Shown piece after piece: positions 1 to 64,000 of a stretch of DNA of 64,000 nt (the first letter of the stretch is position 1; each line of letters opens with the position of its first letter). The translations under genes were made by a program, and so were the position numbers. Origin of the DNA: Streptomyces sp. NBC_00289 (GTDB lineage: Bacteria > Actinomycetota > Actinomycetes > Streptomycetales > Streptomycetaceae). A model generated the notes under the pieces. The model was given only the letters and a program-made list of their open reading frames with translations, was not told the DNA's origin and did no database searches. The stretch spans positions 80,808 through 144,807 of the forward strand of contig NZ_CP108047.1 in assembly GCF_041435115.1 (NCBI RefSeq), in the 5' to 3' direction.

Positions 1-251
1 TGGCGTGAGCCTGATCTGCCGATCTTGCATGGAACGTGGGAAGGCACGTCTCGATACTGCCGCTCTTCATGAACGGCGAGAGGGAGAACCTCAAGCGGCT
101 GACACCGCAAGGGGCTGAGTACCGAGGCGAGACGTGTTGGCGGACCGGCCCGTAGTAGTGACGAAGCCCCTGTAACGGGGGCGGAGCGAAGGGGCCGGGT
201 CATCTGTAGCTGTGTGTGTCTGGTCAACCGGACGTTCTCCGGGAGGAGCCG

Positions 252-1529
252 ATGGACAAGCCGAAGTCAGCGAACAAGCCGTTTGATATTTCGAAGTGGG
301 AAGTGCTGGAGGCGTATCGAGAGGTCAAGAGGAATCGGGGTGCGGCAGGGGTGGATGGTCAGTCCATCGACGACTTCGAGGCCGATCTGAAGAACAACTT
401 GTTCAAGATCTGGAACCGGATGTCGTCAGGGACGTACTTTCCTCCTCCTGTCCGTGCGGTGGAGATTCCGAAGCAGCACGGCGGCGGCACGAGAATGCTA
501 GGCATTCCCACTGTTGCCGACCGAGTGGCGCAAACCGTAGTGGCTCGACATTTGGGTATCCGAGTGGAGCCTGTATTCCACGAGGATTCCTATGGATACC
601 GGCCGAAACGGTCCGCGCTGGACGCGGTGGGAACGTGCCGGCAACGCTGCTGGAAGAAGGACTGGGTCATCGATCTCGATGTCCAGAAGTTCTTCGACAG
701 TGTCCGCTGGGACCTCATCGTCAAGGCTGTGGAGGTCCACACCGACGCCGTTTGGGTGAAGTTGTATGTTGATCGGTGGCTTCGTGCGCCGCTTCAACTG
801 CCCGACGGCACCTTGCAGAAGCGGGACCGAGGAACCCCACAAGGATCAGCGGTATCGCCCGTGCTGGCGAACCTGTTCATGCACTACGCGTTCGACACCT
901 GGCTCGCCCGGAAGTACCCGGGCACAGAGTTCGAACGCTATGCCGACGACGCAGTCGTTCACTGCGCCAGCGAGCGTCAGGCCCGCGAGGTCCTGGCCGC
1001 ACTCGCGAACAGGATGGAAGAGGTCGGGCTGCGACTGCACCCCGACAAGACCCGGATCGTGTACTGCAAGGACGGGAAACGGCGAGGCTCCTACGAGCAC
1101 ACGTCGTTCACCTTCCTCGGGTTCACGTTCCGCGCCCGAGGCGCGAGGAGCAGGAACGGCCAGAACTTCACGGCCTTCCTCCCCGCAGCCAGCAAGGAAG
1201 CCCTGAAGAAGATCAGTTCGGAGGTCCGCTCCTGGCGGTTGCACCGACAGATCAACCTCACCTTCTTCGAGCTCGCGCGACGGATCAACCCGTTCGTGCG
1301 CGGCTGGATGCAGTACTACGGAGCGTTCTATCGCTCGGTACTGCATCCCCTCCTCTATCGCATCAACGCCTACCTGATGCGGTGGATCCGCAAGAAGTAC
1401 AGACGGCTCCGGCCGTTCAAGAAGGCCCACGCGTGCTGGAAACGCATCACCAGCCAGCACCCGCGGCTCTTCGCCCAGTGGGCATGGACGCCGAAGTTCC
1501 TGCTGATCAAGATGACAAGAGCCGTGTAA
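252..1529 (+). CDS. ltrA: Group II intron reverse transcriptase/maturase
   Basis: LtrA-type protein that helps splice its intron RNA and copies it into new DNA sites. The RT palm carries YADD at about residues 242-245 (counted from an upstream GTG at 216), preceded by the RGTPQGSAVSPVLANL block typical of group II RTs. A basic maturase (X) region follows, with the FxRxxNPFVRGWMQYYG-like motif. No HNH endonuclease domain is seen. The ATG at 252 lies just after GGGAGGAG and is preferred to the GTG at 216, although the spacing is short. The stop codon falls inside RNA domain V, a normal arrangement for compact introns. Confidence 0.9.
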   Translation: MDKPKSANKPFDISKWEVLEAYREVKRNRGAAGVDGQSIDDFEADLKNNLFKIWNRMSSGTYFPPPVRAVEIPKQHGGGTRMLGIPTVADRVAQTVVARHLGIRVEPVFHEDSYGYRPKRSALDAVGTCRQRCWKKDWVIDLDVQKFFDSVRWDLIVKAVEVHTDAVWVKLYVDRWLRAPLQLPDGTLQKRDRGTPQGSAVSPVLANLFMHYAFDTWLARKYPGTEFERYADDAVVHCASERQAREVLAALANRMEEVGLRLHPDKTRIVYCKDGKRRGSYEHTSFTFLGFTFRARGARSRNGQNFTAFLPAASKEALKKISSEVRSWRLHRQINLTFFELARRINPFVRGWMQYYGAFYRSVLHPLLYRINAYLMRWIRKKYRRLRPFKKAHACWKRITSQHPRLFAQWAWTPKFLLIKMTRAV

Positions 1530-1552
1530 ATTGAGAGGTTTACGCACGGTTC
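1519..1552 (+). ncRNA. Group II intron domain V
   Basis: A 34-nt hairpin starting GAGCCGTG and ending CACGGTTC, with a GAGA-type tetraloop. This is the size and sequence pattern of the catalytic domain V. It is directly followed by a GCCCGGGGG/CCCCCGGGC hairpin that fits domain VI. Confidence 0.85.
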
Positions 1553-1592
1553 TGTGGGAGCCCGGGGGTGAGATCCCCCGGGCGACCCGACC

Positions 1593-1787
1593 CTGCTGTT
1601 CTTCACCCGCTCGAGCTTCGCCGACCGGGTACGTCTGGGGCGAGCGGGGAGATATCTGGCCGTCCGCGGGGAAACCGATGGCCATCAGTGGGGCCGTAAA
1701 TGGCCGCCTATGGGGAGTATGTCGTGGCCACGGTCACCGGACGACGGTGACAGGCCACGCGGGGGAGCGGCGCGGCCGCGCGGCAGA
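1593..1787 (+). other. Downstream flank of the intron; open frame and hairpin
   Basis: One frame stays open from 1593 to a TAG at 1785-1787 and could be the 3' exon of an interrupted gene, but I recognise no family. A strong imperfect hairpin lies at about 1724-1758 (GTGGCC..GGTCACCG / CGGTGAC..GGCCAC). The rest up to 2008 shows nothing I can support. Confidence 0.2.
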
Positions 1788-2008
1788 TAGTGCTCGTTTG
1801 CGCTTTTCCGCACGGCCTGGTTGCGGGCCGCCCAGCCGGGCCAAATCTGGGGGTGCAGTACGGGCCCTGGCCCTTCTGGAGCCAGAGCTAGGAGTCCGGG
1901 GTCGCATGGTGCTGCTTTGGCGTTGGCTGGGTGTCACGGTGACGGCGAAAGCGAACGGGTGCGAGCGTTGTTCGCATGCCGTTCGGCCGTTCTGTGGTCG
2001 AACTGTTG

Positions 2009-3259
2009 TTACTCCTCGTTCAGCCCGTGGGCCTCAAGCACGTCACGCACCGCCGAGTGAAGGGCCACCCGGTCCTCGTAGAATTTCATGAATGTGTCGT
2101 AGCGGGTGTCGATCAGACCCAATGCGGCTGCCTTGGTCAGCTCCACGAGGTCTCTTTCTGGAGTGAGTGGGGCGCGGAGTATGTCGAGCATGATGGGCTT
2201 GAGAGCCGGGTGGTTCTGGTCCTGCACCAGTTGGACCAGGGCAACTCGTGGTGGCCAGTTGTCCAGCGTCCAGTAGAGCTGCACGAGAGCCTCGACATGA
2301 GACAGCCGAACGTCGGGACGTGCGAACTCGATCTCGTCCCAGGACAGAGACTGGACCAGGTGCCAGAACCGCTGCAACTCATGCAGGGTGTTGGCCTCGG
2401 CTTCGCTGCCGGTGATCCGCAGGAGCACCGCGTAGTTGCTCATGCCGCTGGTGTCCCAGGCTTCGGCGGCCTGCTTCAGCCAGGGTTCGGCGTTGATGAG
2501 ATCGCCTTGCTCGGCGAGGAGGACGCCGAGGTTGGTGGCGGCTCCGGTGTGTCCGGCTTCTGCGGCCTGGCGGTACCAGCGCTGGGCTTCCGAGACGTTG
2601 GATCCTGCAAGGCAGACCGCCAGGTTGTACGCGGCCTTGATGTCGTCGGCTTCTGCGGCGCGCCGCCACCAGTAGATCTCGGCGTCGGCGTCGCCATGAT
2701 GGGCGTGGTGTACGGCGAGGTTGCACATGGCCCGCGGGTCGCCGCCGTCCGCGGCGCGTTCGTACCAGGCGAGCGCAGCTTTGGTGTCGCCCCGGTCGGC
2801 GTGCAGGACCGCGAGCCCGAAGGCCGCCTCCGCATCGTCTTCGTCGGCGGCCCGCTGGTACCAGGGCTCGGCGCCTTCGGCGTCGCCCCGGCTGAGCATC
2901 GTGTCGGCCAGGGCGACCATGGACCGGACATGGCCGGCGTCTGCGGCACGGTGCCACCACGCTTCCGCCTCCGCGTGGTCGCCACGCTGGCGGCACAGCC
3001 ACAGACCCAGGTTGTACATACCGCTCGGATGGCCGCCCTGTGCGGCGCGAACGTACCAAGCCTCGGCTTCGCCGACCCGGCCCTGCTCCATGAGTTGGGT
3101 CCCGAGCCGGTTCATGGCGCCGAGATCCCCGGCCTCCGCCTGCACCTTGGCGTCATCTTCTGGTGTCATTTCTTCCACTTCAACCTTTATGGGCATTTCG
3201 AGAGGTGCGGAAAATGCGGATCGGGCGCTCCGGCAGGCGTGACCGTTCCGGCAGGTCAC
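2009..3259 (-). CDS. Sel1/TPR-repeat protein with helical C-terminal domain
   Basis: About seven consecutive Sel1-like repeats fill residues ~45-270 (pattern A..WY/WW..AA..G...A...LG), giving a solenoid for protein binding. A helical C-terminal region of ~140 residues follows that I do not recognise. It is the third gene of a minus-strand operon behind the SLOG gene, 9 bases after that stop. The GTG at 3259 has a GAGG eight bases upstream; an ATG at 3196 lacks a good Shine-Dalgarno but gives a cleaner N-terminus, so the first 21 residues are doubtful. It is probably a scaffold or adaptor for the nucleotide-sensing partner. That role is inference. Confidence 0.7.
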   Translation of the reverse strand: MTCRNGHACRSARSAFSAPLEMPIKVEVEEMTPEDDAKVQAEAGDLGAMNRLGTQLMEQGRVGEAEAWYVRAAQGGHPSGMYNLGLWLCRQRGDHAEAEAWWHRAADAGHVRSMVALADTMLSRGDAEGAEPWYQRAADEDDAEAAFGLAVLHADRGDTKAALAWYERAADGGDPRAMCNLAVHHAHHGDADAEIYWWRRAAEADDIKAAYNLAVCLAGSNVSEAQRWYRQAAEAGHTGAATNLGVLLAEQGDLINAEPWLKQAAEAWDTSGMSNYAVLLRITGSEAEANTLHELQRFWHLVQSLSWDEIEFARPDVRLSHVEALVQLYWTLDNWPPRVALVQLVQDQNHPALKPIMLDILRAPLTPERDLVELTKAAALGLIDTRYDTFMKFYEDRVALHSAVRDVLEAHGLNEE

Positions 3260-3268
3260 CGCCCTGCC

Positions 3269-3811
3269 TCAGAAGTTTGATCGGGTGCGGCGCTTCTTGC
3301 TGCCTGGCTCACGTTGTCGGCCCTGGCGGGCGGCGCCGACCGGCCAGACGACGTGTACAGGCACTCCTGAGGTACGAGCTGTGGCCACCGCATCTGCTGT
3401 CCCGCCCTGTCCGGCTCCCGGGCGACCGTCCCAAACTGCCACCAGCAGCTCCGCGCGGCGCAGTAGTTCACGGTTGGCGGCAGCGTAAGCGGGTCTCGCG
3501 GCCCTCTCGTACGGCATCGTCTGCACCTCCGCTGCGGCCTGATGCAGGCGATCAAATTCCTTGGCGTAGCGTGGGCTGATCATGCGCTGCCGATAGTCCC
3601 TGGACGGGAGCACTGCGACAAGCTTCCCACCCACGTGGAGGACCGCATCTGCGAACAACGCGTCGGATCCCTCGGCCAGGCAGGACACCCCGATTGGCTC
3701 CGACGCGGGGTAACGGTCGAGCAGGGTCAGCAGGGCTTTTCTGATCACTGGTGCGCTTGACTCGGCCGACTCGGCGAGGTTGCTGTGGCCGGTCACTGCG
3801 AGTGTCGCCAT
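3269..3811 (-). CDS. SLOG-family (Rossmann-like) nucleotide-sensing protein
   Basis: The 180-aa protein opens with a beta strand and MATLAVTGHSNL, then has a GxSCLAEGSDALFADAVL segment and GGKLVAVLPSRDY. This is the arrangement of SLOG/DprA-like Rossmannoid domains that bind nucleotides or nucleotide-derived ligands. A second strand-helix unit (ELLVAVWDGRPGAGQGGTADAV) supplies the usual acidic/glycine loop. The tail is basic and probably disordered. It sits in a tight operon: 9 bases after the upstream helical gene and 9 before the Sel1 gene. SLOG proteins are known in bacterial conflict and signalling operons; any defence role here is inference. Confidence 0.65.
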   Translation of the reverse strand: MATLAVTGHSNLAESAESSAPVIRKALLTLLDRYPASEPIGVSCLAEGSDALFADAVLHVGGKLVAVLPSRDYRQRMISPRYAKEFDRLHQAAAEVQTMPYERAARPAYAAANRELLRRAELLVAVWDGRPGAGQGGTADAVATARTSGVPVHVVWPVGAARQGRQREPGSKKRRTRSNF

Positions 3812-3820
3812 CTCCTGCGC

Positions 3821-4768
3821 TCACACAGCCGTTCTGGCTCTGACTCTCAGGCGGCTGTGCCGATTGCGGATGGCCTCGACCTGTTTGCGGTGGCCGGCGT
3901 TGGTGGTTAGTCCCTCGGCGACGGTGACGGCCTCGGTGAAGGGGAAGTCGGCACTTGGCACATGTCGCGCATGCTCCAAGTTCCATGCGATCCCGCAGAC
4001 GGCGTCGTGGATCCCACCGATGACCGCAGCCCTGGTGTGCGCCCGTCCGACAAGGCCGATCACCCGGTCGAACTGTTCGGTAACTGTATATAGGGCGGCC
4101 AGCGTGCGCAGCGCGTTCTGAGTTGGTGCGGACGGATCGATCGCCGCCGTGACCTGCTCGCACAGGCCGTCGAAATCGGTGGTGTCAAGACTGTAGTAGA
4201 CCAGCGCCCAGCGGGCACCGTCGGCGGGAGCGGCCCTGCGCAAGCCGCGGCCGTGTTCTGGGGATGCCAGCTCGCCGATGATGATGTCGAGGATCGGTGC
4301 GATGTCGGTCTGCCGGTGGATGTTGCGGGCCATGCGCATGGCGGCGTCACGGATGGCCGGCTCTTCCTGACCGAGGCTGGCGAAGAGTGAGAGCAGACAG
4401 GGCGCCGATAGCGGGAGGCGAAGGTCGATGCGGTGGAGCTCGGACGGCGCCACTTGCCGGAGCCGCCGTACAAGGTCCGGATCGTCCGTGCGGCACGCGT
4501 GGATCAGCAGCGCAGCCGTGATGTAGCGGCGGTTCTCCTCACGGAGATGGGCGGGCTCGGTCGGCTCGTTGACGAATGCCTGCAGGTCTCCGAGCATGTT
4601 GACCAGGTTTGCGGCGTCATCGGGGGTGATTGTCGCCCCAGTGTGCACCGCTTTGAAGACGCCGCGAGCTTGGTCCCGCACATAGAGCGCGCTCGGGCCA
4701 CCACAGCCTTCGGCCAACAACTCTTCGGCGAACGCGCATTCGACAGCGGGCAAGGAACCGGTCATCAT
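3821..4768 (-). CDS. Unrecognised all-helical protein, first gene of SLOG operon
   Basis: A 315-aa protein, largely alpha-helical by eye, resembling an irregular HEAT/TPR solenoid. No catalytic motif, signal peptide or membrane segment is visible. It starts the operon that continues with the SLOG and Sel1 genes, and its start faces a divergent gene at 4968 across a ~200-bp promoter region. Two adjacent ATGs (4768, 4765) are possible starts. Co-transcription suggests it works with the SLOG protein, but the function is unknown. Confidence 0.6.
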   Translation of the reverse strand: MMTGSLPAVECAFAEELLAEGCGGPSALYVRDQARGVFKAVHTGATITPDDAANLVNMLGDLQAFVNEPTEPAHLREENRRYITAALLIHACRTDDPDLVRRLRQVAPSELHRIDLRLPLSAPCLLSLFASLGQEEPAIRDAAMRMARNIHRQTDIAPILDIIIGELASPEHGRGLRRAAPADGARWALVYYSLDTTDFDGLCEQVTAAIDPSAPTQNALRTLAALYTVTEQFDRVIGLVGRAHTRAAVIGGIHDAVCGIAWNLEHARHVPSADFPFTEAVTVAEGLTTNAGHRKQVEAIRNRHSRLRVRARTAV

Positions 4769-4967
4769 CCGACCCTATGGCGCAAGCCTCAAGCGATCTT
4801 CCATAATCGCTACTCAGTCGATCACCAGCCCCAGATTTTCGGCCTGCCAGCTGAAGGGCGCCGTGCGATGGGAAGCGGTGATGATGCTCTGGTGCCGCTG
4901 TCGGTGGACTCTTCCCGCGAGAGCGGTGCGGTTTGGGTGCTTGAGCCGCTCGACTACGATCACCGGG

Positions 4968-5799
4968 ATGACCGATCTTTGGGAGCAGGATCTGACGGCG
5001 GCGTTCTCTGTGCTGCTCGGCAGGCCGGTGGACAGCTTCGATCCCGAGGCCGAGTATGCCCTGTACTACATCAACAGTGCAGTCGACGACCAATGGGTGT
5101 GGGGAACGCTCGATGATGTCGAGTCGCTGAGGCGAACGTGGGGGCCGGGCGACGACGGCTACCGGCCCGAGCTGCTGCAGATCTGTCTCGCCCTTGACTG
5201 GAGTCTGGACCTCGCCCGGTCCGTGTTCGAGTTCGACTTCACTGGGGAATCGGTTCTCTCCCGGGCGTTCAGCGCACGGCCCGATTCCAGTCTGGTCGCC
5301 GAGGCATGCCGCGCGGTCACTGGCGATGAGCTGGCCGCCGTGCTCACCGGGCACGGCCTGGGGCTGGCCGACATCGTGTCCGGTGTCGAGGACGGCACGT
5401 TCACCGTCGGTATGTCCTTCCGCGTCGTCACCGACGGCACCCTCCGGGACGCGCTGCTGACCGCGATCCGTGGGAAAAAAACAGGGCCCCGATCGGCTGC
5501 GGCCCGACCCGGACGAAACGGCGATCCTGGGGCTACCATCGGTTCTGTTTGACCGCGAGCGGGAACTGCCGCCCGAGGCGGCGACTGAGTGGGACCGTCT
5601 CCTTGCGCCGGTCCGTGATCCCCGGCTTCGTGCGCACATCTGGTCGCCGTACCTGGACCGGCCGTGGGATCGCCCCGGCATCTCCTCCGGAGGACCCGAC
5701 CGGCCCGGCACCACCCGCGTCGCGGCCTGGGACCTGGCCTACTTCGGCGAAGTCCGACTCGCCGTCACACAGACGGCGGGAGCACTCTCAGGACAGTAG
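4968..5799 (+). pseudogene. Unknown protein gene, frame broken at an A7 run
   Basis: The ATG at 4968 opens a frame of ~170 residues (TDLWEQDLTAAFSVLLGRP...) that leaves its natural path at the A7 run 5475-5481. The next frame continues with good coding character (GKKQGPDRLRPDPDE...) to the stop at 5797-5799. With six As the two parts would form one protein of about 276 residues. This could be a real frameshift, transcriptional slippage or an assembly error. I do not recognise the family. The last 12 bases overlap the stop-side end of the Tn3 remnant on the other strand. Confidence 0.5.
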
Positions 5800-6600
5800 C
5801 TCGCTGCTGTTCTCCGGGCCGAGCCTGGTGAAGTCGACGTCGAGGTGCGGCTCGTATGCCTCCTGGAGGGCAGGTCGAGCTCATGGGTGGAGTACTCGCC
5901 GAACCGCATGATCTTCTCGGTCAGGTAGGGCGAGACCTCGGCCAGGTCCTCGGGCTCGGCCTTCCAGCCCTCGGACTGCAGCTGGCGCACCACCTCGGCG
6001 ATGTCCAGGGTGTTGTGGAAGATCAGGCAGTCGGTGAGCAGGGCGTTGAACTTCACCGCCTTCTCCTGCTCGACGGGGTCGTTGTCGGTGATGACGCCCC
6101 GGTTGCCGAAGCGCACCCACTCGGAGAAGCCGTTGTACGCCTCAACCTTGTTGGTCGCGGCCGTCACCCGTCGGCGCATCTGCGGGTCCGACAGGTAGCG
6201 CAGCAGCTGGATGGTGCGGATCACCCGGCCGACCTCGCGGAACGCCGCGTAGTGGGCATTTTTGCGCGAGCCGGAGCGCAGGCGCCGTAGCAGCAGCACG
6301 GAAGACACTTTGCCCTCGCGTACCGACAGGGCGACGCGCATGACGTCCTTGAAGTGCTGCTCGATGAGGTCCCAGTCGATGACCCGCCTCGCCGAACAAT
6401 GTGTCGATGTGCACGTAGGAGGTGCGCCGGGTGGGCCGGAAGAACACCAGGTCCTTCCAGTTGCGGATCCTTGGCATCAGCTCGAAGCCCAGCAGGTGGG
6501 CCAGGCTGAACACCGGGTAACTAAATGGCTCTGGGTGTCCGCGTGGATCATGGTCGGCTGTAGCTCGGACTCATTCTTCAGCAGTCCCTCGATGATGTTG
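5788..6600 (-). pseudogene. tnpA: Tn3-family transposase TnpA, C-terminal remnant
   Basis: The fragments read, in order: LLKNESELQPTMIHADTQ, FSLAHLLGFELMPRIRNWKDL, VREGKVSSVLLLRRLRSGSRKN, FREVGRVIRTIQLLRYLSD, EYSTHELDL and finally YEPHLDVDFTRLG. These are consecutive C-terminal blocks of Tn3 TnpA, including part of the DDE region. They lie in three frames, with shifts near 6510, 6370 and 5865, so the gene is dead. The N-terminal two thirds are missing. It is joined at 6600 to a different integrase fragment. Confidence 0.8.
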
Positions 6601-6900
6601 CCCGACCACGGCCCGGTTGTTGTCGTCGACGAACGCGAACAGGTAGGCCTTGTGGCCTGCGATCTTCGGCCCAGGAAGCGCATCGCCCACCCAGAGCTCG
6701 TTGGGACACGTGGCCTCGAACCGGCCGAAGGCCTCCGGCGACTGCCCGTCCGGGCGGGGACCGTGCGGTAGGACGGGCCCCAGCCCAGGTGCTGCTGCAG
6801 GATCCGCACCACCTGCGCGGTCGGCCGGGTCGGGTTCTCCCGCTTCAAGGCCGCGGCCAGGTCTAGCAAATCGGACTACAGGCTCGCAAGCCGCCACCAT
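6600..6900 (-). pseudogene. DDE integrase/transposase fragment (IS481 or Mu-like)
   Basis: One frame gives DLAAALKRENPTRPTAQVVRILQQHLGW, a helix-turn-helix segment. The next gives GRFEATCPNELWVGDAL followed by AYLFAFVDDNNRAVVG, the beginning of an RNase H-like DDE core. The two parts are in different frames and the catalytic C-terminus is absent, replaced by Tn3 sequence. Confidence 0.55.
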
Positions 6901-7317
6901 TGTCACGGTGCCGCCCAGCACCCCGAAGATCAATCCGCAGAAGCCGACGAAGCCCGCAGCATCATCCGGAGTGGCAGATCCGGTGCTCTATGTCCTCATT
7001 TCGAGTGGCAATCAACAACACAGCACGGCTGCATCCCGAGTGCGGGCCGTGACCACCACCGCGCCGCCGTCTTCCGCCGCGTCCTCAACGACCAGCGCCG
7101 AAAGTCCGGAAAGCACCGCCTGTAAGGGAGTTGATATCCATCACAAGGTCATGATCACGGAGGGCTACTCGGCGTCACCACCGATGACGGGCCAGAGCCT
7201 GATTCATGACACTCCCGGCTCACGCGGGCGACGTAGAGGACGGCTCCGGCGGTGCGGCGGGCGCGGCAGACGCGTGTGACCTGGCACCGGCAGGGCGGGG
7301 TCACTTCCCGGCTGGAA
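6901..7317. other. No gene recognised
   Basis: A plus-strand frame is open across much of this stretch but looks low-complexity (Ser/Thr/Ala rich) and matches nothing I know. No RNA gene or repeat was seen. Confidence 0.3.
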
Positions 7318-7425
7318 GGTTTCAGGAGATGCTCGCGCTGGCGGGGCCCGATTCCCTGCACCCGGCGGCTCTCGGCGATGCCGAGTTCGCTCAGAATCCG
7401 GCCGGCCCCGACACCCCACACCGGG
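7318..7425 (-). pseudogene. Actinobacterial integration host factor (sIHF/MihF) C-terminal fragment
   Basis: The translated piece VGAGRILSELGIAESRRVQG followed by IGPRQREHLL closely follows the H2TH DNA-binding end of actinobacterial IHF (known pattern: VGKVRA..IMERLGISESRRVRGLG). The N-terminal helix and the start are missing; upstream is a GC-rich hairpin. This would be an extra, truncated copy of a normally chromosomal nucleoid protein. Confidence 0.45.
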
Positions 7426-7435
7426 CTGTGGGGGT

Positions 7436-7469
7436 GGGGCGGGATCCTGCAGGGGTGGGATCCCGCCCC
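7436..7469. terminator. Strong GC-rich hairpin
   Basis: GGGGCGGGATCC (7436-7447) pairs with GGATCCCGCCCC (ending 7469) around a short loop. It lies downstream of the minus-strand ATP-binding gene at 7616-8065. There is no T-tract, so it is a probable actinobacterial terminator or mRNA-stabilising stem. Confidence 0.5.
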
Positions 7470-7615
7470 GGGTGGTCCGGTGGGCAGCGTCCGATCTGCC
7501 CGGGCCGGGCCGTTCGGCCTCCGCTGTCAGGTGCGGGAGGCCGAAGTGGTTGGTCTCGGTGCTGGTGGTCTCGGTGGTTTCGGTGTTCGCTGGTGTGGTC
7601 GGGCGGTGTATGGGA

Positions 7616-8065
7616 TCAGGCGGCGTCGAGGTCGGCCCAGCGGTCGATCAGGCCGTCGCCGTCCGGGGCGGCGCCGGTGCCGTCGGTCAAGGCGGAGATG
7701 ATTGCAGCGCCGCGGCCGTGTTCGTCGGACGGCCGGGCGGCGGCCCAGGACGCGGGGTCAGTCTGGGGCCCGCCGTCGCTGACGTGGATCTGGATGCGCC
7801 CGCAGTTGTCGGCGCCGGCGTGCAGGTGCAGGACGACCGGCGGCAGGGCGTGGGTGACGGCGTTGGTGACCAGCTCGGAGATCACCAGCAGTGTGTCGTA
7901 AATCTGCTCTTCGTCCAGCCCCCAGCTGGTCAGCACCGGGCGGGCCTGATGGCGGGCGGTGGCCGGCGCGAACGGCCCGTGGTCCAGCAGCAGGCCGAAG
8001 TCCCGCCGGCCGTCCCCGGCCGCATGCAGCATCGGCCGGCTGCTGGGGAGAGTCGGAGACGTCAT
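7616..8065 (-). CDS. Anti-sigma-like ATP-binding protein (HATPase, RsbW/SpoIIAB type)
   Basis: Small GHKL-fold ATP-binding protein of the type abundant in Streptomyces, expected to bind a sigma factor or anti-anti-sigma factor. The N-box is visible as YDTLLVISELVTNAVTHA and the G1 region as IQIHVSDGGP; GRGAAIISAL supplies the G2 loop. The chosen ATG at 8065 gives a ~149-aa protein; longer upstream starts add an implausible N-terminus. A second, disrupted gene of the same family lies at 10436-13840, so this may be the surviving paralogue. Confidence 0.75.
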   Translation of the reverse strand: MTSPTLPSSRPMLHAAGDGRRDFGLLLDHGPFAPATARHQARPVLTSWGLDEEQIYDTLLVISELVTNAVTHALPPVVLHLHAGADNCGRIQIHVSDGGPQTDPASWAAARPSDEHGRGAAIISALTDGTGAAPDGDGLIDRWADLDAA

Positions 8066-8315
8066 CGGGATCACTACCTGTCCGAAAGCCGGGGTACCTG
8101 TTCCTGTCCTGCTTCCAGCACACTCCCGCCCAGCATGAAAGCCCTGAGCAGTCAATACCCAATCCATCGAAAATAGGACATTAAGCACGGGGTGAGGCTG
8201 CCACTCCACCCCCACCCCGAACAGGACCGTCCCGTCCACCGCGCGATGAACCGAGCCGAGCGTTACTCAGTGTGACGATTGCGGGATCCGCCTGGCGCTC
8301 GGCGGCGTCAGCGGC

Positions 8316-8528
8316 ATGGCCGCCGGAACCATGCTCAAGCAGGCGTTGAAGATGCTCGGCCACGCCAGGACGCCCCGGACGCCACCGACGAAGAGCGTTC
8401 CTGGCGCGAAGTACCTGCTCGCCGCCGCACTGCACGGCGCGATCTTCGCCTTCGCCGCGGTCAAAGCGTGCGTCGACCGCGCCAGCGCCACCGCCACCCG
8501 CCGCCTGACCGTAACCCGGCCCGGCTGA
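8316..8528 (+). CDS. DUF4235-like small membrane protein with a scrambled middle
   Basis: The ends match DUF4235 proteins: AGTMLKQALKMLGHA at the start and LLAAALHGAIFAFAAVKACV plus RRLT near the end. Between them the frame reads TPRTPPTKSVPGAKY. The +2 frame of the same bases instead reads DAPDATDEERSWREV, the family's conserved acidic linker. Two compensating one-base changes therefore shifted and restored the frame, and the protein is probably damaged. The natural N-terminus seems to extend upstream of 8316 without a start codon. Confidence 0.55.
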   Translation: MAAGTMLKQALKMLGHARTPRTPPTKSVPGAKYLLAAALHGAIFAFAAVKACVDRASATATRRLTVTRPG

Positions 8529-8616
8529 GGCTCATTAGAAGGTGGGAGGGGCCAGCACGACACGGATACCGGCCCCCCGCCCCAGCCAGTACCACCTACC
8601 AAGGGCGCTCACCGTC

Positions 8617-8877
8617 ATGTCCGATCAGCACGCGGCCACCACGCTGACAGCCGCAGCAGTCATCGCCACAACCCTCGTCGCCCGAGCGGTGCTCCATCAG
8701 GGCAGCCGACGACCCGCCGCCCGCCCGCCGCGCCGCCGCAGCACACCGCGCGCCGACCAAACCGCACCCTATCCAGCCGCGCTTTCTGACGACGCCTCCT
8801 ACGCCGTGCGAGAAGCGGAACAGCACGTCCACCACTACTGGCAGCAGCTCCGAACACGCGCCGACCCGCCCGAGTGA
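8617..8877 (+). CDS. Small hypothetical protein with one N-terminal hydrophobic segment
   Basis: An 86-aa protein with a short hydrophobic stretch (TLTAAAVIATTLVARAVL), a basic Arg/Pro linker and an acidic, aromatic tail (REAEQHVHHYWQQLRTRAD). It is probably membrane-anchored. It follows the DUF4235-like gene on the same strand. Family not recognised. Confidence 0.45.
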   Translation: MSDQHAATTLTAAAVIATTLVARAVLHQGSRRPAARPPRRRSTPRADQTAPYPAALSDDASYAVREAEQHVHHYWQQLRTRADPPE

Positions 8878-8938
8878 CTGCCTCGGGGACGGCAGTCCGC
8901 GACGCCGGCGAAGCACACGGGGGCCCGAACACCGACAA

Positions 8939-9225
8939 CGGACAGCAGCCAGTGTCGAGCTGGAGGCACTGGAGGACTGGCGCCTGCGCCACCCGCTCTT
9001 ACTCCTGTTCGTCCTCGACGCCACCGGGCCGGCATCCACAACCGCATCAACGCCCTACGCGCCGCCACCCACGAACCGGGAGTGTTCGCCTTCCAGCGGG
9101 AAGTCCCGATCCTCGCAGCACCCCTGCCCGACCTGCTCCACCACGGGCCCTCCGCACCCGTCTGGCGACCCGTCCACAACCCGGACCGCAGGATCACATG
9201 GATAGACTCTCCTCGATCCTCATGA
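8939..9225 (+). pseudogene. Frameshifted hypothetical protein
   Basis: Frame one reads VELEALEDWRLRHPLLLLF and VLDATGP, then good coding sense moves to another frame at about 9030: GIHNRINALRAATHEPGVFA, then FQREVPILAAPLPDLLHHG, ending at 9225. The pieces join into a plausible Streptomyces hypothetical protein broken by one indel. No function is recognised. Confidence 0.4.
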
Positions 9226-9249
9226 GCCTGTTGCCGTCACAGACAGGCA

Positions 9250-9591
9250 TCACGGCGTGACGCCTGCTGAACGCGAACGGCGCCGCCACGCCCGGCAGCG
9301 GCAGCGGGGCGAGCAATACCGCGCGTCCGAACGCTTCCGCTTCCCGAACGGGGTGTTACTGCCGTACCAGGTACTCGCGCACTCCGGACAGCGAAACCGC
9401 GGCCAAGGATGCCGGCGCCCCTCCAGCAGCGCCTTCAGCGCCTCGCCCCCGGCCTGGATCGCGGCCCGGCGGGCACGCTCCTGCCGCCAAGCAGCTGTCC
9501 GGCACGCCGCCGAGCAGTAACGGCGACTCTTCCCCGCGCCCTCCAGCAGAGGCGTCCCACACTGCCCACACCGAGGCTCATTCCTGGTCAC
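9250..9591 (-). CDS. Small protein with two treble-clef-like zinc fingers
   Basis: A 113-aa protein with two four-Cys modules: CGQC...YCSAAC and CPEC...YCSPRC, each followed by a basic helix ([22 protein letters not shown]). This pattern suggests a nucleic-acid-binding zinc protein. A GTG at 9591 is used as start because the sequence before the first CxxC loses coding character. Confidence 0.55.
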
Positions 9592-10168
9592 CACGCATCC
9601 AGACTGCCCCCTCCACGACACCCCTGACCAACCAGTCAGAAGATCCGTTCGGGCGCTACAGGCTTGCCCGGAAGGCGAAAGAGAGCCTGTAACCCTTGGG
9701 CGGGGCGGCTCGTTACTGGTGTGCGTTGCGTGCACGCGCGGGCCGGGGAGGTCATGGCTTGTCGCCCCCGGCCCGCGCCCCCTACCGCCATCCCGCCAGG
9801 CGTCGCATCCTGGACTCTGATCTGGACCGGACCCGGCGCCGCCCCGTCCGCGCATCGGTGGCGGCTGAATGGTGTGAGGGGCAGGCAGCGCTGTTGCGCG
9901 GTGGTGTGCAGGGCTCATAGGTCCGCGGACGAGGCGCTCACGCGGGCCGCTGAACAAGCTGCTGCTGAACCGTCACGGGCCGGACGCCGGACGAGACCCG
10001 GACACCGGCATCCCTCCGTCCACTGAGCCGGGCCGGCCTGGTGCCGACGGCTGCGCGTCGCACGACCCCCGAGCCGGCGCCCGGAGGGACCGTCTTTCAC
10101 CGGCCTGCCGGTCCCTGACCGCCGCCGCCAGCTCGCCGGACCCGCCGACCAGGAGCACGCTGGAATGC
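9592..10168. other. No gene recognised
   Basis: Several short frames are open on both strands but none has a credible start, Shine-Dalgarno and recognisable product. No repeat or RNA gene was seen. Confidence 0.3.
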
Positions 10169-10408
10169 GTGAACAGCCCGACGATCGTCGTCCACCCGCC
10201 CTCCCCCACAGGCGGCCGCAAGGTCACGGTGCGCTCCCACGGCAGGGACAAGATCCTTGGCACCGCCTACAGCGATCACGACCTGGTGGTGTTCCTTGAG
10301 AGCGCAGGCATCCACGATCCCGACAGCGCCCTGGACGATGACCGGTGGATCGAGTGGCGCGGCGGTCGCGCACACCAGTGGACCCGGCCCAACCCCGCGC
10401 CCCCCTGA
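10169..10408 (+). CDS. Small conserved-type hypothetical protein
   Basis: A 79-aa acidic protein starting with GTG, containing RKVTVRSHGRDKILGTAYSD and DLVVFLESAGI followed by DDDRWIEWRGGRAHQW. The tail resembles a small Streptomyces hypothetical family ending in WVEWRGG. An AGGAG lies ~13 bases before the start. Function unknown. Confidence 0.5.
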   Translation: MNSPTIVVHPPSPTGGRKVTVRSHGRDKILGTAYSDHDLVVFLESAGIHDPDSALDDDRWIEWRGGRAHQWTRPNPAPP

Positions 10409-10591
10409 GCAACTGGACGAGCGGAGCCGCCCGCGGGATTGCGGGCCGCCGTCACTGACACGCACCTGAACCCTGCCCCAGGTGTGCGTGGCCTGCAGAC
10501 GCAGGACGATCGGCGGCAGGACGTGGGGGACAGCGTTGGTGACCATTCCCGAGATCACCACCAGCGCGTCGTACACCTGCTCCTCGGTAAG

Positions 10592-11885
10592 GGCTCAGTG
10601 TGATTTAACGTCTGCGGGTTCGGGAGTGTCGGCGGGTGGGCTGATGGTGTAGTTCCACTGGCCGTGGGTTTCGTGACGGGTCAGCGGGAGGGCCTTCATG
10701 GCCTTGTCGCTGATCTTGATGCCTGTGGGGTAGACACCGGTGTCCAGGGCCGCGGACACGGTCAGGCCGGTCTCGGTCGTCGTCGCACCGATCAGGGAAA
10801 CGGCGGCCTCGTGGCTGGTCAGTGGTGTCCCGCGCCAGTTCATGGTGATTGCGGAGAACAGCCGGTGCTCTATGCGATTCCACTTCGAAGTACCCGGCGG
10901 CAGGTGCAGCACGGTGATCGACAGGCCGGTCTCGGCGGCGAGGGCAGCCAGCCCGGTCTTCCAGGCCCGTAGTCGGCTGCCGTTGGATCCGCCGCTGTCC
11001 GCGGTGATCGTCAGTGTCGTGGCCTGCGGATATGCGGCCCGGCCGACGTTGTTCCACCAGGTCCGCAGGGTGTTCACGGCGAACGCGGCGGTGTCGTGAT
11101 CCATGCCGACGCTGACCCAGCCGGCGTTGGCGCCGATGTCGTAGACGCCGTAGGGGATGGCTTTGCCGGCCGGTCCGGGGAAGTCGTGGACGTTGACCTT
11201 CACCGGGTCCCCAGGCGGTCGCCATTCCTTGCCGACGTTCTTGAAGTTCCCGATCAGTTCCTTTTTCTTGCAGTCCACGGACACGACGGGCTGTCCGGCA
11301 GCGAGGGCCGCCCTGACCTGATCGTTGAGGTAGCGGAACTGGGCGTCGCGGTCGGGGTGCTGCTTGCCCTCGACGGTTTTGGCGTTGCCCTGCAAGGAGT
11401 AGCCGGCCTCGTGCAGCAGTCGGGCCACGACGTTCTCGGTGCACCGGTGTCCCCGATTGACCAGCTCGGCAACCAGGTGCGACAGCGATTTCGTGGTCCA
11501 GCGCAGCGGGTTCATCGGATCACCACGAGTCTCCGGCTCGACCAGGGCATCCAGGTCCACGGCCAGTTGCGGGTCCAGGACCTCGGCCCGTCTGCGGCCG
11601 CCTCCCGGCCCCCGGGACCGCCCGACCGCCAGCGGCTGCGGATCGTCCAGTTCCCCGCGGCCCCGTCGGATCGTGTCCTGGGACACCCCGGTCGCCTCAC
11701 AGACGATCCGTGCACCGCCGCCACCCAGCTCACGAGCCTCGTTGCCGAGCCACAACCGTCGCTGCCGCTCGGTCAGGTGATCCCGGATCGCCTCGTAGCG
11801 CCGGGCCAGGGACTCCATATCGATCGGCATAGCAGGAAACGTACGCGCCGCGCGACTGATTCATAACTTGTTTCGCTACGAGCCC
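10592..11885 (-). mobile_element. ISAzo13-family insertion sequence
   Basis: One transposase gene bounded by short GGCTC/GAGCC ends and flanked by TAAG (10588-10591 and 11886-11889; TAAGG is equally possible). The flank reconstructs the interrupted HATPase frame exactly. Confidence 0.75.
10595..11830 (-). CDS. ISAzo13-family transposase
   Basis: A 411-aa transposase that cuts and joins its own element. An N-terminal HTH region (RRGRGELDD... after TGVSQDTI) precedes a DDE-type core with VVSVDCKKKELIGNFKN, LTITADSGGSNG and TSKWNRIEHRLFSAI, the blocks characteristic of this family. The length is normal and the frame uninterrupted, so the enzyme may be active. The ATG at 11830 is the first in the frame. 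Confidence 0.85.
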   Translation of the reverse strand: MPIDMESLARRYEAIRDHLTERQRRLWLGNEARELGGGGARIVCEATGVSQDTIRRGRGELDDPQPLAVGRSRGPGGGRRRAEVLDPQLAVDLDALVEPETRGDPMNPLRWTTKSLSHLVAELVNRGHRCTENVVARLLHEAGYSLQGNAKTVEGKQHPDRDAQFRYLNDQVRAALAAGQPVVSVDCKKKELIGNFKNVGKEWRPPGDPVKVNVHDFPGPAGKAIPYGVYDIGANAGWVSVGMDHDTAAFAVNTLRTWWNNVGRAAYPQATTLTITADSGGSNGSRLRAWKTGLAALAAETGLSITVLHLPPGTSKWNRIEHRLFSAITMNWRGTPLTSHEAAVSLIGATTTETGLTVSAALDTGVYPTGIKISDKAMKALPLTRHETHGQWNYTISPPADTPEPADVKSH

Positions 11886-11960
11886 TAAGGCCCCACGAGG
11901 TCAGGACCGGGCGGGCGGCGTGCCGCGCGGCGGCGGAGCCGTCAGCCCGTGCTCCAGCGG

Positions 11961-13777
11961 GACCCTGATGGTTAATTCGGGGTCAAGCCGCGAGGGCGAG
12001 TTCGAGGCGGGCGAGGTGGCTGGTCCTGGTCCGGTCCATGGGGTGGCCGTTCCACCAGGCGTGGAGTCGGATGAGGTTGAGAGCGACGGCCGAGTAGACG
12101 TGCTCGAGGTGCGTCCGGGCCAGGCCGCGGTAGCGGGCACGGCGGGTGCCGGTGACCGCGACGGCCTGGCGGATGGTGCCCTCGACGCCTGCTCGTCGTC
12201 GGTATTCGTGCTGCCAGTCACGGGTGGCCTGGGCGAGGCGGGCGGTGTGCTGGAGCTCGTGGAGTTGGCGGGGCAGGACGGTGAGCTGCCGGTATCCGGC
12301 CTTCGAGGTGGTGCACCGGCCCCGGGCCGGGCACGGCTGGCAGGTGGTCTTGGCGAACTTGATGACCACGGCGTCGGTGCCGCGCTGGGTGCAGGGGCTC
12401 CAGGACGAGCTGGTGCGGCCCTGCGGGCAGACGGCGTTCTGCTGTTCGAAGTCGATGGCGAACGCGGCCCGGTCGTAGCCGGCACCGGCTCTGGCCTGGG
12501 GCGAGCAGTCGCCCAACAGCGGGCTGATCAGCACGGTGCCGAAGTCCTTGAGCGAGGAGGCGACAAGCGCCGCGGAGGGATAGCCGGAGTCGACGTAGTG
12601 CTCGCCCGGAGCCAGTTTCCGGCCGGCCAGGGTCTGGTGGATCGGCTCGGTCATCGACGCGTCCGGCACGGTGGCATCGGTCGTGGCCACGTTCGTGACC
12701 AGGTTCGGGGCGCGGTTGTCGCCATCATCGTCGTCACAGGTCTCGGACAGGTGGATCTTGTATCCCAGCCAGAACAAGTCCTCGCCCTTGGCCGCCCAGC
12801 GGGCGTCGGTGTCGTACGGAGAGCCGAGACGGACTCTGGCCGGCGGGAGACCGTCCTCGTCCGCCGCCCGCCGCCGCACCTCCCGTCCTCTGGGGGTGTC
12901 GGTGACCTGGTAGTTCTGCACCAGTACGGTCCGCAAGACCTGCACCGCGGGCAGCTCGCGCAGCCATCCCGGCACGTCGGCGCGGTAGACCGCTTCCAGC
13001 AGTGTGACCGCATCCGTTCCGAACGCGACGGCCAGGTCGGCGCGCTTGGACGCGGTGACGGGCAGCCGCCAGGAATCGACCCGGGCCGCATAACGCCTGG
13101 ACCATGGTTCGACGTCCACGACCGTGGCGAGCCAGCCCGGTGCCGCGGCCGCAAGCGCCTCCAGCACGGCCCGCACACTCTCACCGGCCAACTCCAGGCG
13201 GTTCATGTCCCGCACCGCGCTGATCACGTGAGTGGAGTCTGTCCGCTGCTTCCCGCCCGGCTTGACCAGGCCCTTCTCCTTCAACGCGGCCAGCAGCAGG
13301 TCCAAGGCCCGCTCCTCCAGGCCGTGCTCGACCACCCGGGTGCGGAACTCCGACAACACCGACGCGTCGAACCCCTCGTCCGCCAGGCCGAGCCCGAGCG
13401 CGTATTTCCAGGTGAGGTCCTTGCGGGCGGCATCGGCGGCCTGCCGGTCGGTGAGGTTCTCCGCCATCTGCAGCACCGTGACCAGCGCCAGCAGGCCCGG
13501 CGAGAGTGCCGGTCGGCCCCGTGCACCGAACGCACCGGAGAACTCCGTGTCCGGGAACACCTCGGGCAACTGGTCCCGGATCGCCACCGCGAGCGGCGGC
13601 TCCTTACGCGCGTACATCTTCCGTACCGCCGCAGCGATCTCCGGCGACGGTTCCGGCCACGACCGCGGCGACATCGACAAAACGAGCCCCTCCCCGGCCG
13701 GACCCTCCCGGCACAGGAGGAACCTGCCCACCCACTCCCACCAGCACCCTCAGCCGCACGAATTAACCATCAGGGTC
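11961..13777 (-). mobile_element. IS1182-type insertion sequence, copy 1 (1817 bp)
   Basis: Terminal inverted repeats GACCCTGATGGTTAATTCG at both ends, flanked by a 6-bp direct repeat CAGCGG (11955-11960 and 13778-13783). It lies inside the split HATPase gene. A copy of identical length is at 41444-43260. Confidence 0.9.
11983..13731 (-). CDS. IS1182-family transposase (copy 1)
   Basis: A 582-aa transposase with an N-terminal DUF772-type domain (FGARGRPALSPGLLALVTVL...) and a C-terminal DDE domain (HYVDSGYPSAALVA; HTARLAQATRDWQHEYRRRAG with VEGTIRQAV). Four to six Cys near CQPCPARGRC may bind zinc. The ATG at 13731 is used; MSPRSWPEP at residue 20 is a good alternative. It appears intact. 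It differs from copy 2 by two bases I noticed, one giving Met instead of Ile in the segment VRK(M/I)YARKE. Confidence 0.9.
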   Translation of the reverse strand: MGRFLLCREGPAGEGLVLSMSPRSWPEPSPEIAAAVRKMYARKEPPLAVAIRDQLPEVFPDTEFSGAFGARGRPALSPGLLALVTVLQMAENLTDRQAADAARKDLTWKYALGLGLADEGFDASVLSEFRTRVVEHGLEERALDLLLAALKEKGLVKPGGKQRTDSTHVISAVRDMNRLELAGESVRAVLEALAAAAPGWLATVVDVEPWSRRYAARVDSWRLPVTASKRADLAVAFGTDAVTLLEAVYRADVPGWLRELPAVQVLRTVLVQNYQVTDTPRGREVRRRAADEDGLPPARVRLGSPYDTDARWAAKGEDLFWLGYKIHLSETCDDDDGDNRAPNLVTNVATTDATVPDASMTEPIHQTLAGRKLAPGEHYVDSGYPSAALVASSLKDFGTVLISPLLGDCSPQARAGAGYDRAAFAIDFEQQNAVCPQGRTSSSWSPCTQRGTDAVVIKFAKTTCQPCPARGRCTTSKAGYRQLTVLPRQLHELQHTARLAQATRDWQHEYRRRAGVEGTIRQAVAVTGTRRARYRGLARTHLEHVYSAVALNLIRLHAWWNGHPMDRTRTSHLARLELALAA

Positions 13778-14078
13778 CAGCGGCAGACCAAACACCCGCA
13801 GACGGCGTGAGGCGTCCTGCGAAGACCGCAAGGAGCGGTCAGGGGAACACCGCTTATCACTGCCGTCCCGAAGACCGGAGATCTTGGTGGACCTGCTGCT
13901 GTATGCCTTACTTCCGCGGACACTCCTTCAGGCTCTGAACAGGGTGAGCAACCACCTCCACTGCAGTGTCGGCAAACGAACGTTATCTTGAGCTCCGAAA
14001 TGATGCGCCTCGCTGACCTGAGGCGATGCGGTGAGGACAGCGTCCGTGAAGCAGCTCATGAGGCAGCTCGGGGCCATG

Positions 14079-14370
14079 TCAGCATGGCCCGATCGTTGCC
14101 GAACCTCGACCTGGGCGGCGGGCCTCCGGAATGGGCGGGCTCTGGAGCCTGGCGGCGCGGAGGTCGCCGAGTGCGTGGGCGAGTTGTTCTCGGAGCTGAC
14201 GGTTTTCCTCGGTGAGGCGGCGGTTGCGTTCATTGGCGGCCTCCAGGCGCCGGATGAGCGAAGCGTCGGAGGCTCGTTGCCGGGCCGGAACCGGGTCGGC
14301 GGGGGCTCGCTGCCGTTCGGTCCGTAGGCGTTCGATCTCGGCTCGCAGCTCGGGCTGGGTGTCAACACCG
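14079..14370 (-). pseudogene. DUF6262-like coiled-coil protein, C-terminal fragment
   Basis: The translation TQPELRAEIERLRTERQ and LEAANERNRRLTEENRQL with REQLAHALGDLRA fits the coiled-coil tail of DUF6262 proteins that accompany Tn554-type tyrosine recombinases. The HTH N-terminus is missing: sequence similarity stops at about 14370, just before the IS4 element. The matching recombinase genes are not in the window. Confidence 0.5.
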
Positions 14371-14401
14371 TTGCGTTTGGCTTCTGAGCTGTACGTCAAG
14401 C

Positions 14402-15832
14402 CCTGGTGAACGGCGCAACGGGACCACCTGATAGATCAACGATCGGCGAAGAAAGTCGATCAAGGTCAGGGGTCCCGTTGCGGGAGAAGTCTGTCATCAC
14501 GTCCACGATCGAGACGGCCCGGGGTGTGTTCGCGCCGGGTCATCTGGGGGAGTTGACCCAGATCGTGGACTTCGCGCTGGTGGACGCAGTGTTGGAGGAG
14601 ACCGGTCGGCGCGAGAAGCGCGTGCGGCTGCTGCCTTCGCGGGTGGTGGTGTACTTCGTGCTCGCTCTCGCGCTGTTCGAACACCGCTCGTACCGTGCGG
14701 TGTGGTCCAAGCTGACCGCCGCCCTGACCCCGCTGGCCCTGGTGCGTCCTGCGGTCTCCTCGCTGACGCGGGCCAGGCGCAGGGTGGGGGCTGCACCTCT
14801 GCGGCGTCTGTTCGAGACGCTTGCCGGGCCCGTCGCCCGCCCTGGGCAGGCCGGGTCCTTCTACCGGGGCCTGCGCACCGTGGCCGTCGACGGGACCCTG
14901 CTGCACACCCCCGACGACGAGACGCTCACCTGGCGCTACCCCAAGCGGGCCGGGGAGAGTCTTGAGTTCGGCTACCCGCTCCTGCGGCTGCTGGCCCTGG
15001 TCGAGTGCGGAACGCGCGCGCTCGTAGCCGCCGCCTTCGGACCGGAGTCCGAGGGTGAACTTTCCTATGCCGTGCGGCTTCTGACCGCTCTGGACAAGAC
15101 GATGCTCCTGCTGGCTGACGCGGCGTTCGACGGCAACGAGTTCCTTGATGCCGTCCACCAGAGCGGGGCTCGGTTCCTGGTGCGCTCCGGGGCCCGCCGC
15201 GTCCCCACACCCGCCGAGCACCTGGGCGACGGCTCCTACATCTCCCGCATCGGCTACGGCGTCTTGCGGGTACTGCTGCCGGTGCGCGTGATCGAGGCGA
15301 CCCTCGCCGTCACCCTGGCCGATGGCACCGTCCGCACCGAGCAGTGGCGGCTGATCACCAATCTGCTGGACCCCGTCCGTTTCCCGGCCGCCGAGCTCGT
15401 TGAGCTCTATCACCGCAGGTGGCAGGCGGAAACTACGTATTTTTCGATCAAGGCCACGATGCTCGACGGCCGCGTCCTGCGCTCCCGCAGCATCGATGGT
15501 CTCGACCAGGAAGTCTACGCCCTGCTCACCGCCTACCAGGCTCTGATCCGCGCCGGCGACGATGCGCTGACCGGGCGGCCGGAAGTACCCATGGAACGGA
15601 TCAGTCTCACCGTCCTGCTGACCGCCGCAACCGACACCGTCACCGCCGGCCAGGGAATCTTCCCCAGCACCCTCATCGACCTGGTCGGCGCGATCGGCCA
15701 CGCAGCCCTGAGCGACCTCCTGCCCGCCCACCGACGGCAACGAGTGAAGGCCCGCACCCGCAAGAACCCCACCAGCAAGTACGGCCCGAACGCCGGACAG
15801 CGCCCCCAGCCTCACCAATTCACCGTGGTGGC
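14402..15832 (+). mobile_element. IS4-family insertion sequence
   Basis: The transposase is bracketed by imperfect ends GGTGAACGGCG (left) and the complement of CCAATTCACC (right, about 15818-15829). A short inverted repeat, GCAACGGGACC against GGTCCCGTTGC, lies at about 14415-14481, just inside the left end. The boundaries are approximate. Confidence 0.6.
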
Positions 15833-15854
15833 TTGCTCTGGTGACGGAGCGTGA
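14406..15854 (+). CDS. IS4-family transposase
   Basis: A 482-aa DDE transposase. The first Asp is in RTVAVDGTLLHTPD, the second in LLADAAFDGNEF, and the family YREK-type signature is ELYHRRWQAETTYFSIK. The frame is complete from a GTG at 14406; the last ~10 residues run past the predicted right end of the element. A start closer to LREKSVITS is possible. Likely active or recently active. Confidence 0.85.
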   Translation: MNGATGPPDRSTIGEESRSRSGVPLREKSVITSTIETARGVFAPGHLGELTQIVDFALVDAVLEETGRREKRVRLLPSRVVVYFVLALALFEHRSYRAVWSKLTAALTPLALVRPAVSSLTRARRRVGAAPLRRLFETLAGPVARPGQAGSFYRGLRTVAVDGTLLHTPDDETLTWRYPKRAGESLEFGYPLLRLLALVECGTRALVAAAFGPESEGELSYAVRLLTALDKTMLLLADAAFDGNEFLDAVHQSGARFLVRSGARRVPTPAEHLGDGSYISRIGYGVLRVLLPVRVIEATLAVTLADGTVRTEQWRLITNLLDPVRFPAAELVELYHRRWQAETTYFSIKATMLDGRVLRSRSIDGLDQEVYALLTAYQALIRAGDDALTGRPEVPMERISLTVLLTAATDTVTAGQGIFPSTLIDLVGAIGHAALSDLLPAHRRQRVKARTRKNPTSKYGPNAGQRPQPHQFTVVACSGDGA

Positions 15855-15935
15855 GATCGACATGGAGGGTGCCTCGACCTGCGATGATTCAGCTTCTCAA
15901 GGACTGGATCATGGCGGGGAGGAGGCACCCTCCGG

Positions 15936-17332
15936 GTGTCGAAGCTTACCGAGTGGGCGGACGGCCTGTCGTTGTCGGAGGGCGGGCGGAAGCTGGTGGG
16001 CAAGGCAGGGATCGTGCCGGTGCGGCGCCTGGCGGACAAGGTCGGCCTGACCGACACGCTGTCCTCGGCGTTGGTGCGACGGGACTTCCATCCGGTCCAT
16101 GACCGGGGCGGGGTGCTGGTATCGGCGGCGTGTGCGGTGCTGCTGGGGGCGCGTTCGATCGCCGGGATCGCGGTGATGCGGCAGGCAGCACTGGTACTCG
16201 GGCAGCCGGCCTTGGCCTCCACGCTGTACCGCACCCTGGACCAGATCGGCCCGGTCCAGCTCACCAAGATCGCCTCGGCGCGGGCGAAGGTCCGCTCCCG
16301 GGTGCACGACCTGCGGGACCTGCGGCCGGGCGGCTTTCCGTGGATACGCGTGGATGGCAGGGAGCTGACCGGCTGGACGGTGCTGGACATCGATGCCTCC
16401 TTCGTGCCCGCCCACTCCGAGAAGGAGGGCGCCGAACCGCATCGCAAGGGTTTCGGCCTGCACCCGCTGCTGGTGTTCCTGGACAACACCGACGAGCACC
16501 TGGTGTGCCGCCTGCGCCCGGGCTCGGCCGGCGCGAACACCGCGAGCGACCACATTGAGGTCGCCACCGAGGCCGTGCGGCAGCTGCCGACCCGCCGCCG
16601 CAGGAAAGTCCTCTTCCGTGCCGACGGCGCGGGCGCGACGAAGCAATGGCTGGCCTGGATCGCCTCCGGCGGCGGCAACAAGGCCCACACCTGGGAATAC
16701 TCGGTCGGCTGGAGCCGGGACGAGGACTTTTGGAGTGGCCTGGCCAAGGTCCCCGAGAAGGCCTGGACACCCGCGCTCGACGCGAAGGGCGTCCCCCGCG
16801 AGGACGCCGCCCTGGTGGAGATCACCGACCTGCTCGACCTCAGCGAATGGCCGCCCGGTCTGCGGATCATCGTCCGGCGCGAGCCCGTCCACCCCAAGTA
16901 CACCAAGGACTTGAAGCCCTACGAGCAGGCAACCGGCTTCCGCTACACGGTGATCGCCACGAACACGGTCGGCCGGCAGCTGCAGTGGCTCGACGCCCGC
17001 CACCGCACCCACGCCCACGTCGAGTCCGGCATCCGACGCTCCAAGGCACTGACCCTGCTGCGACTGCCCTCGTTCAAATTCGCCCTCAACCAGGCCTGGT
17101 GCACCCTTCTCGCCACCGCCATGGACCTGCTGTCCTGGCTGCAGCTCCTCGCCCTCGACGGCCGTCTCGCCCGCGCCGAGCCCACGCCGTCCGCACCGAC
17201 CTACTCGACGTCCCCGCCAAGCTGACCGACCACGCCCGCCGACGCGAGCTCAAGCTCGACCCCGCCTGGCCCGCCTCCCACCACGTCGTCACCGCATGGG
17301 ACCGCATCCAGGCCCTGCCCGACCCCGGCTGA
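15936..17332 (+). pseudogene. IS1380-family transposase, frameshifted near the C-terminus
   Basis: A GTG at 15936 follows GGAGGAGG and opens a 429-aa frame with IS1380 motifs: LDIDASFVPAHSEKEGAEPH and later RKVLFRADGAGATKQ. At about 17180 the natural tail (AVRTDLLDVPAKLTDHARRR, ...TAWDRIQALPDPG) jumps to another frame, consistent with loss of one base in GAGCCCACGCC. The transposase therefore ends with a wrong ~12-residue tail and lacks ~45 residues. A GGAGGGTGCCTC/GAGGCACCCTCC inverted repeat sits at about 15866-15935, near the left end. Confidence 0.75.
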
Positions 17333-18020
17333 CCACCACGCCGCCACCCCAACACACCGGAAGGAGGAGACCCGCAGCACCCTCGGTGAGTGGACACCGA
17401 CGACCACCGCGACGACACGCGGCCCACCGACCTGACCCACGACTATCACCCCCTCAGAACGAACCATCAGGAACCGGACACCCCAGCCGAACCACTCACG
17501 CCGGCGCGCGCACATGAATGATCGAGGCCAGAAGGCCCAGAACTACACCGTCCATACCACCGTCACATTCTTTGCCCACGGCCTCAATAGCCGCTCACGG
17601 CGCTAACGCAACGGTGTTGCCGCCAGGGATCACCCGAGGGAGTGGCGCGCGACCCCGTTGTCCGGACAGCCTCCCCCGGCTGTCGAGGCCCCGGGCATCT
17701 TCCCGGGCCCCGAGCCGTCACCGCCTGGCCACGACTCGCAGCAGGAGGCAGCATAGCCACACGCCACCCCGCGGTGACGTCCCGTCTCGTGGTGTAGCCG
17801 ATCAAACTGGCGGAATCCCCAGGTCGCGGCCCGAATCGCCTTCGCTGGACGCCCTGTTGAGACATATGGAGCCGGGACCAGCGGTGATCGCCCCACCGCC
17901 CGCAGCGGCACGTACCGGACGGATCCGAAGCGGAGGCGACAGACCGTGATCGCCTACACCACGAAGGGGGACACGACCCACCCCGCTCCTGGGCGGTGCG
18001 CGGCACCACGCGAACCGTGC
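17333..18020. other. No gene recognised, upstream of partition sites
   Basis: No frame here has both a credible start and a recognisable product on either strand. The stretch probably combines the right end of the IS1380 element with the region downstream of parB. No RNA gene was seen. Confidence 0.35.
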
Positions 18021-18039
18021 GTGCTTACGGCGTAAGCAC
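18021..18039. promoter_or_regulatory. parS-like palindrome, site 1
   Basis: GTGCTTACGGCGTAAGCAC is a palindrome apart from its centre. It lies 80 bp downstream of the parB stop and recurs at 18090 and 20327, always next to parAB. It is a probable ParB binding site. Confidence 0.7.
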
Positions 18040-18089
18040 CTCCTTTCTCGGCTGGCCAACACCTCGCGCTGCGGACAGCCATGGCGCAA

Positions 18090-18108
18090 GTGCTTACGAC
18101 GTAAGCAC
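18090..18108. promoter_or_regulatory. parS-like palindrome, site 2
   Basis: GTGCTTACGACGTAAGCAC differs from site 1 only at the central base; the flanking A/T also pair. It sits 10 bp past the parB stop codon, 69 bp from site 1. Confidence 0.7.
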
Positions 18109-18118
18109 TCAAGGGAAC

Positions 18119-19054
18119 TCACGCCTTGAGCAGCTCGATCAGTCTCTTTACCTGTTCCTGTGTCAGACGGCTGCGAAGCTCCAGTGCCAAGGCCTGCAGT
18201 TCGTCGTCTGAATCGACCGTGGCCTGCGCGGACTGCTTCTCTGTCGCCTCGGCTGCCTGATTGACAGCACCGTTTGTACGGGGCGAAGCGGGTTGCTCTG
18301 CCTTCTTCGTTCGTTCGCGCTTCTTGGCGGCGCGCTGCTGCAGTGCGTGTTCGGCGGCACTGTGCTGCTGCCGTTCAGGCAGCTGTCCGACTGTGCGGGC
18401 GACGTCCAAGGGAATCGTCTTCTCGGAGACGGCCTGCTTGAGCTCCGGGGTGAGATTGAGAAGGGCAAGTCTCTGGGTGACCCATCCGCTGGACTTGCCG
18501 AGTGCTCGGGCGACCGCCCGCTGAGAGCCGTGCACTTCGACTAGGCGCTGCAGGGCTCGCGCTTCGTCGAGGGGTTCGAGGTCCTCGTGTTGTACGGCTG
18601 CGGTGAGTGCGGTCTCCAGAAGGGTGTCCGCGTCTTCGGCGAGGGAGTCGTCGACGTGGACAGGGACGTCATCGAGGCCTGCGAGCCTCGCGCCGGCGAG
18701 GCGGCGGTTGCCGTCGACGACGACGTAGTGGGCCGACGTGAGGTCTGAGGCGCGCTCGGGATGGGCTGCCAGAAAGGCATCCCGGGTGACGATGGTGAGG
18801 GGCTGAATGACGCCTTTGCCGGTGAGGCTGTCCGCCATCTCCTCTATGGCTGCGAGGGTGGCCCTTGGGTTGTAGGGGTTGGATGCCAGCTGGTCGAGGG
18901 GGACGCGGGGGGTTTCGTTGTGAGATGCGCTGTGGCTTGCGGGCGGTGCACTGGCCTGGCCGGCGAAGGCGGCGAAGCTGGCGGCGCGGCTGCTCATGGG
19001 CTGAGCTACTGCGTCGAAGGTGGCTGATCCACCGAGAGCGTCGGCTTTGCTCAT
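18119..19054 (-). CDS. parB: ParB-type partition protein
   Basis: A 311-aa centromere-binding protein. A flexible N-terminus leads into the ParB/Noc nuclease-like CTP-binding fold: VPLDQLASNPYNPRA, GVIQPLTIV and the box GNRRLAGARLAG at residues ~115-126. An HTH follows (GSQRAVARALGKSSGWVTQR, LALLNL). A charged linker and a short C-terminal helix for dimerisation end the protein. Its ATG overlaps the parA stop by four bases (ATGA), so translation is coupled. Three identical-pattern palindromes flank the operon and are its likely targets. It should segregate the replicon with ParA. Confidence 0.9.
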   Translation of the reverse strand: MSKADALGGSATFDAVAQPMSSRAASFAAFAGQASAPPASHSASHNETPRVPLDQLASNPYNPRATLAAIEEMADSLTGKGVIQPLTIVTRDAFLAAHPERASDLTSAHYVVVDGNRRLAGARLAGLDDVPVHVDDSLAEDADTLLETALTAAVQHEDLEPLDEARALQRLVEVHGSQRAVARALGKSSGWVTQRLALLNLTPELKQAVSEKTIPLDVARTVGQLPERQQHSAAEHALQQRAAKKRERTKKAEQPASPRTNGAVNQAAEATEKQSAQATVDSDDELQALALELRSRLTQEQVKRLIELLKA

Positions 19055-20250
19055 GTCAGTCTCCGGGCGATCTCGCGCATGTGGTGAGCCTGGTCAGATT
19101 CGGGGGCGTAGGCAAGGAGTCCTCGTTGGAGCCGTACGGCTTCGCGTTGCTCCTTCAGGTCGCCGATGACGGCGAGCACAGGGGGTGTGCCGAGGCTCTT
19201 CCACTTCTCCAGCGAGGACGTGGCGATGTAACCGCGGCGCGAGTCGTACTTGTTGACCACGAGCCCGAGTTGATCGACCTCGATGTCGTAGTCGCCAGCG
19301 AGGGATACGACTTGGTTGATGAGCATGCCGTAGGCCTGTGCGGAGGTGTCCTCGGCTTCGACGGGGATGACCAGTCCGGAGGAGCTGGGCTTTTCGCCTT
19401 CGCGGCGGCGGCCGTAGTAGATGGCGGCGTCCATCGCTAGTCCGAGGCTGGGCGGCGAGTCGATGACGATGGCGTCGAAGTGCTCTTCCAGTGGCGCCAA
19501 GGCTCGCTCTAGCGCGGCGTGGCGAGGCCCGCGGAACATGGTGAGGCCGGAGTCGAGCAGGAAGGCGTCGAATGCTGCGGGCAGGATGCGTAGCCGGCCG
19601 CCGAAGCGTGCTTCCTCTATGCCGACGGTGAGGTCGATCAGAGGCGTACTCGCTTGCTCCCTGTTGAGCATGTGGGTGATGAGGCTTTCCGCGCCGGCGG
19701 GAATGGCCTTGAGGCCCAGTTGGTGGGAGAGGTGGCCTTGGGGGTCGTAGTCGACCATGAGGACGCGAAGGCCGAGCCGTGCGGCGGCCTGGGCGTGTCC
19801 AGCGGCATCCTGCTGGGGGTCTTCCGCGAGCGCCTGGGCGAGGCCGGCGGTGACGGCGGTCTTCCCGACTCCGCCTTTCTGGTTGCAGACGATGATGCGG
19901 CGCGTTGGCGGGGTGTCGTCATCTGCGGGGTTCTGCTCCAGCCAGAGCGCGACGGCCTGGGCGAGGCCTTGAATGTAGGAGACGCCTCTGGTAACGCAAT
20001 CTTGCTTGAAAGCGTCGTAGAGGCCTTCCGGCAGCCAGGTTCCGAACGACTCGGCTCCTGCTGTGTCAACCGTAGGGAAAAGCTCCAGGGAAGCACGCCA
20101 TGCCTGAATGCCGTTAGTAACGGCGTCCTGGACGTCAACACTTAGCTGCGCTGCCCGGACTTTGAGGGCTTGTCGGAGGGATGCGGGCAGCTTGGACACG
20201 AGCTTCTCCCGCTCACCTCCCGATGTTGGAGATGCCATGCGCGGCAGCAT
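19051..20250 (-). CDS. parA: ParA-type partition ATPase with N-terminal DNA-binding extension
   Basis: A 399-aa ATPase. Residues ~15-55 (KLPASLRQALKVRAAQ followed by LSVDVQDAVTNGIQAW) look like a ribbon-helix-helix or similar DNA-binding module, giving an extended N-terminus of ~115 residues. The deviant Walker A is KGGVGKT at 125-131, then VDYDPQGHLS (A') and VIDSPPSLG (Walker B). The N-terminal module suggests it also represses its own operon, probably through the palindrome at 20327-20345 in its leader. The ATG at 20250 or the one at 20238 may be the start. Confidence 0.9.
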   Translation of the reverse strand: MLPRMASPTSGGEREKLVSKLPASLRQALKVRAAQLSVDVQDAVTNGIQAWRASLELFPTVDTAGAESFGTWLPEGLYDAFKQDCVTRGVSYIQGLAQAVALWLEQNPADDDTPPTRRIIVCNQKGGVGKTAVTAGLAQALAEDPQQDAAGHAQAAARLGLRVLMVDYDPQGHLSHQLGLKAIPAGAESLITHMLNREQASTPLIDLTVGIEEARFGGRLRILPAAFDAFLLDSGLTMFRGPRHAALERALAPLEEHFDAIVIDSPPSLGLAMDAAIYYGRRREGEKPSSSGLVIPVEAEDTSAQAYGMLINQVVSLAGDYDIEVDQLGLVVNKYDSRRGYIATSSLEKWKSLGTPPVLAVIGDLKEQREAVRLQRGLLAYAPESDQAHHMREIARRLT

Positions 20251-20326
20251 ACTGCCGTCTTTGATCGAATCCCGTCAGGAGGATCGCATTTTTCACCTGT
20301 CTTGGCGTTAGCTCCTACCTGTTGGG

Positions 20327-20345
20327 GTGCTTACGCCGTAAGCAC
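20327..20345. promoter_or_regulatory. parS-like palindrome, site 3, in the parA leader
   Basis: GTGCTTACGCCGTAAGCAC, same arms as the two sites downstream of parB, placed 77 bp upstream of the parA start. The position would allow both centromere and operator function. Confidence 0.7.
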
Positions 20346-20436
20346 CCCCAACGCCATCGCAGGCTGGGGACCGTTCTAGGGATACGGACGCAGAACGAGG
20401 CCGGCAGGCCTCGCCAACTGCCGCACCCCCGAACGC

Positions 20437-20482
20437 AAAAAAGGCCCCCGTGGTATCCGCTTCGGGCGGATACCACGGGGCC
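20437..20482 (-). terminator. Rho-independent terminator for the PycTM/RRQRL operon
   Basis: On the minus strand a long GC-rich stem (20443-20482, loop CGAA) is followed directly by TTTTTT (20442-20437). The stem contains GTGGTATCCGC paired with GCGGATACCAC. It lies just after the stop side of the gene at 20487. Confidence 0.85.
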
Positions 20483-20486
20483 AGTC

Positions 20487-21011
20487 TCAGAGGGCGAGGG
20501 CGGCGGCCAGGCCGAGCAGGGGGAGAGCAGCGAGGGTCAGGTTGACCGCTGGTTGACCGCGCGTCGTAGCTGCGTGAACTTGGCGACGGCGATCGTGGAC
20601 AGGACTCGGATGCGGGCGGCTCGGGTGTCGCCGTCCATGCTCGCCAGGATCTCGGCATCGTCCAGTCGTGCCCAGTAGGGGAAGCTGGCGCGGTCGTCGC
20701 CGCCGAGGCGGGGCCGAGCGACTAGGAGCAGCAGGACCGCAGCCACGCCCAAGGTGAGGACTGCGAGCGCGCCGACAGCCTTGACTGCGGTGGGTAAGGA
20801 GTTGTCGGCGACGGAGGTGAGACCGGCGAGGACTGCGCCGTTGAAGGCGAGCAGGAGGGACGCCTTCCCGTCCGTGCGCGTACTCCAATAATCTCGCCGG
20901 CCAGCTGGTGCAGGCGTTGTCCAGGTTTCGGTCCGCGTCGACGGTGGCGGTGTCGGGGCCCGCCGTTGCGGTGGGTACGGGATGGGTGCGGGAGGACCAG
21001 GCAAGGGCCAT
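20487..21011 (-). pseudogene. PycTM-type (Pycsar effector family) membrane protein, disrupted
   Basis: The core RTDGKASLLLAFNGAVLAGL, GALAVLTLGVAAVLLLLVAR and FPYWARLDDAEILASMDGDT fits PycTM/DUF5706-type membrane proteins, also annotated in Streptomyces as integral membrane plasmid transfer proteins. Near the C-terminus an 11-base tandem duplication (20540-20561) shifts the frame; without it the frame runs on into the second membrane helix LTLAALPLLGLAAALAL. Two further one-base frame changes lie at about 20870-20910, between VDADRNLDNACT and RTDGK. No cyclase partner gene is nearby. It is 27 bases downstream of the RRQRL-type gene. Confidence 0.6.
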
Positions 21012-21038
21012 GGGTGAGTGCTCCTTCGGCCAGCTTGT

Positions 21039-21497
21039 TCAGGCGGCAAGGTGATGGGTGGTGGTGGCGGCGGGCAGGGTGTAGGTGCCGGGTGCGGCGG
21101 GGGTCCCGTCGAAACACTCCAGGCAGGACCCCAAGGTCTTCAGCGGGAGGCAGTGGAGGTACCGCCGGCCACAGGGGCCGGGACATGTCTGGCGCTTGGC
21201 CATCGCCTTGTCGAGCGCGGCTTCCTTCGCGAGCGTCATCGCGAACTTCGGCTGCGCCAGGTCGATCCGGTACAGCCACGCGAAGCGCTTGCCGCCGCGG
21301 CACTCGATCCGTGCGACGAGCTCCTGGCCGCCGGGGCGCAGTCCCATCTCCCGCAGCTGGCGGCGGGTCGCGAGGGTGGCGCGCCCGGCCTGCTTCCACC
21401 GGAAGACCGGTAAGGAGCCGTCGCCGGGGCCGTGCGGGTCGACGTCGACCGCCACGGCCGGACACGTCCCGAACCGGATCACATCCCCAAGACTCAC
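21039..21497 (-). CDS. RRQRL-motif-type zinc-binding protein
   Basis: A 152-aa protein with LATRRQLREMGLRPGGQELV, a basic RGGKRFAWLYRIDLAQPK block and Cys motifs TCPGPCGRRYLHC and LGSCLECF. This matches the layout of the RRQRL zinc-binding proteins common in Streptomyces plasmid and integrative-element transfer regions. It is the first gene of a two-gene operon with the broken membrane gene and has its own promoter region up to the divergent gene at 21642. Confidence 0.6.
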   Translation of the reverse strand: MSLGDVIRFGTCPAVAVDVDPHGPGDGSLPVFRWKQAGRATLATRRQLREMGLRPGGQELVARIECRGGKRFAWLYRIDLAQPKFAMTLAKEAALDKAMAKRQTCPGPCGRRYLHCLPLKTLGSCLECFDGTPAAPGTYTLPAATTTHHLAA

Positions 21498-21641
21498 TCA
21501 ACCTAACGCCCGTCAAAGATCAGTCCCTCCCCTCCGCAAATGAATCAAAGGGTCGAATTAAGTACTGATCACTCCACTCGTGCTTGCCAGGCGGACGTAT
21601 ACCCTTGAGGTCTTACTCTCTTCAGAAGGGGAATTATCTCA

Positions 21642-22877
21642 ATGCGTGGGTTTATCTCGAAGGTGGCGCAGACAGCGCTGTCGGTGGTGGTGTTGGGAGG
21701 TACGGCCTTTTCTCTCGGCGGGCCCGCTCAAGCGGCTGACGTACTGGAGCAGATTCAGCAGGTCGCTGGTGGATCGGCGTGGGGTTATGTCAGTACCTCC
21801 GACATGTTTCACATCGATAGCGGATCGGGGTACGTCGCAGCGCCCAGCACTCAGGCGGGGAGCAGCAACTACGGCTCCGTTGATGTCCGTCGGCAAGCGG
21901 GATCAGCCCACAAGTACACTGTTCGTTTCGCTGGACTAGGCGCACAGCAGGACCAGGTCATGCCTGGGGTGGTGCATGTCACCAAGAGTTTGTATCAGGT
22001 CCCTTCGCCCGGGACCTCGCTGAATAGCAACGGGGACTGCATTCCCTCTTCGCCCTACTCATCCGACGGTGACCTTTTGGTCGATGTCCGGTGCTATGAC
22101 CGCGACAATCGTCCCGATATGAACGCCAACTTCGCCCTCACCTATGCGCAAGGAGCTGGCATAGAAGGGGCGGGGGACAGAACGATAGTGCGGGTCGACA
22201 ATCCCCCTGCACCCCTCGAGACTGCACCTGTACAGCCGCCCGTGCAGGCGAGCACAACGGGCCAGCCGGCGAAGGTCCTCACCGCAGGAGAGTGGGGCAG
22301 CTATATCGTCAAACTGCCTGTCCTCGCGGGGCCTTCGTCCTTCACCGTGACGGCCATTGGCGATTCTGGATCCGATAAGTCGTGCAACCTCGGCAGTACC
22401 GCTGTGGTGTTCGGTTCGCCTGCCGTGCAAGAGGTGCGGATCAAGTGCTTTAACCCCCGGACGGGGGCACCGGTGACGTCAGGGTTTTCTCTGACGCATG
22501 TAGCGCAGACGAACCTCGTGGGTGCCCGCAGCCGTCTCTCCGCTGCCCATGTGTGGGTGCCGCTGGTCCCTGTGAGTGACGACGTGACTTCGCCGTCGAT
22601 CCGCTACAACCGAATTTACGGGGCGGAATCCGGGCAGGTCTTGGTGCTGCATGCAGCAAAGGGTAAGTACAGTGTTTTGCTCGGCAACCAGCAGTGGAGC
22701 ATCTCTCATAGTCCGATCGTTATGGTGACCGCGCAGCAGAGCACGGCGTCTTGCCTAGTAGAACCTACCAACCACATTCAGAACGGCCCCTTCCAGACCG
22801 CATTCATCGTCTGCCGGGACGGCCAAAGGAATTATGTGGACACTGGCTTCCACCTTGCTTTCATGGCTACGCAATAG
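21642..22877 (+). CDS. Secreted protein with three similar extracellular domains
   Basis: A 411-aa protein with a Sec signal peptide (basic start, hydrophobic core TALSVVVLGGTAFSLGG, cleavage near AQA|AD). After it come three related ~110-residue units, each ending in a Cys-strand-Cys pattern: GDCIPSS...VRCYDRD...NFALTYAQ; KSCNLGS...IKCFNPR...GFSLTHVAQ; ASCLVEP...IVCRDGQ...GFHLAFMATQ. Each pair of Cys probably forms a disulphide. GAAGGGGA precedes the ATG. Local base composition is less GC-rich than the neighbours. Family not named; likely a surface or exported binding protein. Confidence 0.65.
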   Translation: MRGFISKVAQTALSVVVLGGTAFSLGGPAQAADVLEQIQQVAGGSAWGYVSTSDMFHIDSGSGYVAAPSTQAGSSNYGSVDVRRQAGSAHKYTVRFAGLGAQQDQVMPGVVHVTKSLYQVPSPGTSLNSNGDCIPSSPYSSDGDLLVDVRCYDRDNRPDMNANFALTYAQGAGIEGAGDRTIVRVDNPPAPLETAPVQPPVQASTTGQPAKVLTAGEWGSYIVKLPVLAGPSSFTVTAIGDSGSDKSCNLGSTAVVFGSPAVQEVRIKCFNPRTGAPVTSGFSLTHVAQTNLVGARSRLSAAHVWVPLVPVSDDVTSPSIRYNRIYGAESGQVLVLHAAKGKYSVLLGNQQWSISHSPIVMVTAQQSTASCLVEPTNHIQNGPFQTAFIVCRDGQRNYVDTGFHLAFMATQ

Positions 22878-23064
22878 CTGGTGATGCCCTGAAGGCTAGT
22901 CATAAGCCCTGTTTGGTGCGCCGCCCTTGGTCAGCAGCGACGGCCCCGCTCGATAGCCTGACGAGTTCTCACACACGACAGGCACTACTGGGCGGGGCCG
23001 GCAAGCACCGCAACACCCAGGGGCATTTCAAAGGGCGTTGTCAGACATCCCATGGCGTTGGGTG

Positions 23065-24285
23065 TCAACTCGTGGCGAGGTTGGCGTGGTGGGCCCAGGC
23101 GGTGGCCTCGTCGTAGCGGGTGCGGGTCTTGAGGCATCCGTGGAGGATGCCGACGAGGCGGTTGCCGACCTGACGCAGGGCGGGGTTGTAGTCGAGTTCG
23201 CGGGCTCGCTGCTTGTTGTAGTAGCGGCGGACTCCGGGTGAGTTCTGCAGCGCGCAGAACGCCTGGCGCTGCAGTGCGTCGGCGAGGCGGTTGTTGCGGA
23301 CGAAGCGGGCCTGGACGGTGTGGCTCCTGCCGGAAGCGTGGGTGACCGGGCTGGTGCCGGCGTAGTTCTTGCGTGCCTTCGCGGACGCGTAGCGGGCGGG
23401 GTCGTCCCCGAAACTCGGCGAGCACCCGGGCCCGGACGATCTCGCCGATGCCGGGCATCGACAGGTAGATCTCAGCGTCCGGGTGTGCCCGAAAATGTGC
23501 CTTCACTTCACCCTCCAACGTGTCTATCTGCTCGTTGAGGGCAATCAGCAGCCGGGCGTGCGCGGTCGCCGCGGCTGCGTAGGCGGCGGTCACCGGGGCC
23601 GCGACGTCGAGCTGGGGCTCGCGCAGCGCGGCCGTGATCGCCGCGGCCCTCTGGTCGCGGTTGCGGCGGCGGTGCCGGGCCAGCACCGCGGTGATCTGCT
23701 GTTTCGTCAGCTTCGACGCCCGCTCGGGTGGGGGGGGGCCTTGACCAGCAGTTCCAGGGCGTTGGTGCTGGTCAGCTCCAAGCTGGCGTAGGCAGTGAGC
23801 GCGCCGGGGAAGTACTCGCGCAGCGTGTTCCGCAGGCGCTGGAAGGTGCGGGTGCGTTCCCAGATCAGGGTGTGATGGGCGCGGGCGACGACCTTGACGG
23901 CCTGGGCCTGCTCGCTGTCCCGGCGATCGGCCGTAACTGATCGCGGTCGATGCGGACCATGTCCGCGAGCGCGTGCGCGTCGCCCTTGTCGCTCTTCGCG
24001 CCGGAGGTGCCGTAGCGTTCCTTGAACCGGGCCGCCTGCCGTGGGTTGACCGCATAGACCTGGTAGCCAACCGCGAGCAGGGCCTGCACCCACGGCCCGT
24101 GGTCGGTCTCGATCCCGACCACTACCTGCCCCGGCTCCAGGTCCTGGCCACCGTACCGGGCGACCAGGGCGTGCAGCTTGGCGATCCCTTCGACACCCTC
24201 CATCAGCCGGGCGGTCCCGAGCCTGCGGCTCGAACCGTCCTGGACCTCGACATCATGGTGGTCTACACGTATGTCACGTGTTCCT
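23065..24285 (-). pseudogene. IS110-family transposase, several frameshifts
   Basis: The DEDD transposase can be followed in pieces: VDHHDVEVQDGSSRRLG, GIETDHGPWVQALLAVGYQV, YGTSGAKSDKGDAHALADMV, HTLIWERTRTFQRLRNTLR, ERASKLTKQQITAVLARH, PGIGEIVRARVLAEF and a C-terminus ending ANLATS. Frame changes fall at about 23945, at the long G run near 23732, and near 23420. It has no credible start. All the family blocks are present in order, so either decay is recent or the read contains errors. Confidence 0.75.
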
Positions 24286-24598
24286 CTCGCCTGCTGGAAT
24301 AACAGCTGAGCGCCGTCGCCGCGGACCGGCTCGACGAGAGTCCGCTACACGAGGACTCCTCGGTCTGGCCGTCGCGGTGCGCGCTGACCTCGCAGACAGA
24401 GGATCCTGTCGGCTGGTCTGTTGAACTGCTCAGCCGTACGCCACGTACCAGTCGCTGTGGGTGGCAGTCTGCCGCCCGGCGTAATACCAGGGAACGGGTC
24501 GGCGGGCATACGCCTGTCGCAGGTACATCGCGCAACGACCGCAAGGCGTCGACGGCGGGCGTCAAACCGGTGCCCAAAGGAAGGGTTGAACGATTCCA
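24286..24598. other. No gene recognised; upstream of acyltransferase
   Basis: Contains no supported gene. GGAAGGG at about 24580 precedes the acyltransferase start. Confidence 0.3.
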
Positions 24599-25834
24599 GT
24601 GAATTCGAGCCGTTCGGTCAGCGACTCTCTCGACTTAGCCGCCCCAGCGGACCAGGAGGAGATGGCGAGCGGAGCACAAGTCCGTCGGCAAGTGCTGGGT
24701 CTGGATGGTCTGCGCGGCCTGGCGGCACTCTATGTGGTCCTGTTCCACTGCTGGTTGTACACCTTCCCGGGCTATCCAGACAGTTCAGCGCCTCCGTGGC
24801 TGGACATGCTGATGTTCGGGCGCCTCGCTGTCGTCTTCTTTCTGGTGCTGTCTGGATTCTCCCTGGCAATCTCCCCGGCGCGTCACGGGTGGCGGTCGGA
24901 CGGCGTCGCCCAGTTCCTGCGCCGACGCGCTTGGCGCATTCTGCCTCCGTATTGGGCAGCGCTGGCCATGAGCCTGATCATTTCCTGGTTCGTGGTGCCA
25001 GCTTCACACTTCGGAGAACCCACCGGCGCGTCAATTGCGGTGTACGGCCTCGTTGCTCAGGACATGTTCGCCGCCCCGACACCGAACGGCGCATTCTGGT
25101 CGATCGGGGTGGAGGCCGAACTCTATCTCCTTTTCCCTCTCCTCCTTTTTGTTCGGCGACGGTGGAACGCTACTATTTTGGCCGCATGCGTGACACTTCC
25201 GGTGATCGCCGGTGTCCTGATGGCGGCTGACGCGTCCCCTGTGGAGGGCGACAACTGGCTCGCTCCCCATCTCGCTCCCGTGTTCGTTGCAGGCATGGTA
25301 GGAGCAGGAGTCGTCGTTGCGTCGGACAGAGTCCAACGCCTGCCCTGGGGATGGTTCGCCGTCCTGGCCGCCATCCCTGTCCTGGTTCTCGGTGTCGTCC
25401 AGGGGTCTGTGTGGACGGTGGACCACTATTTCGGGATAGATCTCGCCATCGCTCCCGCCATGACGATGCTGCTTGCCGCGGTTGCCACCGGCAGACCCGC
25501 CATCCTCGTACGGTTCCTGACGGCGCGACCCATTCACAGCCTCGGTAGCTTTTCCTACAGCCTCTACTTGATCCATCTGCCGCTCGTCATGGCGGTGATT
25601 CGCCGAGTCGCCCCGCATTTTGTGTCGTCCGGCCTGCCCACCTTCTGGTTCACGCTTACGCTGGCCCTCCCGGTTTCGGTGCTTGCGGCATGGCTGTTCT
25701 CTCAAATCTTCGAAATGCCCTTCAAGCGAAACAGATCTTGGAAATCCATGATCGCGACGAGCCGTTCCCAATGGTCCGGCAGGAGCGCGACAGACCTCCG
25801 ACGGCCTTATGAAGGAAATTCTGGCCAGAACTGA
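24599..25834 (+). CDS. Acyltransferase 3 family membrane protein (OafA/YrhL type)
   Basis: A 411-aa multi-pass protein that should transfer an acyl group to a sugar or lipid at the cytoplasmic membrane. The family start LDGLRGLAALYVVLFHCW carries the catalytic-type Arg/His, then AVVFFLVLSGFSLAIS, the RRAWRILPPYWAAL block, and GAFWSIGVEAELYLLFPLLL; LGSFSYSLYLIHLPL ends the family core. About ten hydrophobic segments are visible. The GTG at 24599 is used; an ATG at 24662 sits too close to its AGGAGG. No sugar-biosynthesis neighbours remain, so the acceptor is unknown. Confidence 0.85.
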   Translation: MNSSRSVSDSLDLAAPADQEEMASGAQVRRQVLGLDGLRGLAALYVVLFHCWLYTFPGYPDSSAPPWLDMLMFGRLAVVFFLVLSGFSLAISPARHGWRSDGVAQFLRRRAWRILPPYWAALAMSLIISWFVVPASHFGEPTGASIAVYGLVAQDMFAAPTPNGAFWSIGVEAELYLLFPLLLFVRRRWNATILAACVTLPVIAGVLMAADASPVEGDNWLAPHLAPVFVAGMVGAGVVVASDRVQRLPWGWFAVLAAIPVLVLGVVQGSVWTVDHYFGIDLAIAPAMTMLLAAVATGRPAILVRFLTARPIHSLGSFSYSLYLIHLPLVMAVIRRVAPHFVSSGLPTFWFTLTLALPVSVLAAWLFSQIFEMPFKRNRSWKSMIATSRSQWSGRSATDLRRPYEGNSGQN

Positions 25835-25852
25835 CGATGTCGCAGTGCTGCT

Positions 25853-25969
25853 CTACCGCGCAACGCCGGCGCTTGCCTTTTTTAACTTACCCTCCACCTG
25901 GGCGTCGGCGGTCAGCACGGCGCCAGTGATGTCCAGCGTCTCCAGCAGGTCACGCAGGCACGGGATCTC
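25853..25969 (-). pseudogene. ISAs1-family transposase fragment
   Basis: The short piece EIPCLRDLLETLDITGAVLT followed by ADAQ is the central Asp-containing block of ISAs1-type DDE transposases. It is cut at both sides and abuts an IS66 fragment. Confidence 0.55.
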
Positions 25970-26265
25970 TCATCCGGGGTCTCGGTCTGCCGCAGCGTGG
26001 TGCCCGGCTGCCCCTTCGGACGGCCCGGGCCACGCCCGGACTTCCCGCGCAGCGACCTCGGGGCGGGCTTGGCCAGGCCGTCCGAGGACGGCGGCTTCGA
26101 GGAGTTCGAGGAGTTCTGGCCCAGCCGGGCCTCCAGATCCGCGATCCGCGCCCGCGCTGCCGCCAACTCGGCGCGTGCCGTGGTCAGCTCGCTCCGCAAC
26201 TCAACTACCAGCGCCACGACTTCCTCATAGCTGGGGAGCAGTGCGACTGAGGACATGAGACCCAA
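25970..26265 (-). pseudogene. IS66-family transposase, N-terminal fragment
   Basis: A coiled-coil start (VVALVVELRSELTTARAELA) leads into LEARLGQNSSNSSKPPSSDG and a basic SGRGPGRPKGQPG region. This is the typical N-terminus of IS66 transposases. The catalytic domain is missing. Confidence 0.75.
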
Positions 26266-26324
26266 TGATCACGAAACCGGGCGTCGAGAGCAACTCGCCT
26301 ACCAGTGACCAGCTATCCAGTCAC

Positions 26325-26575
26325 ACTTCGAAGACCCCTATATCGGCACCGACGTCCTCACCGGCCGGCGCAAGCCACCCGGCCGGGAACGACCCCAAGC
26401 CGACAAGATCCTCAACCAGTCCATCAGCACCCTGCGCGCCGCCGTCGAACCAGCGATCGCACACCTGAAGGACTGGAAGATCCTCCTCGCTACCGCGGCC
26501 CACTCGACACCCTCCCGAGCATCGTCCGCACCATCACCGCACTCGCGTCCTTCCCAAATCCTGGTGAGACTTATG
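26325..26575 (+). pseudogene. IS5-family transposase, C-terminal fragment
   Basis: DPYIGTDVLTGRRKPPGRER, TLRAAVEPAIAHLKDWKIL and RGPLDTLPSIVRTITALA form the C-terminal end of an IS5-type transposase. A frame change lies at about 26490. The N-terminal two thirds are absent. Confidence 0.65.
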
Positions 26576-26580
26576 AATAA

Positions 26581-27040
26581 CCCCCCGGATACTCAAAGAC
26601 CCCGGGACAACTCGATACTAGGTACGCGTACTCATGACTCGCCAAACCGACGGATGGACCATGCGTGCATGAGAATGAACAAGTTGCACGCCGCGACCTC
26701 CGGGGTTTTGGGCGTGGCCGGGCCGTGCCGGTTTCGGCGTGGGGACTGAGGGGGCAGCAGGACGTCCAGGGTCAGGCGCCGTCTGAACTCGACTATGCCT
26801 CCGGTCGCTGGACTCGGAAAGGACCTTGAGACCGCTCGGTGTGGCCTCAGCTGTTGGCGCTGGTCAGCGGCACCCTGCTTGCATGCCTCACGCAAAGGTT
26901 CTTCAGCGGTGTGGGGTGGCGGGTGCCGACCGCCGGGGTCATCGGCGCGAATAGGGAAATAATTAACCCGCCGAGGGTACCTCGTACAGAAGAGCCATAT
27001 CGAAATGCACTATCCTGCAACTAGTGTCACTATATTCGTT
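26581..27040. other. No gene recognised; AT-rich promoter region at its end
   Basis: No supported coding frame. The last ~80 bases are notably AT-rich for this window and probably hold the promoter of the small membrane gene at 27058. Confidence 0.35.
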
Positions 27041-27057
27041 ATTTTGGAGGCCCTAAT

Positions 27058-27273
27058 ATGACTAATATGTCCCGACGTTTGAAGGTCGGCCTAGCAATCT
27101 TTGCTGTGAGTGCAATTGGCGCAGCAGTGAACCACATTGCGTGGGGAATGCTGGGAAACCCTTTGAGCGGCCCAAATTTCGGCGGCGGAGCGCTGCAGCT
27201 GCTGTTTTACGCCTGCGCGCTGGCGGGAGTAGCCATCCTCGTGGCTGAGCTCGTTCGCCGACACAACTCCTAG
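27058..27273 (+). CDS. Small two-helix membrane protein
   Basis: A 71-aa protein with two hydrophobic segments, VGLAIFAVSAIGAAVNHIAW and LQLLFYACALAGVAILVAEL, separated by a Gly-rich loop. The ATG at 27058 follows an excellent GGAGG eight bases upstream and an AT-rich leader, which argues for a real, expressed gene. Its last bases run close to the IS5 left end. The family is unknown; an antitoxin-like, stress or membrane-associated peptide are all possible. Confidence 0.6.
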   Translation: MTNMSRRLKVGLAIFAVSAIGAAVNHIAWGMLGNPLSGPNFGGGALQLLFYACALAGVAILVAELVRRHNS

Positions 27274-27340
27274 CGGGGTCGCAAGACAACGGCCACCGCG
27301 CCGACCACCGCGAAGTCGATTTCACAGATATCGACTACAT

Positions 27341-28226
27341 TGAGCCTTTTTCACGTGTAGATCATGAGGGTGAGGATCGCGGCAGCTACTGACGTGAGTC
27401 TGTTCGGACTGACGCGGGCATGCCGGAAGATCCGCCACTGCTTGATCCGGGAGATGGTTCGCTCGACGGGAGCACGCAGTGCGGCGTGGACCTTGTTCGA
27501 CGTCTTGTGCTTGTCGGGCAGTTCGGTTCCGGGCCGTCGTTTGATCGGGGTGATCACAGTGCCGCCGGCCCCGACGTACCCTTTGTCCGCGAGGATCTCG
27601 AGGTCCAGTCGCGCGCAGGTGTCGACGATGGCGTGCTCGCGGGCGGCCGTCACATCGTGGGTGCCGCCCGGAAGGGCGGGTGACATCCACAGCAGTTTGC
27701 CCTCTTCTGCCGCAATGACCTGCAGATTCACGCCCTCGCGGCGGACCTTGCCGGAGAAGTGCCCCGGCGCCTGGACCCGGTCGGTCTCCGCGACGGTGCC
27801 GTCCAGCAGCACGTAGCCGTCCGTGTGATGACTGGTGAGCGCCTCGGTCAACGACGGCGCGTGCTCCGCAAGTTGCCCGATCGTGTGGTTCACGTAGCGC
27901 CAGGCGGTGGCCGTGCTGATGCCGAAGCCTGCGGCGATCTGTTCGAGGGTGTCGTGCTTGCGCAGGTAGACCAGGGTGCACCGGGCCCGGTCGTACGGAC
28001 GCAGTCTGCAGCGCCGGCCGGCTTCACAGGACGCGATCACCATCGTGACCAGCTCCAGGAGCTCCGGATCGACATCGCATCCGGCAGGATAGGAGAACAC
28101 GGGGCATCTCCGCAGGTGAAGGTTATGTCTGGCGACTCTCCAAACCAACGGGATGCCCCGTTCGGCACGCCACCGTCAACACTTCACCGACGCTCACCCG
28201 CAGGCCGTACAAGTGAAAAAGGCTCA
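27341..28226 (-). mobile_element. IS5-family insertion sequence (886 bp)
   Basis: Perfect terminal repeats TGAGCCTTTTTCAC (27341-27354) and its complement GTGAAAAAGGCTCA (28213-28226) bracket one transposase gene. A target duplication was not obvious. Confidence 0.85.
27351..28148 (-). CDS. IS5-family transposase (DDE_Tnp_4 type)
   Basis: A 265-aa transposase. An N-terminal HTH (DTLEQIAAGFGISTATAWRY) precedes the DDE core: GYVLLDGTVAETDRV, GGTHDVTAAREHAIV with ILADKGYVGAGG, and ALRAPVERTISRIKQWRIF. The frame is complete with an ATG at 28148. The stop codon lies within the left inverted repeat. Confidence 0.85.
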   Translation of the reverse strand: MVWRVARHNLHLRRCPVFSYPAGCDVDPELLELVTMVIASCEAGRRCRLRPYDRARCTLVYLRKHDTLEQIAAGFGISTATAWRYVNHTIGQLAEHAPSLTEALTSHHTDGYVLLDGTVAETDRVQAPGHFSGKVRREGVNLQVIAAEEGKLLWMSPALPGGTHDVTAAREHAIVDTCARLDLEILADKGYVGAGGTVITPIKRRPGTELPDKHKTSNKVHAALRAPVERTISRIKQWRIFRHARVSPNRLTSVAAAILTLMIYT

Positions 28227-28403
28227 GGGACTCCACGAGAGTAAGAACAGCTCAGACCCTCAGGTACTGCCCCGTCGGGTACGGAGGCGTGAAATCCCGC
28301 GGTGTGGTGAACGCGTGTGAACCTTCTGCGGCTGGTGTCCGTTTCCTGAAGTAGCACCGGCTTGCCGGGCGGCCCCGATCAGGATGTAGGTGAAGATGGC
28401 AGG

Positions 28404-28967
28404 GTGAGTAATGACGATAAAAGGGATATCTCTTCCGCCTCTCCGGAAGGTGAGGAGCTGGTGGAGGTGTTGTACCGGGAGCACGGGAATGCACTGCTGC
28501 GTTTCACGGTCGGTTTGTGCGGCGGGGACCGGCAGCGGGCCGAGGACGTGGTGCAGGAGACCTTGCTGCGGGCATGGAAACACTCCCAGCGGCTCGAGGC
28601 CATGGACCCGGCCGGGATCCGACCGTGGCTGGTAACGGTTGCCCGCCGCCTGGTTATCGACACCCACCGGGCCCGCTCGGCCCGCCCCCGCGAAACCGAC
28701 CCAGCGCCGCTGGAGTTGCTGCCTGGGCCAGACGAGATGGCACAGGCGTTGGAGACCATGGTGGTCTCCGACGCCTTGGACACTCTCACCTCGCAGCACC
28801 GGCAGGCCCTGGTGGAGACATACCTCAAGGGCCGCACGCTGGCGCAGGCCGCCACCGTTCTGGGAATCCCGCCCGGAACCATGAAGTCCCGGGTCTATTA
28901 CGCGCTGCACTCCATGCGCCTAGCCCTTCAGGAACGAGACGAACGACAGGAGAGACCCGGGCGATGA
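28404..28967 (+). CDS. ECF-type RNA polymerase sigma factor
   Basis: A 187-aa sigma-70 family protein. Region 2: LYREHGNALLRFTVGLCGGD, RAEDVVQETLLRAWKH; region 4: LDTLTSQHRQALVETYLKG with LAQAATVLGIPPGTMKSRVY. The GTG at 28404 is chosen because the upstream codons lose coding character. Its TGA overlaps the ATG of the downstream anti-sigma gene. Activity should be held in check by that membrane protein until a signal releases it. Confidence 0.9.
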   Translation: MSNDDKRDISSASPEGEELVEVLYREHGNALLRFTVGLCGGDRQRAEDVVQETLLRAWKHSQRLEAMDPAGIRPWLVTVARRLVIDTHRARSARPRETDPAPLELLPGPDEMAQALETMVVSDALDTLTSQHRQALVETYLKGRTLAQAATVLGIPPGTMKSRVYYALHSMRLALQERDERQERPGR

Positions 28968-29716
28968 GCACCAGCCCTGACCATCACGAAGTGGCCGCCT
29001 ACGTCCTGGGCATCCTGGATGCGGCCGCCACCGACGCCTTCGAAGAACACCTCACCACCTGCCCCGACTGCGCCCTGGAAGCCACGCAGCTCAGCGAGAC
29101 CGCCGAACGGCTCGCAGCCCTGGCCACCCCTGTCAACGTTTCAGCGGCCCAGGGCGGCGCCTTGCACGGCCAGGGCAGTCTGGCGCTGGCCGAACGGCAG
29201 GTGCCGGTCGGCGCCGTCATCAGCGGACCGGAACTCCTGCAGCGCACCCTGGCCGCGACCGCGGCCGAGCGTCGCACCACCAAACGGCGACGTCTGGTCC
29301 TGATGGCTGCCGCAGCAGCCGCGATCATCGCCGGCCCCATCCTGGCCCTCAACGCCACTCCCGGCCATCAGGCAGCCCCCTCCGCGGCCGCCACCACCCT
29401 CCCCTCCCTGACAGGCCAGGCACACACCACACACAACCTGGCCACCGGCGTCACCGCCACCGCCGCCCTCCAGCCCAAGACCTGGGGCACCGCCATCACC
29501 CTGCAAGTATCCGGCGTCAAAGGACCCCAGACCTGCCGCCTCCTCGCTGTCAGCACCGACGGCCACGCCCGCCCAATCGGCGACTGGCGCGTATCTGCCC
29601 CCAGCACACCCAAGCCCCTGACCGTCACCGCGGCCACCGATCTGTCCCTCGACCAGCTCGACCACCTCGAAGTCCGCACCGCCGCAGGCCAAACCCTCGC
29701 CACCATCTCCACCTGA
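28964..29716 (+). CDS. Zinc-finger (ZAS) membrane anti-sigma factor
   Basis: A 250-aa protein. The N-terminus has the HxxxCxxC zinc site (FEEHLTTCPDCALEA), a cytoplasmic helical domain, one membrane helix (RRLVLMAAAAAAIIAGPILAL, residues ~107-125) and an extracytoplasmic domain (LQVSGVKGPQTCRLLAVSTD). This is the usual ECF anti-sigma layout. It is translationally coupled to the sigma gene by an ATGA overlap with AGGAGAG upstream. The signal sensed is unknown. Confidence 0.88.
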   Translation: MSTSPDHHEVAAYVLGILDAAATDAFEEHLTTCPDCALEATQLSETAERLAALATPVNVSAAQGGALHGQGSLALAERQVPVGAVISGPELLQRTLAATAAERRTTKRRRLVLMAAAAAAIIAGPILALNATPGHQAAPSAAATTLPSLTGQAHTTHNLATGVTATAALQPKTWGTAITLQVSGVKGPQTCRLLAVSTDGHARPIGDWRVSAPSTPKPLTVTAATDLSLDQLDHLEVRTAAGQTLATIST

Positions 29717-29739
29717 GTGGGCGTTTAGAGACAATCCGC

Positions 29740-29850
29740 TCTTCCCCCACCCCGTGGTCGCCGAGTCGCTCCTGGACCGGCTGATCAACACCAGCCACCA
29801 AGTGATCATGAACGGCCCCAGCTACCGGCCCAACAAGCGACCCAGAGGAG
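29740..29850 (+). pseudogene. IS21-family IstB, C-terminal fragment
   Basis: PHPVVAESLLDRLINTSHQV and IMNGPSYRPNKRPRG match the IstB tail (compare AILDRLLHHCEVIAINGPSY in the intact IstB at 58058). Only the last ~35 codons remain, cut by the IS256 element. Confidence 0.7.
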
Positions 29851-29867
29851 GCAGCACCGACAAGAGG

Positions 29868-31338
29868 GAGTGTCATGAATCAGGTGTGGATCTCCCCGAA
29901 GGAGTGAGCCTGATGAGTACGACGACTGGTCACCTGATCGAGACCGTGGAGGGCGTGTCGCTTGCCGAGGTCGGCGGTGGCGTCGAGGGTGCCGACGTGA
30001 AGTCGATGCCGGTGTCGCAGAATGGTCTGTCCAGTGAGCTGCTGGAGGAGCTGGCCGCGCTCGCGGCCGAGAAGGTCCGCGGAGAGGGACTGCGGCTGAT
30101 GGGCGAGGGCGGCCTGCTGCCCGAGCTCGCTCAGCACCTGATGCAGTCCGCGCTGGAAGCAGAGATGGACCAGCACCTGGCCGACGGGGTCGGCCGCGTC
30201 GGCGGGCGCGGGTCGCGCTCGGGCGGCAACACCCGCAACGGCTACCGGAGCAAGAAGGTGATGACGGAGGTCGGCGCCGTCACGGTGCAGATCCCGCGAG
30301 ACCGTCTGGGCACCTTCCAGCCCCGGCTGCTGCCCAAGTACGCCCGCCGCACTGGTGCGTTGGACGACCTGGTGATCTCGCTGACCGCAAAGGGCCTGAC
30401 CTCCGGCGAGATCGTCTCCCATCTCGCCCAGACGTACGGGATGACGACAACGAAGGAGACCATCTCCACGATCACCGACAAGGCCCTGGAATCGATGGCG
30501 GAATGGCGCACCCGCCCGCTCGACGCGGTCTACCCGGTCGTCTTCATCGATGCCGTGCACGTCAAGATCCGAGACGGTCATGTCGCCAACCGGCCCATCT
30601 ACGTGGCCATCGCGGTCACCGCCGACGGCTACCGCGAGATCCTCGGCCTGTGGGCCGGCGACGGCGGCGAGGGCGCCAAGTACTGGCAGACGGTGCTCAC
30701 CGAGATCAAGAACAGAGGCGTCCGTGATGTGCTGATGCTGGTCTGCGACGGGCTCAGCGCCCTGCCCGACGCGGTGAACGCCGTCTGGCCCCGGACTGTG
30801 GTGCAGACTTGCGTGGTTCATCTCCTGCGCGCGAGTCTGCGGTATGCCTCACGCCGCGACTGGGCCGACGTCGCACGCGACCTCAAGCCCGTCTACACCG
30901 CTGTCAACGAGGACGAGGCCCGGGCACGGCTGACCGACTTCGACGACAAGTGGGGCAAGCGCTATCCGTCGATCGCCGGGACCTGGGAGCGGGCCTGGAG
31001 CGAATTCGTGCCCTTCCTCGGTCTGCCCGACGCGATCCGGCAGGTCGTCTACACCACGAACGCGATCGAGTCCCTCAACGCCCGCTACCGGCGCGCGGCC
31101 CAGGCCTGCGGACACTTCCCCAACGAGACCGCCGCCTTGAAACGCCTCTACCTCGCCACCCTCGCACTCGACCCCACCGGCCGCGGCCGCCAGCGCTGGA
31201 ACAACCGCTGGAAAAGCGCTTTGAACGAGTTCGACGTTCTCTTCGACGGCCGCCTTACCGCCGGACGAGTGTAGGCCGACCAGCCCACCGAAAAACCTGT
31301 AGGCCAAACAGACGAACCACACCTGAATCCTGATAGAC
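29868..31338 (+). mobile_element. IS256-family insertion sequence
   Basis: Imperfect ~25-bp ends share GATTCAGGTGTGG-type sequence: left GTGTCATGAATCAGGTGTGG (from 29870), right complement GTCTATCAGGATTCAGGTGT (to about 31338). They bracket one transposase gene. Confidence 0.75.
29913..31274 (+). CDS. IS256-family transposase
   Basis: A 453-aa mutator-type transposase. YRSKKVMTEVGAVTVQIPRD and the Asp in VVFIDAVHVKIRDG begin the DDE domain. LMLVCDGLSALPDAV holds the second Asp, TCVVHLLRASLRYAS the CxxH-type block, and TTNAIESLNARYRRA the Glu. GAAGGAG precedes the ATG at 29913. It appears intact. Confidence 0.9.
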   Translation: MSTTTGHLIETVEGVSLAEVGGGVEGADVKSMPVSQNGLSSELLEELAALAAEKVRGEGLRLMGEGGLLPELAQHLMQSALEAEMDQHLADGVGRVGGRGSRSGGNTRNGYRSKKVMTEVGAVTVQIPRDRLGTFQPRLLPKYARRTGALDDLVISLTAKGLTSGEIVSHLAQTYGMTTTKETISTITDKALESMAEWRTRPLDAVYPVVFIDAVHVKIRDGHVANRPIYVAIAVTADGYREILGLWAGDGGEGAKYWQTVLTEIKNRGVRDVLMLVCDGLSALPDAVNAVWPRTVVQTCVVHLLRASLRYASRRDWADVARDLKPVYTAVNEDEARARLTDFDDKWGKRYPSIAGTWERAWSEFVPFLGLPDAIRQVVYTTNAIESLNARYRRAAQACGHFPNETAALKRLYLATLALDPTGRGRQRWNNRWKSALNEFDVLFDGRLTAGRV

Positions 31339-31359
31339 CCCGACAAGACAAACAAGGGT

Positions 31360-32210
31360 GTCACGTTGGTGGGGTGTGATGGGTTGATGGCGTGTCAGGG
31401 TGTGGTGGGGGCGTGCGTCGGCCTCTGGTCAGGCCGCGGTGGCCAGGCCGGTGGTGCCGGTGATCTGGTCCCAGATGGTGAAGCGGATGGTCATCTCGAG
31501 GCGGTGTTCGGGAGCGGTCATCAGGTGGCGGCGGGGTCGGAAGTGGGGTGAGATGCCGCTGAACGCGGACAGGAACCGTTGCGCCCCGCCCGGGGAGCGG
31601 AAGCCCTTCATGGCGCGCTCGCGCTGCCGGGTTGGCTGGTGGGAGTTCTCGGCCCGGTTGTTCAGCCCCTTGTGACTGCGGTGCTCGACCGAGCGCATCA
31701 GCCGGCGGTGGGCGGCGCCGTAGGAGCGGAGCTTGTCGGTCACCAGCACCCTGGGCACGCGGCGATGCTTCTTCATCAGCTTGGCCATGAACCGCTTGGC
31801 GGCCTTGGTGTCCCGCTTGGATTGGACCAGGATGTCGAGGACGTTGCCGTCCTGGTCTACGGCCCGCCACAGGTACTGCCGCTCGCCGTTGACCTTGATG
31901 AAGACCTCGTCGAGATGCCATTTGTCGCCGGCCCGCGGCCGGCGGCGGCGCAGAGAGTCGGCGTAGGCCTGCCCGAACTTCACGCATCAGCGGCGCACGG
32001 TCTCGTAGGAGACGATCACGCCGCGGGCGAGCATCAGCTCCTCCACCTCGCGGAAACTCAGCGGGAACCGGAAGTACAGCCACACGCAGTGGGAGATGAT
32101 CTCCGCCGGGTACCGATGCCCCTTGTACGACGGCGACGCGCTCCCCACGGCAAGACCCTCCCCAGCGTGACCAACCCCAAGATCATCTCATGCCGGTCAG
32201 CCAACGTGAC
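31360..32210 (-). mobile_element. IS6-family insertion sequence, copy 1
   Basis: Bounded by GTCACGTTGG and its near complement CCAACGTGAC. Copy 2 at 37120-37970 is almost identical across the first 690 bp. No 8-bp target duplication is visible, so the copy may have rearranged after insertion. Confidence 0.8.
31429..32148 (-). pseudogene. IS6-family transposase (copy 1) with an internal TGA
   Basis: The N-terminal part runs from a GTG at 32148 (GSASPSYKGHRYPAEIISHC ... LMLARGVIVSYETVRR) to TGA at 31989-31987. The next codons continue as CVKFGQAYADSLRRRR through the DDE core (DKWHLDEVFIKVNG, VLVTDKLRSY, AENSHQPTRQRERAMKGF) to 31429. The family normally has Trp where the TGA is, so a single G-to-A change split the gene. 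The downstream part could start at an ATG within the 31983 region. Confidence 0.85.
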
Positions 32211-32460
32211 ACCAGAACGCCAGCCGGACCACGTCGTAGCCAGCGTCGAGGACGATGAGGACCGGCAGATCGCCGTCCTTCCAGTGTCCGACCGCGCGCA
32301 GCCGCTCGACCACCTCGCGCAGCTGCTCGGCGGTCACCGCGGTCTCGTCGTCGCATGGCCCGATCCGGACCGCATCCAGCAGCGCGGTCCGGGACGTGCG
32401 GCCCGGCTCCAGGGCGGCGACGACGGAGTACGGCCAGCCGGGGATCATCTGGGCCGAGCC
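32211..32460 (-). pseudogene. Transposase fragment (NF041680-like)
   Basis: MIPGWPYSVVAALEPGRTSR followed by TALLDAVRIGP, QLREVVERLRAVGHWKDGD and LIVLDAGYDVVRLAF matches the central part of a large Streptomyces DDE transposase family. Both ends are missing; the C-terminal side is cut by IS6 copy 1. Confidence 0.55.
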
Positions 32461-32475
32461 TCCCGGTGAGGCGGG

Positions 32476-32778
32476 CTATCGGGTGCGGGGTCCGCCGTGC
32501 AGGAGCAGGATGGCTACCGCTGCGCCGGCGGTCGCCGCGCTGAGCAGTGACGCCCACATTCTGCCGGTGACGGCGACGGTCACCACGGCGACCGGTACGG
32601 CGGTGCCGAGCGAGGTCGCGACCGCCCAAGTGCGGTCCAGTGCGTCCCGGTCCGTGACCGTGATCAGGACCAGGGCCGCCAGCCACACCCCGGCGATCAG
32701 CACCGCACCGAACGTCAACATCGCCACTTCCCGCCGAAGCCACACCAGGCGTCGGAGGTCAGAGAGACCATCCGTCAT
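32476..32778 (-). CDS. Small multi-pass membrane protein, unrecognised
   Basis: About 100 residues from an ATG at 32778, with three to four hydrophobic segments: AMLTFGAVLIAGVWLAALVL, AVATSLGTAVPVAVVTVAV and LLSAATAGAAVAILLL. No family recognised. It stands between transposon remnants and the recombinase gene. Confidence 0.4.
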   Translation of the reverse strand: MTDGLSDLRRLVWLRREVAMLTFGAVLIAGVWLAALVLITVTDRDALDRTWAVATSLGTAVPVAVVTVAVTGRMWASLLSAATAGAAVAILLLHGGPRTR

Positions 32779-33005
32779 TCGTGCGAAATCGTAACAAAAT
32801 GCTACATCTTTGCATGTGTCGGCCACCGTCGGCGGGCCCGGTCAACATTCCGGGATTGCCGCAGCGCTCGCCCTCTCTGGCGGCCATCCGGATACGCCGA
32901 TGTTTCCTCGAGGTGACCCGAGGGTCTTCCCAGAGACCTCGACCCGCGCAGTGAACCGGCCCGAGCCGGAGGCCGCCGCTGGGCGGAGCGCGGACGGGCC
33001 GCTGA

Positions 33006-33611
33006 TCAGCTTCCTTTTTCGCACTGATTCGCGATGGTTCCTTCGCGATGTTTGCGTAGTTCTCGGTACAGTGTGGAGCGGCTGATGCCGAGGTCGGCGG
33101 CAACCTGTTCGGGGATCGCACCGTCCTTGATTCGCTGGGCCGCTCCGGCGCGTGTAGTGGCGTTCAGCTTCACCGGGCGGCCAGTCGGCAGACCGCGGGC
33201 CTGCTTGGCGGCGCGGGCTCCGGCGGCGCGCTCCAGCATGTAGATCCGTTCCATCTGGGCGAACATCGCCAGCAGAGCGATGGCCATGTCGGTGCCGGGT
33301 CCGGGGTCGCTGGTGTCAACGGTGAGCTTGTCGCCGAGGGTACGGAGAAAGATGCCGCGTTCGGTGAGGTCGTGAACGAGGTTGAGGGTCTCACGCATGT
33401 TGCGGCCCAGCCGGTCCAGGGTGAGTACATTGATCCGGTCGCCGGGCCGCGCAAAAGCGAGCAGTGCGGTCAGGCCCTCGCGGTCCATGTTCGCGCCGGT
33501 GCGCTTGTCGACGTAGATGTGCTCTTCGGCGACTGCGGCAGCGTGCATGGCGTCGATCTGTCGGGCGAGGTCCTGCGCGGTGGTGCTGACTCTGCAATAT
33601 GCGAGATCCAT
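33006..33611 (-). CDS. Serine recombinase (resolvase/invertase, Tn3 TnpR type)
   Basis: A 201-aa small serine recombinase. The catalytic Ser is in AYCRVSTTAQDL, with LTLDRLGRNMRETLNLVHDL and AMFAQMERIYMLERAAGARA forming the core and E helix; the C-terminal HTH is QVAADLGISRSTLYRELRKH. The ATG at 33611 gives the standard start; longer upstream starts are implausible. CCATAACTTGAGGCTATGG, an imperfect inverted repeat at about 33625, could be part of its res site. It may have served one of the Tn3 elements whose transposase remnants lie nearby. Confidence 0.85.
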   Translation of the reverse strand: MDLAYCRVSTTAQDLARQIDAMHAAAVAEEHIYVDKRTGANMDREGLTALLAFARPGDRINVLTLDRLGRNMRETLNLVHDLTERGIFLRTLGDKLTVDTSDPGPGTDMAIALLAMFAQMERIYMLERAAGARAAKQARGLPTGRPVKLNATTRAGAAQRIKDGAIPEQVAADLGISRSTLYRELRKHREGTIANQCEKGS

Positions 33612-33926
33612 GCCGGCCACTGTCCCATAACTTGAGGCTATGGCACGGCTTCTGACACTTCGTTGTTGCTTGTGACACCAGCGGAACCAGCGCTCAGCCC
33701 CCACGGCATGCGACGGGTCGAGCGCCGTGGGGCTGGCTGTTCGTCGTCGAGCCTCAAAGGGTTGATCAGCTCTGATCCGTCCCTGCCGCTGCCGCCCGCG
33801 GCATAGAATCTCGTTCCGTTATAGGGGTGGCCAGGGGCGGGGGTCTCTGCCGGGTCCGGCAGCGCCGGGTACCGGGCGGATCTGCCCTGTCCTCGGCCGC
33901 CGTTCCTCTCGTGTGAAGGCCCCGCC
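33612..33926. other. Divergent promoter region, possible resolution site
   Basis: No gene seen. It lies between divergent genes and includes the CCATA..TATGG inverted repeat close to the recombinase start. Confidence 0.3.
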
Positions 33927-35288
33927 ATGCCCCCGGTCTCCCGCAGTCGCAAGCCCAAGAAGAATCGCCAGAACAGTGGCGAGAGGCGTTCGGGTAATCC
34001 CGCATCGGCCAGGAATGTCCCGGCACCGCGGGAGTGGTCCGGCCTCGGTTCGGGCAATCCGTTCGCACGCCCTTCCGACCTGTCGTTCCTGCAGCAGCTC
34101 GCGCAGGAACAGCCGGCGAGGCTCGACTGGTTCGGGCCTTCTTTCTCGGTGCTCCTGGACGAGGCCGAGGTGCTGCTTGGCGCCGAAGGCCCGCGTCGAC
34201 TGGAGGACATGACGGCCGGTCTGCTGGGGGCGCGTGTGCACGAAGCCGTCCAGGAAGGGCGCTCTCTCGCGCTCGGTGACTGGATCGGCGGGCTGATCGA
34301 CGCGGCGGAGGAGCGGGTTCGAGAGCGCCTGGTTTCTGGTGTGCCCGGTGGTCAGGCGGCCCTGCTCCTGCTGTACGGGCTGTCGTCGGTGGGCTCGCCG
34401 GCGATCGCGCGGGCGGCCCTGGATGCGGTGTCCAGGCTGCGTCCGGTGGTGCGCGGTTCGCGGGTGGCGTCGGATCTGCCGCCGTGGCGGGATGCGGTGG
34501 CGAAGCCGCGGATGACCGGGGACATGTGGATGCTGCGTGATGTGTACGGCTCACGTCTCGGCATCATCGCGGCCACGGTCTACCCGGACAATACGGACCC
34601 GGCCGTCTACCTTTTCGACATCGACGCCTGCGGCTTCGTCGTCCTCGCCAGCGGCGGCACGTACGACGCTGCGGAGCAGGCCGCTGCGGCCTGGCGTACC
34701 GCGGTCGGTACAGCGGCTGCCGGAGCCGTGCCTGAGCCGCTCGCCCAGGCCGGGACGGAGGCGCTGCGCTGCCTGACCGAGGTGGACCTGACCGAGATGA
34801 CTATTTTCGGGACGGAGCCGCGGGCGGTGTGGGACGAGTGGTTCCGGGCACTGCGGCGTATCCACGATGTCTCCGCCGCCCTGGAGCGGCGGGGACATTC
34901 ACTGCCCGCCGCCCTCAACCTGTACCACGACGTCGACATTACCCCGACGCTGGACGCGTTCACCGCGTGGCTGCAGCAGCGGCAGAGCGAGACGGTCGAT
35001 GAGGAGATCGTGGAAGCACTGGTCGGCGAGTGGCTGGGGGGTGTCCTGCCGGACACCGCGGACTCGGTGTCACCGCACCGGATCAACCACAATCTCAGGT
35101 TGATCGACGATTGGGATTCCAGCCACCCGGTCACGATCGGTGTCAAGCGGCTGCTGCCGCACTGGGTGAACTTCCTCGCATGGCGGTCGGGTATTCCCCA
35201 GGCCGCGGCCGACACGGCTCTGGCGACCCTGGCCGAGGTGTCCGCAGGCGGGCACCGGGCCGGGGAACACTGCCCCGGGGTGCACTGA
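33927..35288 (+). CDS. Unrecognised 453-aa protein
   Basis: A soluble-looking protein with a basic, disordered N-terminus (SRSRKPKKNRQNSGERRSG), then helical segments and one strand-rich section (YGSRLGIIAATVYPDNTD, VYLFDIDACGFVVLAS). No catalytic motif or membrane segment is seen. GAAGG precedes the ATG. It is followed by a strong bidirectional terminator shared with the convergent ssb gene. I do not recognise the family. Confidence 0.6.
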   Translation: MPPVSRSRKPKKNRQNSGERRSGNPASARNVPAPREWSGLGSGNPFARPSDLSFLQQLAQEQPARLDWFGPSFSVLLDEAEVLLGAEGPRRLEDMTAGLLGARVHEAVQEGRSLALGDWIGGLIDAAEERVRERLVSGVPGGQAALLLLYGLSSVGSPAIARAALDAVSRLRPVVRGSRVASDLPPWRDAVAKPRMTGDMWMLRDVYGSRLGIIAATVYPDNTDPAVYLFDIDACGFVVLASGGTYDAAEQAAAAWRTAVGTAAAGAVPEPLAQAGTEALRCLTEVDLTEMTIFGTEPRAVWDEWFRALRRIHDVSAALERRGHSLPAALNLYHDVDITPTLDAFTAWLQQRQSETVDEEIVEALVGEWLGGVLPDTADSVSPHRINHNLRLIDDWDSSHPVTIGVKRLLPHWVNFLAWRSGIPQAAADTALATLAEVSAGGHRAGEHCPGVH

Positions 35289-35296
35289 GACCTGAC

Positions 35297-35322
35297 GGCC
35301 GTCCGGGGCCACCCGGACGGCC
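35297..35322. terminator. Bidirectional hairpin terminator
   Basis: GGCCGTCCGGG and CCCGGACGGCC form an 11-bp perfect stem with loop GCCA, between two convergent genes. Confidence 0.7.
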
Positions 35323-35412
35323 GGGGGAAAATGCCGCGACGCTCATCGCGTCCGCGGGCCGCGCAGGGACTCCGCGGTCGCCGCCAGGGGTGTGTCTCCT
35401 CACAGGGCCTGG

Positions 35413-35904
35413 TCAGAAGGGAGGGTCGCTTGAGGGGATATCGGTGGCGGTGTCCTGGGCGGGAGGGACGGTCGCAGGGCGGTTGCGGCTCGCGGTGGCC
35501 CAGGGGTCGTCGGGTGCCGTCTCACGGGGCGCGATGGCGCGCGTGGTGCGGGCGATGGTGACCGTGGCGAACGTCATCGAGGCGCCGACATCGTCGACGT
35601 CCATCACCATACGGGAGCGCTTCTCGCCCTCAGGGGTCTCCCACCGGTCGGTCCGCAGCCGGCCGGCGACCACCACGCGCGCGCCCTTGGTCAGCGACTC
35701 GGCGAGGTTCTCGGCCAGTTGGCGCCACGCGCTGCAGTCCAAGAAGGTGGGTTCGCCGTCCCGCCAGCTGTTGGTGTCGCGGTCGAAGGTACGGGGAGTG
35801 GAGGCCACGGTGAACCGGGCCACCGGTACTGAGGCGGAGGTGAACCGCAGCTCGGGATCGTCAACGAGGTTCCCGATCACCGTCAACGGAAGGTCATTAC
35901 GCAT
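35413..35904 (-). CDS. ssb: Single-stranded DNA-binding protein
   Basis: A 163-aa SSB. The OB fold is MRNDLPLTVIGNLVDDPELR, VARFTVASTPRTFDRDTNSW, FLDCSAWRQLAENLAESLTK and ARVVVAGRLRTDRWET. A Pro-rich linker ends with the acidic tip DIPSSDPPF used to recruit partners. The ATG at 35904 is the canonical start. As an accessory SSB on a mobile replicon it probably supports plasmid replication or transfer; that context role is inference. Confidence 0.9.
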   Translation of the reverse strand: MRNDLPLTVIGNLVDDPELRFTSASVPVARFTVASTPRTFDRDTNSWRDGEPTFLDCSAWRQLAENLAESLTKGARVVVAGRLRTDRWETPEGEKRSRMVMDVDDVGASMTFATVTIARTTRAIAPRETAPDDPWATASRNRPATVPPAQDTATDIPSSDPPF

Positions 35905-36042
35905 GCATGAAGCCTGCCACGTCCCTGCGACGTGCTCGGGGGCTTCGCACCAAGTAGATAACGCAGCCCTCGCACTGGCCACCGACCGCCGACCCACGCG
36001 ATCATGGGGTATCCATCGTTCTCACTGGGGAGGAATCCGCTG

Positions 36043-36258
36043 ATGACCCGCAAGTCTCCGGCCCGCAGGCTGGTACCGGGCCCCGAGCGTGACCGAGTCG
36101 CCGCAGAGCTTAAGGCGAGGTACGAGGCGGGCGCCTCGATCCGAGCGCTGGCGCAGGAGGCCGACCGTTCCTACGGCGGGGTGCATCGCCTGCTGGCCGA
36201 TGCCGGAGTGACTTTCCGCTCACGCGGTGGCGCGACGCGAGGGGGCTCGGCTTCGTAA
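36043..36258 (+). CDS. Small helix-turn-helix protein
   Basis: A 71-aa basic protein: ERDRVAAELKARYEAGASIR then ALAQEADRSYGGVHRLLADA forms an HTH, ending in FRSRGGATRGG. GGGGAGGA lies nine bases before the ATG at 36043. It belongs to a common Streptomyces family of very small HTH proteins. Target unknown. Confidence 0.7.
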   Translation: MTRKSPARRLVPGPERDRVAAELKARYEAGASIRALAQEADRSYGGVHRLLADAGVTFRSRGGATRGGSAS

Positions 36259-36642
36259 TCCCGCTGCCGCCGCACCGCACCAAGAGCGGTGCCCTGCTCG
36301 GTGCCAACGGCCCCGGAAGCAAAGACCCCTTCGGGCTCTGGGGCGGTCCGGACACAGAGCCCGAGGCGGAAGGAGGGCGGCCGGACGTCGCACCGCCGGG
36401 CCCGTCCAGTTCTGCCTGAGCGCTCTCGGTGACGTCACCGAGAGCGCCTTCGGCCGCTTCCGTATCGCGGCCAGGGGTACGGGGCGGTGCCCAGGACAAC
36501 ACTGCCCCGCCGTGCGAGCGGGGCGATCACCGGCCCGTGCCCGCCGTCAGCCCCGCGCCGACCCGGGTTCCACCCCTGCCGATCATGTGATTTAAGGTGA
36601 GCGCCGTCACAGCACCAGAAGCGATGGGGAGGGGCAGGGCGG
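36259..36642 (+). other. Non-coding or unassigned; contains perfect palindrome
   Basis: One plus-strand frame reads sensibly up to TGA at about 36418-36420 (PLPPHRTKSGALLGANGPGS, DPFGLWGGPDTEPE) but has no start codon of its own; it may be the shifted end of an older, longer gene. The perfect palindrome at 36420-36447 follows directly. Confidence 0.25.
36420..36447. terminator. 28-bp perfect palindrome
   Basis: GCGCTCTCGGTGAC followed at once by its exact reverse complement. It would make a 12-bp stem in RNA, placed just after a stop codon, so a transcription terminator is the simplest reading; a binding site is possible. Confidence 0.5.
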
Positions 36643-37119
36643 GTGGCGTTCCTGACCGACGAACAGCGCCGCAGCTACGGCACGTTCACCGCCGTGCCGG
36701 ACGACGGGCAGCTGGCCGGGTACTTCCTGCTGGACGGCTCCTACTCCTACGCGCCCGGTGGGCCAAGCATCGCGTCGAGTTCTGCCGCCTGGTCGGCAAG
36801 ATCCCCGACGCCTTCGAGGCCCTGGCAGCGGTGATGAACGAACATGAGGGCGCCTTGGGCGAGTTGGAGGACACCCTCAGGCAGGGAAACGGGCCGGTGC
36901 GCCTGAACGACGTGGGCGAGCTGGTGATCTCGCCACTGACGGCGGAGGACATCCCGTCCGAGGCCGAAGACCTGCACGGCGAGCTGGAGCGGATGCTCCC
37001 TCGCGCGCCGATCGCCTCGGTACTGGTGGAGCTGGACCGCGCGACCGGCTTCCTGGTGAGGTGCTCGCCTGGACCGCCGAGTGGTACATGGGGGCTGAGG
37101 AACATCCGTGTCGGTGTTG
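36643..37119 (+). pseudogene. tnpA: Tn3-family transposase TnpA, N-terminal remnant with internal deletion
   Basis: Begins like Tn3 TnpA (FLTDEQRRSYGTFTAVPDDG, QLAGYFLLDG), then jumps at about 36760 to a middle portion in another frame: HRVEFCRLVGKIPDAFEALA, GPVRLNDVGELVISPLTAED, MLPRAPIASVLVELDRATGF. The IS6 copy 2 cuts the rest. It could derive from the same transposon family as the C-terminal remnant at 5788-6600. Confidence 0.75.
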
Positions 37120-37970
37120 GTCACGTTGGTGGGGTGTGATGGGTTGATGGCGTGTCAGGGTGTGGTGGGGGCGTGCGTCGGCCTCTGGTCAGGCCGCGGT
37201 GGCCAGGCCGGTGGTGCCGGTGATCTGGTCCCAGATGGTGAAGCGGATGGTCATCTCGAGGCGGTGTTCGGGAGCGGTCATCAGGTGGCGGCGGGGTCGG
37301 AAGTGGGGTGAGATGCCGCTGAACGCGGACAGGAACCGTTGCGCCCCGCCCGGGGAGCGGAAGCCCTTCATGGCGCGCTCGCGCTGCCGGGTTGGCTGGT
37401 GGGAGTTCTCGGCCCGGTTGTTCAGCCCCTTGTGACTGCGGTGCTCGACCGAGCGCATCAGCCGGCGGTGGGCGGCGCCGTAGGAGCGGAGCTTGTCGGT
37501 CACCAGCACCCTGGGCACGCGGCGATGCTTCTTCATCAGCTTGGCCATGAACCGCTTGGCGGCCTTGGTGTCCCGCTTGGATTGGACCAGGATGTCGAGG
37601 ACGTTGCCGTCCTGGTCTACGGCCCGCCACAGGTACTGCCGCTCGCCGTTGACCTTGATGAAGACCTCGTCGAGATGCCATTTGTCGCCGGCCCGCGGCC
37701 GGCGGCGGCGCAGAGAGTCGGCGTAGGCCTGCCCGAACTTCACGCATCAGCGGCGCACGGTCTCGTAGGAGACGATCACGCCGCGGGCGAGCATCAGCTC
37801 CTCCACCTCGCGGAAACTCAGCGGAAACCGGAAGTACAGCCACACGCAGTGGGAGATGATCTCCGCCGGGTACCGATGACCCCTGTATGACGGCGACGCG
37901 CTCCCACGGCAAGACCCTCCCCAGCGTGACCAACCCCAAGATCATCTCATGCCGGTCAGAACAACGTGAC
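37120..37970 (-). mobile_element. IS6-family insertion sequence, copy 2
   Basis: Same ends as copy 1 (GTCACGTTGG; AACGTGAC at the right). The body to about 37820 appears identical to copy 1; the last ~150 bp carry several differences. Confidence 0.8.
37189..37908 (-). pseudogene. IS6-family transposase (copy 2), internal TGA and N-terminal frameshift
   Basis: Carries the same TGA at the Trp position as copy 1 (37749-37747). In addition one C is missing in the CTCCCCAC-equivalent segment near 37903, so the N-terminal codons are out of frame. The DDE-containing part 37189-37743 is intact and identical to copy 1. Confidence 0.8.
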
Positions 37971-38270
37971 ACCGTCCAGGGTGTTGCCGTAGTTGCCCAT
38001 GTAGCCCTCGTACTCGGAACCGGTGGGGCGTCAGGCTCGCGCTCGGGGTCGCGGTGCACACTTCCTCCTCACCGACGCGCAAGGAGATGGGTTCACCGCC
38101 GGTGCCGTCCGGGGTGGTCCACCAGGTGAGGGTGATCTCGTCGTCGATGAGATCGCTGAGTTCGTAGTCCTCGTCGTCCAAGAAGGCGTCACCGCCCTCG
38201 CCGCGGTCCTCTTCCTCTGCATCCTCTTCGTCGCCGTAGTAGTCGTAGGGGTGTCGTCTGACACCGGGGC
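37971..38270 (-). pseudogene. C-terminal fragment of an acidic plasmid-type protein
   Basis: Reads YDYYGDEEDAEEEDRGEGGD, AFLDDEDYELSDLIDDEITL, TWWTTPDGTGGEPISLRVGE and, after a frame change at about 38035, GSEYEGYMGNYGNTLDGVTL. It is broken by IS6 copy 2 at one side and lacks a start at the other. Family not named with confidence. Confidence 0.4.
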
Positions 38271-38439
38271 CGGGTATGGCTTCGACCGCGCCGCGCCTGC
38301 TGCGGGGTGTGCCGGGCCACGCACGTGTTGTTGCCGGTCAGCGCTGTGTGGCGGCGGGCGGACCTGGCGGTGGTGATCGGGGCGGCGCTGGAGGCGAAGG
38401 CGGGCGGGGCCGGGCACCGGGCGATCGCGCAGGGGCTGG

Positions 38440-38830
38440 GCCGTCCAAGCAGCGCCCGGTGCCTCGGGTTATGGTCACCGACAAGCTGAAGAGCTACGGC
38501 ACCGCCCACCGCCGTCTGATGCCCTCGGTCGAGCACCGCTCCCACAAAGGCCTGATCAACCGGGCCGAGACAGCCACCAGCCCACCCGCCAGCGCGAACG
38601 CGCCATGAAAGGCTTCCGCTCCGCAGGTAGAACCCAACGGTTCCTGTCCGTGTTCAGCCAGATCTCACCCCACTTCAGGCCCCGCCGCCACCTTCTGACC
38701 GCACCCGACTACCGAGCCGAGATGAGACACCGCTTCACCACCTGGAACGAGATCACCGGCGCCACCGGCATGCCCGCCATGGCCTGAGCACGGTGCCGCC
38801 ACGGCCCCACCACACCCTGACACACCCTCA
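38440..38830 (+). pseudogene. Third IS6-family transposase remnant, opposite orientation
   Basis: RVMVTDKLKSYGTAHRRLMP, VEHRSHKGLINRAE and, in the next frame, MKGFRSAGRTQRFLSVFSQI to the natural end at 38787. It is related to but clearly different from copies 1 and 2. The N-terminal half is absent and a one-base shift lies near 38570. Confidence 0.75.
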
Positions 38831-38988
38831 CCCAGCCAACTCACCAACAACTTGACAGCGCCTTCGGCAGGGCCGGACGGCCCGATGCCCGTCGTGTGTG
38901 CGCCAGTTGGAGCACGGTGAGCTCTGCATGTGAGCCGTACCCGGCTGTGCACGTACGTGAGCTCATACACAGAGGTGGCGCGAGCACG

Positions 38989-39834
38989 TCACAGGCGTCG
39001 TTGGTAGACGGTGAGGGTGTCGAGGGGGAGGAAGCCCGCGCCGGCGAGGAGGCGTGCGGCGGGGATGTCGCCGTCGGGAGCATCGGCGGTGAGGTGGTGG
39101 GCGCCGTGCCCGGCCGCGTGGTGGAGACACTGGCCGAGGAGGCGGGTGGCGATGCCCTGGCGGCGGTGGGAGTGGCGCACGGCGAGCTGCCACAGGACGG
39201 CCATGTCGGCGGTTTCGGGGGTGGGGGCGCGCAGGATCGCGGTGGCGATGTGGCGGCCGTCGGTGTCGGTGAGTTTCAGCTGCCAGCCCGGCGGGTCGGC
39301 GATCGGGGTGACGTCGGCCAGGGGATACACCGGCGGGGCGGGCGGGGCGGTGGCGAGGTCGCGGAGGAAGTACCGCTGGGCGGAGGCCGGGGAGAAACCG
39401 GCAGCGGTCAGGGCGCGGGCGGTGACGGTGCGGTGCTCGACGGGCAGGCCGGGGATGCCGGTGGCGGTGGCCGAGCCGGTACATGCATACAGCGTCCGCT
39501 GGCCCAGATGGGCCCGGGCCACCGTCAGGAGCGCGGTGACGATCTCGAAGTCCTCCCTGCCGTGCAGCTGCACGATCAGCCCGGCCCCGTCGGCAGGCCG
39601 CGCTCCCGCATCCACCATCCCGGCCACTTCGCCATGAGCGTTGCACACGACGAGGATTTCTGCCTCACGCAGCCGCTTTGCGGGCTTCAGCGGGAACTGG
39701 CGGCTGGGATGATGCTGTCCGGGCAGCCAGTCGGCGTCGATCAGCGCCACCACGGCGGCGTGATCGTCCGGGCTCATGGGGCGGACGGTCAGCCCACTCC
39801 CGTCCGGCAACCGAACCGGCATGTTCACGTCCAT
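38989..39834 (-). CDS. GNAT-family N-acetyltransferase
   Basis: A 281-aa protein with two GNAT-like halves. The second holds the acetyl-CoA motif: AVLWQLAVRHSHRRQGIATR LLGQ, with R/Q-x-x-G-x-A. The first half (LTVRPMSPDDHAAVVALIDA) is a degenerate copy. The ATG at 39834 follows GGGAG at a good distance. Substrate is unknown; neighbours give no help. It is divergent from the small zinc-ribbon gene at 40108. Confidence 0.8.
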   Translation of the reverse strand: MDVNMPVRLPDGSGLTVRPMSPDDHAAVVALIDADWLPGQHHPSRQFPLKPAKRLREAEILVVCNAHGEVAGMVDAGARPADGAGLIVQLHGREDFEIVTALLTVARAHLGQRTLYACTGSATATGIPGLPVEHRTVTARALTAAGFSPASAQRYFLRDLATAPPAPPVYPLADVTPIADPPGWQLKLTDTDGRHIATAILRAPTPETADMAVLWQLAVRHSHRRQGIATRLLGQCLHHAAGHGAHHLTADAPDGDIPAARLLAGAGFLPLDTLTVYQRRL

Positions 39835-40107
39835 GGGGCCCACTCCCTTGACACAGGCCGCACAGCCCAGTCCAGCACACCCTTCCCGGAGCCGCAGCGC
39901 CTCAGGCACATCTCCTTCCCCGGCGCGCAGCTCTCTACGGAGGAGTCGCCCCGCCCGCCCAGCTCGGTCGGCATGGCCGGGACGGGGCGACTCCCATGGC
40001 TGACAGCCTTGCCGTAGCTGCCCGGGACAGCCGGGAGCGCCGGCGGCTGCATCCACGTGACACTACCGGACGGAATAGTTGGGAATGCGCTGTATGTTCT
40101 CCTTGAC

Positions 40108-40305
40108 GTGAGCCGTATCCCTCTGCCGCGCCCTTCCCGCCCGCACCGGCCGGACGCCTACCAGATCTATCTGTGCCGGCGCTGCCGCGACTGGGGCACC
40201 CTCGTGGCTCCTGACGGCCACGGCCTGGTCCCGTGCCCGGACTGCCAGCAGAAAAACCCCGCCCCAGACGCAACCAGCCCCGGTCCGACAGAGCCCCTCG
40301 AATGA
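40108..40305 (+). CDS. Small zinc-ribbon protein
   Basis: About 65 residues from a GTG at 40108, containing CRRCRDWG...PCPDCQ, a CxxC-CxxC zinc ribbon, within Pro-rich ends. No clear Shine-Dalgarno is present; a leaderless start is possible. Function unknown. Confidence 0.45.
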   Translation: MSRIPLPRPSRPHRPDAYQIYLCRRCRDWGTLVAPDGHGLVPCPDCQQKNPAPDATSPGPTEPLE

Positions 40306-40426
40306 AACGAGGGCCAGGCCGGACCGCTTTCCCCAGAAGCCGTATCTCAACCGAACGTGATCGTTGACTTTTCGCTGGTCAGGTACGCTGAGCTGCGGAA
40401 ACACCGACGGACACGCCCGGGCGGCG

Positions 40427-40459
40427 TGTCACTAGGTGCTGACGTTCTCCCAGGTCAGC
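40427..40459 (+). repeat. Isolated copy of the internal repeat of the 417-bp element
   Basis: GTGTCACTAGGTGCTGACGT... resembles the 33-bp internal repeats at 40600 and 48146 (shared GTGTC.CTAGG and CAGGTCAG ends). It lies outside copy A, so it may be a relic of an older copy. Confidence 0.4.
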
Positions 40460-40515
40460 GCCCTGCGGGCGCTCATCTACCTTACGGCGTCGTCACATTG
40501 CCCGGCGAGAGTACT

Positions 40516-40932
40516 CCTGGGTTCCGCAGAAGTCGGCTCGTCTAGAGACACAAAGTGGGCGATGACCTGCAACTTCACCGCTTCCTGTCCGAATCGTCCG
40601 TGTCTCTAGGCGCTGGCATTCTCGCTGGTCAGGGAGCTGGCGAGGCGGACACCCTTCCCCGACAATGCCACAAGAACTGAGGGTGTTTCATTACTCTTCG
40701 CCCTTTTATGGGCCCGCCTCGGCGCAGCGTGACGGGGCTCGAAGCGCGCTACGTGATCGGGTAGCGTGGTGGCAACGCCCCAGCATCAAGGGCCCACTTG
40801 GCGGTCGTCACCGCGCTGACCAGCGAGAATGCCAGCGCCTAGGGACACGCCTTCTCTCCATGACTTACTGCATCCTCCCTGGTCAGCCCGCATCTTGTGA
40901 CTCTAGGTGGCAGGAATTCTGCGGAACCCAGG
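40516..40932. mobile_element. Non-coding miniature mobile element, copy A (417 bp)
   Basis: Perfect 16-bp ends CCTGGGTTCCGCAGAA, similarity extending inward to CTAGAG(A/T)CAC at ~36 bp. Flanked by the 5-bp direct repeat GTACT (40511-40515 and 40933-40937). Inside, a 33-bp sequence (40600-40632) recurs inverted at 40816-40848 with one mismatch. No transposase frame. The 5-bp duplication and ~36-38-bp ends suggest mobilisation by a Tn3-family transposase. Confidence 0.8.
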
Positions 40933-40937
40933 GTACT

Positions 40938-41083
40938 GGGTGCCCATGACGGGTGTAGCGGTTCCGTGATCCACTTCCCGCGAAGTTATGGGCAGCTTTG
41001 CCCGCGTTTGCCACCCGGGTTCGGTCACGCTTTCCGACCTGATCGGGCGCACAGCTCAGCTCGCCGACCTGCGGCGATAGGAC
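40938..41083. other. No gene recognised
   Basis: Short flank between copy A and the IS1634-type element. Nothing coding seen. Confidence 0.3.
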
Positions 41084-41443
41084 CGCCTAGCCCCATCCTC
41101 CGCACGTCACTGGTCTGAGTGACGTCTGTCGGGCTGGGGCTGGTCAGGACAGGTTGATTTCCAGCAGGTCGAGGAGGTGCAGCTGCACGCCGCGGGTGAT
41201 GTGGAGCACTTGGGGCGTGCAGTTGCCGGGGCTGGTGGCCAGGTCGAGTTCACCGAGGTGGTAAAAGATCATGCGGGCGGTGGGGCGTTCGCGGCGGTTG
41301 TCCGGGTAGAGGCCGGTCATCCTGCCGTCCGGGCTGCCGTCGCGTTCCAGGGCTCGGCGTACCTGCCGTTCGATCAGGCTGTAGACCAGCAGCGCGAGCA
41401 TGAGTACGTGCAGCAGTGCGGCGATGCGTTTGTTGCCGTGCAG

Positions 41444-43260
41444 GACCCTGATGGTTAATTCGGGGTCAAGCCGCGAGGGCGAGTTCGAGGCGGGCGAGGT
41501 GGCTGGTCCTGGTCCGGTCCATGGGGTGGCCGTTCCACCAGGCGTGGAGTCGGATGAGGTTGAGAGCGACGGCCGAGTAGACGTGCTCGAGGTGCGTCCG
41601 GGCCAGGCCGCGGTAGCGGGCACGGCGGGTGCCGGTGACCGCGACGGCCTGGCGGATGGTGCCCTCGACGCCTGCTCGTCGTCGGTATTCGTGCTGCCAG
41701 TCACGGGTGGCCTGGGCGAGGCGGGCGGTGTGCTGGAGCTCGTGGAGTTGGCGGGGCAGGACGGTGAGCTGCCGGTATCCGGCCTTCGAGGTGGTGCACC
41801 GGCCCCGGGCCGGGCACGGCTGGCAGGTGGTCTTGGCGAACTTGATGACCACGGCGTCGGTGCCGCGCTGGGTGCAGGGGCTCCAGGACGAGCTGGTGCG
41901 GCCCTGCGGGCAGACGGCGTTCTGCTGTTCGAAGTCGATGGCGAACGCGGCCCGGTCGTAGCCGGCACCGGCTCTGGCCTGGGGCGAGCAGTCGCCCAAC
42001 AGCGGGCTGATCAGCACGGTGCCGAAGTCCTTGAGCGAGGAGGCGACAAGCGCCGCGGAGGGATAGCCGGAGTCGACGTAGTGCTCGCCCGGAGCCAGTT
42101 TCCGGCCGGCCAGGGTCTGGTGGATCGGCTCGGTCATCGACGCGTCCGGCACGGTGGCATCGGTCGTGGCCACGTTCGTGACCAGGTTCGGGGCGCGGTT
42201 GTCGCCATCATCGTCGTCACAGGTCTCGGACAGGTGGATCTTGTATCCCAGCCAGAACAAGTCCTCGCCCTTGGCCGCCCAGCGGGCGTCGGTGTCGTAC
42301 GGAGAGCCGAGACGGACTCTGGCCGGCGGGAGACCGTCCTCGTCCGCCGCCCGCCGCCGCACCTCCCGTCCTCTGGGGGTGTCGGTGACCTGGTAGTTCT
42401 GCACCAGTACGGTCCGCAAGACCTGCACCGCGGGCAGCTCGCGCAGCCATCCCGGCACGTCGGCGCGGTAGACCGCTTCCAGCAGTGTGACCGCATCCGT
42501 TCCGAACGCGACGGCCAGGTCGGCGCGCTTGGACGCGGTGACGGGCAGCCGCCAGGAATCGACCCGGGCCGCATAACGCCTGGACCATGGTTCGACGTCC
42601 ACGACCGTGGCGAGCCAGCCCGGTGCCGCGGCCGCAAGCGCCTCCAGCACGGCCCGCACACTCTCACCGGCCAACTCCAGGCGGTTCATGTCCCGCACCG
42701 CGCTGATCACGTGAGTGGAGTCTGTCCGCTGCTTCCCGCCCGGCTTGACCAGGCCCTTCTCCTTCAACGCGGCCAGCAGCAGGTCCAAGGCCCGCTCCTC
42801 CAGGCCGTGCTCGACCACCCGGGTGCGGAACTCCGACAACACCGACGCGTCGAACCCCTCGTCCGCCAGGCCGAGCCCGAGCGCGTATTTCCAGGTGAGG
42901 TCCTTGCGGGCGGCATCGGCGGCCTGCCGGTCGGTGAGGTTCTCCGCCATCTGCAGCACCGTGACCAGCGCCAGCAGGCCCGGCGAGAGTGCCGGTCGGC
43001 CCCGTGCACCGAACGCACCGGAGAACTCCGTGTCCGGGAACACCTCGGGCAACTGGTCCCGGATCGCCACCGCGAGCGGCGGCTCCTTACGCGCGTATAT
43101 CTTCCGCACCGCCGCAGCGATCTCCGGCGACGGTTCCGGCCACGACCGCGGCGACATCGACAAAACGAGCCCCTCCCCGGCCGGACCCTCCCGGCACAGG
43201 AGGAACCTGCCCACCCACTCCCACCAGCACCCTCAGCCGCACGAATTAACCATCAGGGTC
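41444..43260 (-). mobile_element. IS1182-type insertion sequence, copy 2 (1817 bp)
   Basis: Same ends and length as copy 1; flanked by 6-bp GTGCAG (41438-41443 and 43261-43266). It sits in the IS1634-type transposase gene in the same orientation. Confidence 0.9.
41466..43214 (-). CDS. IS1182-family transposase (copy 2)
   Basis: A 582-aa protein identical to copy 1 except Ile for Met in VRK(I/M)YARKE. Intact DUF772 and DDE regions. The near identity of the two copies means one moved recently. Confidence 0.9.
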   Translation of the reverse strand: MGRFLLCREGPAGEGLVLSMSPRSWPEPSPEIAAAVRKIYARKEPPLAVAIRDQLPEVFPDTEFSGAFGARGRPALSPGLLALVTVLQMAENLTDRQAADAARKDLTWKYALGLGLADEGFDASVLSEFRTRVVEHGLEERALDLLLAALKEKGLVKPGGKQRTDSTHVISAVRDMNRLELAGESVRAVLEALAAAAPGWLATVVDVEPWSRRYAARVDSWRLPVTASKRADLAVAFGTDAVTLLEAVYRADVPGWLRELPAVQVLRTVLVQNYQVTDTPRGREVRRRAADEDGLPPARVRLGSPYDTDARWAAKGEDLFWLGYKIHLSETCDDDDGDNRAPNLVTNVATTDATVPDASMTEPIHQTLAGRKLAPGEHYVDSGYPSAALVASSLKDFGTVLISPLLGDCSPQARAGAGYDRAAFAIDFEQQNAVCPQGRTSSSWSPCTQRGTDAVVIKFAKTTCQPCPARGRCTTSKAGYRQLTVLPRQLHELQHTARLAQATRDWQHEYRRRAGVEGTIRQAVAVTGTRRARYRGLARTHLEHVYSAVALNLIRLHAWWNGHPMDRTRTSHLARLELALAA

Positions 43261-44776
43261 GTGCAGGAAGACCGGCGCCACGGCCAGGGGGCCCTTGAGT
43301 TCGCTGTAGCGGCGCTCGACCTGGGGCTGGCCCTTGTAAGCCAGGAACACCGCGGCGGCGTCGGCTTTCACGGGCTCCTGGTTGGTGACCAGGGCGTACC
43401 AGCCGTCGGCGTTGGCCTGCGTGTCGAGCACGTCCTGGTCGAAGTGCCAGATGAGGGCTGGCTTCCCGTCGGGGCCGTCGTTGATGTGGGTGCGCAGGCA
43501 GTCGGTGACGCGCCGCTTGGCGGCGATCACCCCGATCTTCGCGGAGACTTTGTCGCGGGTCGGGTAGTAGCGGCCGCCGGCCAGCCGCGCCAGCTTGTCC
43601 AGGTCTTCACGGGCCTTGGAAAGGCGCTTGTCGCGGGCCTTGGCCTGAGCGAGAGCGTTGCCGGCGCTGTAGACCAGGATGCGGCGCACGGTGATCGGCG
43701 GGTCGCTTCTGCGCTTGCCGGTCAGGGTGTGGGTGTCTTCCAGGACCCGGTAGTCGGGGCGGTCCATAGTGGGGCGGTCGGCCACACGCAGCGGGATGTA
43801 CTCGACTCGCTCCGCACTCTCGGGGTCGAGGGCGGCGAACACCGCCGTGTCGGTGGCCGAGGCCGCGAGCGGTGCGATGAACTCGACCTGCGCGCCGGAC
43901 AGCGCGGTGAGGTTGTCGTAGGAGACCAGTTTGCTGTCCCCGATCATCAGGAAGCGCTTGACGGCGGCGGTCTTCTGGAACCGCGCTATCGCCGAGACCA
44001 CTTGGGTGATCTCGCCGGTCTGGCCGGAGATTGCCGTGGCCAGCAGCGGGACCGCCCCGTCCGCGCTGACCCCCAGGCCGGCCTGGATCTGCTTGAGGTC
44101 CACCCGCCGGTCCTTCGGGTGCCCGTAGGCGACCTTGGGATAGTCCGGGTCCTGGTCGTCGGAGTCGAAGGCCCCTGTCAGCGACATCGAGGTCATATCC
44201 CAGTGCAAGGTGGCGGTGTCGATCCCGAACTCGCAGATCGCCCGGGCGGCGATCGATCCGGTGATCGCGTCCAGGCGCGGGGCGATCGCGTCCAGGGCGC
44301 GGCCGAGCCGGTCGTCGTTGAGCAGCCCGGGATCGAGCTCCATGACCTCCTTGACCGCCCAGGTCCGGGCCCAGTCCTCCACACGGACCAAAGGCCGGGG
44401 GCTGGTGAGCCGGTTGGCGACCAGGGCCTCGATTACCTCGCCGTGCGTGGCCAGCGCCAGATCGCGCACCGGACACAGCCCATCGACGGTCTGGGCCACC
44501 TGCAGTCGATGCAGAAACTCCGCGACTACGGGCAGAGCGCCCAGACGCTTGGTCACCACCTGGGTCACCACCGCGCGCATGCGCAGCGGGCCACGCTCAC
44601 GCCGGACAGCGACACGGCGGGCAGGAGGCGGAGTCATCAACATGCTCAGACAACACCGACACCCCGCCCACCGTCACGGCCCACCAGCGGATTCAACCGA
44701 TACCGCTACGTGCGGAGGATGGGCCTAGCGACACGGGCATCACCGGCATCCCGCACGTCTATGCTGGTCAAGGGGT

Positions 44777-44812
44777 AAGCAGTGTCACTAGCGTCAGCTC
44801 ATCTGTGGAACC
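44777..44812 (+). repeat. Terminal-repeat relic of the 417-bp element family
   Basis: The complement begins CCGGGGTTCCACAGA and ends CTAGTGACAC, aligning with the ~36-bp end of copy B. No partner end is recognisable nearby. It lies between the IS1634-type element and the saccharopine-dehydrogenase-like gene. Confidence 0.5.
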
Positions 44813-44896
44813 CCGGATCGACGGCGGGGCGACCAGTTCACTTCTCTGCTGGATCACCACATGCCGACTCAGGGCCGTGGCCGCATCATCGGGAAC

Positions 44897-46129
44897 ATGC
44901 GGATTCTCATGGTGGGCGCGGGTGGTGTGGGTACGGCGATCACGAAGATCGCTGCCCGTCGCCCCTTCTTCGAGCACATGGTCGTCGCCGACTACGACCC
45001 GGCGCGATCAGAGGCGGCCGTAGCCGCCCTGGGGGCGGACGGGCGCCGGTTCCATCCGACAAGGGTCGATGCCTCGGACGTGGCGGCCGTGCGGGCGGCT
45101 CTGGCCGAGCACCGCTGCGAGGTCCTGCTCAACGCCACCGACCCCCGGTTTGTCATGCCGCTCTTCGAGGCCGCGCTCGCCGAGCGCGTCCACTACCTCG
45201 ACATGGCCATGTCCCTGTCCAGGCCGCACCTCTCACGCCCGTACGAGGAGTGCGGCGTGAAGCTCGGCGACGAGCAGTTCGCCCAGACGGTTGATTGGGA
45301 GGCGGCGGATCGGCTCGCTCTCGTGGGCATGGGTGTGGAACCGGGCCTCGCGGACGTTTTCGCCCGCTACGCGGCGGACGAGCTCTTCGACGAGATCGAG
45401 GAGATCGGCATCCGTGACGGCGCCAACCTGGTTGTCGAGGGCTACGACTTCGCCCCGACCTTCAGCATCTGGACGACGATCGAGGAGTGCCTGAATCCTC
45501 CCGTCGTCTACGAGGAGGGCCGCGGCTGGTTCACCACGGCGCCGTTCAGCGAGCCGGAGGTCTTCGACTTCCCCGAGGGTATCGGCCCGGTGGAGTGCGT
45601 GAACGTCGAGCACGAAGAGGTGCTGCTGGTCCCGCGGTGGCTGAAGGCCCGGCGGGTCACGTTCAAGTACGGACTCGGCGACGAGTTCATCGGCGTCCTG
45701 CGAACCCTGCACAAACTCGGTCTCGACCGGACGGAGCCCGTGAGCGTCGACAGCGCGGCGGGCGGCGGCGCGGGCAAGGTCGCGGTCTCGCCGAGGAACG
45801 TAGTCGCCGCCTGCCTGCCCGACCCGGCGGGCCTCGGCGACCGCATGCACGGCAAGACGTGCGCCGGCACCTGGGTGAAGGGAACCAGGGACGGGCGGCC
45901 CCGTGAGGTGTACCTGTACCACGTGGTCGACAACCAGTGGTCGATGCGCGAGTACGGCTCCCAGGCCGTGGTGTGGCAGACCGCGATCAACCCCGTCGTC
46001 GCCCTCGAACTCATCGCCTCCGGAGCCTGGCAGGGCCGCGGCGTCCTGGGCCCCGAGGCGATGCCCCCGCAGCCCTTCCTCGATCTCCTCACGGCCTACG
46101 AGGCACCGTGGGGCATACGCGAACAGTGA
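44897..46129 (+). CDS. Saccharopine dehydrogenase-like oxidoreductase
   Basis: A 410-aa NAD(P)-dependent enzyme. The Rossmann start MRILMVGAGGVGTAI and ADYDPARSEAA bind the cofactor; LLNATDPRFVMPLFEAALAE and HYLDMAMS follow the family pattern. The C-terminal catalytic domain includes GMGVEPGLADVFARYAADEL. ATG at 44897 is preferred to 44861 because it starts the beta strand directly. A permease gene follows on the same strand after ~110 bp, so the pair may process an amino acid such as lysine/saccharopine or a polyamine. The actual substrate is unknown. Confidence 0.8.
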   Translation: MRILMVGAGGVGTAITKIAARRPFFEHMVVADYDPARSEAAVAALGADGRRFHPTRVDASDVAAVRAALAEHRCEVLLNATDPRFVMPLFEAALAERVHYLDMAMSLSRPHLSRPYEECGVKLGDEQFAQTVDWEAADRLALVGMGVEPGLADVFARYAADELFDEIEEIGIRDGANLVVEGYDFAPTFSIWTTIEECLNPPVVYEEGRGWFTTAPFSEPEVFDFPEGIGPVECVNVEHEEVLLVPRWLKARRVTFKYGLGDEFIGVLRTLHKLGLDRTEPVSVDSAAGGGAGKVAVSPRNVVAACLPDPAGLGDRMHGKTCAGTWVKGTRDGRPREVYLYHVVDNQWSMREYGSQAVVWQTAINPVVALELIASGAWQGRGVLGPEAMPPQPFLDLLTAYEAPWGIREQ

Positions 46130-46237
46130 CCACTCCACGCGCCGCCGGGCCGCTCCTGCATGCAGGCCCGGTCAGGCCTCCCTACGATACGCGTATGTCT
46201 CGCCTGCGCTGGCCGGCTCGACGGGAGCGAGGGAAAC

Positions 46238-47746
46238 ATGACCGCCGAGGATGCCGCGCCTGCCGCGCGACCCGCAAGTCTGAAGGCCAACGCGATCGGG
46301 TTCGTGGACGCGCTCGTCATCGGGCTCAACGCTACCTCCCCCGCCTACTCGCTGGCGGCCGTGATCGGCCCGGTGGTGGCGCTGGTCGGGATCTACGCAC
46401 CCGGCGTCATGGTCGCGTCCTTCGTGCCGATGCTCTTCATCGCGTCGGCGTTCTACTACCTGAACAAGGTCGACCAGGACTGCGGCACGACCTTCTCCTG
46501 GGTCACCCGCGCCATGGGCCCGTGGGCCGGCTGGCTCGGCGGATGGGCCATCACGATGACCGGAGTCCTGGTCGTCGGCTCGCTCGCCGACGTGGCCGTC
46601 AGCTTCGCCCTGCTCGCCTTCGGCCTCGACAGTTGGGTGGACAACACCTTCGTCCGCCAGCTGATCACCGTACTACTCATCCTCGTCATGACAGCTGTGT
46701 GCGTCATCGGCACCGAGCTGTCGGCCAAGGTGCAGAACGCCCTCATCCTGGCCCAGGTCGCCTGCCTGCTGATCTTCGTGGGCGTGGCCCTCTACGCCGT
46801 CTACAACGGCACCAGCAAATACGACGCGGTGGAACCCGCCTTCAGCTGGCTGAACCCGTTCGGCGCAGGCGGTACGGCACTCACCGGCGGGCTGCTGCTA
46901 GGCGTCTTCATCTACTGGGGCTGGGAGGCAGCGGTCAACCTCACCGAAGAGGTCGAGGACTCCGCGACCGCCCCGGGCAAAGCAGGGCTCTGGTCGACCG
47001 TCATCCTGCTCGTGACCTACGTGTCCGTGGGCTTCGCCGTCGTGGCGTACGCCGGACCGACCTTCCTGGCCGAGAACGCCGACGAAGAGGAGTTCATCTT
47101 CGCCCAGCTCGCCACGGACGTCCTCGGCGGCTGGGACTGGATCCTGCTGCTGGCCGTCTCCACCTCCGCCATCGCCTCCACCCAGACGACGATCATCCCG
47201 GCCTCGCGCACCGCGCTGTCCATGGCCCGCCGCCGGGCACTGCCCGCCCACTACGGGCACATCAGCCCCCGGTTCCGCACGCCCGACGTGAGCACCTGGT
47301 GGGTCACCGGCATCGCCATCGCCTGGTACATCGCGGTGAGCCAGATCAGCGACAACGCCCTCTTCGACTCACTCACCGCGCTCTCCCTGCTCATCGCCTT
47401 CTACTACGCACTCACAGGCCTCGCCTGCGCGGCCTACTACCGCCGCCACCTCTTCGAGAGCGTCCACAACTTCATGTTCATCGGGCTCGGCCCGCTGGTC
47501 GGTACCGGACTGCTCACCTGGCTCCTGGTGCGGTCGGTCGCCGACATGTCCGACCCGGAGAACTCGTACAGCGGCACCTCGTGGTTCGGCCTCGGCCCTC
47601 CCCTCGTGATCGGCATCGGAATCACCCTCGCCGGAGTGATCATCATGGTCGTGTGGCGGCTGCGGGCCCCCACGTTCTGGCGGGAGCGCCCGAGCGTGGT
47701 GGACCCCGCCCTGGTTCACGCCGACGGCCCCCGCAAGAAATCCTGA
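46238..47746 (+). CDS. APC-family amino acid permease
   Basis: A 502-aa protein with about 12 membrane helices. The family start is IGFVDALVIGLNATSPAYSL and DQDCGTTFSWVTRAMGPWAG W, then GVFIYWGWEAAVNLTEEVED in the helix 6 region. The short cytoplasmic C-terminus is charged. ATG at 46238 follows GAGGGA. It is paired with the saccharopine-dehydrogenase-like gene and probably imports its substrate. Confidence 0.88.
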   Translation: MTAEDAAPAARPASLKANAIGFVDALVIGLNATSPAYSLAAVIGPVVALVGIYAPGVMVASFVPMLFIASAFYYLNKVDQDCGTTFSWVTRAMGPWAGWLGGWAITMTGVLVVGSLADVAVSFALLAFGLDSWVDNTFVRQLITVLLILVMTAVCVIGTELSAKVQNALILAQVACLLIFVGVALYAVYNGTSKYDAVEPAFSWLNPFGAGGTALTGGLLLGVFIYWGWEAAVNLTEEVEDSATAPGKAGLWSTVILLVTYVSVGFAVVAYAGPTFLAENADEEEFIFAQLATDVLGGWDWILLLAVSTSAIASTQTTIIPASRTALSMARRRALPAHYGHISPRFRTPDVSTWWVTGIAIAWYIAVSQISDNALFDSLTALSLLIAFYYALTGLACAAYYRRHLFESVHNFMFIGLGPLVGTGLLTWLLVRSVADMSDPENSYSGTSWFGLGPPLVIGIGITLAGVIIMVVWRLRAPTFWRERPSVVDPALVHADGPRKKS

Positions 47747-47884
47747 GTAGGGCGTTGTCATCTCTGAAGGGGTGAGGCTGGTCAAGTGCTGGTGGTGTCC
47801 GGGTTGTTGCCGGTGCGGGTTGGTTTCCGGGCAGGGGCGGATTGCGGCGCGGGGTTGGGCTGTGGCGCCGGGGGCGGTGATGTG

Positions 47885-47976
47885 GAGTTGGGTGTCTCGC
47901 CCCAGTGGGTGTGGTCGTGGCGGTGCAGATCCATGCCCACGATCTGCCGTCCGCCGTAGTCTGGTCGATGGTCCAT
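47885..47976 (-). pseudogene. IS110-like transposase N-terminal scrap
   Basis: MDHRPDYGGRQIVGMDLHRH resembles the first strand of IS110 transposases (xVGxDLHR). Coding sense ends after about 30 codons. Confidence 0.35.
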
Positions 47977-48585
47977 CTCAGGGGCCTCCTGCCTGTGGAC
48001 GGTCGTACTACTTCCTTCTGGACCGAGCATCGTCCGCACCCGGCGGCCCTGGCCGCCTCATCCCGGGGTTCCACAGAAGTCGGCTCGCCTAGAGACACGA
48101 GCTGTGCTGTGACCTGCACCTTCAGTTTGTCTGCCTGAATTGTCCGTGTCCCTAGGCGTAGACGTCTTCGCTGGTCAGGGCGCCAGCAGGGTAGCCGCAG
48201 TCCCTCGACAATTCCGCAAAAACACGGGGTTATTCATGCCGAATTGCCCCTTCTGTGACCCGCTTCAGTGGAGTGTGGCGGGGACTCGAAGAGCGCTACG
48301 TGATCGGGTAGCGTTGCAGCAACGCCCCTGCCTCAAGGAGCTCTTGGCGATCCTCGGAGCGCTGGCCAGCGAGAATGCCCGCGCATAGGGACACGCCGTT
48401 TCGCTATGCTTTGCCGCATCTCCCCAGGTCAGCCAGCATATTGTGACTCTAGGTGACGGACGTTCTGTGGAACCCGGGTCATCCGCCGTGACCAGATGCA
48501 CCCGCCGGGTGCCGTCCTCAAGCCGCTCGACCCGGTGTACGGACACCCCGGCCAGATCCAGCAACAACGTCGTATCGTTGACCAC
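47977..48585 (-). pseudogene. ISL3-family transposase N-terminus interrupted by copy B
   Basis: From 48585: MVNDTTLLLDLAGVSVHRVE, RLEDGTRRVHLVTAD; then copy B; then DEAARAAGCGRCSVQKEVVR on the far side (48062-47977). Taking out the element with one TCATC copy gives an uninterrupted VTADEAARAAGCGRC, the zinc-finger start of ISL3 transposases. The rest of the gene is lost. Confidence 0.75.
48063..48478. mobile_element. Non-coding miniature mobile element, copy B (416 bp)
   Basis: Ends CC(G/C)GGGTTCCACAGAA, flanked by the 5-bp repeat TCATC (48058-48062 and 48479-48483), inside an ISL3 transposase remnant. Same internal plan as copy A: 33-bp repeats at 48146-48178 and, inverted, 48362-48394; both copies share the hairpin CGCTAC..GTAGCG at 48294-48313 (40748-40767 in A). 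No open frame for a transposase. Confidence 0.85.
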
Positions 48586-49321
48586 GCCCGTGGCTCCCCA
48601 GATGATCGTTCTTCTGCCTCAAGAACAGAAATGATCACCCAAGTACCACGGGCGTCCTGCATCCAGGACCGACAACCACTCCACTCATCACGGACTGTGA
48701 CGGGAAGTCAGTACGTACTCCGACACGCACCGCTTAACTTCGAAGACCCGGATTTTCCCGGCCGCGGGGCGGGCCCGCCAGGGCCCGGGATGACTTCGTT
48801 GCGTCCGGTCGCGCGCCCTCCCGACATCGTCACACTGCCAACACTGCCGTGACCTGCACACTCACGAAATCACCGCGACTTTGCAATCGCCCTGACTGAC
48901 CGCCTGCGGCGTCACCCCAAGCACCACAGCGACCTCGCTCTACCGCATCCGTTGTAAGAGATCCGCCGAATGCACACGCCGCCACTCCAGCTCAACTGGG
49001 CCCAAAAGTCGACGAGTTCGAGTCCCCATACATCCCGCATGCCGAACGTGACCAAAATATCAAACACTCCTCAAAGATCAGTAGGACTACACTGCCGTGA
49101 CCGTAAGTATTAATTACTCAATTGAGCAGGGTGGGATTTGGGCATAGTGAAGGCGCTACCCCAAAATTCCTACCCGGGCCTGCGTCATGCACATTTGATG
49201 ACACTTGACCAAATACATTTGGGGCAGGCTGGCCTTTCAGTCCCGAGCCACGCAAACTCCCACCCGACATCCGGGCAGGCCGCCACTCGACCAGCGGCAG
49301 ATCCGGTGAGTGAGGTAAATC
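48586..49321 (+). other. Upstream region of the lanthipeptide cluster
   Basis: No supported gene. The minus strand at about 48870-48960 has a faint helix-turn-helix-like piece that could be transposase debris. The last ~270 bases are AT-rich for this DNA (for example TAAGTATTAATTACTCAATT near 49105) and probably hold the promoter of the lanL operon. GAGTGAGG precedes the lanL ATG. Confidence 0.4.
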
Positions 49322-52078
49322 ATGACGCAACAGCAAGAATCTGCCGAATCGAAAGCCAATACCGATTCGCTTTTGCTTGATGTGGTTCAGGCAGTTTTGG
49401 GGCGAAATGACGGTGGCCACGCCTACACAGTAAGACAAGAGCGCTTCTGGTGTTCCGCTACGCCTAGATGGTTTGCCCCTCGGACGCAGGGGTGGAAGCT
49501 GCATGTGTCCGCGACGCCATTGTCGGCACCGATCATACTGGGGCGCGTAAGCGAGCTTCTTGTGCGGCGTGGGTGCGCCTTCAAGTTTGCAGGGAATCTA
49601 CAGCGCGTGGTGGAGCAGGTATCGGTGAACTACAGTCGCGGCGGCGGAGGCAAGTTCATCACCGTCTACCCCGAAGATGATGAGCAGTTTCGTCAGGTCG
49701 CCTCAGAACTTGATTTCGCAGTCAACGGCTTGCCTGGCCCGAGAATATTGTCCGACCGGCAATTGCGGCCGGGCAGTCTGATTCACTACAGATACGGCGT
49801 TTTCAGCGCCGAGGATCAGCTTACTAACGATGGCGCTTTCGAGTCGATGCTGACAGCGCCGGACGGCTTGCATTTGAGCGATCAGCGGCTTCCGTGGTTC
49901 AGTCCCCCAACATGGGCACCCTCACCATTCCTCGACGAACAGATGGTGGTGCCCACTGCGCCGGAGGCGGTCACTCTGCATGGCCGATTTGCAGCACAGA
50001 GAGCACTTAAACAGGCTAACAAAGGCGGCGTTTATCTGGCGGTTGATGAGCATGTCGGCACTCAGGTCGTCATAAAGCAGGCCCGTGCGCACGTATGCGC
50101 TCGCTTTGATGGTACCGACATCCGTGACACACTACGTCACGAAGCGGCCATGCTGGATGAGTTCGCTCCATTGGGAATCGCACCTGCCAAAGTTGCTCTA
50201 TTCGAGCAACAGAACGACTTGTTCCTCGTTGAGGAATATGTGCCCGGTGTTAAATTGCGCCGCTGGGTTACCGAGTCACTTATCAAGCCGGGCGGACAGT
50301 CATGGCGGCAGGCTGTGTCCATGATCGGAGATTTGGTGGAGCTGCTGGCTACCGCGCACAGGACCGGTCTGGTATTGCGGGATTTCAATCCCAACAATGT
50401 CATGGTGCTCCCTAATGATGAAGTACGGCTGATCGATCTGGAACACGCGGTGAAGCCTGGCGTAGAAGTAACCTCCGTGGAGACTGCCGGATATGCGGCC
50501 CCCGAGGCCACGGAGAGTGCGCATGGTCCGGCTCCGGAGCAGTCGGCGGATCTTTTCAGCCTCGGTGCGACTATCTTCTATGTCATCACTGGAGTCGATC
50601 CGTCTCTGGTCGCTGACCACCCCAGAGAGCGCTCGATCCAAAGTCGGTTGGACCACCTGGCGTCCGCCATGGAAGCCGCTCACCCCGCCCTATCCAGGTT
50701 CGTGCCGCTCATTCGTGGACTGATGACGGATAACCCACAGAACCGTTGGGAAGTACCACAGGTCCGTGCATTTCTGACGAAGCTTCCGAAATCCCTGCCC
50801 GCCACAGCATCAGCACGTTCCAGGAAAAGGACTGGAGCACCTCACCTATCCGGTGAGGTTCAAGACCGGTTGCTCTCAGACGGTCTGACTCATGCGGTGC
50901 GCACCATGACCCCTGATGCTAATTGGCTATGGCCTGCGTCATTCTCAGGGATGACGGCGGACCCTTGTAATGTGCAGCACGGTGCTGCTGGCGTGCTGGC
51001 CGTTTTGACCCGCGCAGCGCAGGCTTACGGCAAGGAATCTCTGCATGATTCGGTCCGCGAGGTCGCGGCTTGGGTTGACGAGCGAGCTTACGTAATTCCC
51101 CGACTGCTTCCCGGGCTTTATTTCGGGCGGTCGGGCACAGCGTGGGCGCTGCACGATGCGGCCAGTTATCTGGGTGACCAACCTATGGTTGAACGGGCCA
51201 TAGAACTGGCCAAGCAGATTCCGGTAAAATGGGACAATCCCGATGTCTGCCATGGACTCGCGGGCGCCGGTCTGGCGCATCTACACCTGTGGCGAGCGAC
51301 CGGAGACTGTGAACTATACGAACGGGCGCTGGCGTATGCGGATGCCGTATACGCTGCCGCCGAGGTTCATGAAGGCCTGGCGCTGTGGCCCATCCCTGCC
51401 GATTTCGATTCCGCGCTAGCCGGCACCGCCCAGTACGGATTCGCTCACGGCGCTGCGGGCGTAGGAGCGTTCATGCTCGCTGCGGCTGTTGCGAGTGGCC
51501 AGGAGAAGTATCTGCAGGCTGCCCTAGCCGCCGGAAGAACTTTGGAGCAAGCGGCCGATGTGGAGCAGGGCGCCGCGTGGTGGCCATCTGGAGACAAGGG
51601 AGATGACTCACGCCTGCCGCACTGGTGCAGTGGCTCCGCCGGTGTGGGCACGTTTTTGATCCGCTTGTGGCAGGCTACCGGCGAGCAGCGTTGGCTAGGC
51701 CTGGCACAAGGGGCTGCCCATGCAGTCATGCAGAACTTGTGGCATACCACGCCTTCTGCCTGTCACGGCCTGGCGGGTCGGGGCGAGTTTCTCCTCGACA
51801 TGGCGCAGTTGACAGGTGAGGCTCATTACCGGGGCCAGGCAGAAGAGGTCGCCGCGATTCTCGAACCGCGTCATGCCTTGCGTGATGGGCTCATGGTACT
51901 GGGCGATGAGAGTGGGCGCGATGTTACTTTGGGTTACAACACGGGATTGAGTGGCGTTCTGGGTTTCTTGCTTCGGCTCCAAGATGGGGGCCAGCGTTGG
52001 TGGATGGCCGACGCCGACATGCCGAAGACGGTTCCTGTCCAGCAGACCACATTGATCGCTCTGCCCGGAGCACGGTAA
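49322..52078 (+). CDS. lanL: Class IV-type lanthipeptide synthetase (lyase-kinase-cyclase)
   Basis: A 918-aa enzyme expected to phosphorylate Ser/Thr of the precursor, eliminate phosphate and close thioether rings. Residues ~1-225 form the lyase region. A Ser/Thr kinase domain follows: Lys in QVVIKQARAH (~252), catalytic loop LVLRDFNPNNVMV (D354, N359) and LIDLEHA (D372). The cyclase domain, ~530-918, keeps zinc ligands: Cys in HWCSGSAG (769) and Cys-His in ACHGLAGRG (814-815). The retained zinc site favours LanL (class IV) over zinc-free LanKC (class III). Four bases separate it from the protease gene. Base composition is lower in GC than its flanks, suggesting transfer. Confidence 0.9.
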   Translation: MTQQQESAESKANTDSLLLDVVQAVLGRNDGGHAYTVRQERFWCSATPRWFAPRTQGWKLHVSATPLSAPIILGRVSELLVRRGCAFKFAGNLQRVVEQVSVNYSRGGGGKFITVYPEDDEQFRQVASELDFAVNGLPGPRILSDRQLRPGSLIHYRYGVFSAEDQLTNDGAFESMLTAPDGLHLSDQRLPWFSPPTWAPSPFLDEQMVVPTAPEAVTLHGRFAAQRALKQANKGGVYLAVDEHVGTQVVIKQARAHVCARFDGTDIRDTLRHEAAMLDEFAPLGIAPAKVALFEQQNDLFLVEEYVPGVKLRRWVTESLIKPGGQSWRQAVSMIGDLVELLATAHRTGLVLRDFNPNNVMVLPNDEVRLIDLEHAVKPGVEVTSVETAGYAAPEATESAHGPAPEQSADLFSLGATIFYVITGVDPSLVADHPRERSIQSRLDHLASAMEAAHPALSRFVPLIRGLMTDNPQNRWEVPQVRAFLTKLPKSLPATASARSRKRTGAPHLSGEVQDRLLSDGLTHAVRTMTPDANWLWPASFSGMTADPCNVQHGAAGVLAVLTRAAQAYGKESLHDSVREVAAWVDERAYVIPRLLPGLYFGRSGTAWALHDAASYLGDQPMVERAIELAKQIPVKWDNPDVCHGLAGAGLAHLHLWRATGDCELYERALAYADAVYAAAEVHEGLALWPIPADFDSALAGTAQYGFAHGAAGVGAFMLAAAVASGQEKYLQAALAAGRTLEQAADVEQGAAWWPSGDKGDDSRLPHWCSGSAGVGTFLIRLWQATGEQRWLGLAQGAAHAVMQNLWHTTPSACHGLAGRGEFLLDMAQLTGEAHYRGQAEEVAAILEPRHALRDGLMVLGDESGRDVTLGYNTGLSGVLGFLLRLQDGGQRWWMADADMPKTVPVQQTTLIALPGAR

Positions 52079-52082
52079 TTTC

Positions 52083-53894
52083 ATGTTCTCCCACGCCAAA
52101 GAAGTGGTGGGAACGGGTGATAAAGGTGGCCTGGAGCGCACTGTGGTGTGGGGCACTGGATTCGCCTTCTCAGATACAGCCTTGCGTGCCGTGTGGCAGA
52201 GCAGTGATTTCCGCACCAATGCCCTGGAGACTTGGGCGTGGACTGACCAGGGGGCACGCCGCGCTGCGATAGCTGTCCCAGGGCTGACGGCAAGCATTCG
52301 GGGGCTATTGCCGTTGAGCGACGGACGAACACTGGTCGTGCGCGCTCTCAATGACCGATGGCAACTCGCTCTTCTGCCGCAGGCCAACTCGCTGGGGCGG
52401 GAGCAGCATGTAGGCGATCTTGCTGTCCGTCACGTGAGGCTTCTTCCCATACCAACTCCCCATGCCCTTGCAATGGCTGCGAGTGTGGATGATGCGAGCC
52501 GGGTTACGCTGTGGTTGGTTCGCGACACCGAACCTTGCCTGACAGCTCAGCTGGTTCTCCCTCCGGACACGGAGCTTCCCGGGAACCCTTCCTGGCTTGA
52601 CACCACCGGCCAGCTCTTGGGCTGCAACCAGGCCCATGCAGGACGAGTCCGCCCCGTAGTGGCTGATCTGAGGAATGGAATCGTCGCTCCGCTACCGGGC
52701 TGCCCGTCCGGTAGCGACTACCGTATCGCTCATACCAGCCGAGTGGGGGGTTGCGCCCTGCTCATGAGGAGTGACTTTGCAGGAACGACTGGGATGGCAT
52801 GGGCGGATTCCAAGGGTGTGAGGGATGTTCATTTCCCTACACCAACTGCGGTGGAAGGCATCGCCACCCCGCTCGCCGTGGACCCGATTGGCCGCCGGAT
52901 AGCCCTGAAGGTTGACCATGGAGCCGCATCTCAACTCTTGGTCTACCGCAATGATGGTGACGGCGCAGACCTGGTTGACACTCCACCAGGGATTCTCCAT
53001 TCGATTGCCCGGTGGAGTGATCACGGCCTGCATCTGGTCCATTCCTCCCCAGCCCAGCGAGCCGATATCGCAACTGTCACCTTCACCCCCACCCCGACGT
53101 GGCATACGCCCGCGGCCAATCCGGCCGATACAGGGGAACCTCTGGCGCACTCGGAGTGGATGGACGGGCCGGCCGGGCCAATTGAGACCGTTGTGTATGG
53201 CGGTCGGAATTGGCGTCAGGCCCCCTATTTGCTGATGGCCTTGCACGGCGGTCCACACCAGGCCTGGCGCCTGGATTTCAATCCGTTCTTTCAGCGTTTG
53301 ACTTCCGCCGGTATCACCGTCGTGGCGCCAAACCAACGCGGGAGTAGCGGCTACAGCCTTGAGCACCGGGACGCTATCCGCGGCAATTGGGGCGGCCCGG
53401 ATTTGGAGGATGTCTGCTATCTGGCCCAAACCCTTGCCGCAGAGCGTCGCCCCATCGCTGAAGCATCACTACTGCTTTTCGGGGTGAGCTACGGCGCATT
53501 CCTTGCCCTGCGCGCCATCACGCGGCTCCCGGAATTGTGGGCCCGCTGTGCACTCGTCGCCCCTTTTTCTTCAGTGGCGAGCCTATATGCTGACGCTAGC
53601 GCCGGGGTGCGTGAATTCTTGCGGACTTCGGAGGCATCCGACCACGTCAACCAGCCATTCCAAGCCTCTCCTGCAACGGCACTTCGCAAGTTCCCACAAG
53701 TGCTCATATTGCACGGAAAGGATGATCCGATGATACCTGTCACCCAGGGCCGGAAGATCCGAACCAGCCTACTGCGTGCCAACGGCCATAGGTCCAGTGG
53801 CCTCGAGTACCTGGAAGTTCCTGGAGGTCATGACGTGCTTTCTCCCTCACCCGATCTCCAGGAACATATCGTCCACTTCCTGCAAGCAAAGTGA
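52083..53894 (+). CDS. S9 prolyl-oligopeptidase-like protease, probable leader peptidase
   Basis: A 603-aa protein: N-terminal beta-propeller-like half (~1-350), C-terminal alpha/beta hydrolase. Catalytic triad candidates are Ser469 in FGVSYGAF, Asp548 in HGKDDPMIP and His583 in GGHDVL. S9 enzymes of this kind are known to trim class III lanthipeptide leaders, and position between lanL and lanA supports that use. No signal peptide, so it acts in the cytoplasm before or during export. It follows lanL almost directly (ATG five bases past its stop codon). Confidence 0.85.
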   Translation: MFSHAKEVVGTGDKGGLERTVVWGTGFAFSDTALRAVWQSSDFRTNALETWAWTDQGARRAAIAVPGLTASIRGLLPLSDGRTLVVRALNDRWQLALLPQANSLGREQHVGDLAVRHVRLLPIPTPHALAMAASVDDASRVTLWLVRDTEPCLTAQLVLPPDTELPGNPSWLDTTGQLLGCNQAHAGRVRPVVADLRNGIVAPLPGCPSGSDYRIAHTSRVGGCALLMRSDFAGTTGMAWADSKGVRDVHFPTPTAVEGIATPLAVDPIGRRIALKVDHGAASQLLVYRNDGDGADLVDTPPGILHSIARWSDHGLHLVHSSPAQRADIATVTFTPTPTWHTPAANPADTGEPLAHSEWMDGPAGPIETVVYGGRNWRQAPYLLMALHGGPHQAWRLDFNPFFQRLTSAGITVVAPNQRGSSGYSLEHRDAIRGNWGGPDLEDVCYLAQTLAAERRPIAEASLLLFGVSYGAFLALRAITRLPELWARCALVAPFSSVASLYADASAGVREFLRTSEASDHVNQPFQASPATALRKFPQVLILHGKDDPMIPVTQGRKIRTSLLRANGHRSSGLEYLEVPGGHDVLSPSPDLQEHIVHFLQAK

Positions 53895-53957
53895 CGACTG
53901 AGACCCCTTAGGCATTCCCGCCTGAGGTCAGAAAAAAATTCACACAAGGATAAGCCC

Positions 53958-54176
53958 ATGGAACTTAATATTGATGCACTCCAGATGCTCCCTGTGGATG
54001 ATCCTCGAGCCGACCAACCCATCGGACTCCAAGGTTGTGAAGGCACATGCGTCTTCACTGCGAACACCGGAAACAACACTCTCCAATCATCATGCGGGTG
54101 CACCTACGTGTGCACAGAGGCCGGGTGCGCCAGCGTCTACGGCAACTGCAGCCACGTCGGTACATGCATATGCTAA
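53958..54176 (+). CDS. lanA: Cys-rich lanthipeptide precursor peptide
   Basis: A 72-aa peptide. The leader MELNIDALQMLPVDDPRADQ carries the LQ-x-LP--DP pattern of class III/IV leaders. The core, starting near GLQ|GCEGTC, holds nine Cys and eleven Ser/Thr and ends ..HVGTCIC. That is a longer and more Cys-rich core than the known small class IV products. AAGGA lies seven bases before the ATG at 53958. Just after the gene is a GGCAGTT/AACTGCC hairpin that may raise its mRNA level relative to the genes downstream. Exact leader/core border is inferred. Confidence 0.85.
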   Translation: MELNIDALQMLPVDDPRADQPIGLQGCEGTCVFTANTGNNTLQSSCGCTYVCTEAGCASVYGNCSHVGTCIC

Positions 54177-54205
54177 CTCGCAGTAAAGGTCGGATGTCAT
54201 CAGCG

Positions 54206-54222
54206 GGCAGTTAAAAACTGCC
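54206..54222 (+). terminator. Hairpin after lanA, possible attenuator
   Basis: GGCAGTT-AAA-AACTGCC, followed by TGTTG rather than a T run. It lies between lanA and the ABC gene, where partial termination or 3'-end protection would give excess precursor mRNA. Confidence 0.55.
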
Positions 54223-54269
54223 TGTTGAAGCCGTTCAGTTGAGCCCCTGAACGTGAAGGAGGCAGCGAA

Positions 54270-56324
54270 ATGGCGTTCGTGCTCGCAGTTTCACGCTGCG
54301 AGCACGAAACCTTGCCGTGCCGCCAACGTAAAAGGCCGGATGGTGTTCATAACCTGACGCGAAGGGACCCAATAGATCTCGCTATGAGACGATCCCCATT
54401 CACCTCATTCCGCAAGGGAAGCCGCTGGCGCCACGAACCCACCCTTCCTACTCTGGATCCTCTGTTCGGGGCGGGGATCCAGTTCACCGACGGGTGGTCA
54501 CGGCACGGCTTCGAAGGCCTGAAAATCGGGTTCTGGGCGATGATCCGTCGCATTCCGCGTCTAGTCGCATTCGCCGTGACCACTGGGTGGCGGGCCGACC
54601 CGATCGCACTCCCCATCGTGGTGATCGCACAGTTACTGCAAGGACTGGTGACCGCCTCCGGGCTTGTCGCAGCCAACCAGGTATTGGTGGGCCTACTGGC
54701 CGCAGGGCCTACTTCGCAGCGCCTAAGGTCGGCGTTGCCCGCACTACTGGTCATGGCAACCGTCGGCGTTGCCGGATCTCTGCTACGGGCAGTCACCGTG
54801 GCAGGGCTGGGGAGGCTGGCGCCTAAAGTGGAGCGCTTGAGCGAAGAGGAGCTGCTCAAGCGCACGACACATGTGGAGCTGGCCACGATCGAAGACAGTG
54901 AATTTCACCGTCTGCTGTCCTCGGCGCGGATGGCGGTGCCCTCTACCCGGCAGCTGCTTACCGGGAGCCTGAGCGTGCTGAACTCACTGATGAGCCTGGT
55001 CGGGGCAGCCGGGGTGATGGGTGCCCTTCATCCAATCCTCCTGCCGCTGCTGATCGGCACGGTAGTGCCAGCAGGCTGGAGAGCGGTATGCGTCGCCCGC
55101 GACCAGCACGCTTCGACCAAGCGCTGGCTGGACCACACCCGCCAGCAGAACGTCCTGACGGGATTGCTGACTGAACGCGGTGCCGCCGCGGAGGAACTGC
55201 GGGTCCACGGACTAGCTGAATTCTTTCTCGCGCACCATCGACGTCTGGCAGGTGCGCACGTGCTGGAACGGTCTCGGCTCAGCCGTGCGGAGGCGTTTGG
55301 CGGTCTCCTCTCCGATGCGCTGTCGGGACTTGCCCGTGGCGCGACTTACGTCGCGCTCGGCATGCTCCTGATTTCCGGGACCATGCCCCTTGCTGTGGCC
55401 AGCACTGCGGTCATTGCAGTACGCACCGCGACGTCCAACCTCACTGCTGTCCTCACCCAAATCAACCAGCTATACGAACACGGACTATTCATCACTGACT
55501 ACCACAAGGCGCTAGAACAGGCTGAGAGCCACAAGATCCCCACAGAAGGACTACCTGTCCCCTATTCTCCGACCGAAATCCGCCTCCGTGGAGTCCGTTT
55601 CGCCTACTCCCCCAATACGCAGCCTGCAGTGGACGGTGTGGATCTCGACATCCGGCGCGGCGAGGTGGTGGCTTTGGTCGGCGCCAACGGTAGCGGAAAG
55701 ACCACGCTGGCACGCCTGATCGCTGGACTGCATCTACCCCAGCACGGCACAATCAGCTGGGATGGCATTGACGCACGCGACCTGGACCGAGCCTCGCTGT
55801 TTTCACACATTGCCGTCATCGGCCAAGATTTCAAACAGTGGCCCGTGACCGCCCGAGTCAACGTCACTCTCGGCCGCACCGATGCCCCGAACCCCGAGGA
55901 GCGGCTGGCCCAGGCGGCCGCACTTTCCGGTGCGGAGCAGCTCACAGCAGATTTGCCAGACGGCTGGGACACCTTGCTGGCCCGGGAGTTCTACGGCGGA
56001 GTCAATCTCTCAGGCGGTCAATGGCAGCGCCTGGCTCTTGCCCGGGCACGCTACCGTCAGGCACACATCCTCATCTGCGACGAGCCCACCGCCGCTCTCG
56101 ACCCCAAGGCCGAGGCCGAAACCTTTGACAAGCTCATGGGCCTTGCAGATGAAGGCCGCACCGTAGTCCTGATCACCCACCGGCTCGCATCGGTGCGCCG
56201 TGCTGACCGCATTTACGTCCTCGCTCATGGCCACATCGCCGAGCACGGCACTCACGACCAACTCATTGCAGCCGGAGGCCTGTTCGCCGACATGTACGAA
56301 ACTCAGCGTCGCCAGTTCGCATGA
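54270..56324 (+). CDS. ABC exporter (membrane domain fused to ATPase)
   Basis: A 684-aa half-transporter. Membrane segments lie at about residues 110-180 and 230-390; the ATPase has Walker A GANGSGKT (471-478), signature LSGGQ (580-584) and Walker B ILICDEPT (600-607), with HRLASVRRADRI at the H-loop. No C39 peptidase domain, consistent with a separate protease. GAAGGAGG precedes the ATG at 54270, but the first ~38 residues look unusual, so a start at 54384 is possible. It should export the modified peptide or give self-protection. Confidence 0.88.
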   Translation: MAFVLAVSRCEHETLPCRQRKRPDGVHNLTRRDPIDLAMRRSPFTSFRKGSRWRHEPTLPTLDPLFGAGIQFTDGWSRHGFEGLKIGFWAMIRRIPRLVAFAVTTGWRADPIALPIVVIAQLLQGLVTASGLVAANQVLVGLLAAGPTSQRLRSALPALLVMATVGVAGSLLRAVTVAGLGRLAPKVERLSEEELLKRTTHVELATIEDSEFHRLLSSARMAVPSTRQLLTGSLSVLNSLMSLVGAAGVMGALHPILLPLLIGTVVPAGWRAVCVARDQHASTKRWLDHTRQQNVLTGLLTERGAAAEELRVHGLAEFFLAHHRRLAGAHVLERSRLSRAEAFGGLLSDALSGLARGATYVALGMLLISGTMPLAVASTAVIAVRTATSNLTAVLTQINQLYEHGLFITDYHKALEQAESHKIPTEGLPVPYSPTEIRLRGVRFAYSPNTQPAVDGVDLDIRRGEVVALVGANGSGKTTLARLIAGLHLPQHGTISWDGIDARDLDRASLFSHIAVIGQDFKQWPVTARVNVTLGRTDAPNPEERLAQAAALSGAEQLTADLPDGWDTLLAREFYGGVNLSGGQWQRLALARARYRQAHILICDEPTAALDPKAEAETFDKLMGLADEGRTVVLITHRLASVRRADRIYVLAHGHIAEHGTHDQLIAAGGLFADMYETQRRQFA

Positions 56325-56459
56325 CTCCCCAACCTTTGCGTGGCCAGCGACCCACGGTCCACCTGCTCTGACGGCCCCGCACTGGCATCACTTCCAGATT
56401 CGTTACCCCAGCGGTGACATCTTCTGAAACGGCTCCACTCCCGAAACATCGAGGTCCCG

Positions 56460-57755
56460 ATGACTACACCCGCATGCACACCCCCTTCGCTCGGCCCCGC
56501 TACCGCGATCCTCATCGACATCGCCGAACGCATGTCCGACCCGGCGCACGTGTTGCGCGCTGCCCCCCACCAGTCCCTGGAGACGTCACTGTTCCAGGGA
56601 CTGCCCGGTGCCGCGATCCTCCTCGCACGCCTCACCGATCAACGCTCTGCATTTGCTGACGCCGCCGTCGCTCACCTGCAGGCCGCGGAAGCAGCCTTGC
56701 CCACACCGAGTGCCGGCATCTCCGCCGGACCTGGCGCTGTCATCACCGCGGCACTCGTCGCTCATTCCATGAATGCCGACCCACGGCTGCTCCGTCTCCT
56801 GACACCAGGTGTGAGATGGCTTTCCGCCCACGCCCAACGCCTCGCTGACCAACAGAACGCCCGCCGAACCGCAGGCCATCGTGGAGCCCTCTGGGAAACC
56901 TACGACGCCGTCTGCGGTCTCGCCGGTATCGGTCGCATCCTTCTCCACGCCCAGCAAACCGGCAGGTCCGCGGCAGAACCTGGACTCACCACCGCACTGC
57001 GGAGCCTCACCGACCTGCTCCATCTCGACGATCAAGGGCGGCCAGGCTGGTGGCTGCCCGCGGCCGACCATCGCCCGCTGTCCAAGCCCCATCCCTCTGG
57101 GCTGGCCACCACCGGTATGGCCCACGGAGTCGCCGGGCCACTCGCCTTCCTCTCAGCCGCGCTGATCGCGGGCGCACAAGTGGACGGGCAAGACCGCGCC
57201 ATACGCAACGCCGCACAATGGCTAATCGCCTGGCGCCGCCCCGACGACCAGAGTTGGCCCTGGCGCGTGACCGGCGATGAACTCGTCGAAGATAAGCACG
57301 CCCCAGGACCACGCAGCGGTCCCCGCGACGTCTGGTGCTACGGAACCGCCGGCGTCGGACGCGCCCTACAACTCGCCGGAACCGCCATCCGCGACCCTAA
57401 AATCTTCCAAACCGGAACCGATGCCATCGCTGCCCTCGCCGACCTACCTCCGAAGCAATGGCAAGCTGCCGGACCAACCGTCTGCCACGGCCGCGCTGGC
57501 ATCCTCCAAGCCGCGATACAAGCTCACCGTCACAGCTCCGATCCCCGACTCGCCTCCCTCACCGATACCGCCGCCTCCTTCATCATCGCGCACCACTGGG
57601 ACACCACCACCCCTTACGGCTTCTCACACCATGACGGCCACGGGCTGAGACACCACGTCGGACTTCACGAAGGCGCCGCAGGAGTCGCGCTCGCTCTCAT
57701 TGAACACTCACACCCCACTCCCTCCGTCTGGGACCTCCCACTCCTACTTCAATAG
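56460..57755 (+). CDS. lanC: Free-standing LanC-type lanthionine cyclase
   Basis: A 431-aa alpha/alpha-barrel cyclase. Zinc ligands are seen as Cys293 (DVWCYGTAGVG) and Cys342-His343 (TVCHGRAG); His222 lies in GMAHGVAGPL, a typical active-site helix, and LHEGAAGVALAL ends the fold. The length fits LanC of class I systems, yet no LanB dehydratase is present. Here it probably assists or follows the LanL cyclase domain. It is the last gene of the operon, 135 bp after the ABC gene. Its composition is more GC-rich than lanL, so it may have joined the cluster separately. Confidence 0.88.
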   Translation: MTTPACTPPSLGPATAILIDIAERMSDPAHVLRAAPHQSLETSLFQGLPGAAILLARLTDQRSAFADAAVAHLQAAEAALPTPSAGISAGPGAVITAALVAHSMNADPRLLRLLTPGVRWLSAHAQRLADQQNARRTAGHRGALWETYDAVCGLAGIGRILLHAQQTGRSAAEPGLTTALRSLTDLLHLDDQGRPGWWLPAADHRPLSKPHPSGLATTGMAHGVAGPLAFLSAALIAGAQVDGQDRAIRNAAQWLIAWRRPDDQSWPWRVTGDELVEDKHAPGPRSGPRDVWCYGTAGVGRALQLAGTAIRDPKIFQTGTDAIAALADLPPKQWQAAGPTVCHGRAGILQAAIQAHRHSSDPRLASLTDTAASFIIAHHWDTTTPYGFSHHDGHGLRHHVGLHEGAAGVALALIEHSHPTPSVWDLPLLLQ

Positions 57756-58029
57756 GCCTGCGTTCCGCAGTTGATGGCGGGTTCTCGGCACGGATGAGGG
57801 CGTTGTTGCAGGTCAGTCCCCCTGTTCCCTTCGGGTGCGCCTTGCCGGCGTGAAAACATGGCTGCGGCGCCTGCCCGCCGACGCCGGTAGCTCGTTGGGA
57901 CGTTGAGCCCGTAGGTCAGTCTGGTGCCGGGGCCGCAGAGGGGCCACGCACTGTTGCCATCGAGCACGCCGGTCAGATTTTCGCTCCCCCCGCGGCCCCC
58001 TGGTGTCGGCGTACTCTCGCTTCGGGCCG
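57756..58029. other. No gene recognised, between lanC and IS21
   Basis: Minus-strand frames are open but none has a recognisable product or good start. No terminator with a clear T-tract was found. Confidence 0.3.
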
Positions 58030-58057
58030 GGCCGGTACGTTTGAACGTCCCCAGGTG

Positions 58058-58828
58058 TTAGGCCACTTCGTTCTCCCGCTCGATGGCCTGGAGGCGGTTC
58101 TTGAGCCGGTAGCTCGGGCCGTTGATCGCGATCACTTCGCAGTGGTGGAGGAGCCGGTCGAGGATCGCGGTGGCGAGGACCTCGTCGCCGAACACCTGTC
58201 CCCATTCGCTGAAGGTCTTGTTGGAGGTCAGGATGATGGAGCCCTTCTCGTAACGCTTGGAGATGACCTGAAAGACCAGGTTCGCCTCGGCCCGTTCGAG
58301 GGGCTGGTAGCCCACCTCATCGATCACAAGGACGCTCGGCCGCAGGTAGGTGCCGAGTTTGTTGACCAGCCGTCCGGCCGACTCGGCAGCCTTCAGATTG
58401 CGGACCATGTCGTCGAGACTGGTGAAGTAGATCGAGTAGCCGGCCCGGCAGGCCGCGACAGCGAGAGCGACAGCGATATGCGTCTTGCCCACTCCCGGTG
58501 GCCCCAGCAGCGCGGCGTTCGCCTTGCCGTCGACGAAGGAGAGGCTGGCGAGGTCTTTGACCTTGCGCGGGTCGAGCTCGGGCTGGAACGAGAAGTCGTA
58601 TTCGTCCAGCGTCTTGTGGTGTGGCAGCTTGGACAGTCGCAGGCCCTGGCGGAAGCGGCGGTCGTCGCGGACGGCGAGCTCTTCGGAAAGGACCAGGTCG
58701 AGGAAGTCGAGGTAGCCCATCTTCGCCTCGTCGGCTCGGCGGGTGTACTCGTTGATGGTCTCCGCCAGGTGGGGCAGGCCGAGCTTGCCGGCCGTGGTGC
58801 GGATGCGGTTGCCGGTCAGCTCGCTCAA
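58058..58828 (-). CDS. istB: IS21 transposition helper ATPase IstB
   Basis: A 256-aa AAA+ ATPase that assists target choice. Walker A is GPPGVGKT, Walker B VLVIDEVGYQ, sensor region SIILTSNKTFSEWGQVFGD. Its ATG overlaps the istA stop (ATGA), so translation is coupled. Intact. Confidence 0.92.
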   Translation of the reverse strand: MSELTGNRIRTTAGKLGLPHLAETINEYTRRADEAKMGYLDFLDLVLSEELAVRDDRRFRQGLRLSKLPHHKTLDEYDFSFQPELDPRKVKDLASLSFVDGKANAALLGPPGVGKTHIAVALAVAACRAGYSIYFTSLDDMVRNLKAAESAGRLVNKLGTYLRPSVLVIDEVGYQPLERAEANLVFQVISKRYEKGSIILTSNKTFSEWGQVFGDEVLATAILDRLLHHCEVIAINGPSYRLKNRLQAIERENEVA

Positions 58829-60264
58829 GACGACTCCTTCGTCGGGGAGTTGGTGGTGAAGGGCCGGGTGCCGGTCAGTTCGTCATAGACCGACAGCGGC
58901 CGCCGCCCGACCTCGATCTGGGTTGCAGCGGCCCGGTTCAACAGGGCCTGCAAGGGCCCGATGCGACCCGCCGCGGGGAACTCGCTCTGCGGTGGTGGCG
59001 GCTCGTCGCCCGTCGTAGTGCGGCGGTTCTTGCCGGTTGGCAGGCCGTCCCAGTGCTCATCCTGCTTGACAACCACGCCGCGGCCGACCGCCCGCGGATG
59101 GCTGGACAGCAACGTCTCGCCGCTGGCATCGGGGACGGTCGTGTGCAGCATGACCTGGGATTTCGTCGCTCTGATCTCCACCAGCTGACGCGGGCGGACC
59201 TTGCGGGCGGGCACCGAGTAGAGGTTCCCGCCGAACGCGACCAGACAGTCCTTGCCCACCGGCCGCAGATGCCGCTCGGCCACCAGATAGGGCGAGGACG
59301 GCAACGGCTTCAGGGCGGCGTGATCCCGGGCGGCCCGGTGTCCGATGACCTCGTGGTGGGTGGCGTGGGTGCGGGCGCGTCGCTGCGGCACCCACGCCAA
59401 GAACGCGGCATCCAACTCCTCGAGCGAGGAGAACGCCCGCCCGGCCAGCACGTGATCACGCACGATCAACACCTGGCGTTCGACCCGACCCTTCCCGGTG
59501 GGCCGGTAGGCGGCCAGCACGTCGATGTCGAAGTCGTAGTGGCCGGCGAAGCCGACCGCTTCCGGATGCAGCGGAACCGCCTCACCGGGAGCGACGTGCC
59601 GGCGCACGACGGTCTTGGTCCGGTCGTAGACGATCGACATCGGCACCCCGCCGAAGTGCGCAAATGCCCGCCGGTGGCAGTCGAAGAAGGTCTGCAGGTC
59701 CTGGCTCGTGGTGAAGCAGCAGAACGGATCGCGCGAGTACGACAGCACCATATGGAACGAGTAGACCTTCGGGATTCCCAGGTGGGCGAGGATCTTGCCT
59801 TCATCGCCCCAGTCGACCTGAGCCTGGGCCCCGGGAACCACCTCGAAGCGGCGGTGCATACCCGCCAACTCCCGCGGCTCGATCCCCAGTTCACCCGCGA
59901 TCCGCGGCCGGGCCTCCTGCAGATAGAGCTTGACCCGCTGGTAGTTGATCGTCGAGCCGTACTCCTTCACCAGGCGTTCGTGCACCACAGCACCCTTGAT
60001 GAGGATCTCTGCCCGCAGCATCGCGTCGATCAACGGGGCGACCTCGTCGACCGCCTTCTTCCGGGGCCGGCCGTTCGACGTCCGCCTCGGCGGCACCGAC
60101 GCCGCCGTGCTCGACAGATACTTGCGGACCGTCTTGCGGTCCAGCCCAGTCTCCTTGGCCACCTCGGTCAGACTGACCGCCCCTGACTCGACCAGAGCAC
60201 GGAACCGCCGCAGTTCCAGCCAGCGCTGCGGGTCCAAAACCACCGCGTCACCACCCTCCGCCAC
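58825..60264 (-). CDS. istA: IS21 transposase IstA
   Basis: A 479-aa transposase. N-terminal HTH (VSLTEVAKETGLDRKTVRKY), then an rve-type DDE core: QAQVDWGDEGKI, VPMSIVYDRTKTVV, and AAYRPTGKGRVERQVLIV. A C-terminal beta domain follows (CLVAFGGNLYSVPARKVRP). Complete frame from an ATG at 60264. Confidence 0.92.
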   Translation of the reverse strand: MAEGGDAVVLDPQRWLELRRFRALVESGAVSLTEVAKETGLDRKTVRKYLSSTAASVPPRRTSNGRPRKKAVDEVAPLIDAMLRAEILIKGAVVHERLVKEYGSTINYQRVKLYLQEARPRIAGELGIEPRELAGMHRRFEVVPGAQAQVDWGDEGKILAHLGIPKVYSFHMVLSYSRDPFCCFTTSQDLQTFFDCHRRAFAHFGGVPMSIVYDRTKTVVRRHVAPGEAVPLHPEAVGFAGHYDFDIDVLAAYRPTGKGRVERQVLIVRDHVLAGRAFSSLEELDAAFLAWVPQRRARTHATHHEVIGHRAARDHAALKPLPSSPYLVAERHLRPVGKDCLVAFGGNLYSVPARKVRPRQLVEIRATKSQVMLHTTVPDASGETLLSSHPRAVGRGVVVKQDEHWDGLPTGKNRRTTTGDEPPPPQSEFPAAGRIGPLQALLNRAAATQIEVGRRPLSVYDELTGTRPFTTNSPTKESS

Positions 60265-60415
60265 CCTTCACCGGACGAGCAGAAGAGTGCCGGGCACCAC
60301 GATTCACCGCACCATCAAGCGTCCCTTTTCACTCGTACGCGACCGGGGACGATCGTGTGTACGCCGACACCTGGGCAGGCGTCGGCCCGTACGGATCGAT
60401 ATCAGGGAGTTGTGC

Positions 60416-60550
60416 ATGGCGGACACCGACGACGGTGGCGTCGAGGAGATCGAGCAGGCCGAGGAGCTCGTGGCCCGTGTCGCGGCGATCGATATCGCCA
60501 AGGCGTCGGGCATGGTCTGTGTGCGGGTGCCGCACGAGGACAAGCCCCAG
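60416..60550 (+). pseudogene. IS110-family transposase N-terminal fragment
   Basis: EELVARVAAIDIAKASGMVC then VRVPHED is the first strand-turn of an IS110-type DEDD transposase (Asp in AAIDIAK). The rest is absent. Confidence 0.6.
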
Positions 60551-61040
60551 ACCTCCGGAAGCCGCTCGCGTGCGAGCCAGCGACCTGCGTGGTTGTCCAT
60601 TCGAACAACGGCGGCTCGAGGTTTAGATATCTGACGGAGCGTCAGTAACATAGACCCAGCTCAGAGCATAGGGACGTCAACCTAGGGTTGTCGAAAATCT
60701 CAACGACTTTCCTTAATCGAACAAACTCGAACTTCCGGAGGTCTGAGCCCGGCAAGCGCGTGCAGCGGGTCTTCAACACCGTCGCGACCAGCGGCGCGAT
60801 TCTGGACCTGGCCGACCACCTGGTCTGCCAGGGGCCGCCGGACACGACGCGCGGCCTTGCACCACTCCGTCGCCGCGGGGACGGACCGCAGGTGCACCCG
60901 CTCAAGCGCGCCCACACCTACACCCTCTACACCCTCGAGGAGCGCGCGCAGCCGGTTGGCGGTGTTGCCGCCCGTAACCGCGTGAGGAGCAACGCCACCC
61001 GCAAGGACGACCTGAAGCTGCGACCCGATGCCCTTCTCCG
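60551..61040. other. Unassigned stretch before the helicase
   Basis: A plus-strand frame from about 60688 reads NTVATSGAILDLADHLVCQG but has no recognisable family; it may be transposon debris. Nothing else seen. Confidence 0.25.
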
Positions 61041-63557
61041 TCATGACCACCGCATTCCGAGTTCGTCGAGCTCGGTCCGACGTTTTGGGGCGAGTTTGGC
61101 CGCCCTGCGCCGCGTGTTGTCCAGCCACCCACCAAGCCGCAGTCCAACGACTTCACCGTCCTCACCCGTAACCTCTTCCACGTGCTTGCGTGGTACGCGC
61201 AGGTGGCCCTCGCGTGCATGGAACTGACGGGCGGCTGCGAGGTGGGTGGCCCACCGGTCCGCTTGAGTCTTACGCACCGGCTGCAGCTCACCCCCGCCCG
61301 CGGGCTCCACCCCCAGGACGCTCTCCAGCAGCCACTGTTGCGTGGGCGCCAGCTTGTCCCATCCGACCCGCTGCGCGACCGTCCAGGCCCCGAGATCCTC
61401 GCCCTGCACGATCACCTCACCCGCCCGCACCGGCACAGTGCCGGCAGACCGCAGGTACATGAGCGTGAGGTGGAATCCACGCTGCCAGTCGATCCCCCAC
61501 ACCGGGCACCAGGCCGGATCGATCGCGTCCAACGCCTCCATGCGACTCTCCGACAGCTCTCCAGCCCACGACACGCCCACTTCCCCGGCAGCACGCCGCT
61601 CGGCGTTCTCACGAGTCTTCCGGGCGGCTGCACGCTGATTCTTAAGCCAGACCCCGATCGCCATGCCGTCGCCACCCCACACCGCGTTGGTGGGCGGCAC
61701 CAGGTGCCCGTGCACCGCCGCGTAGTCCTGCGCCACCGCCAGCCCGTCCGTCCACGCGGTGTCCCACGCCGACCACACCATCCCCAGCCGCTCCAGCTCG
61801 GCGACGCGCCCGGCTTCCAGGGTGCCGGCGGCGTAGTAGCGCCGTACGTCCGCGATCCACCGCCCGAGCGGATACCCCCCCACCGCGCCCCACTCCTTTG
61901 GCGCGGTGAACACGTACGGCACCCGCAGTTCACCGCTACCGGTCTCGCGCAACCACCGCGTCGCCGCCTCGATGCCGCGCCGCCAGTACGCGCCCTCAGG
62001 ATCGATGATCCGCAGCCGGACGAACTGCGCCAGCGCGAACGGATCACGTTCCTCGCTGAACCGCAGCACACCGGCCGCCGCTCCACTCACCCGCACGCCC
62101 CCCTCGCCGCGCTCCTGGCCGCCGTCCTCGCTCTCGAACCCGCCCTGCATCCCGTCCTGTTCGGCTGCCGGGCGGCCGCTGCGGATCCGAGGGTCCGCGA
62201 GCGCCTCGATCGCCTCCGCATCATGAGACCGCAACGCCCCGAGGATCTTCGCCAGGGTGCTCAAGGAATCCGACGTCAGCATTTCATTCGGATCCTCATC
62301 ACGACCGAGGAACACCGGCACGATCAACGTGGCCAGTTTCCCCGCCCCCGGCTGCATACGCAGCGCCCGCCCCACCATTTGCACAATGTCAATCATCGAC
62401 CCCCGCGCATCAGCGAAAAGCACAGCATCACACTGCGCCGTATCAACACCCTCACCGAGAACACGAACGGAAGACAAGACCCGCAACGCAGCCTGAACAT
62501 CACGCCCCTCAAATTCCGGCCCTCCGAGGAAATCGGAGGCGAATTCGTCGAGCACCCGACGTCGATGCACAGGCGCATGCCCGCCGTACAGCCAGTCCGC
62601 CCACACCCGCTCCGCCGGCGGGAACGTGTCGGGGTCTTCCCCGGCAAGCCGGGCCGCAACCGCCGGCACCCCGGCCGCCATCGCCTCCGCCTCACCCACC
62701 CGACTATGGAAAGCCAGCACACGACAAAACCGCTCCTCAACAGCAGCCCGCATCAACCCAGCCTGAACCGCCGCCAGCCGAGCCCCCCTCACAGCAGCGG
62801 ACCCGGTGTCCCCGCCCGTCAGCGCGGCATAGAGCTCCGGATCACGAATATCGAGACACAGCACCTGATACGGCGCCACCAGCCCCAGCCGGATCGCCTC
62901 CGACAACCGCAGCCTGTACGCCACCGGCCCGAAGACGGGCGAGTCCTCGTCCATACTCGCCACCAGACGAGGGCTGCCCCCCTCGGCCTCCCAGATACGC
63001 GCGGTGGCAGTCATGTAGAGCCGGCGCACCGCAGGAATCTGCTGCTGATCATGCACCGCAGCCCACGGCCGACCCGCATCACCACTCACCCGATGGGCCT
63101 CATCCACCACCACCAAGTCCCACACCGGCAGACCAGCCTCATGCGCACGCTGCAACACGCCCTGCCCGACCGAGGCATACGTCGCAAACACCGTCACCAG
63201 ATCCGGCCCCGCCGTCCACGCCACCAACTCGCCGGGATCCGTCGTACACGGCACACCCTGACTCTCCTCAGCACGCAGAGAACACACCCCAACCATCGCC
63301 CCACGCCGACCACCACCACGCCACGCGCCGGCCATCTGCACCAGCAGATCCAACGTCGGCACCAAAACCAGCACCCGGCGAGCCGAAAGACGATTCGCAG
63401 ACTCCACACCAATCAGCGTCTTACCGGACCCAGTCGCAGCAATTACCTGCGCCCGCAACCCCTCCGGCGGCATCCAACCACCCGGCGGCTCAGAGAGAAC
63501 CCTCAGAACCGAATCAACGGCCTCAACCTGATGCGGACGCAACGTCACAGATGACAT
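61041..63557 (-). CDS. Telomere-proximal DEAH helicase with helicase-associated repeats
   Basis: An 838-aa superfamily 2 helicase. Motif I is IAATGSGKT (residues ~39-47), motif II DEAH (152-155), motif III YMTATA, and motif VI QMVGRALRMQ. The C-terminal ~350 residues carry helicase-associated-type repeats with Trp/Gly patterns (GYPLGRWIADVRRYYAAG; MAIGVWLKNQRAAARK; LRLGGWLDNTRRRAAKLAPK). Large helicases of this kind are typical of the ends of Streptomyces linear replicons (the TtrA-like group). AAGGAGGAAAGA precedes the ATG at 63557. It reads inward from the end at 64000. A role in end processing or transfer is inference. Confidence 0.88.
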   Translation of the reverse strand: MSSVTLRPHQVEAVDSVLRVLSEPPGGWMPPEGLRAQVIAATGSGKTLIGVESANRLSARRVLVLVPTLDLLVQMAGAWRGGGRRGAMVGVCSLRAEESQGVPCTTDPGELVAWTAGPDLVTVFATYASVGQGVLQRAHEAGLPVWDLVVVDEAHRVSGDAGRPWAAVHDQQQIPAVRRLYMTATARIWEAEGGSPRLVASMDEDSPVFGPVAYRLRLSEAIRLGLVAPYQVLCLDIRDPELYAALTGGDTGSAAVRGARLAAVQAGLMRAAVEERFCRVLAFHSRVGEAEAMAAGVPAVAARLAGEDPDTFPPAERVWADWLYGGHAPVHRRRVLDEFASDFLGGPEFEGRDVQAALRVLSSVRVLGEGVDTAQCDAVLFADARGSMIDIVQMVGRALRMQPGAGKLATLIVPVFLGRDEDPNEMLTSDSLSTLAKILGALRSHDAEAIEALADPRIRSGRPAAEQDGMQGGFESEDGGQERGEGGVRVSGAAAGVLRFSEERDPFALAQFVRLRIIDPEGAYWRRGIEAATRWLRETGSGELRVPYVFTAPKEWGAVGGYPLGRWIADVRRYYAAGTLEAGRVAELERLGMVWSAWDTAWTDGLAVAQDYAAVHGHLVPPTNAVWGGDGMAIGVWLKNQRAAARKTRENAERRAAGEVGVSWAGELSESRMEALDAIDPAWCPVWGIDWQRGFHLTLMYLRSAGTVPVRAGEVIVQGEDLGAWTVAQRVGWDKLAPTQQWLLESVLGVEPAGGGELQPVRKTQADRWATHLAAARQFHAREGHLRVPRKHVEEVTGEDGEVVGLRLGGWLDNTRRRAAKLAPKRRTELDELGMRWS

Positions 63558-63844
63558 TCTTTCCTCCTTCTCCCGCTTCTTTCCACGAGGCGAATCGAGG
63601 GCTGCTCAGTTCAAGGAACTCAGATACTGGAATCCATCCAGTCCCTCACCGCTCCGACCCAAAATTACCTGGAGAGGCACCTACCTAACATCCCAGACTC
63701 TATCTACCCAGCAGAAGTGACGCACACCGTTGTTCGGAAGTGGGTGGAGATGTGACGAGTCGACCTAGAGTCAGCGGGTCAGAGACACAACCAACCCCTC
63801 CCCCCTTACTGCCGCCTTTCTGGCGCGCCCGGAGGGTGCGTCAG
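63558..63844. other. Promoter region between telomere and helicase
   Basis: No coding frame recognised. It should hold the helicase promoter, reading leftward. Confidence 0.4.
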
Positions 63845-64000
63845 GTCCCGTACTGGACTGCGGAGCGAGCCGGTACGGGACTGATCCGGCGTCAGCCGGA
63901 TCGCCGTATCGCGGAGCGATACGGCCAGGCAGAACGGAGTTCCGCCCTCCCGCGCGGAGCGCGGGAAGTGTCGCGTAGCGACACCGCGTCGCGTCTGCGG
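63845..64000. repeat. Telomere-like array of small hairpins at the replicon end
   Basis: At least seven palindromes follow in 156 bases: 63845-63881 (GTCCCGTAC arms), 63883-63902 (GATCCGGC arms), 63904-63924 (CCGTATCGC arms, loop GGA), 63928-63946 (GGC.GAAC arms, loop GGA), 63949-63965 (CCCGCGC arms, loop GGA), 63968-63984 (GTGTCGC arms, loop GTA) and 63984-64000 (CCGC arms). Short stems with 3-base loops are the mark of Streptomyces telomeres, where the 3' strand folds for terminal-protein-primed patching. The last stem closes on the final base, so the true end is probably at or very near 64000. Confidence 0.8.

Follow-up and report, generated by a model that had tools for sequence, protein, structure and literature searches.

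Introduction

Venezuelin is a class IV lanthipeptide. Clusters of this type, among which SflA and SgbL are also named in the literature, encode a LanL synthetase with lyase, kinase and zinc-cyclase domains and a precursor of the ALQxL type, while class I clusters are defined by a LanB and a LanC. Lanthipeptide classes are usually handled as closed enzyme sets. Six mixed-class clusters, which combine a LanM with LanB/LanC and so likewise bring together the defining enzymes of two classes, have been described (Walker et al. 2020, PMC7268733, section 8); that section makes no mention of LanL together with LanC.

Here we analyse a locus of Streptomyces sp. NBC_00289 contained in a 64,000-nucleotide stretch of contig NZ_CP108047.1 (the window). 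It has the LanL domains and the ALQxL-type precursor of the venezuelin, SflA and SgbL type, and differs from those clusters in an extra class I LanC and a nine-cysteine core. Judged from its genes, the locus belongs to the class IV lanthipeptide clusters, as a variant with a class I LanC added, and does not form a new lanthipeptide class.

Organization of the cluster

The cluster spans positions 49322–57755 and every open reading frame in it is intact. The gene order given in the initial annotation (lanL, S9 protease, lanA, ABC exporter, lanC) was confirmed, with the following coordinates, and two mobile elements lie directly downstream:

49322..52078, + strand: lanL, class IV lanthionine synthetase (918 aa; RamC_N lyase-type N-terminus, kinase, zinc LanC domain)
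52083..53894, + strand: S9 (prolyl-oligopeptidase family) protease, probable leader peptidase (PF00326)
53958..54176, + strand: lanA precursor (72 aa; class IV ALQxL leader, nine-Cys core)
54270..56324, + strand: ABC exporter (PF00005; start codon uncertain)
56460..57755, + strand: lanC, free-standing class I-type cyclase (431 aa; PF05147, 133.2 bits)
57801..58003, + strand: IS110-family element, left part (begins 45 bp past the lanC stop)
58003..60371, − strand: IS21-family element (IstA, IstB; PF01695, rve/Mu-transpos_C_2; inverted ends)

The cluster LanC is of the same lineage as those of class I clusters, but, unlike in such clusters, the window has no LanB beside it and the precursor leader has no FxLD box. 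The absence of LanB, already noted in the initial annotation, stood up to a search of the whole window with 20 LanB sequences, the best match of which (E = 0.006) is located outside the cluster; dehydration must come from LanL. All LanB matches of the genome are on contig C1 (10.6 Mb), and a LanC-like match adjoins each of them (C1:162097, 10463127 and 7155277). These loci raise the alternative that LanC acts in trans on a different substrate, such as a class I precursor whose dehydration is carried out by one of the strain's chromosomal LanBs. We regard this as improbable, since the C1 LanBs have these LanC-like neighbours, which are only 28–31% identical to the cluster LanC, and since positions 48000–58100 contain no small ORF (30–110 aa) in which Cys follows an FxLD-like motif.

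Known RNA families were not detected in positions 46000–61000, and promoter and terminator scans gave results no higher than chance. Plasmid records contain no near copy of the cluster, the sole matching part being the IS110 end; distant LanC matches occur in 64 of these records and LanL-type matches in 203.

The LanL synthetase

LanL contains the lyase, kinase and LanC-like domains of class IV (PF25816, PF00069 and PF05147) and scores 1061.8 bits against the NCBIfam class IV model NF038150 (cut-off 650), compared with 459.9 against the class III model, under its cut-off of 575. The zinc ligands of the cyclase domain, which part class IV LanL from class III LanKC, are present as C769/C814/H815 and identical in 92 of 93 LanL rows, bearing out the zinc-bearing domain that had been proposed for this protein. 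Of 144 columns with 95% or higher conservation across 92 other LanLs, 138 have the majority residue here too. LanL likely retains its lyase, kinase and zinc-cyclase residues. As LanL and LanC are both intact, LanC is no replacement for a dead LanL cyclase, and that explanation was ruled out.

In the LanL tree, which omits L228, the cluster LanL groups with six S9-associated LanLs (SH-aLRT 92), and none of their loci (L155, L157, L167, L209, L212 and L227) has a LanC. An S9 gene directly adjoins LanL at 18 of 103 other LanL loci, which are not all distinct, since five contigs (e.g., L055 and L156) are in both the GTDB set and the genus sample; weak or distant S9 matches in L078, L176 and L197 were omitted from the 18. 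These S9-type clusters (L155, L157, L166, L167, L177, L178, L209, L212, L217, L227 and eight Actinomadura loci) share with the present one the S9 gene beside LanL but, unlike it, have no LanC at any of the 18 loci.

Origin of the free-standing LanC

The second cyclase has the zinc site of its own that the initial annotation ascribed to it: C293, C342/H343, H222 and D149 align with the zinc and acid/base residues of NisC, whose roles have been described (PMC9889658). The protein matches MadC (8byk) and NisC (2g02), and retains 59 of 61 columns conserved in 29 related LanCs, L037 and L038 being omitted from this count. In mammals, LanC-like proteins attach thiols, glutathione among them, to dehydroamino acids (PMC9889658), which offers a precedent for another role on the dehydrated peptide, by external thiol addition or as a scaffold, in place of ring closure. 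For the cluster LanC this is very improbable, as by sequence it is a class I lanthipeptide cyclase, with no specific pointer to such a role.

Its best relatives are about 45% identical, and in the LanC tree it lies inside the class I clade (100/100) with six class I-type LanCs, of which five adjoin a full LanB and the sixth (L031) adjoins a piece of one. A LanB profile match was found at 33 of the 36 related LanC loci fetched, including 20/20 and 3/3 best matches from two genome samples and counting L030, L032 and L034, where a partial match lies at a contig end; the three others are L035, on a short contig, L037, which lacks zinc ligands and carried a class I label in the tree despite having no LanB, and L038, beside LanL. 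At most four LanC candidates were scored per genome, and the 20 fetched loci are among the best of the matches listed. The tree placement shows LanC to be of the class I lineage by origin. Because it is nested among class I LanCs and the LanLs that group with the cluster LanL have no LanC, the class IV cluster has gained a class I LanC, and the suggestion that LanC had been recruited later is well supported.

The LanA precursor

LanA scores 23.1 bits against NF038157 ("ALQxL family class IV lanthipeptide"; cut-off 19) and combines a class IV leader with a core of Ser/Thr and Cys residues. The leader, MELNIDALQMLP, has no class I FxLD box, to which its LNID is a loose resemblance at most. Where LNID has N, 30 other precursors that fit one and the same search pattern have D; the pattern admitted only D, N or E at that position, and other candidates, such as those from L169 and L178, carry S there. 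The nine-Cys core had been counted correctly: the last 49 residues contain 9 Cys and 11 Ser/Thr, the border between leader and core being a guess.

A CxxTCxxT motif is common to LanA and seven aligned precursors of other clusters, and marks the core start in the S9-type clusters aligned (L155, L166, L209 and L167-type). Seven of the nine cysteines are located in a C-terminal extension that is absent from the precursors compared, and 30 other candidate precursors have at most six core cysteines, a string in L226 being judged spurious. The class IV relatives are only 42–51% identical, so this comparison bridges a large distance. No LanA homologue was found in 391 other genus genomes (E 0.01) or in plasmid records (E 1). 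That a nine-Cys core may need two cyclases, as the initial annotation had suggested, fits the location of seven cysteines in the extension, in a single case.

Base composition, ABC exporter and mobile elements

The GC content of lanC is indeed higher than that of lanL (66.9% against 59.6%), as is its third-position GC (0.703 vs 0.623, P = 0.004); the direction of the difference stated in the initial annotation thus holds, but not as a sign specific to LanC. The ABC gene equals lanC in third-position GC (P = 1.0), and the two differ from lanL, the S9 gene and lanA taken together (P = 5e-5), which places a compositional step after lanA and not at lanC alone. The reading of LanC alone as foreign by base composition was therefore ruled out.

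The alignment of most homologues of the ABC exporter begins at about residue 40–65. Alignments of at least 450 aa were obtained at 5 of 32 LanC loci (41% identity in L036 and 33–34% in four others) and at none of the 103 LanL loci. The protein is about 48% identical to a widespread ABC protein of the genus, and genes resembling it were matched in 267 of 295 genus genomes (E ≤ 1e-70; best identities about 48–50%). These widespread matches weaken a possible derivation of the exporter from a class I cluster.

The left border of the IS110 element, inferred from match starts at 57801–57810, opens a segment that matches at 96–100% the region upstream of IS110 transposase genes in Streptomyces plasmids. 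The IS21 element sits within this IS110 copy, the match to which resumes at 60362.

These surroundings bear on the main alternative, a serious though lesser possibility, in which LanC is a passenger: it would be the final gene of what was once a class I cluster, which lost its LanB and precursor as mobile elements joined two pieces, and LanL alone would make the product. The edge position of lanC next to the IS110 and IS21 elements, its likeness in base composition to the ABC gene and the long exporter alignments, obtained at some LanC loci and at no LanL locus, would agree with such a history, and L031 in another genome, where a related LanC is accompanied by a short LanB piece well inside the contig (35 bits over 138 aa; PF14028 6.8e-5, just under the cut-off), indicates that such decay happens. 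On the other hand, lanC is full length with its conserved columns retained, no LanB remnant was found in the window, the LanA core is unusually rich in cysteine, the ABC protein resembles the family widespread in the genus more closely than it does the class I exporters, and the LanL–LanC pairing recurs in other genomes (see below).

Proposed role of LanC

In the reading that we prefer, on balance about even, a class IV cluster (lanL, S9 leader peptidase and lanA) has captured a class I LanC, perhaps along with the adjoining ABC exporter. LanL would phosphorylate the Ser/Thr residues of LanA and carry out the elimination, and could close rings too. Following this dehydration, LanC would most likely help as an auxiliary zinc cyclase, with the Cys-rich C-terminal extension of the core as its target; the S9 protease would then cut off the leader and the ABC protein would export the product. 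The action of LanC on this LanA, the rings that it may close and the order of the steps are all inferred. If LanL dehydrates and a LanC of another class cyclises the same peptide, cyclisation would be separable in nature from a fused synthetase and could be added to one; it would become testable what precursor feature decides the assignment of cyclase to ring, and a natural route to longer, more heavily bridged peptides would be suggested.

Several observations stand against an auxiliary role. The LanL cyclase domain is already intact, the LanA leader is not of the FxLD type, LanC in this setting occurs in one of the sampled genomes, and lanC is the last gene, 45 bp from the IS110 end, where a leftover would lie.

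LanL and LanC pairs in other genomes

A genus sample of 392 genomes from a larger group was searched, with at most two LanL candidates scored per genome. A free-standing LanC was found near LanL at 5 of 80 LanL places, the second hit in L226 being a piece of its own LanL in another frame. At the other 75 places, some of which are truncated by contig ends, no such LanC lies within about 8 kb, in line with the earlier statement that class IV clusters normally do without a second cyclase.

The exact set, with this LanC in this setting, was found in no other sampled genome. The four other cases (genomes G018, G075, G084 and G327) have a different set, lanL-lanA-lanC. The concern that LanC might be confined to one strain thus applies to the setting seen here, but not to the pairing as such. 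In the second set, as in the cluster, a LanC with intact zinc ligands lies beside a LanL whose zinc ligands are intact; the LanL residues examined are also intact in rows L038, L179, L180 and L181, and the L228 protein has the same motifs. Unlike the cluster, it has no detected S9 gene and short "MCCDT"-type precursors, its LanC lies across a 94/100 branch, and its LanL is in another starred clade. A single origin of all pairs was ruled out, since the LanC tree, on its starred branches, requires no fewer than two changes, and the pairs also fall apart in the LanL tree. With the other four pairs in a separate set, the pairing has at least two origins, and its presence in four genomes indicates that the combination is viable.

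A bolder and rather unlikely extension of these data is that class IV synthetases repeatedly, at least twice here, took on a free-standing LanC to give two-cyclase lanthipeptides, with the precursor of the present cluster adapted to both enzymes. The LNID leader would have shifted towards the class I FNLD box, and the core would have gained the seven-Cys extension closed by LanC, with LanL closing the ancestral CxxTCxxT part. Within the second set, an almost identical precursor occurs at the LanL locus L180 with no nearby LanC, which speaks against an auxiliary role, although the genome of L180, G327, has a LanC at another of its LanL loci.

Architecture of the cluster and its two cyclases

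The window is the final 64 kb of contig C2 (144.8 kb) in a genome of 11 Mb and six contigs. Five genes, all on the + strand, make up the cluster:

49322–52078, +, lanL (class IV model NF038150: 1061.8 bits, cut-off 650)
52083–53894, +, S9 protease
53958–54176, +, lanA (scores 23.1 with the ALQxL leader model of class IV, whose cut-off is 19)
54270–56324, +, ABC exporter
56460–57755, +, lanC (PF05147)

No LanB was found in the 64-kb window. In an alignment of 93 LanLs, the 92 others define 144 columns of 95% conservation or higher; the window LanL keeps 138, and its six departures (positions 35, 134, 154, 225, 525, and 718) all fall outside the positions examined as likely catalytic or zinc-binding. 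Among 29 related LanCs, 61 columns reach 85% conservation or more, and LanC, for which MadC (8byk) and NisC (2g02) are matching cyclases of solved structure, retains 59 of them. C293, C342, H343, H222, and D149 of LanC line up with the NisC residues for zinc binding and acid/base catalysis, whose roles are given in PMC9889658. Judged from sequence, the cluster thus encodes two apparently active zinc cyclases.

An extended, Cys-rich precursor

LanA shares LQxL and CxxTCxxT, both invariant in the eight aligned sequences, with seven precursors of other LanL clusters. Beyond CxxTCxxT it continues for ~40 further residues containing seven more Cys, a part present in none of the seven aligned precursors; its nine core Cys compare with a maximum of six in a set of 30 further class IV precursor candidates (one spurious string dropped). 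L155, a locus from another genome, is a closely similar S9-type class IV cluster (LanL 51% identical) with four tandem precursors at 5271–6614; three of them, of 65–68 aa, are likewise long, yet Cys-poor (only 2–3 core Cys). The LanA leader reads LNID; at the position of its N the 30 other candidates carry D, the pattern that found them admitting only D, N or E there, and a few candidates outside the pattern have S. Class I precursors adjoining two sister LanCs carry FHLD and FDLD, and a drift of the LanA leader toward FNLD is a lead rather than a result.

The reading that we place first, at roughly even confidence, is a class IV LanL with LanC as a helper cyclase acting on the added Cys-rich part. 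LanL would phosphorylate Ser/Thr of LanA and then eliminate the phosphate, and would close the rings of the ancestral CxxTCxxT part, while LanC would assist ring closure in the added part; the S9 protease would cut off the leader and the ABC protein would export the product. The identities and residues of the enzymes were established in this analysis; the division of labor between LanL and LanC is inferred. A prolyl oligopeptidase reportedly has a role in class III maturation, according to the title of a referenced paper. Walker et al. (PMC7268733) proposed LanPB as a name for enzymes of this family in certain class III clusters.

The LanL–LanC pairing is rare in the sampled genomes

In a genus sample of 392 genomes, with a LanL cut-off of E ≤ 1e-100 and at most two candidates scored per genome, 69 genomes gave a LanL match (81 matches at 80 places, one gene being matched in two pieces). 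Surroundings were available for every place (~8 kb on each side, less at contig ends), comprising the window, L038, and 78 further loci. A free-standing LanC lies near LanL at five of the 80: the window and four loci in genomes G018, G075, G084, and G327. These four have a lanL-lanA-lanC arrangement unlike that of the window and their own set of LanCs:

L038 (G018), 8212–9697
L179 (G075), 6614–8538
L181 (G084), 7054–8459
L228 (G327), 4981–6418

Their precursors are short and of an 'MCCDT' type, L179 carrying three, and this second set may be the better test system for two-cyclase class IV peptides. No free-standing LanC was found near LanL in 24 loci from GTDB species genomes, nor near an additional, 50% identical LanL in G454.

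Clusters with class-defining enzymes of other classes are very few according to the available text of Walker et al. 2020 (PMC7268733), whose section 8 describes six LanM clusters with LanB/LanC and, in that text, makes no mention of LanL with a free-standing LanC. Searches of an open-access library turned up no title or opening of an abstract that describes a LanL + LanC cluster.

Origin of LanC and LanL

In a careful IQ-TREE analysis of 42 LanCs, the window LanC groups with six others (L031 and L105–L109) at 100/100, and a 94/100 branch separates it from the other four LanL-side LanCs. By its starred branches, the tree requires the label 'beside LanL' to have changed at least twice; the set was picked by similarity to the window LanC, which limits what the tree says on the place of the other four among all class I LanCs. 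The LanL tree (93 sequences, quick run, L228 left out) agrees: the window LanL falls with six S9-associated, LanC-less LanLs (SH-aLRT 92), its exact sister being unsure where long branches meet, and a separate starred clade holds L038, L179, L181, and the LanC-less L180. At least two separate LanL–LanC associations are the simplest reading of these trees.

A LanB profile matched at 33 of the 36 fetched LanC loci, including 20/20 of one best-match set and 3/3 of another; the three without a match are L035, on a short contig, L037, whose LanC lacks the zinc ligands, and L038, whose LanC sits next to LanL. In the main rival to a helper cyclase, possible but somewhat doubtful in our view, a former class I cluster has left LanC behind. 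Within the window LanC clade, L031 has LanB as a short piece only; at 10321–13078 of this locus a LanC 41% identical to that of the window adjoins the piece and an integrase-core gene, apparently a decaying class I cluster. At L037, the LanC-like protein without zinc ligands (9536–10777) has no LanB nearby, and a kinase-type protein is encoded at 12624–14636.

Base composition, exporter and flanking elements

The initial annotation had lanC higher in GC than lanL, which holds at third positions and extends to the exporter: the values are 0.62 for lanL, 0.64 for the S9 gene, 0.61 for lanA, and 0.70 each for the ABC gene and lanC. The three left genes differ from the two right ones (P = 5e-5), whereas the ABC gene and lanC are equal (P = 1.0), so the composition step falls after lanA. 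Of 32 LanC loci, five have an exporter alignment of at least 450 aa (41% identity in one, 33–34% in the other four); no such alignment turned up in 103 LanL loci. Closer relatives (~48%) are widespread across the genus, so the exporter may, but need not, derive from class I.

Mobile-element matches flank the cluster:

48474–48749, upstream of lanL, match to plasmid DNA that carries an ISL3 family transposase annotation
57801–60833, IS110-family match, starting 45 bp past the lanC stop and resuming at 60362–60547 and 60746–60833
58003–60371, IS21-family element interrupting the IS110-family element

Elsewhere in the window, two similar stretches (31359–32211 and 37120–37971) are ~79–83% identical to IS6-family transposase regions of a Streptomyces plasmid, and 20487–20927 shares ~76% identity with a plasmid gene whose annotation reads Pycsar system effector family protein. 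The contig ends in a row of strong hairpins (63790–64000; DNA fold z-score −5.5), preceded at 61041–63557 by a gene with helicase-associated domains. This region resembles the telomere end of a linear plasmid, which would place the cluster ~6 kb from that end.
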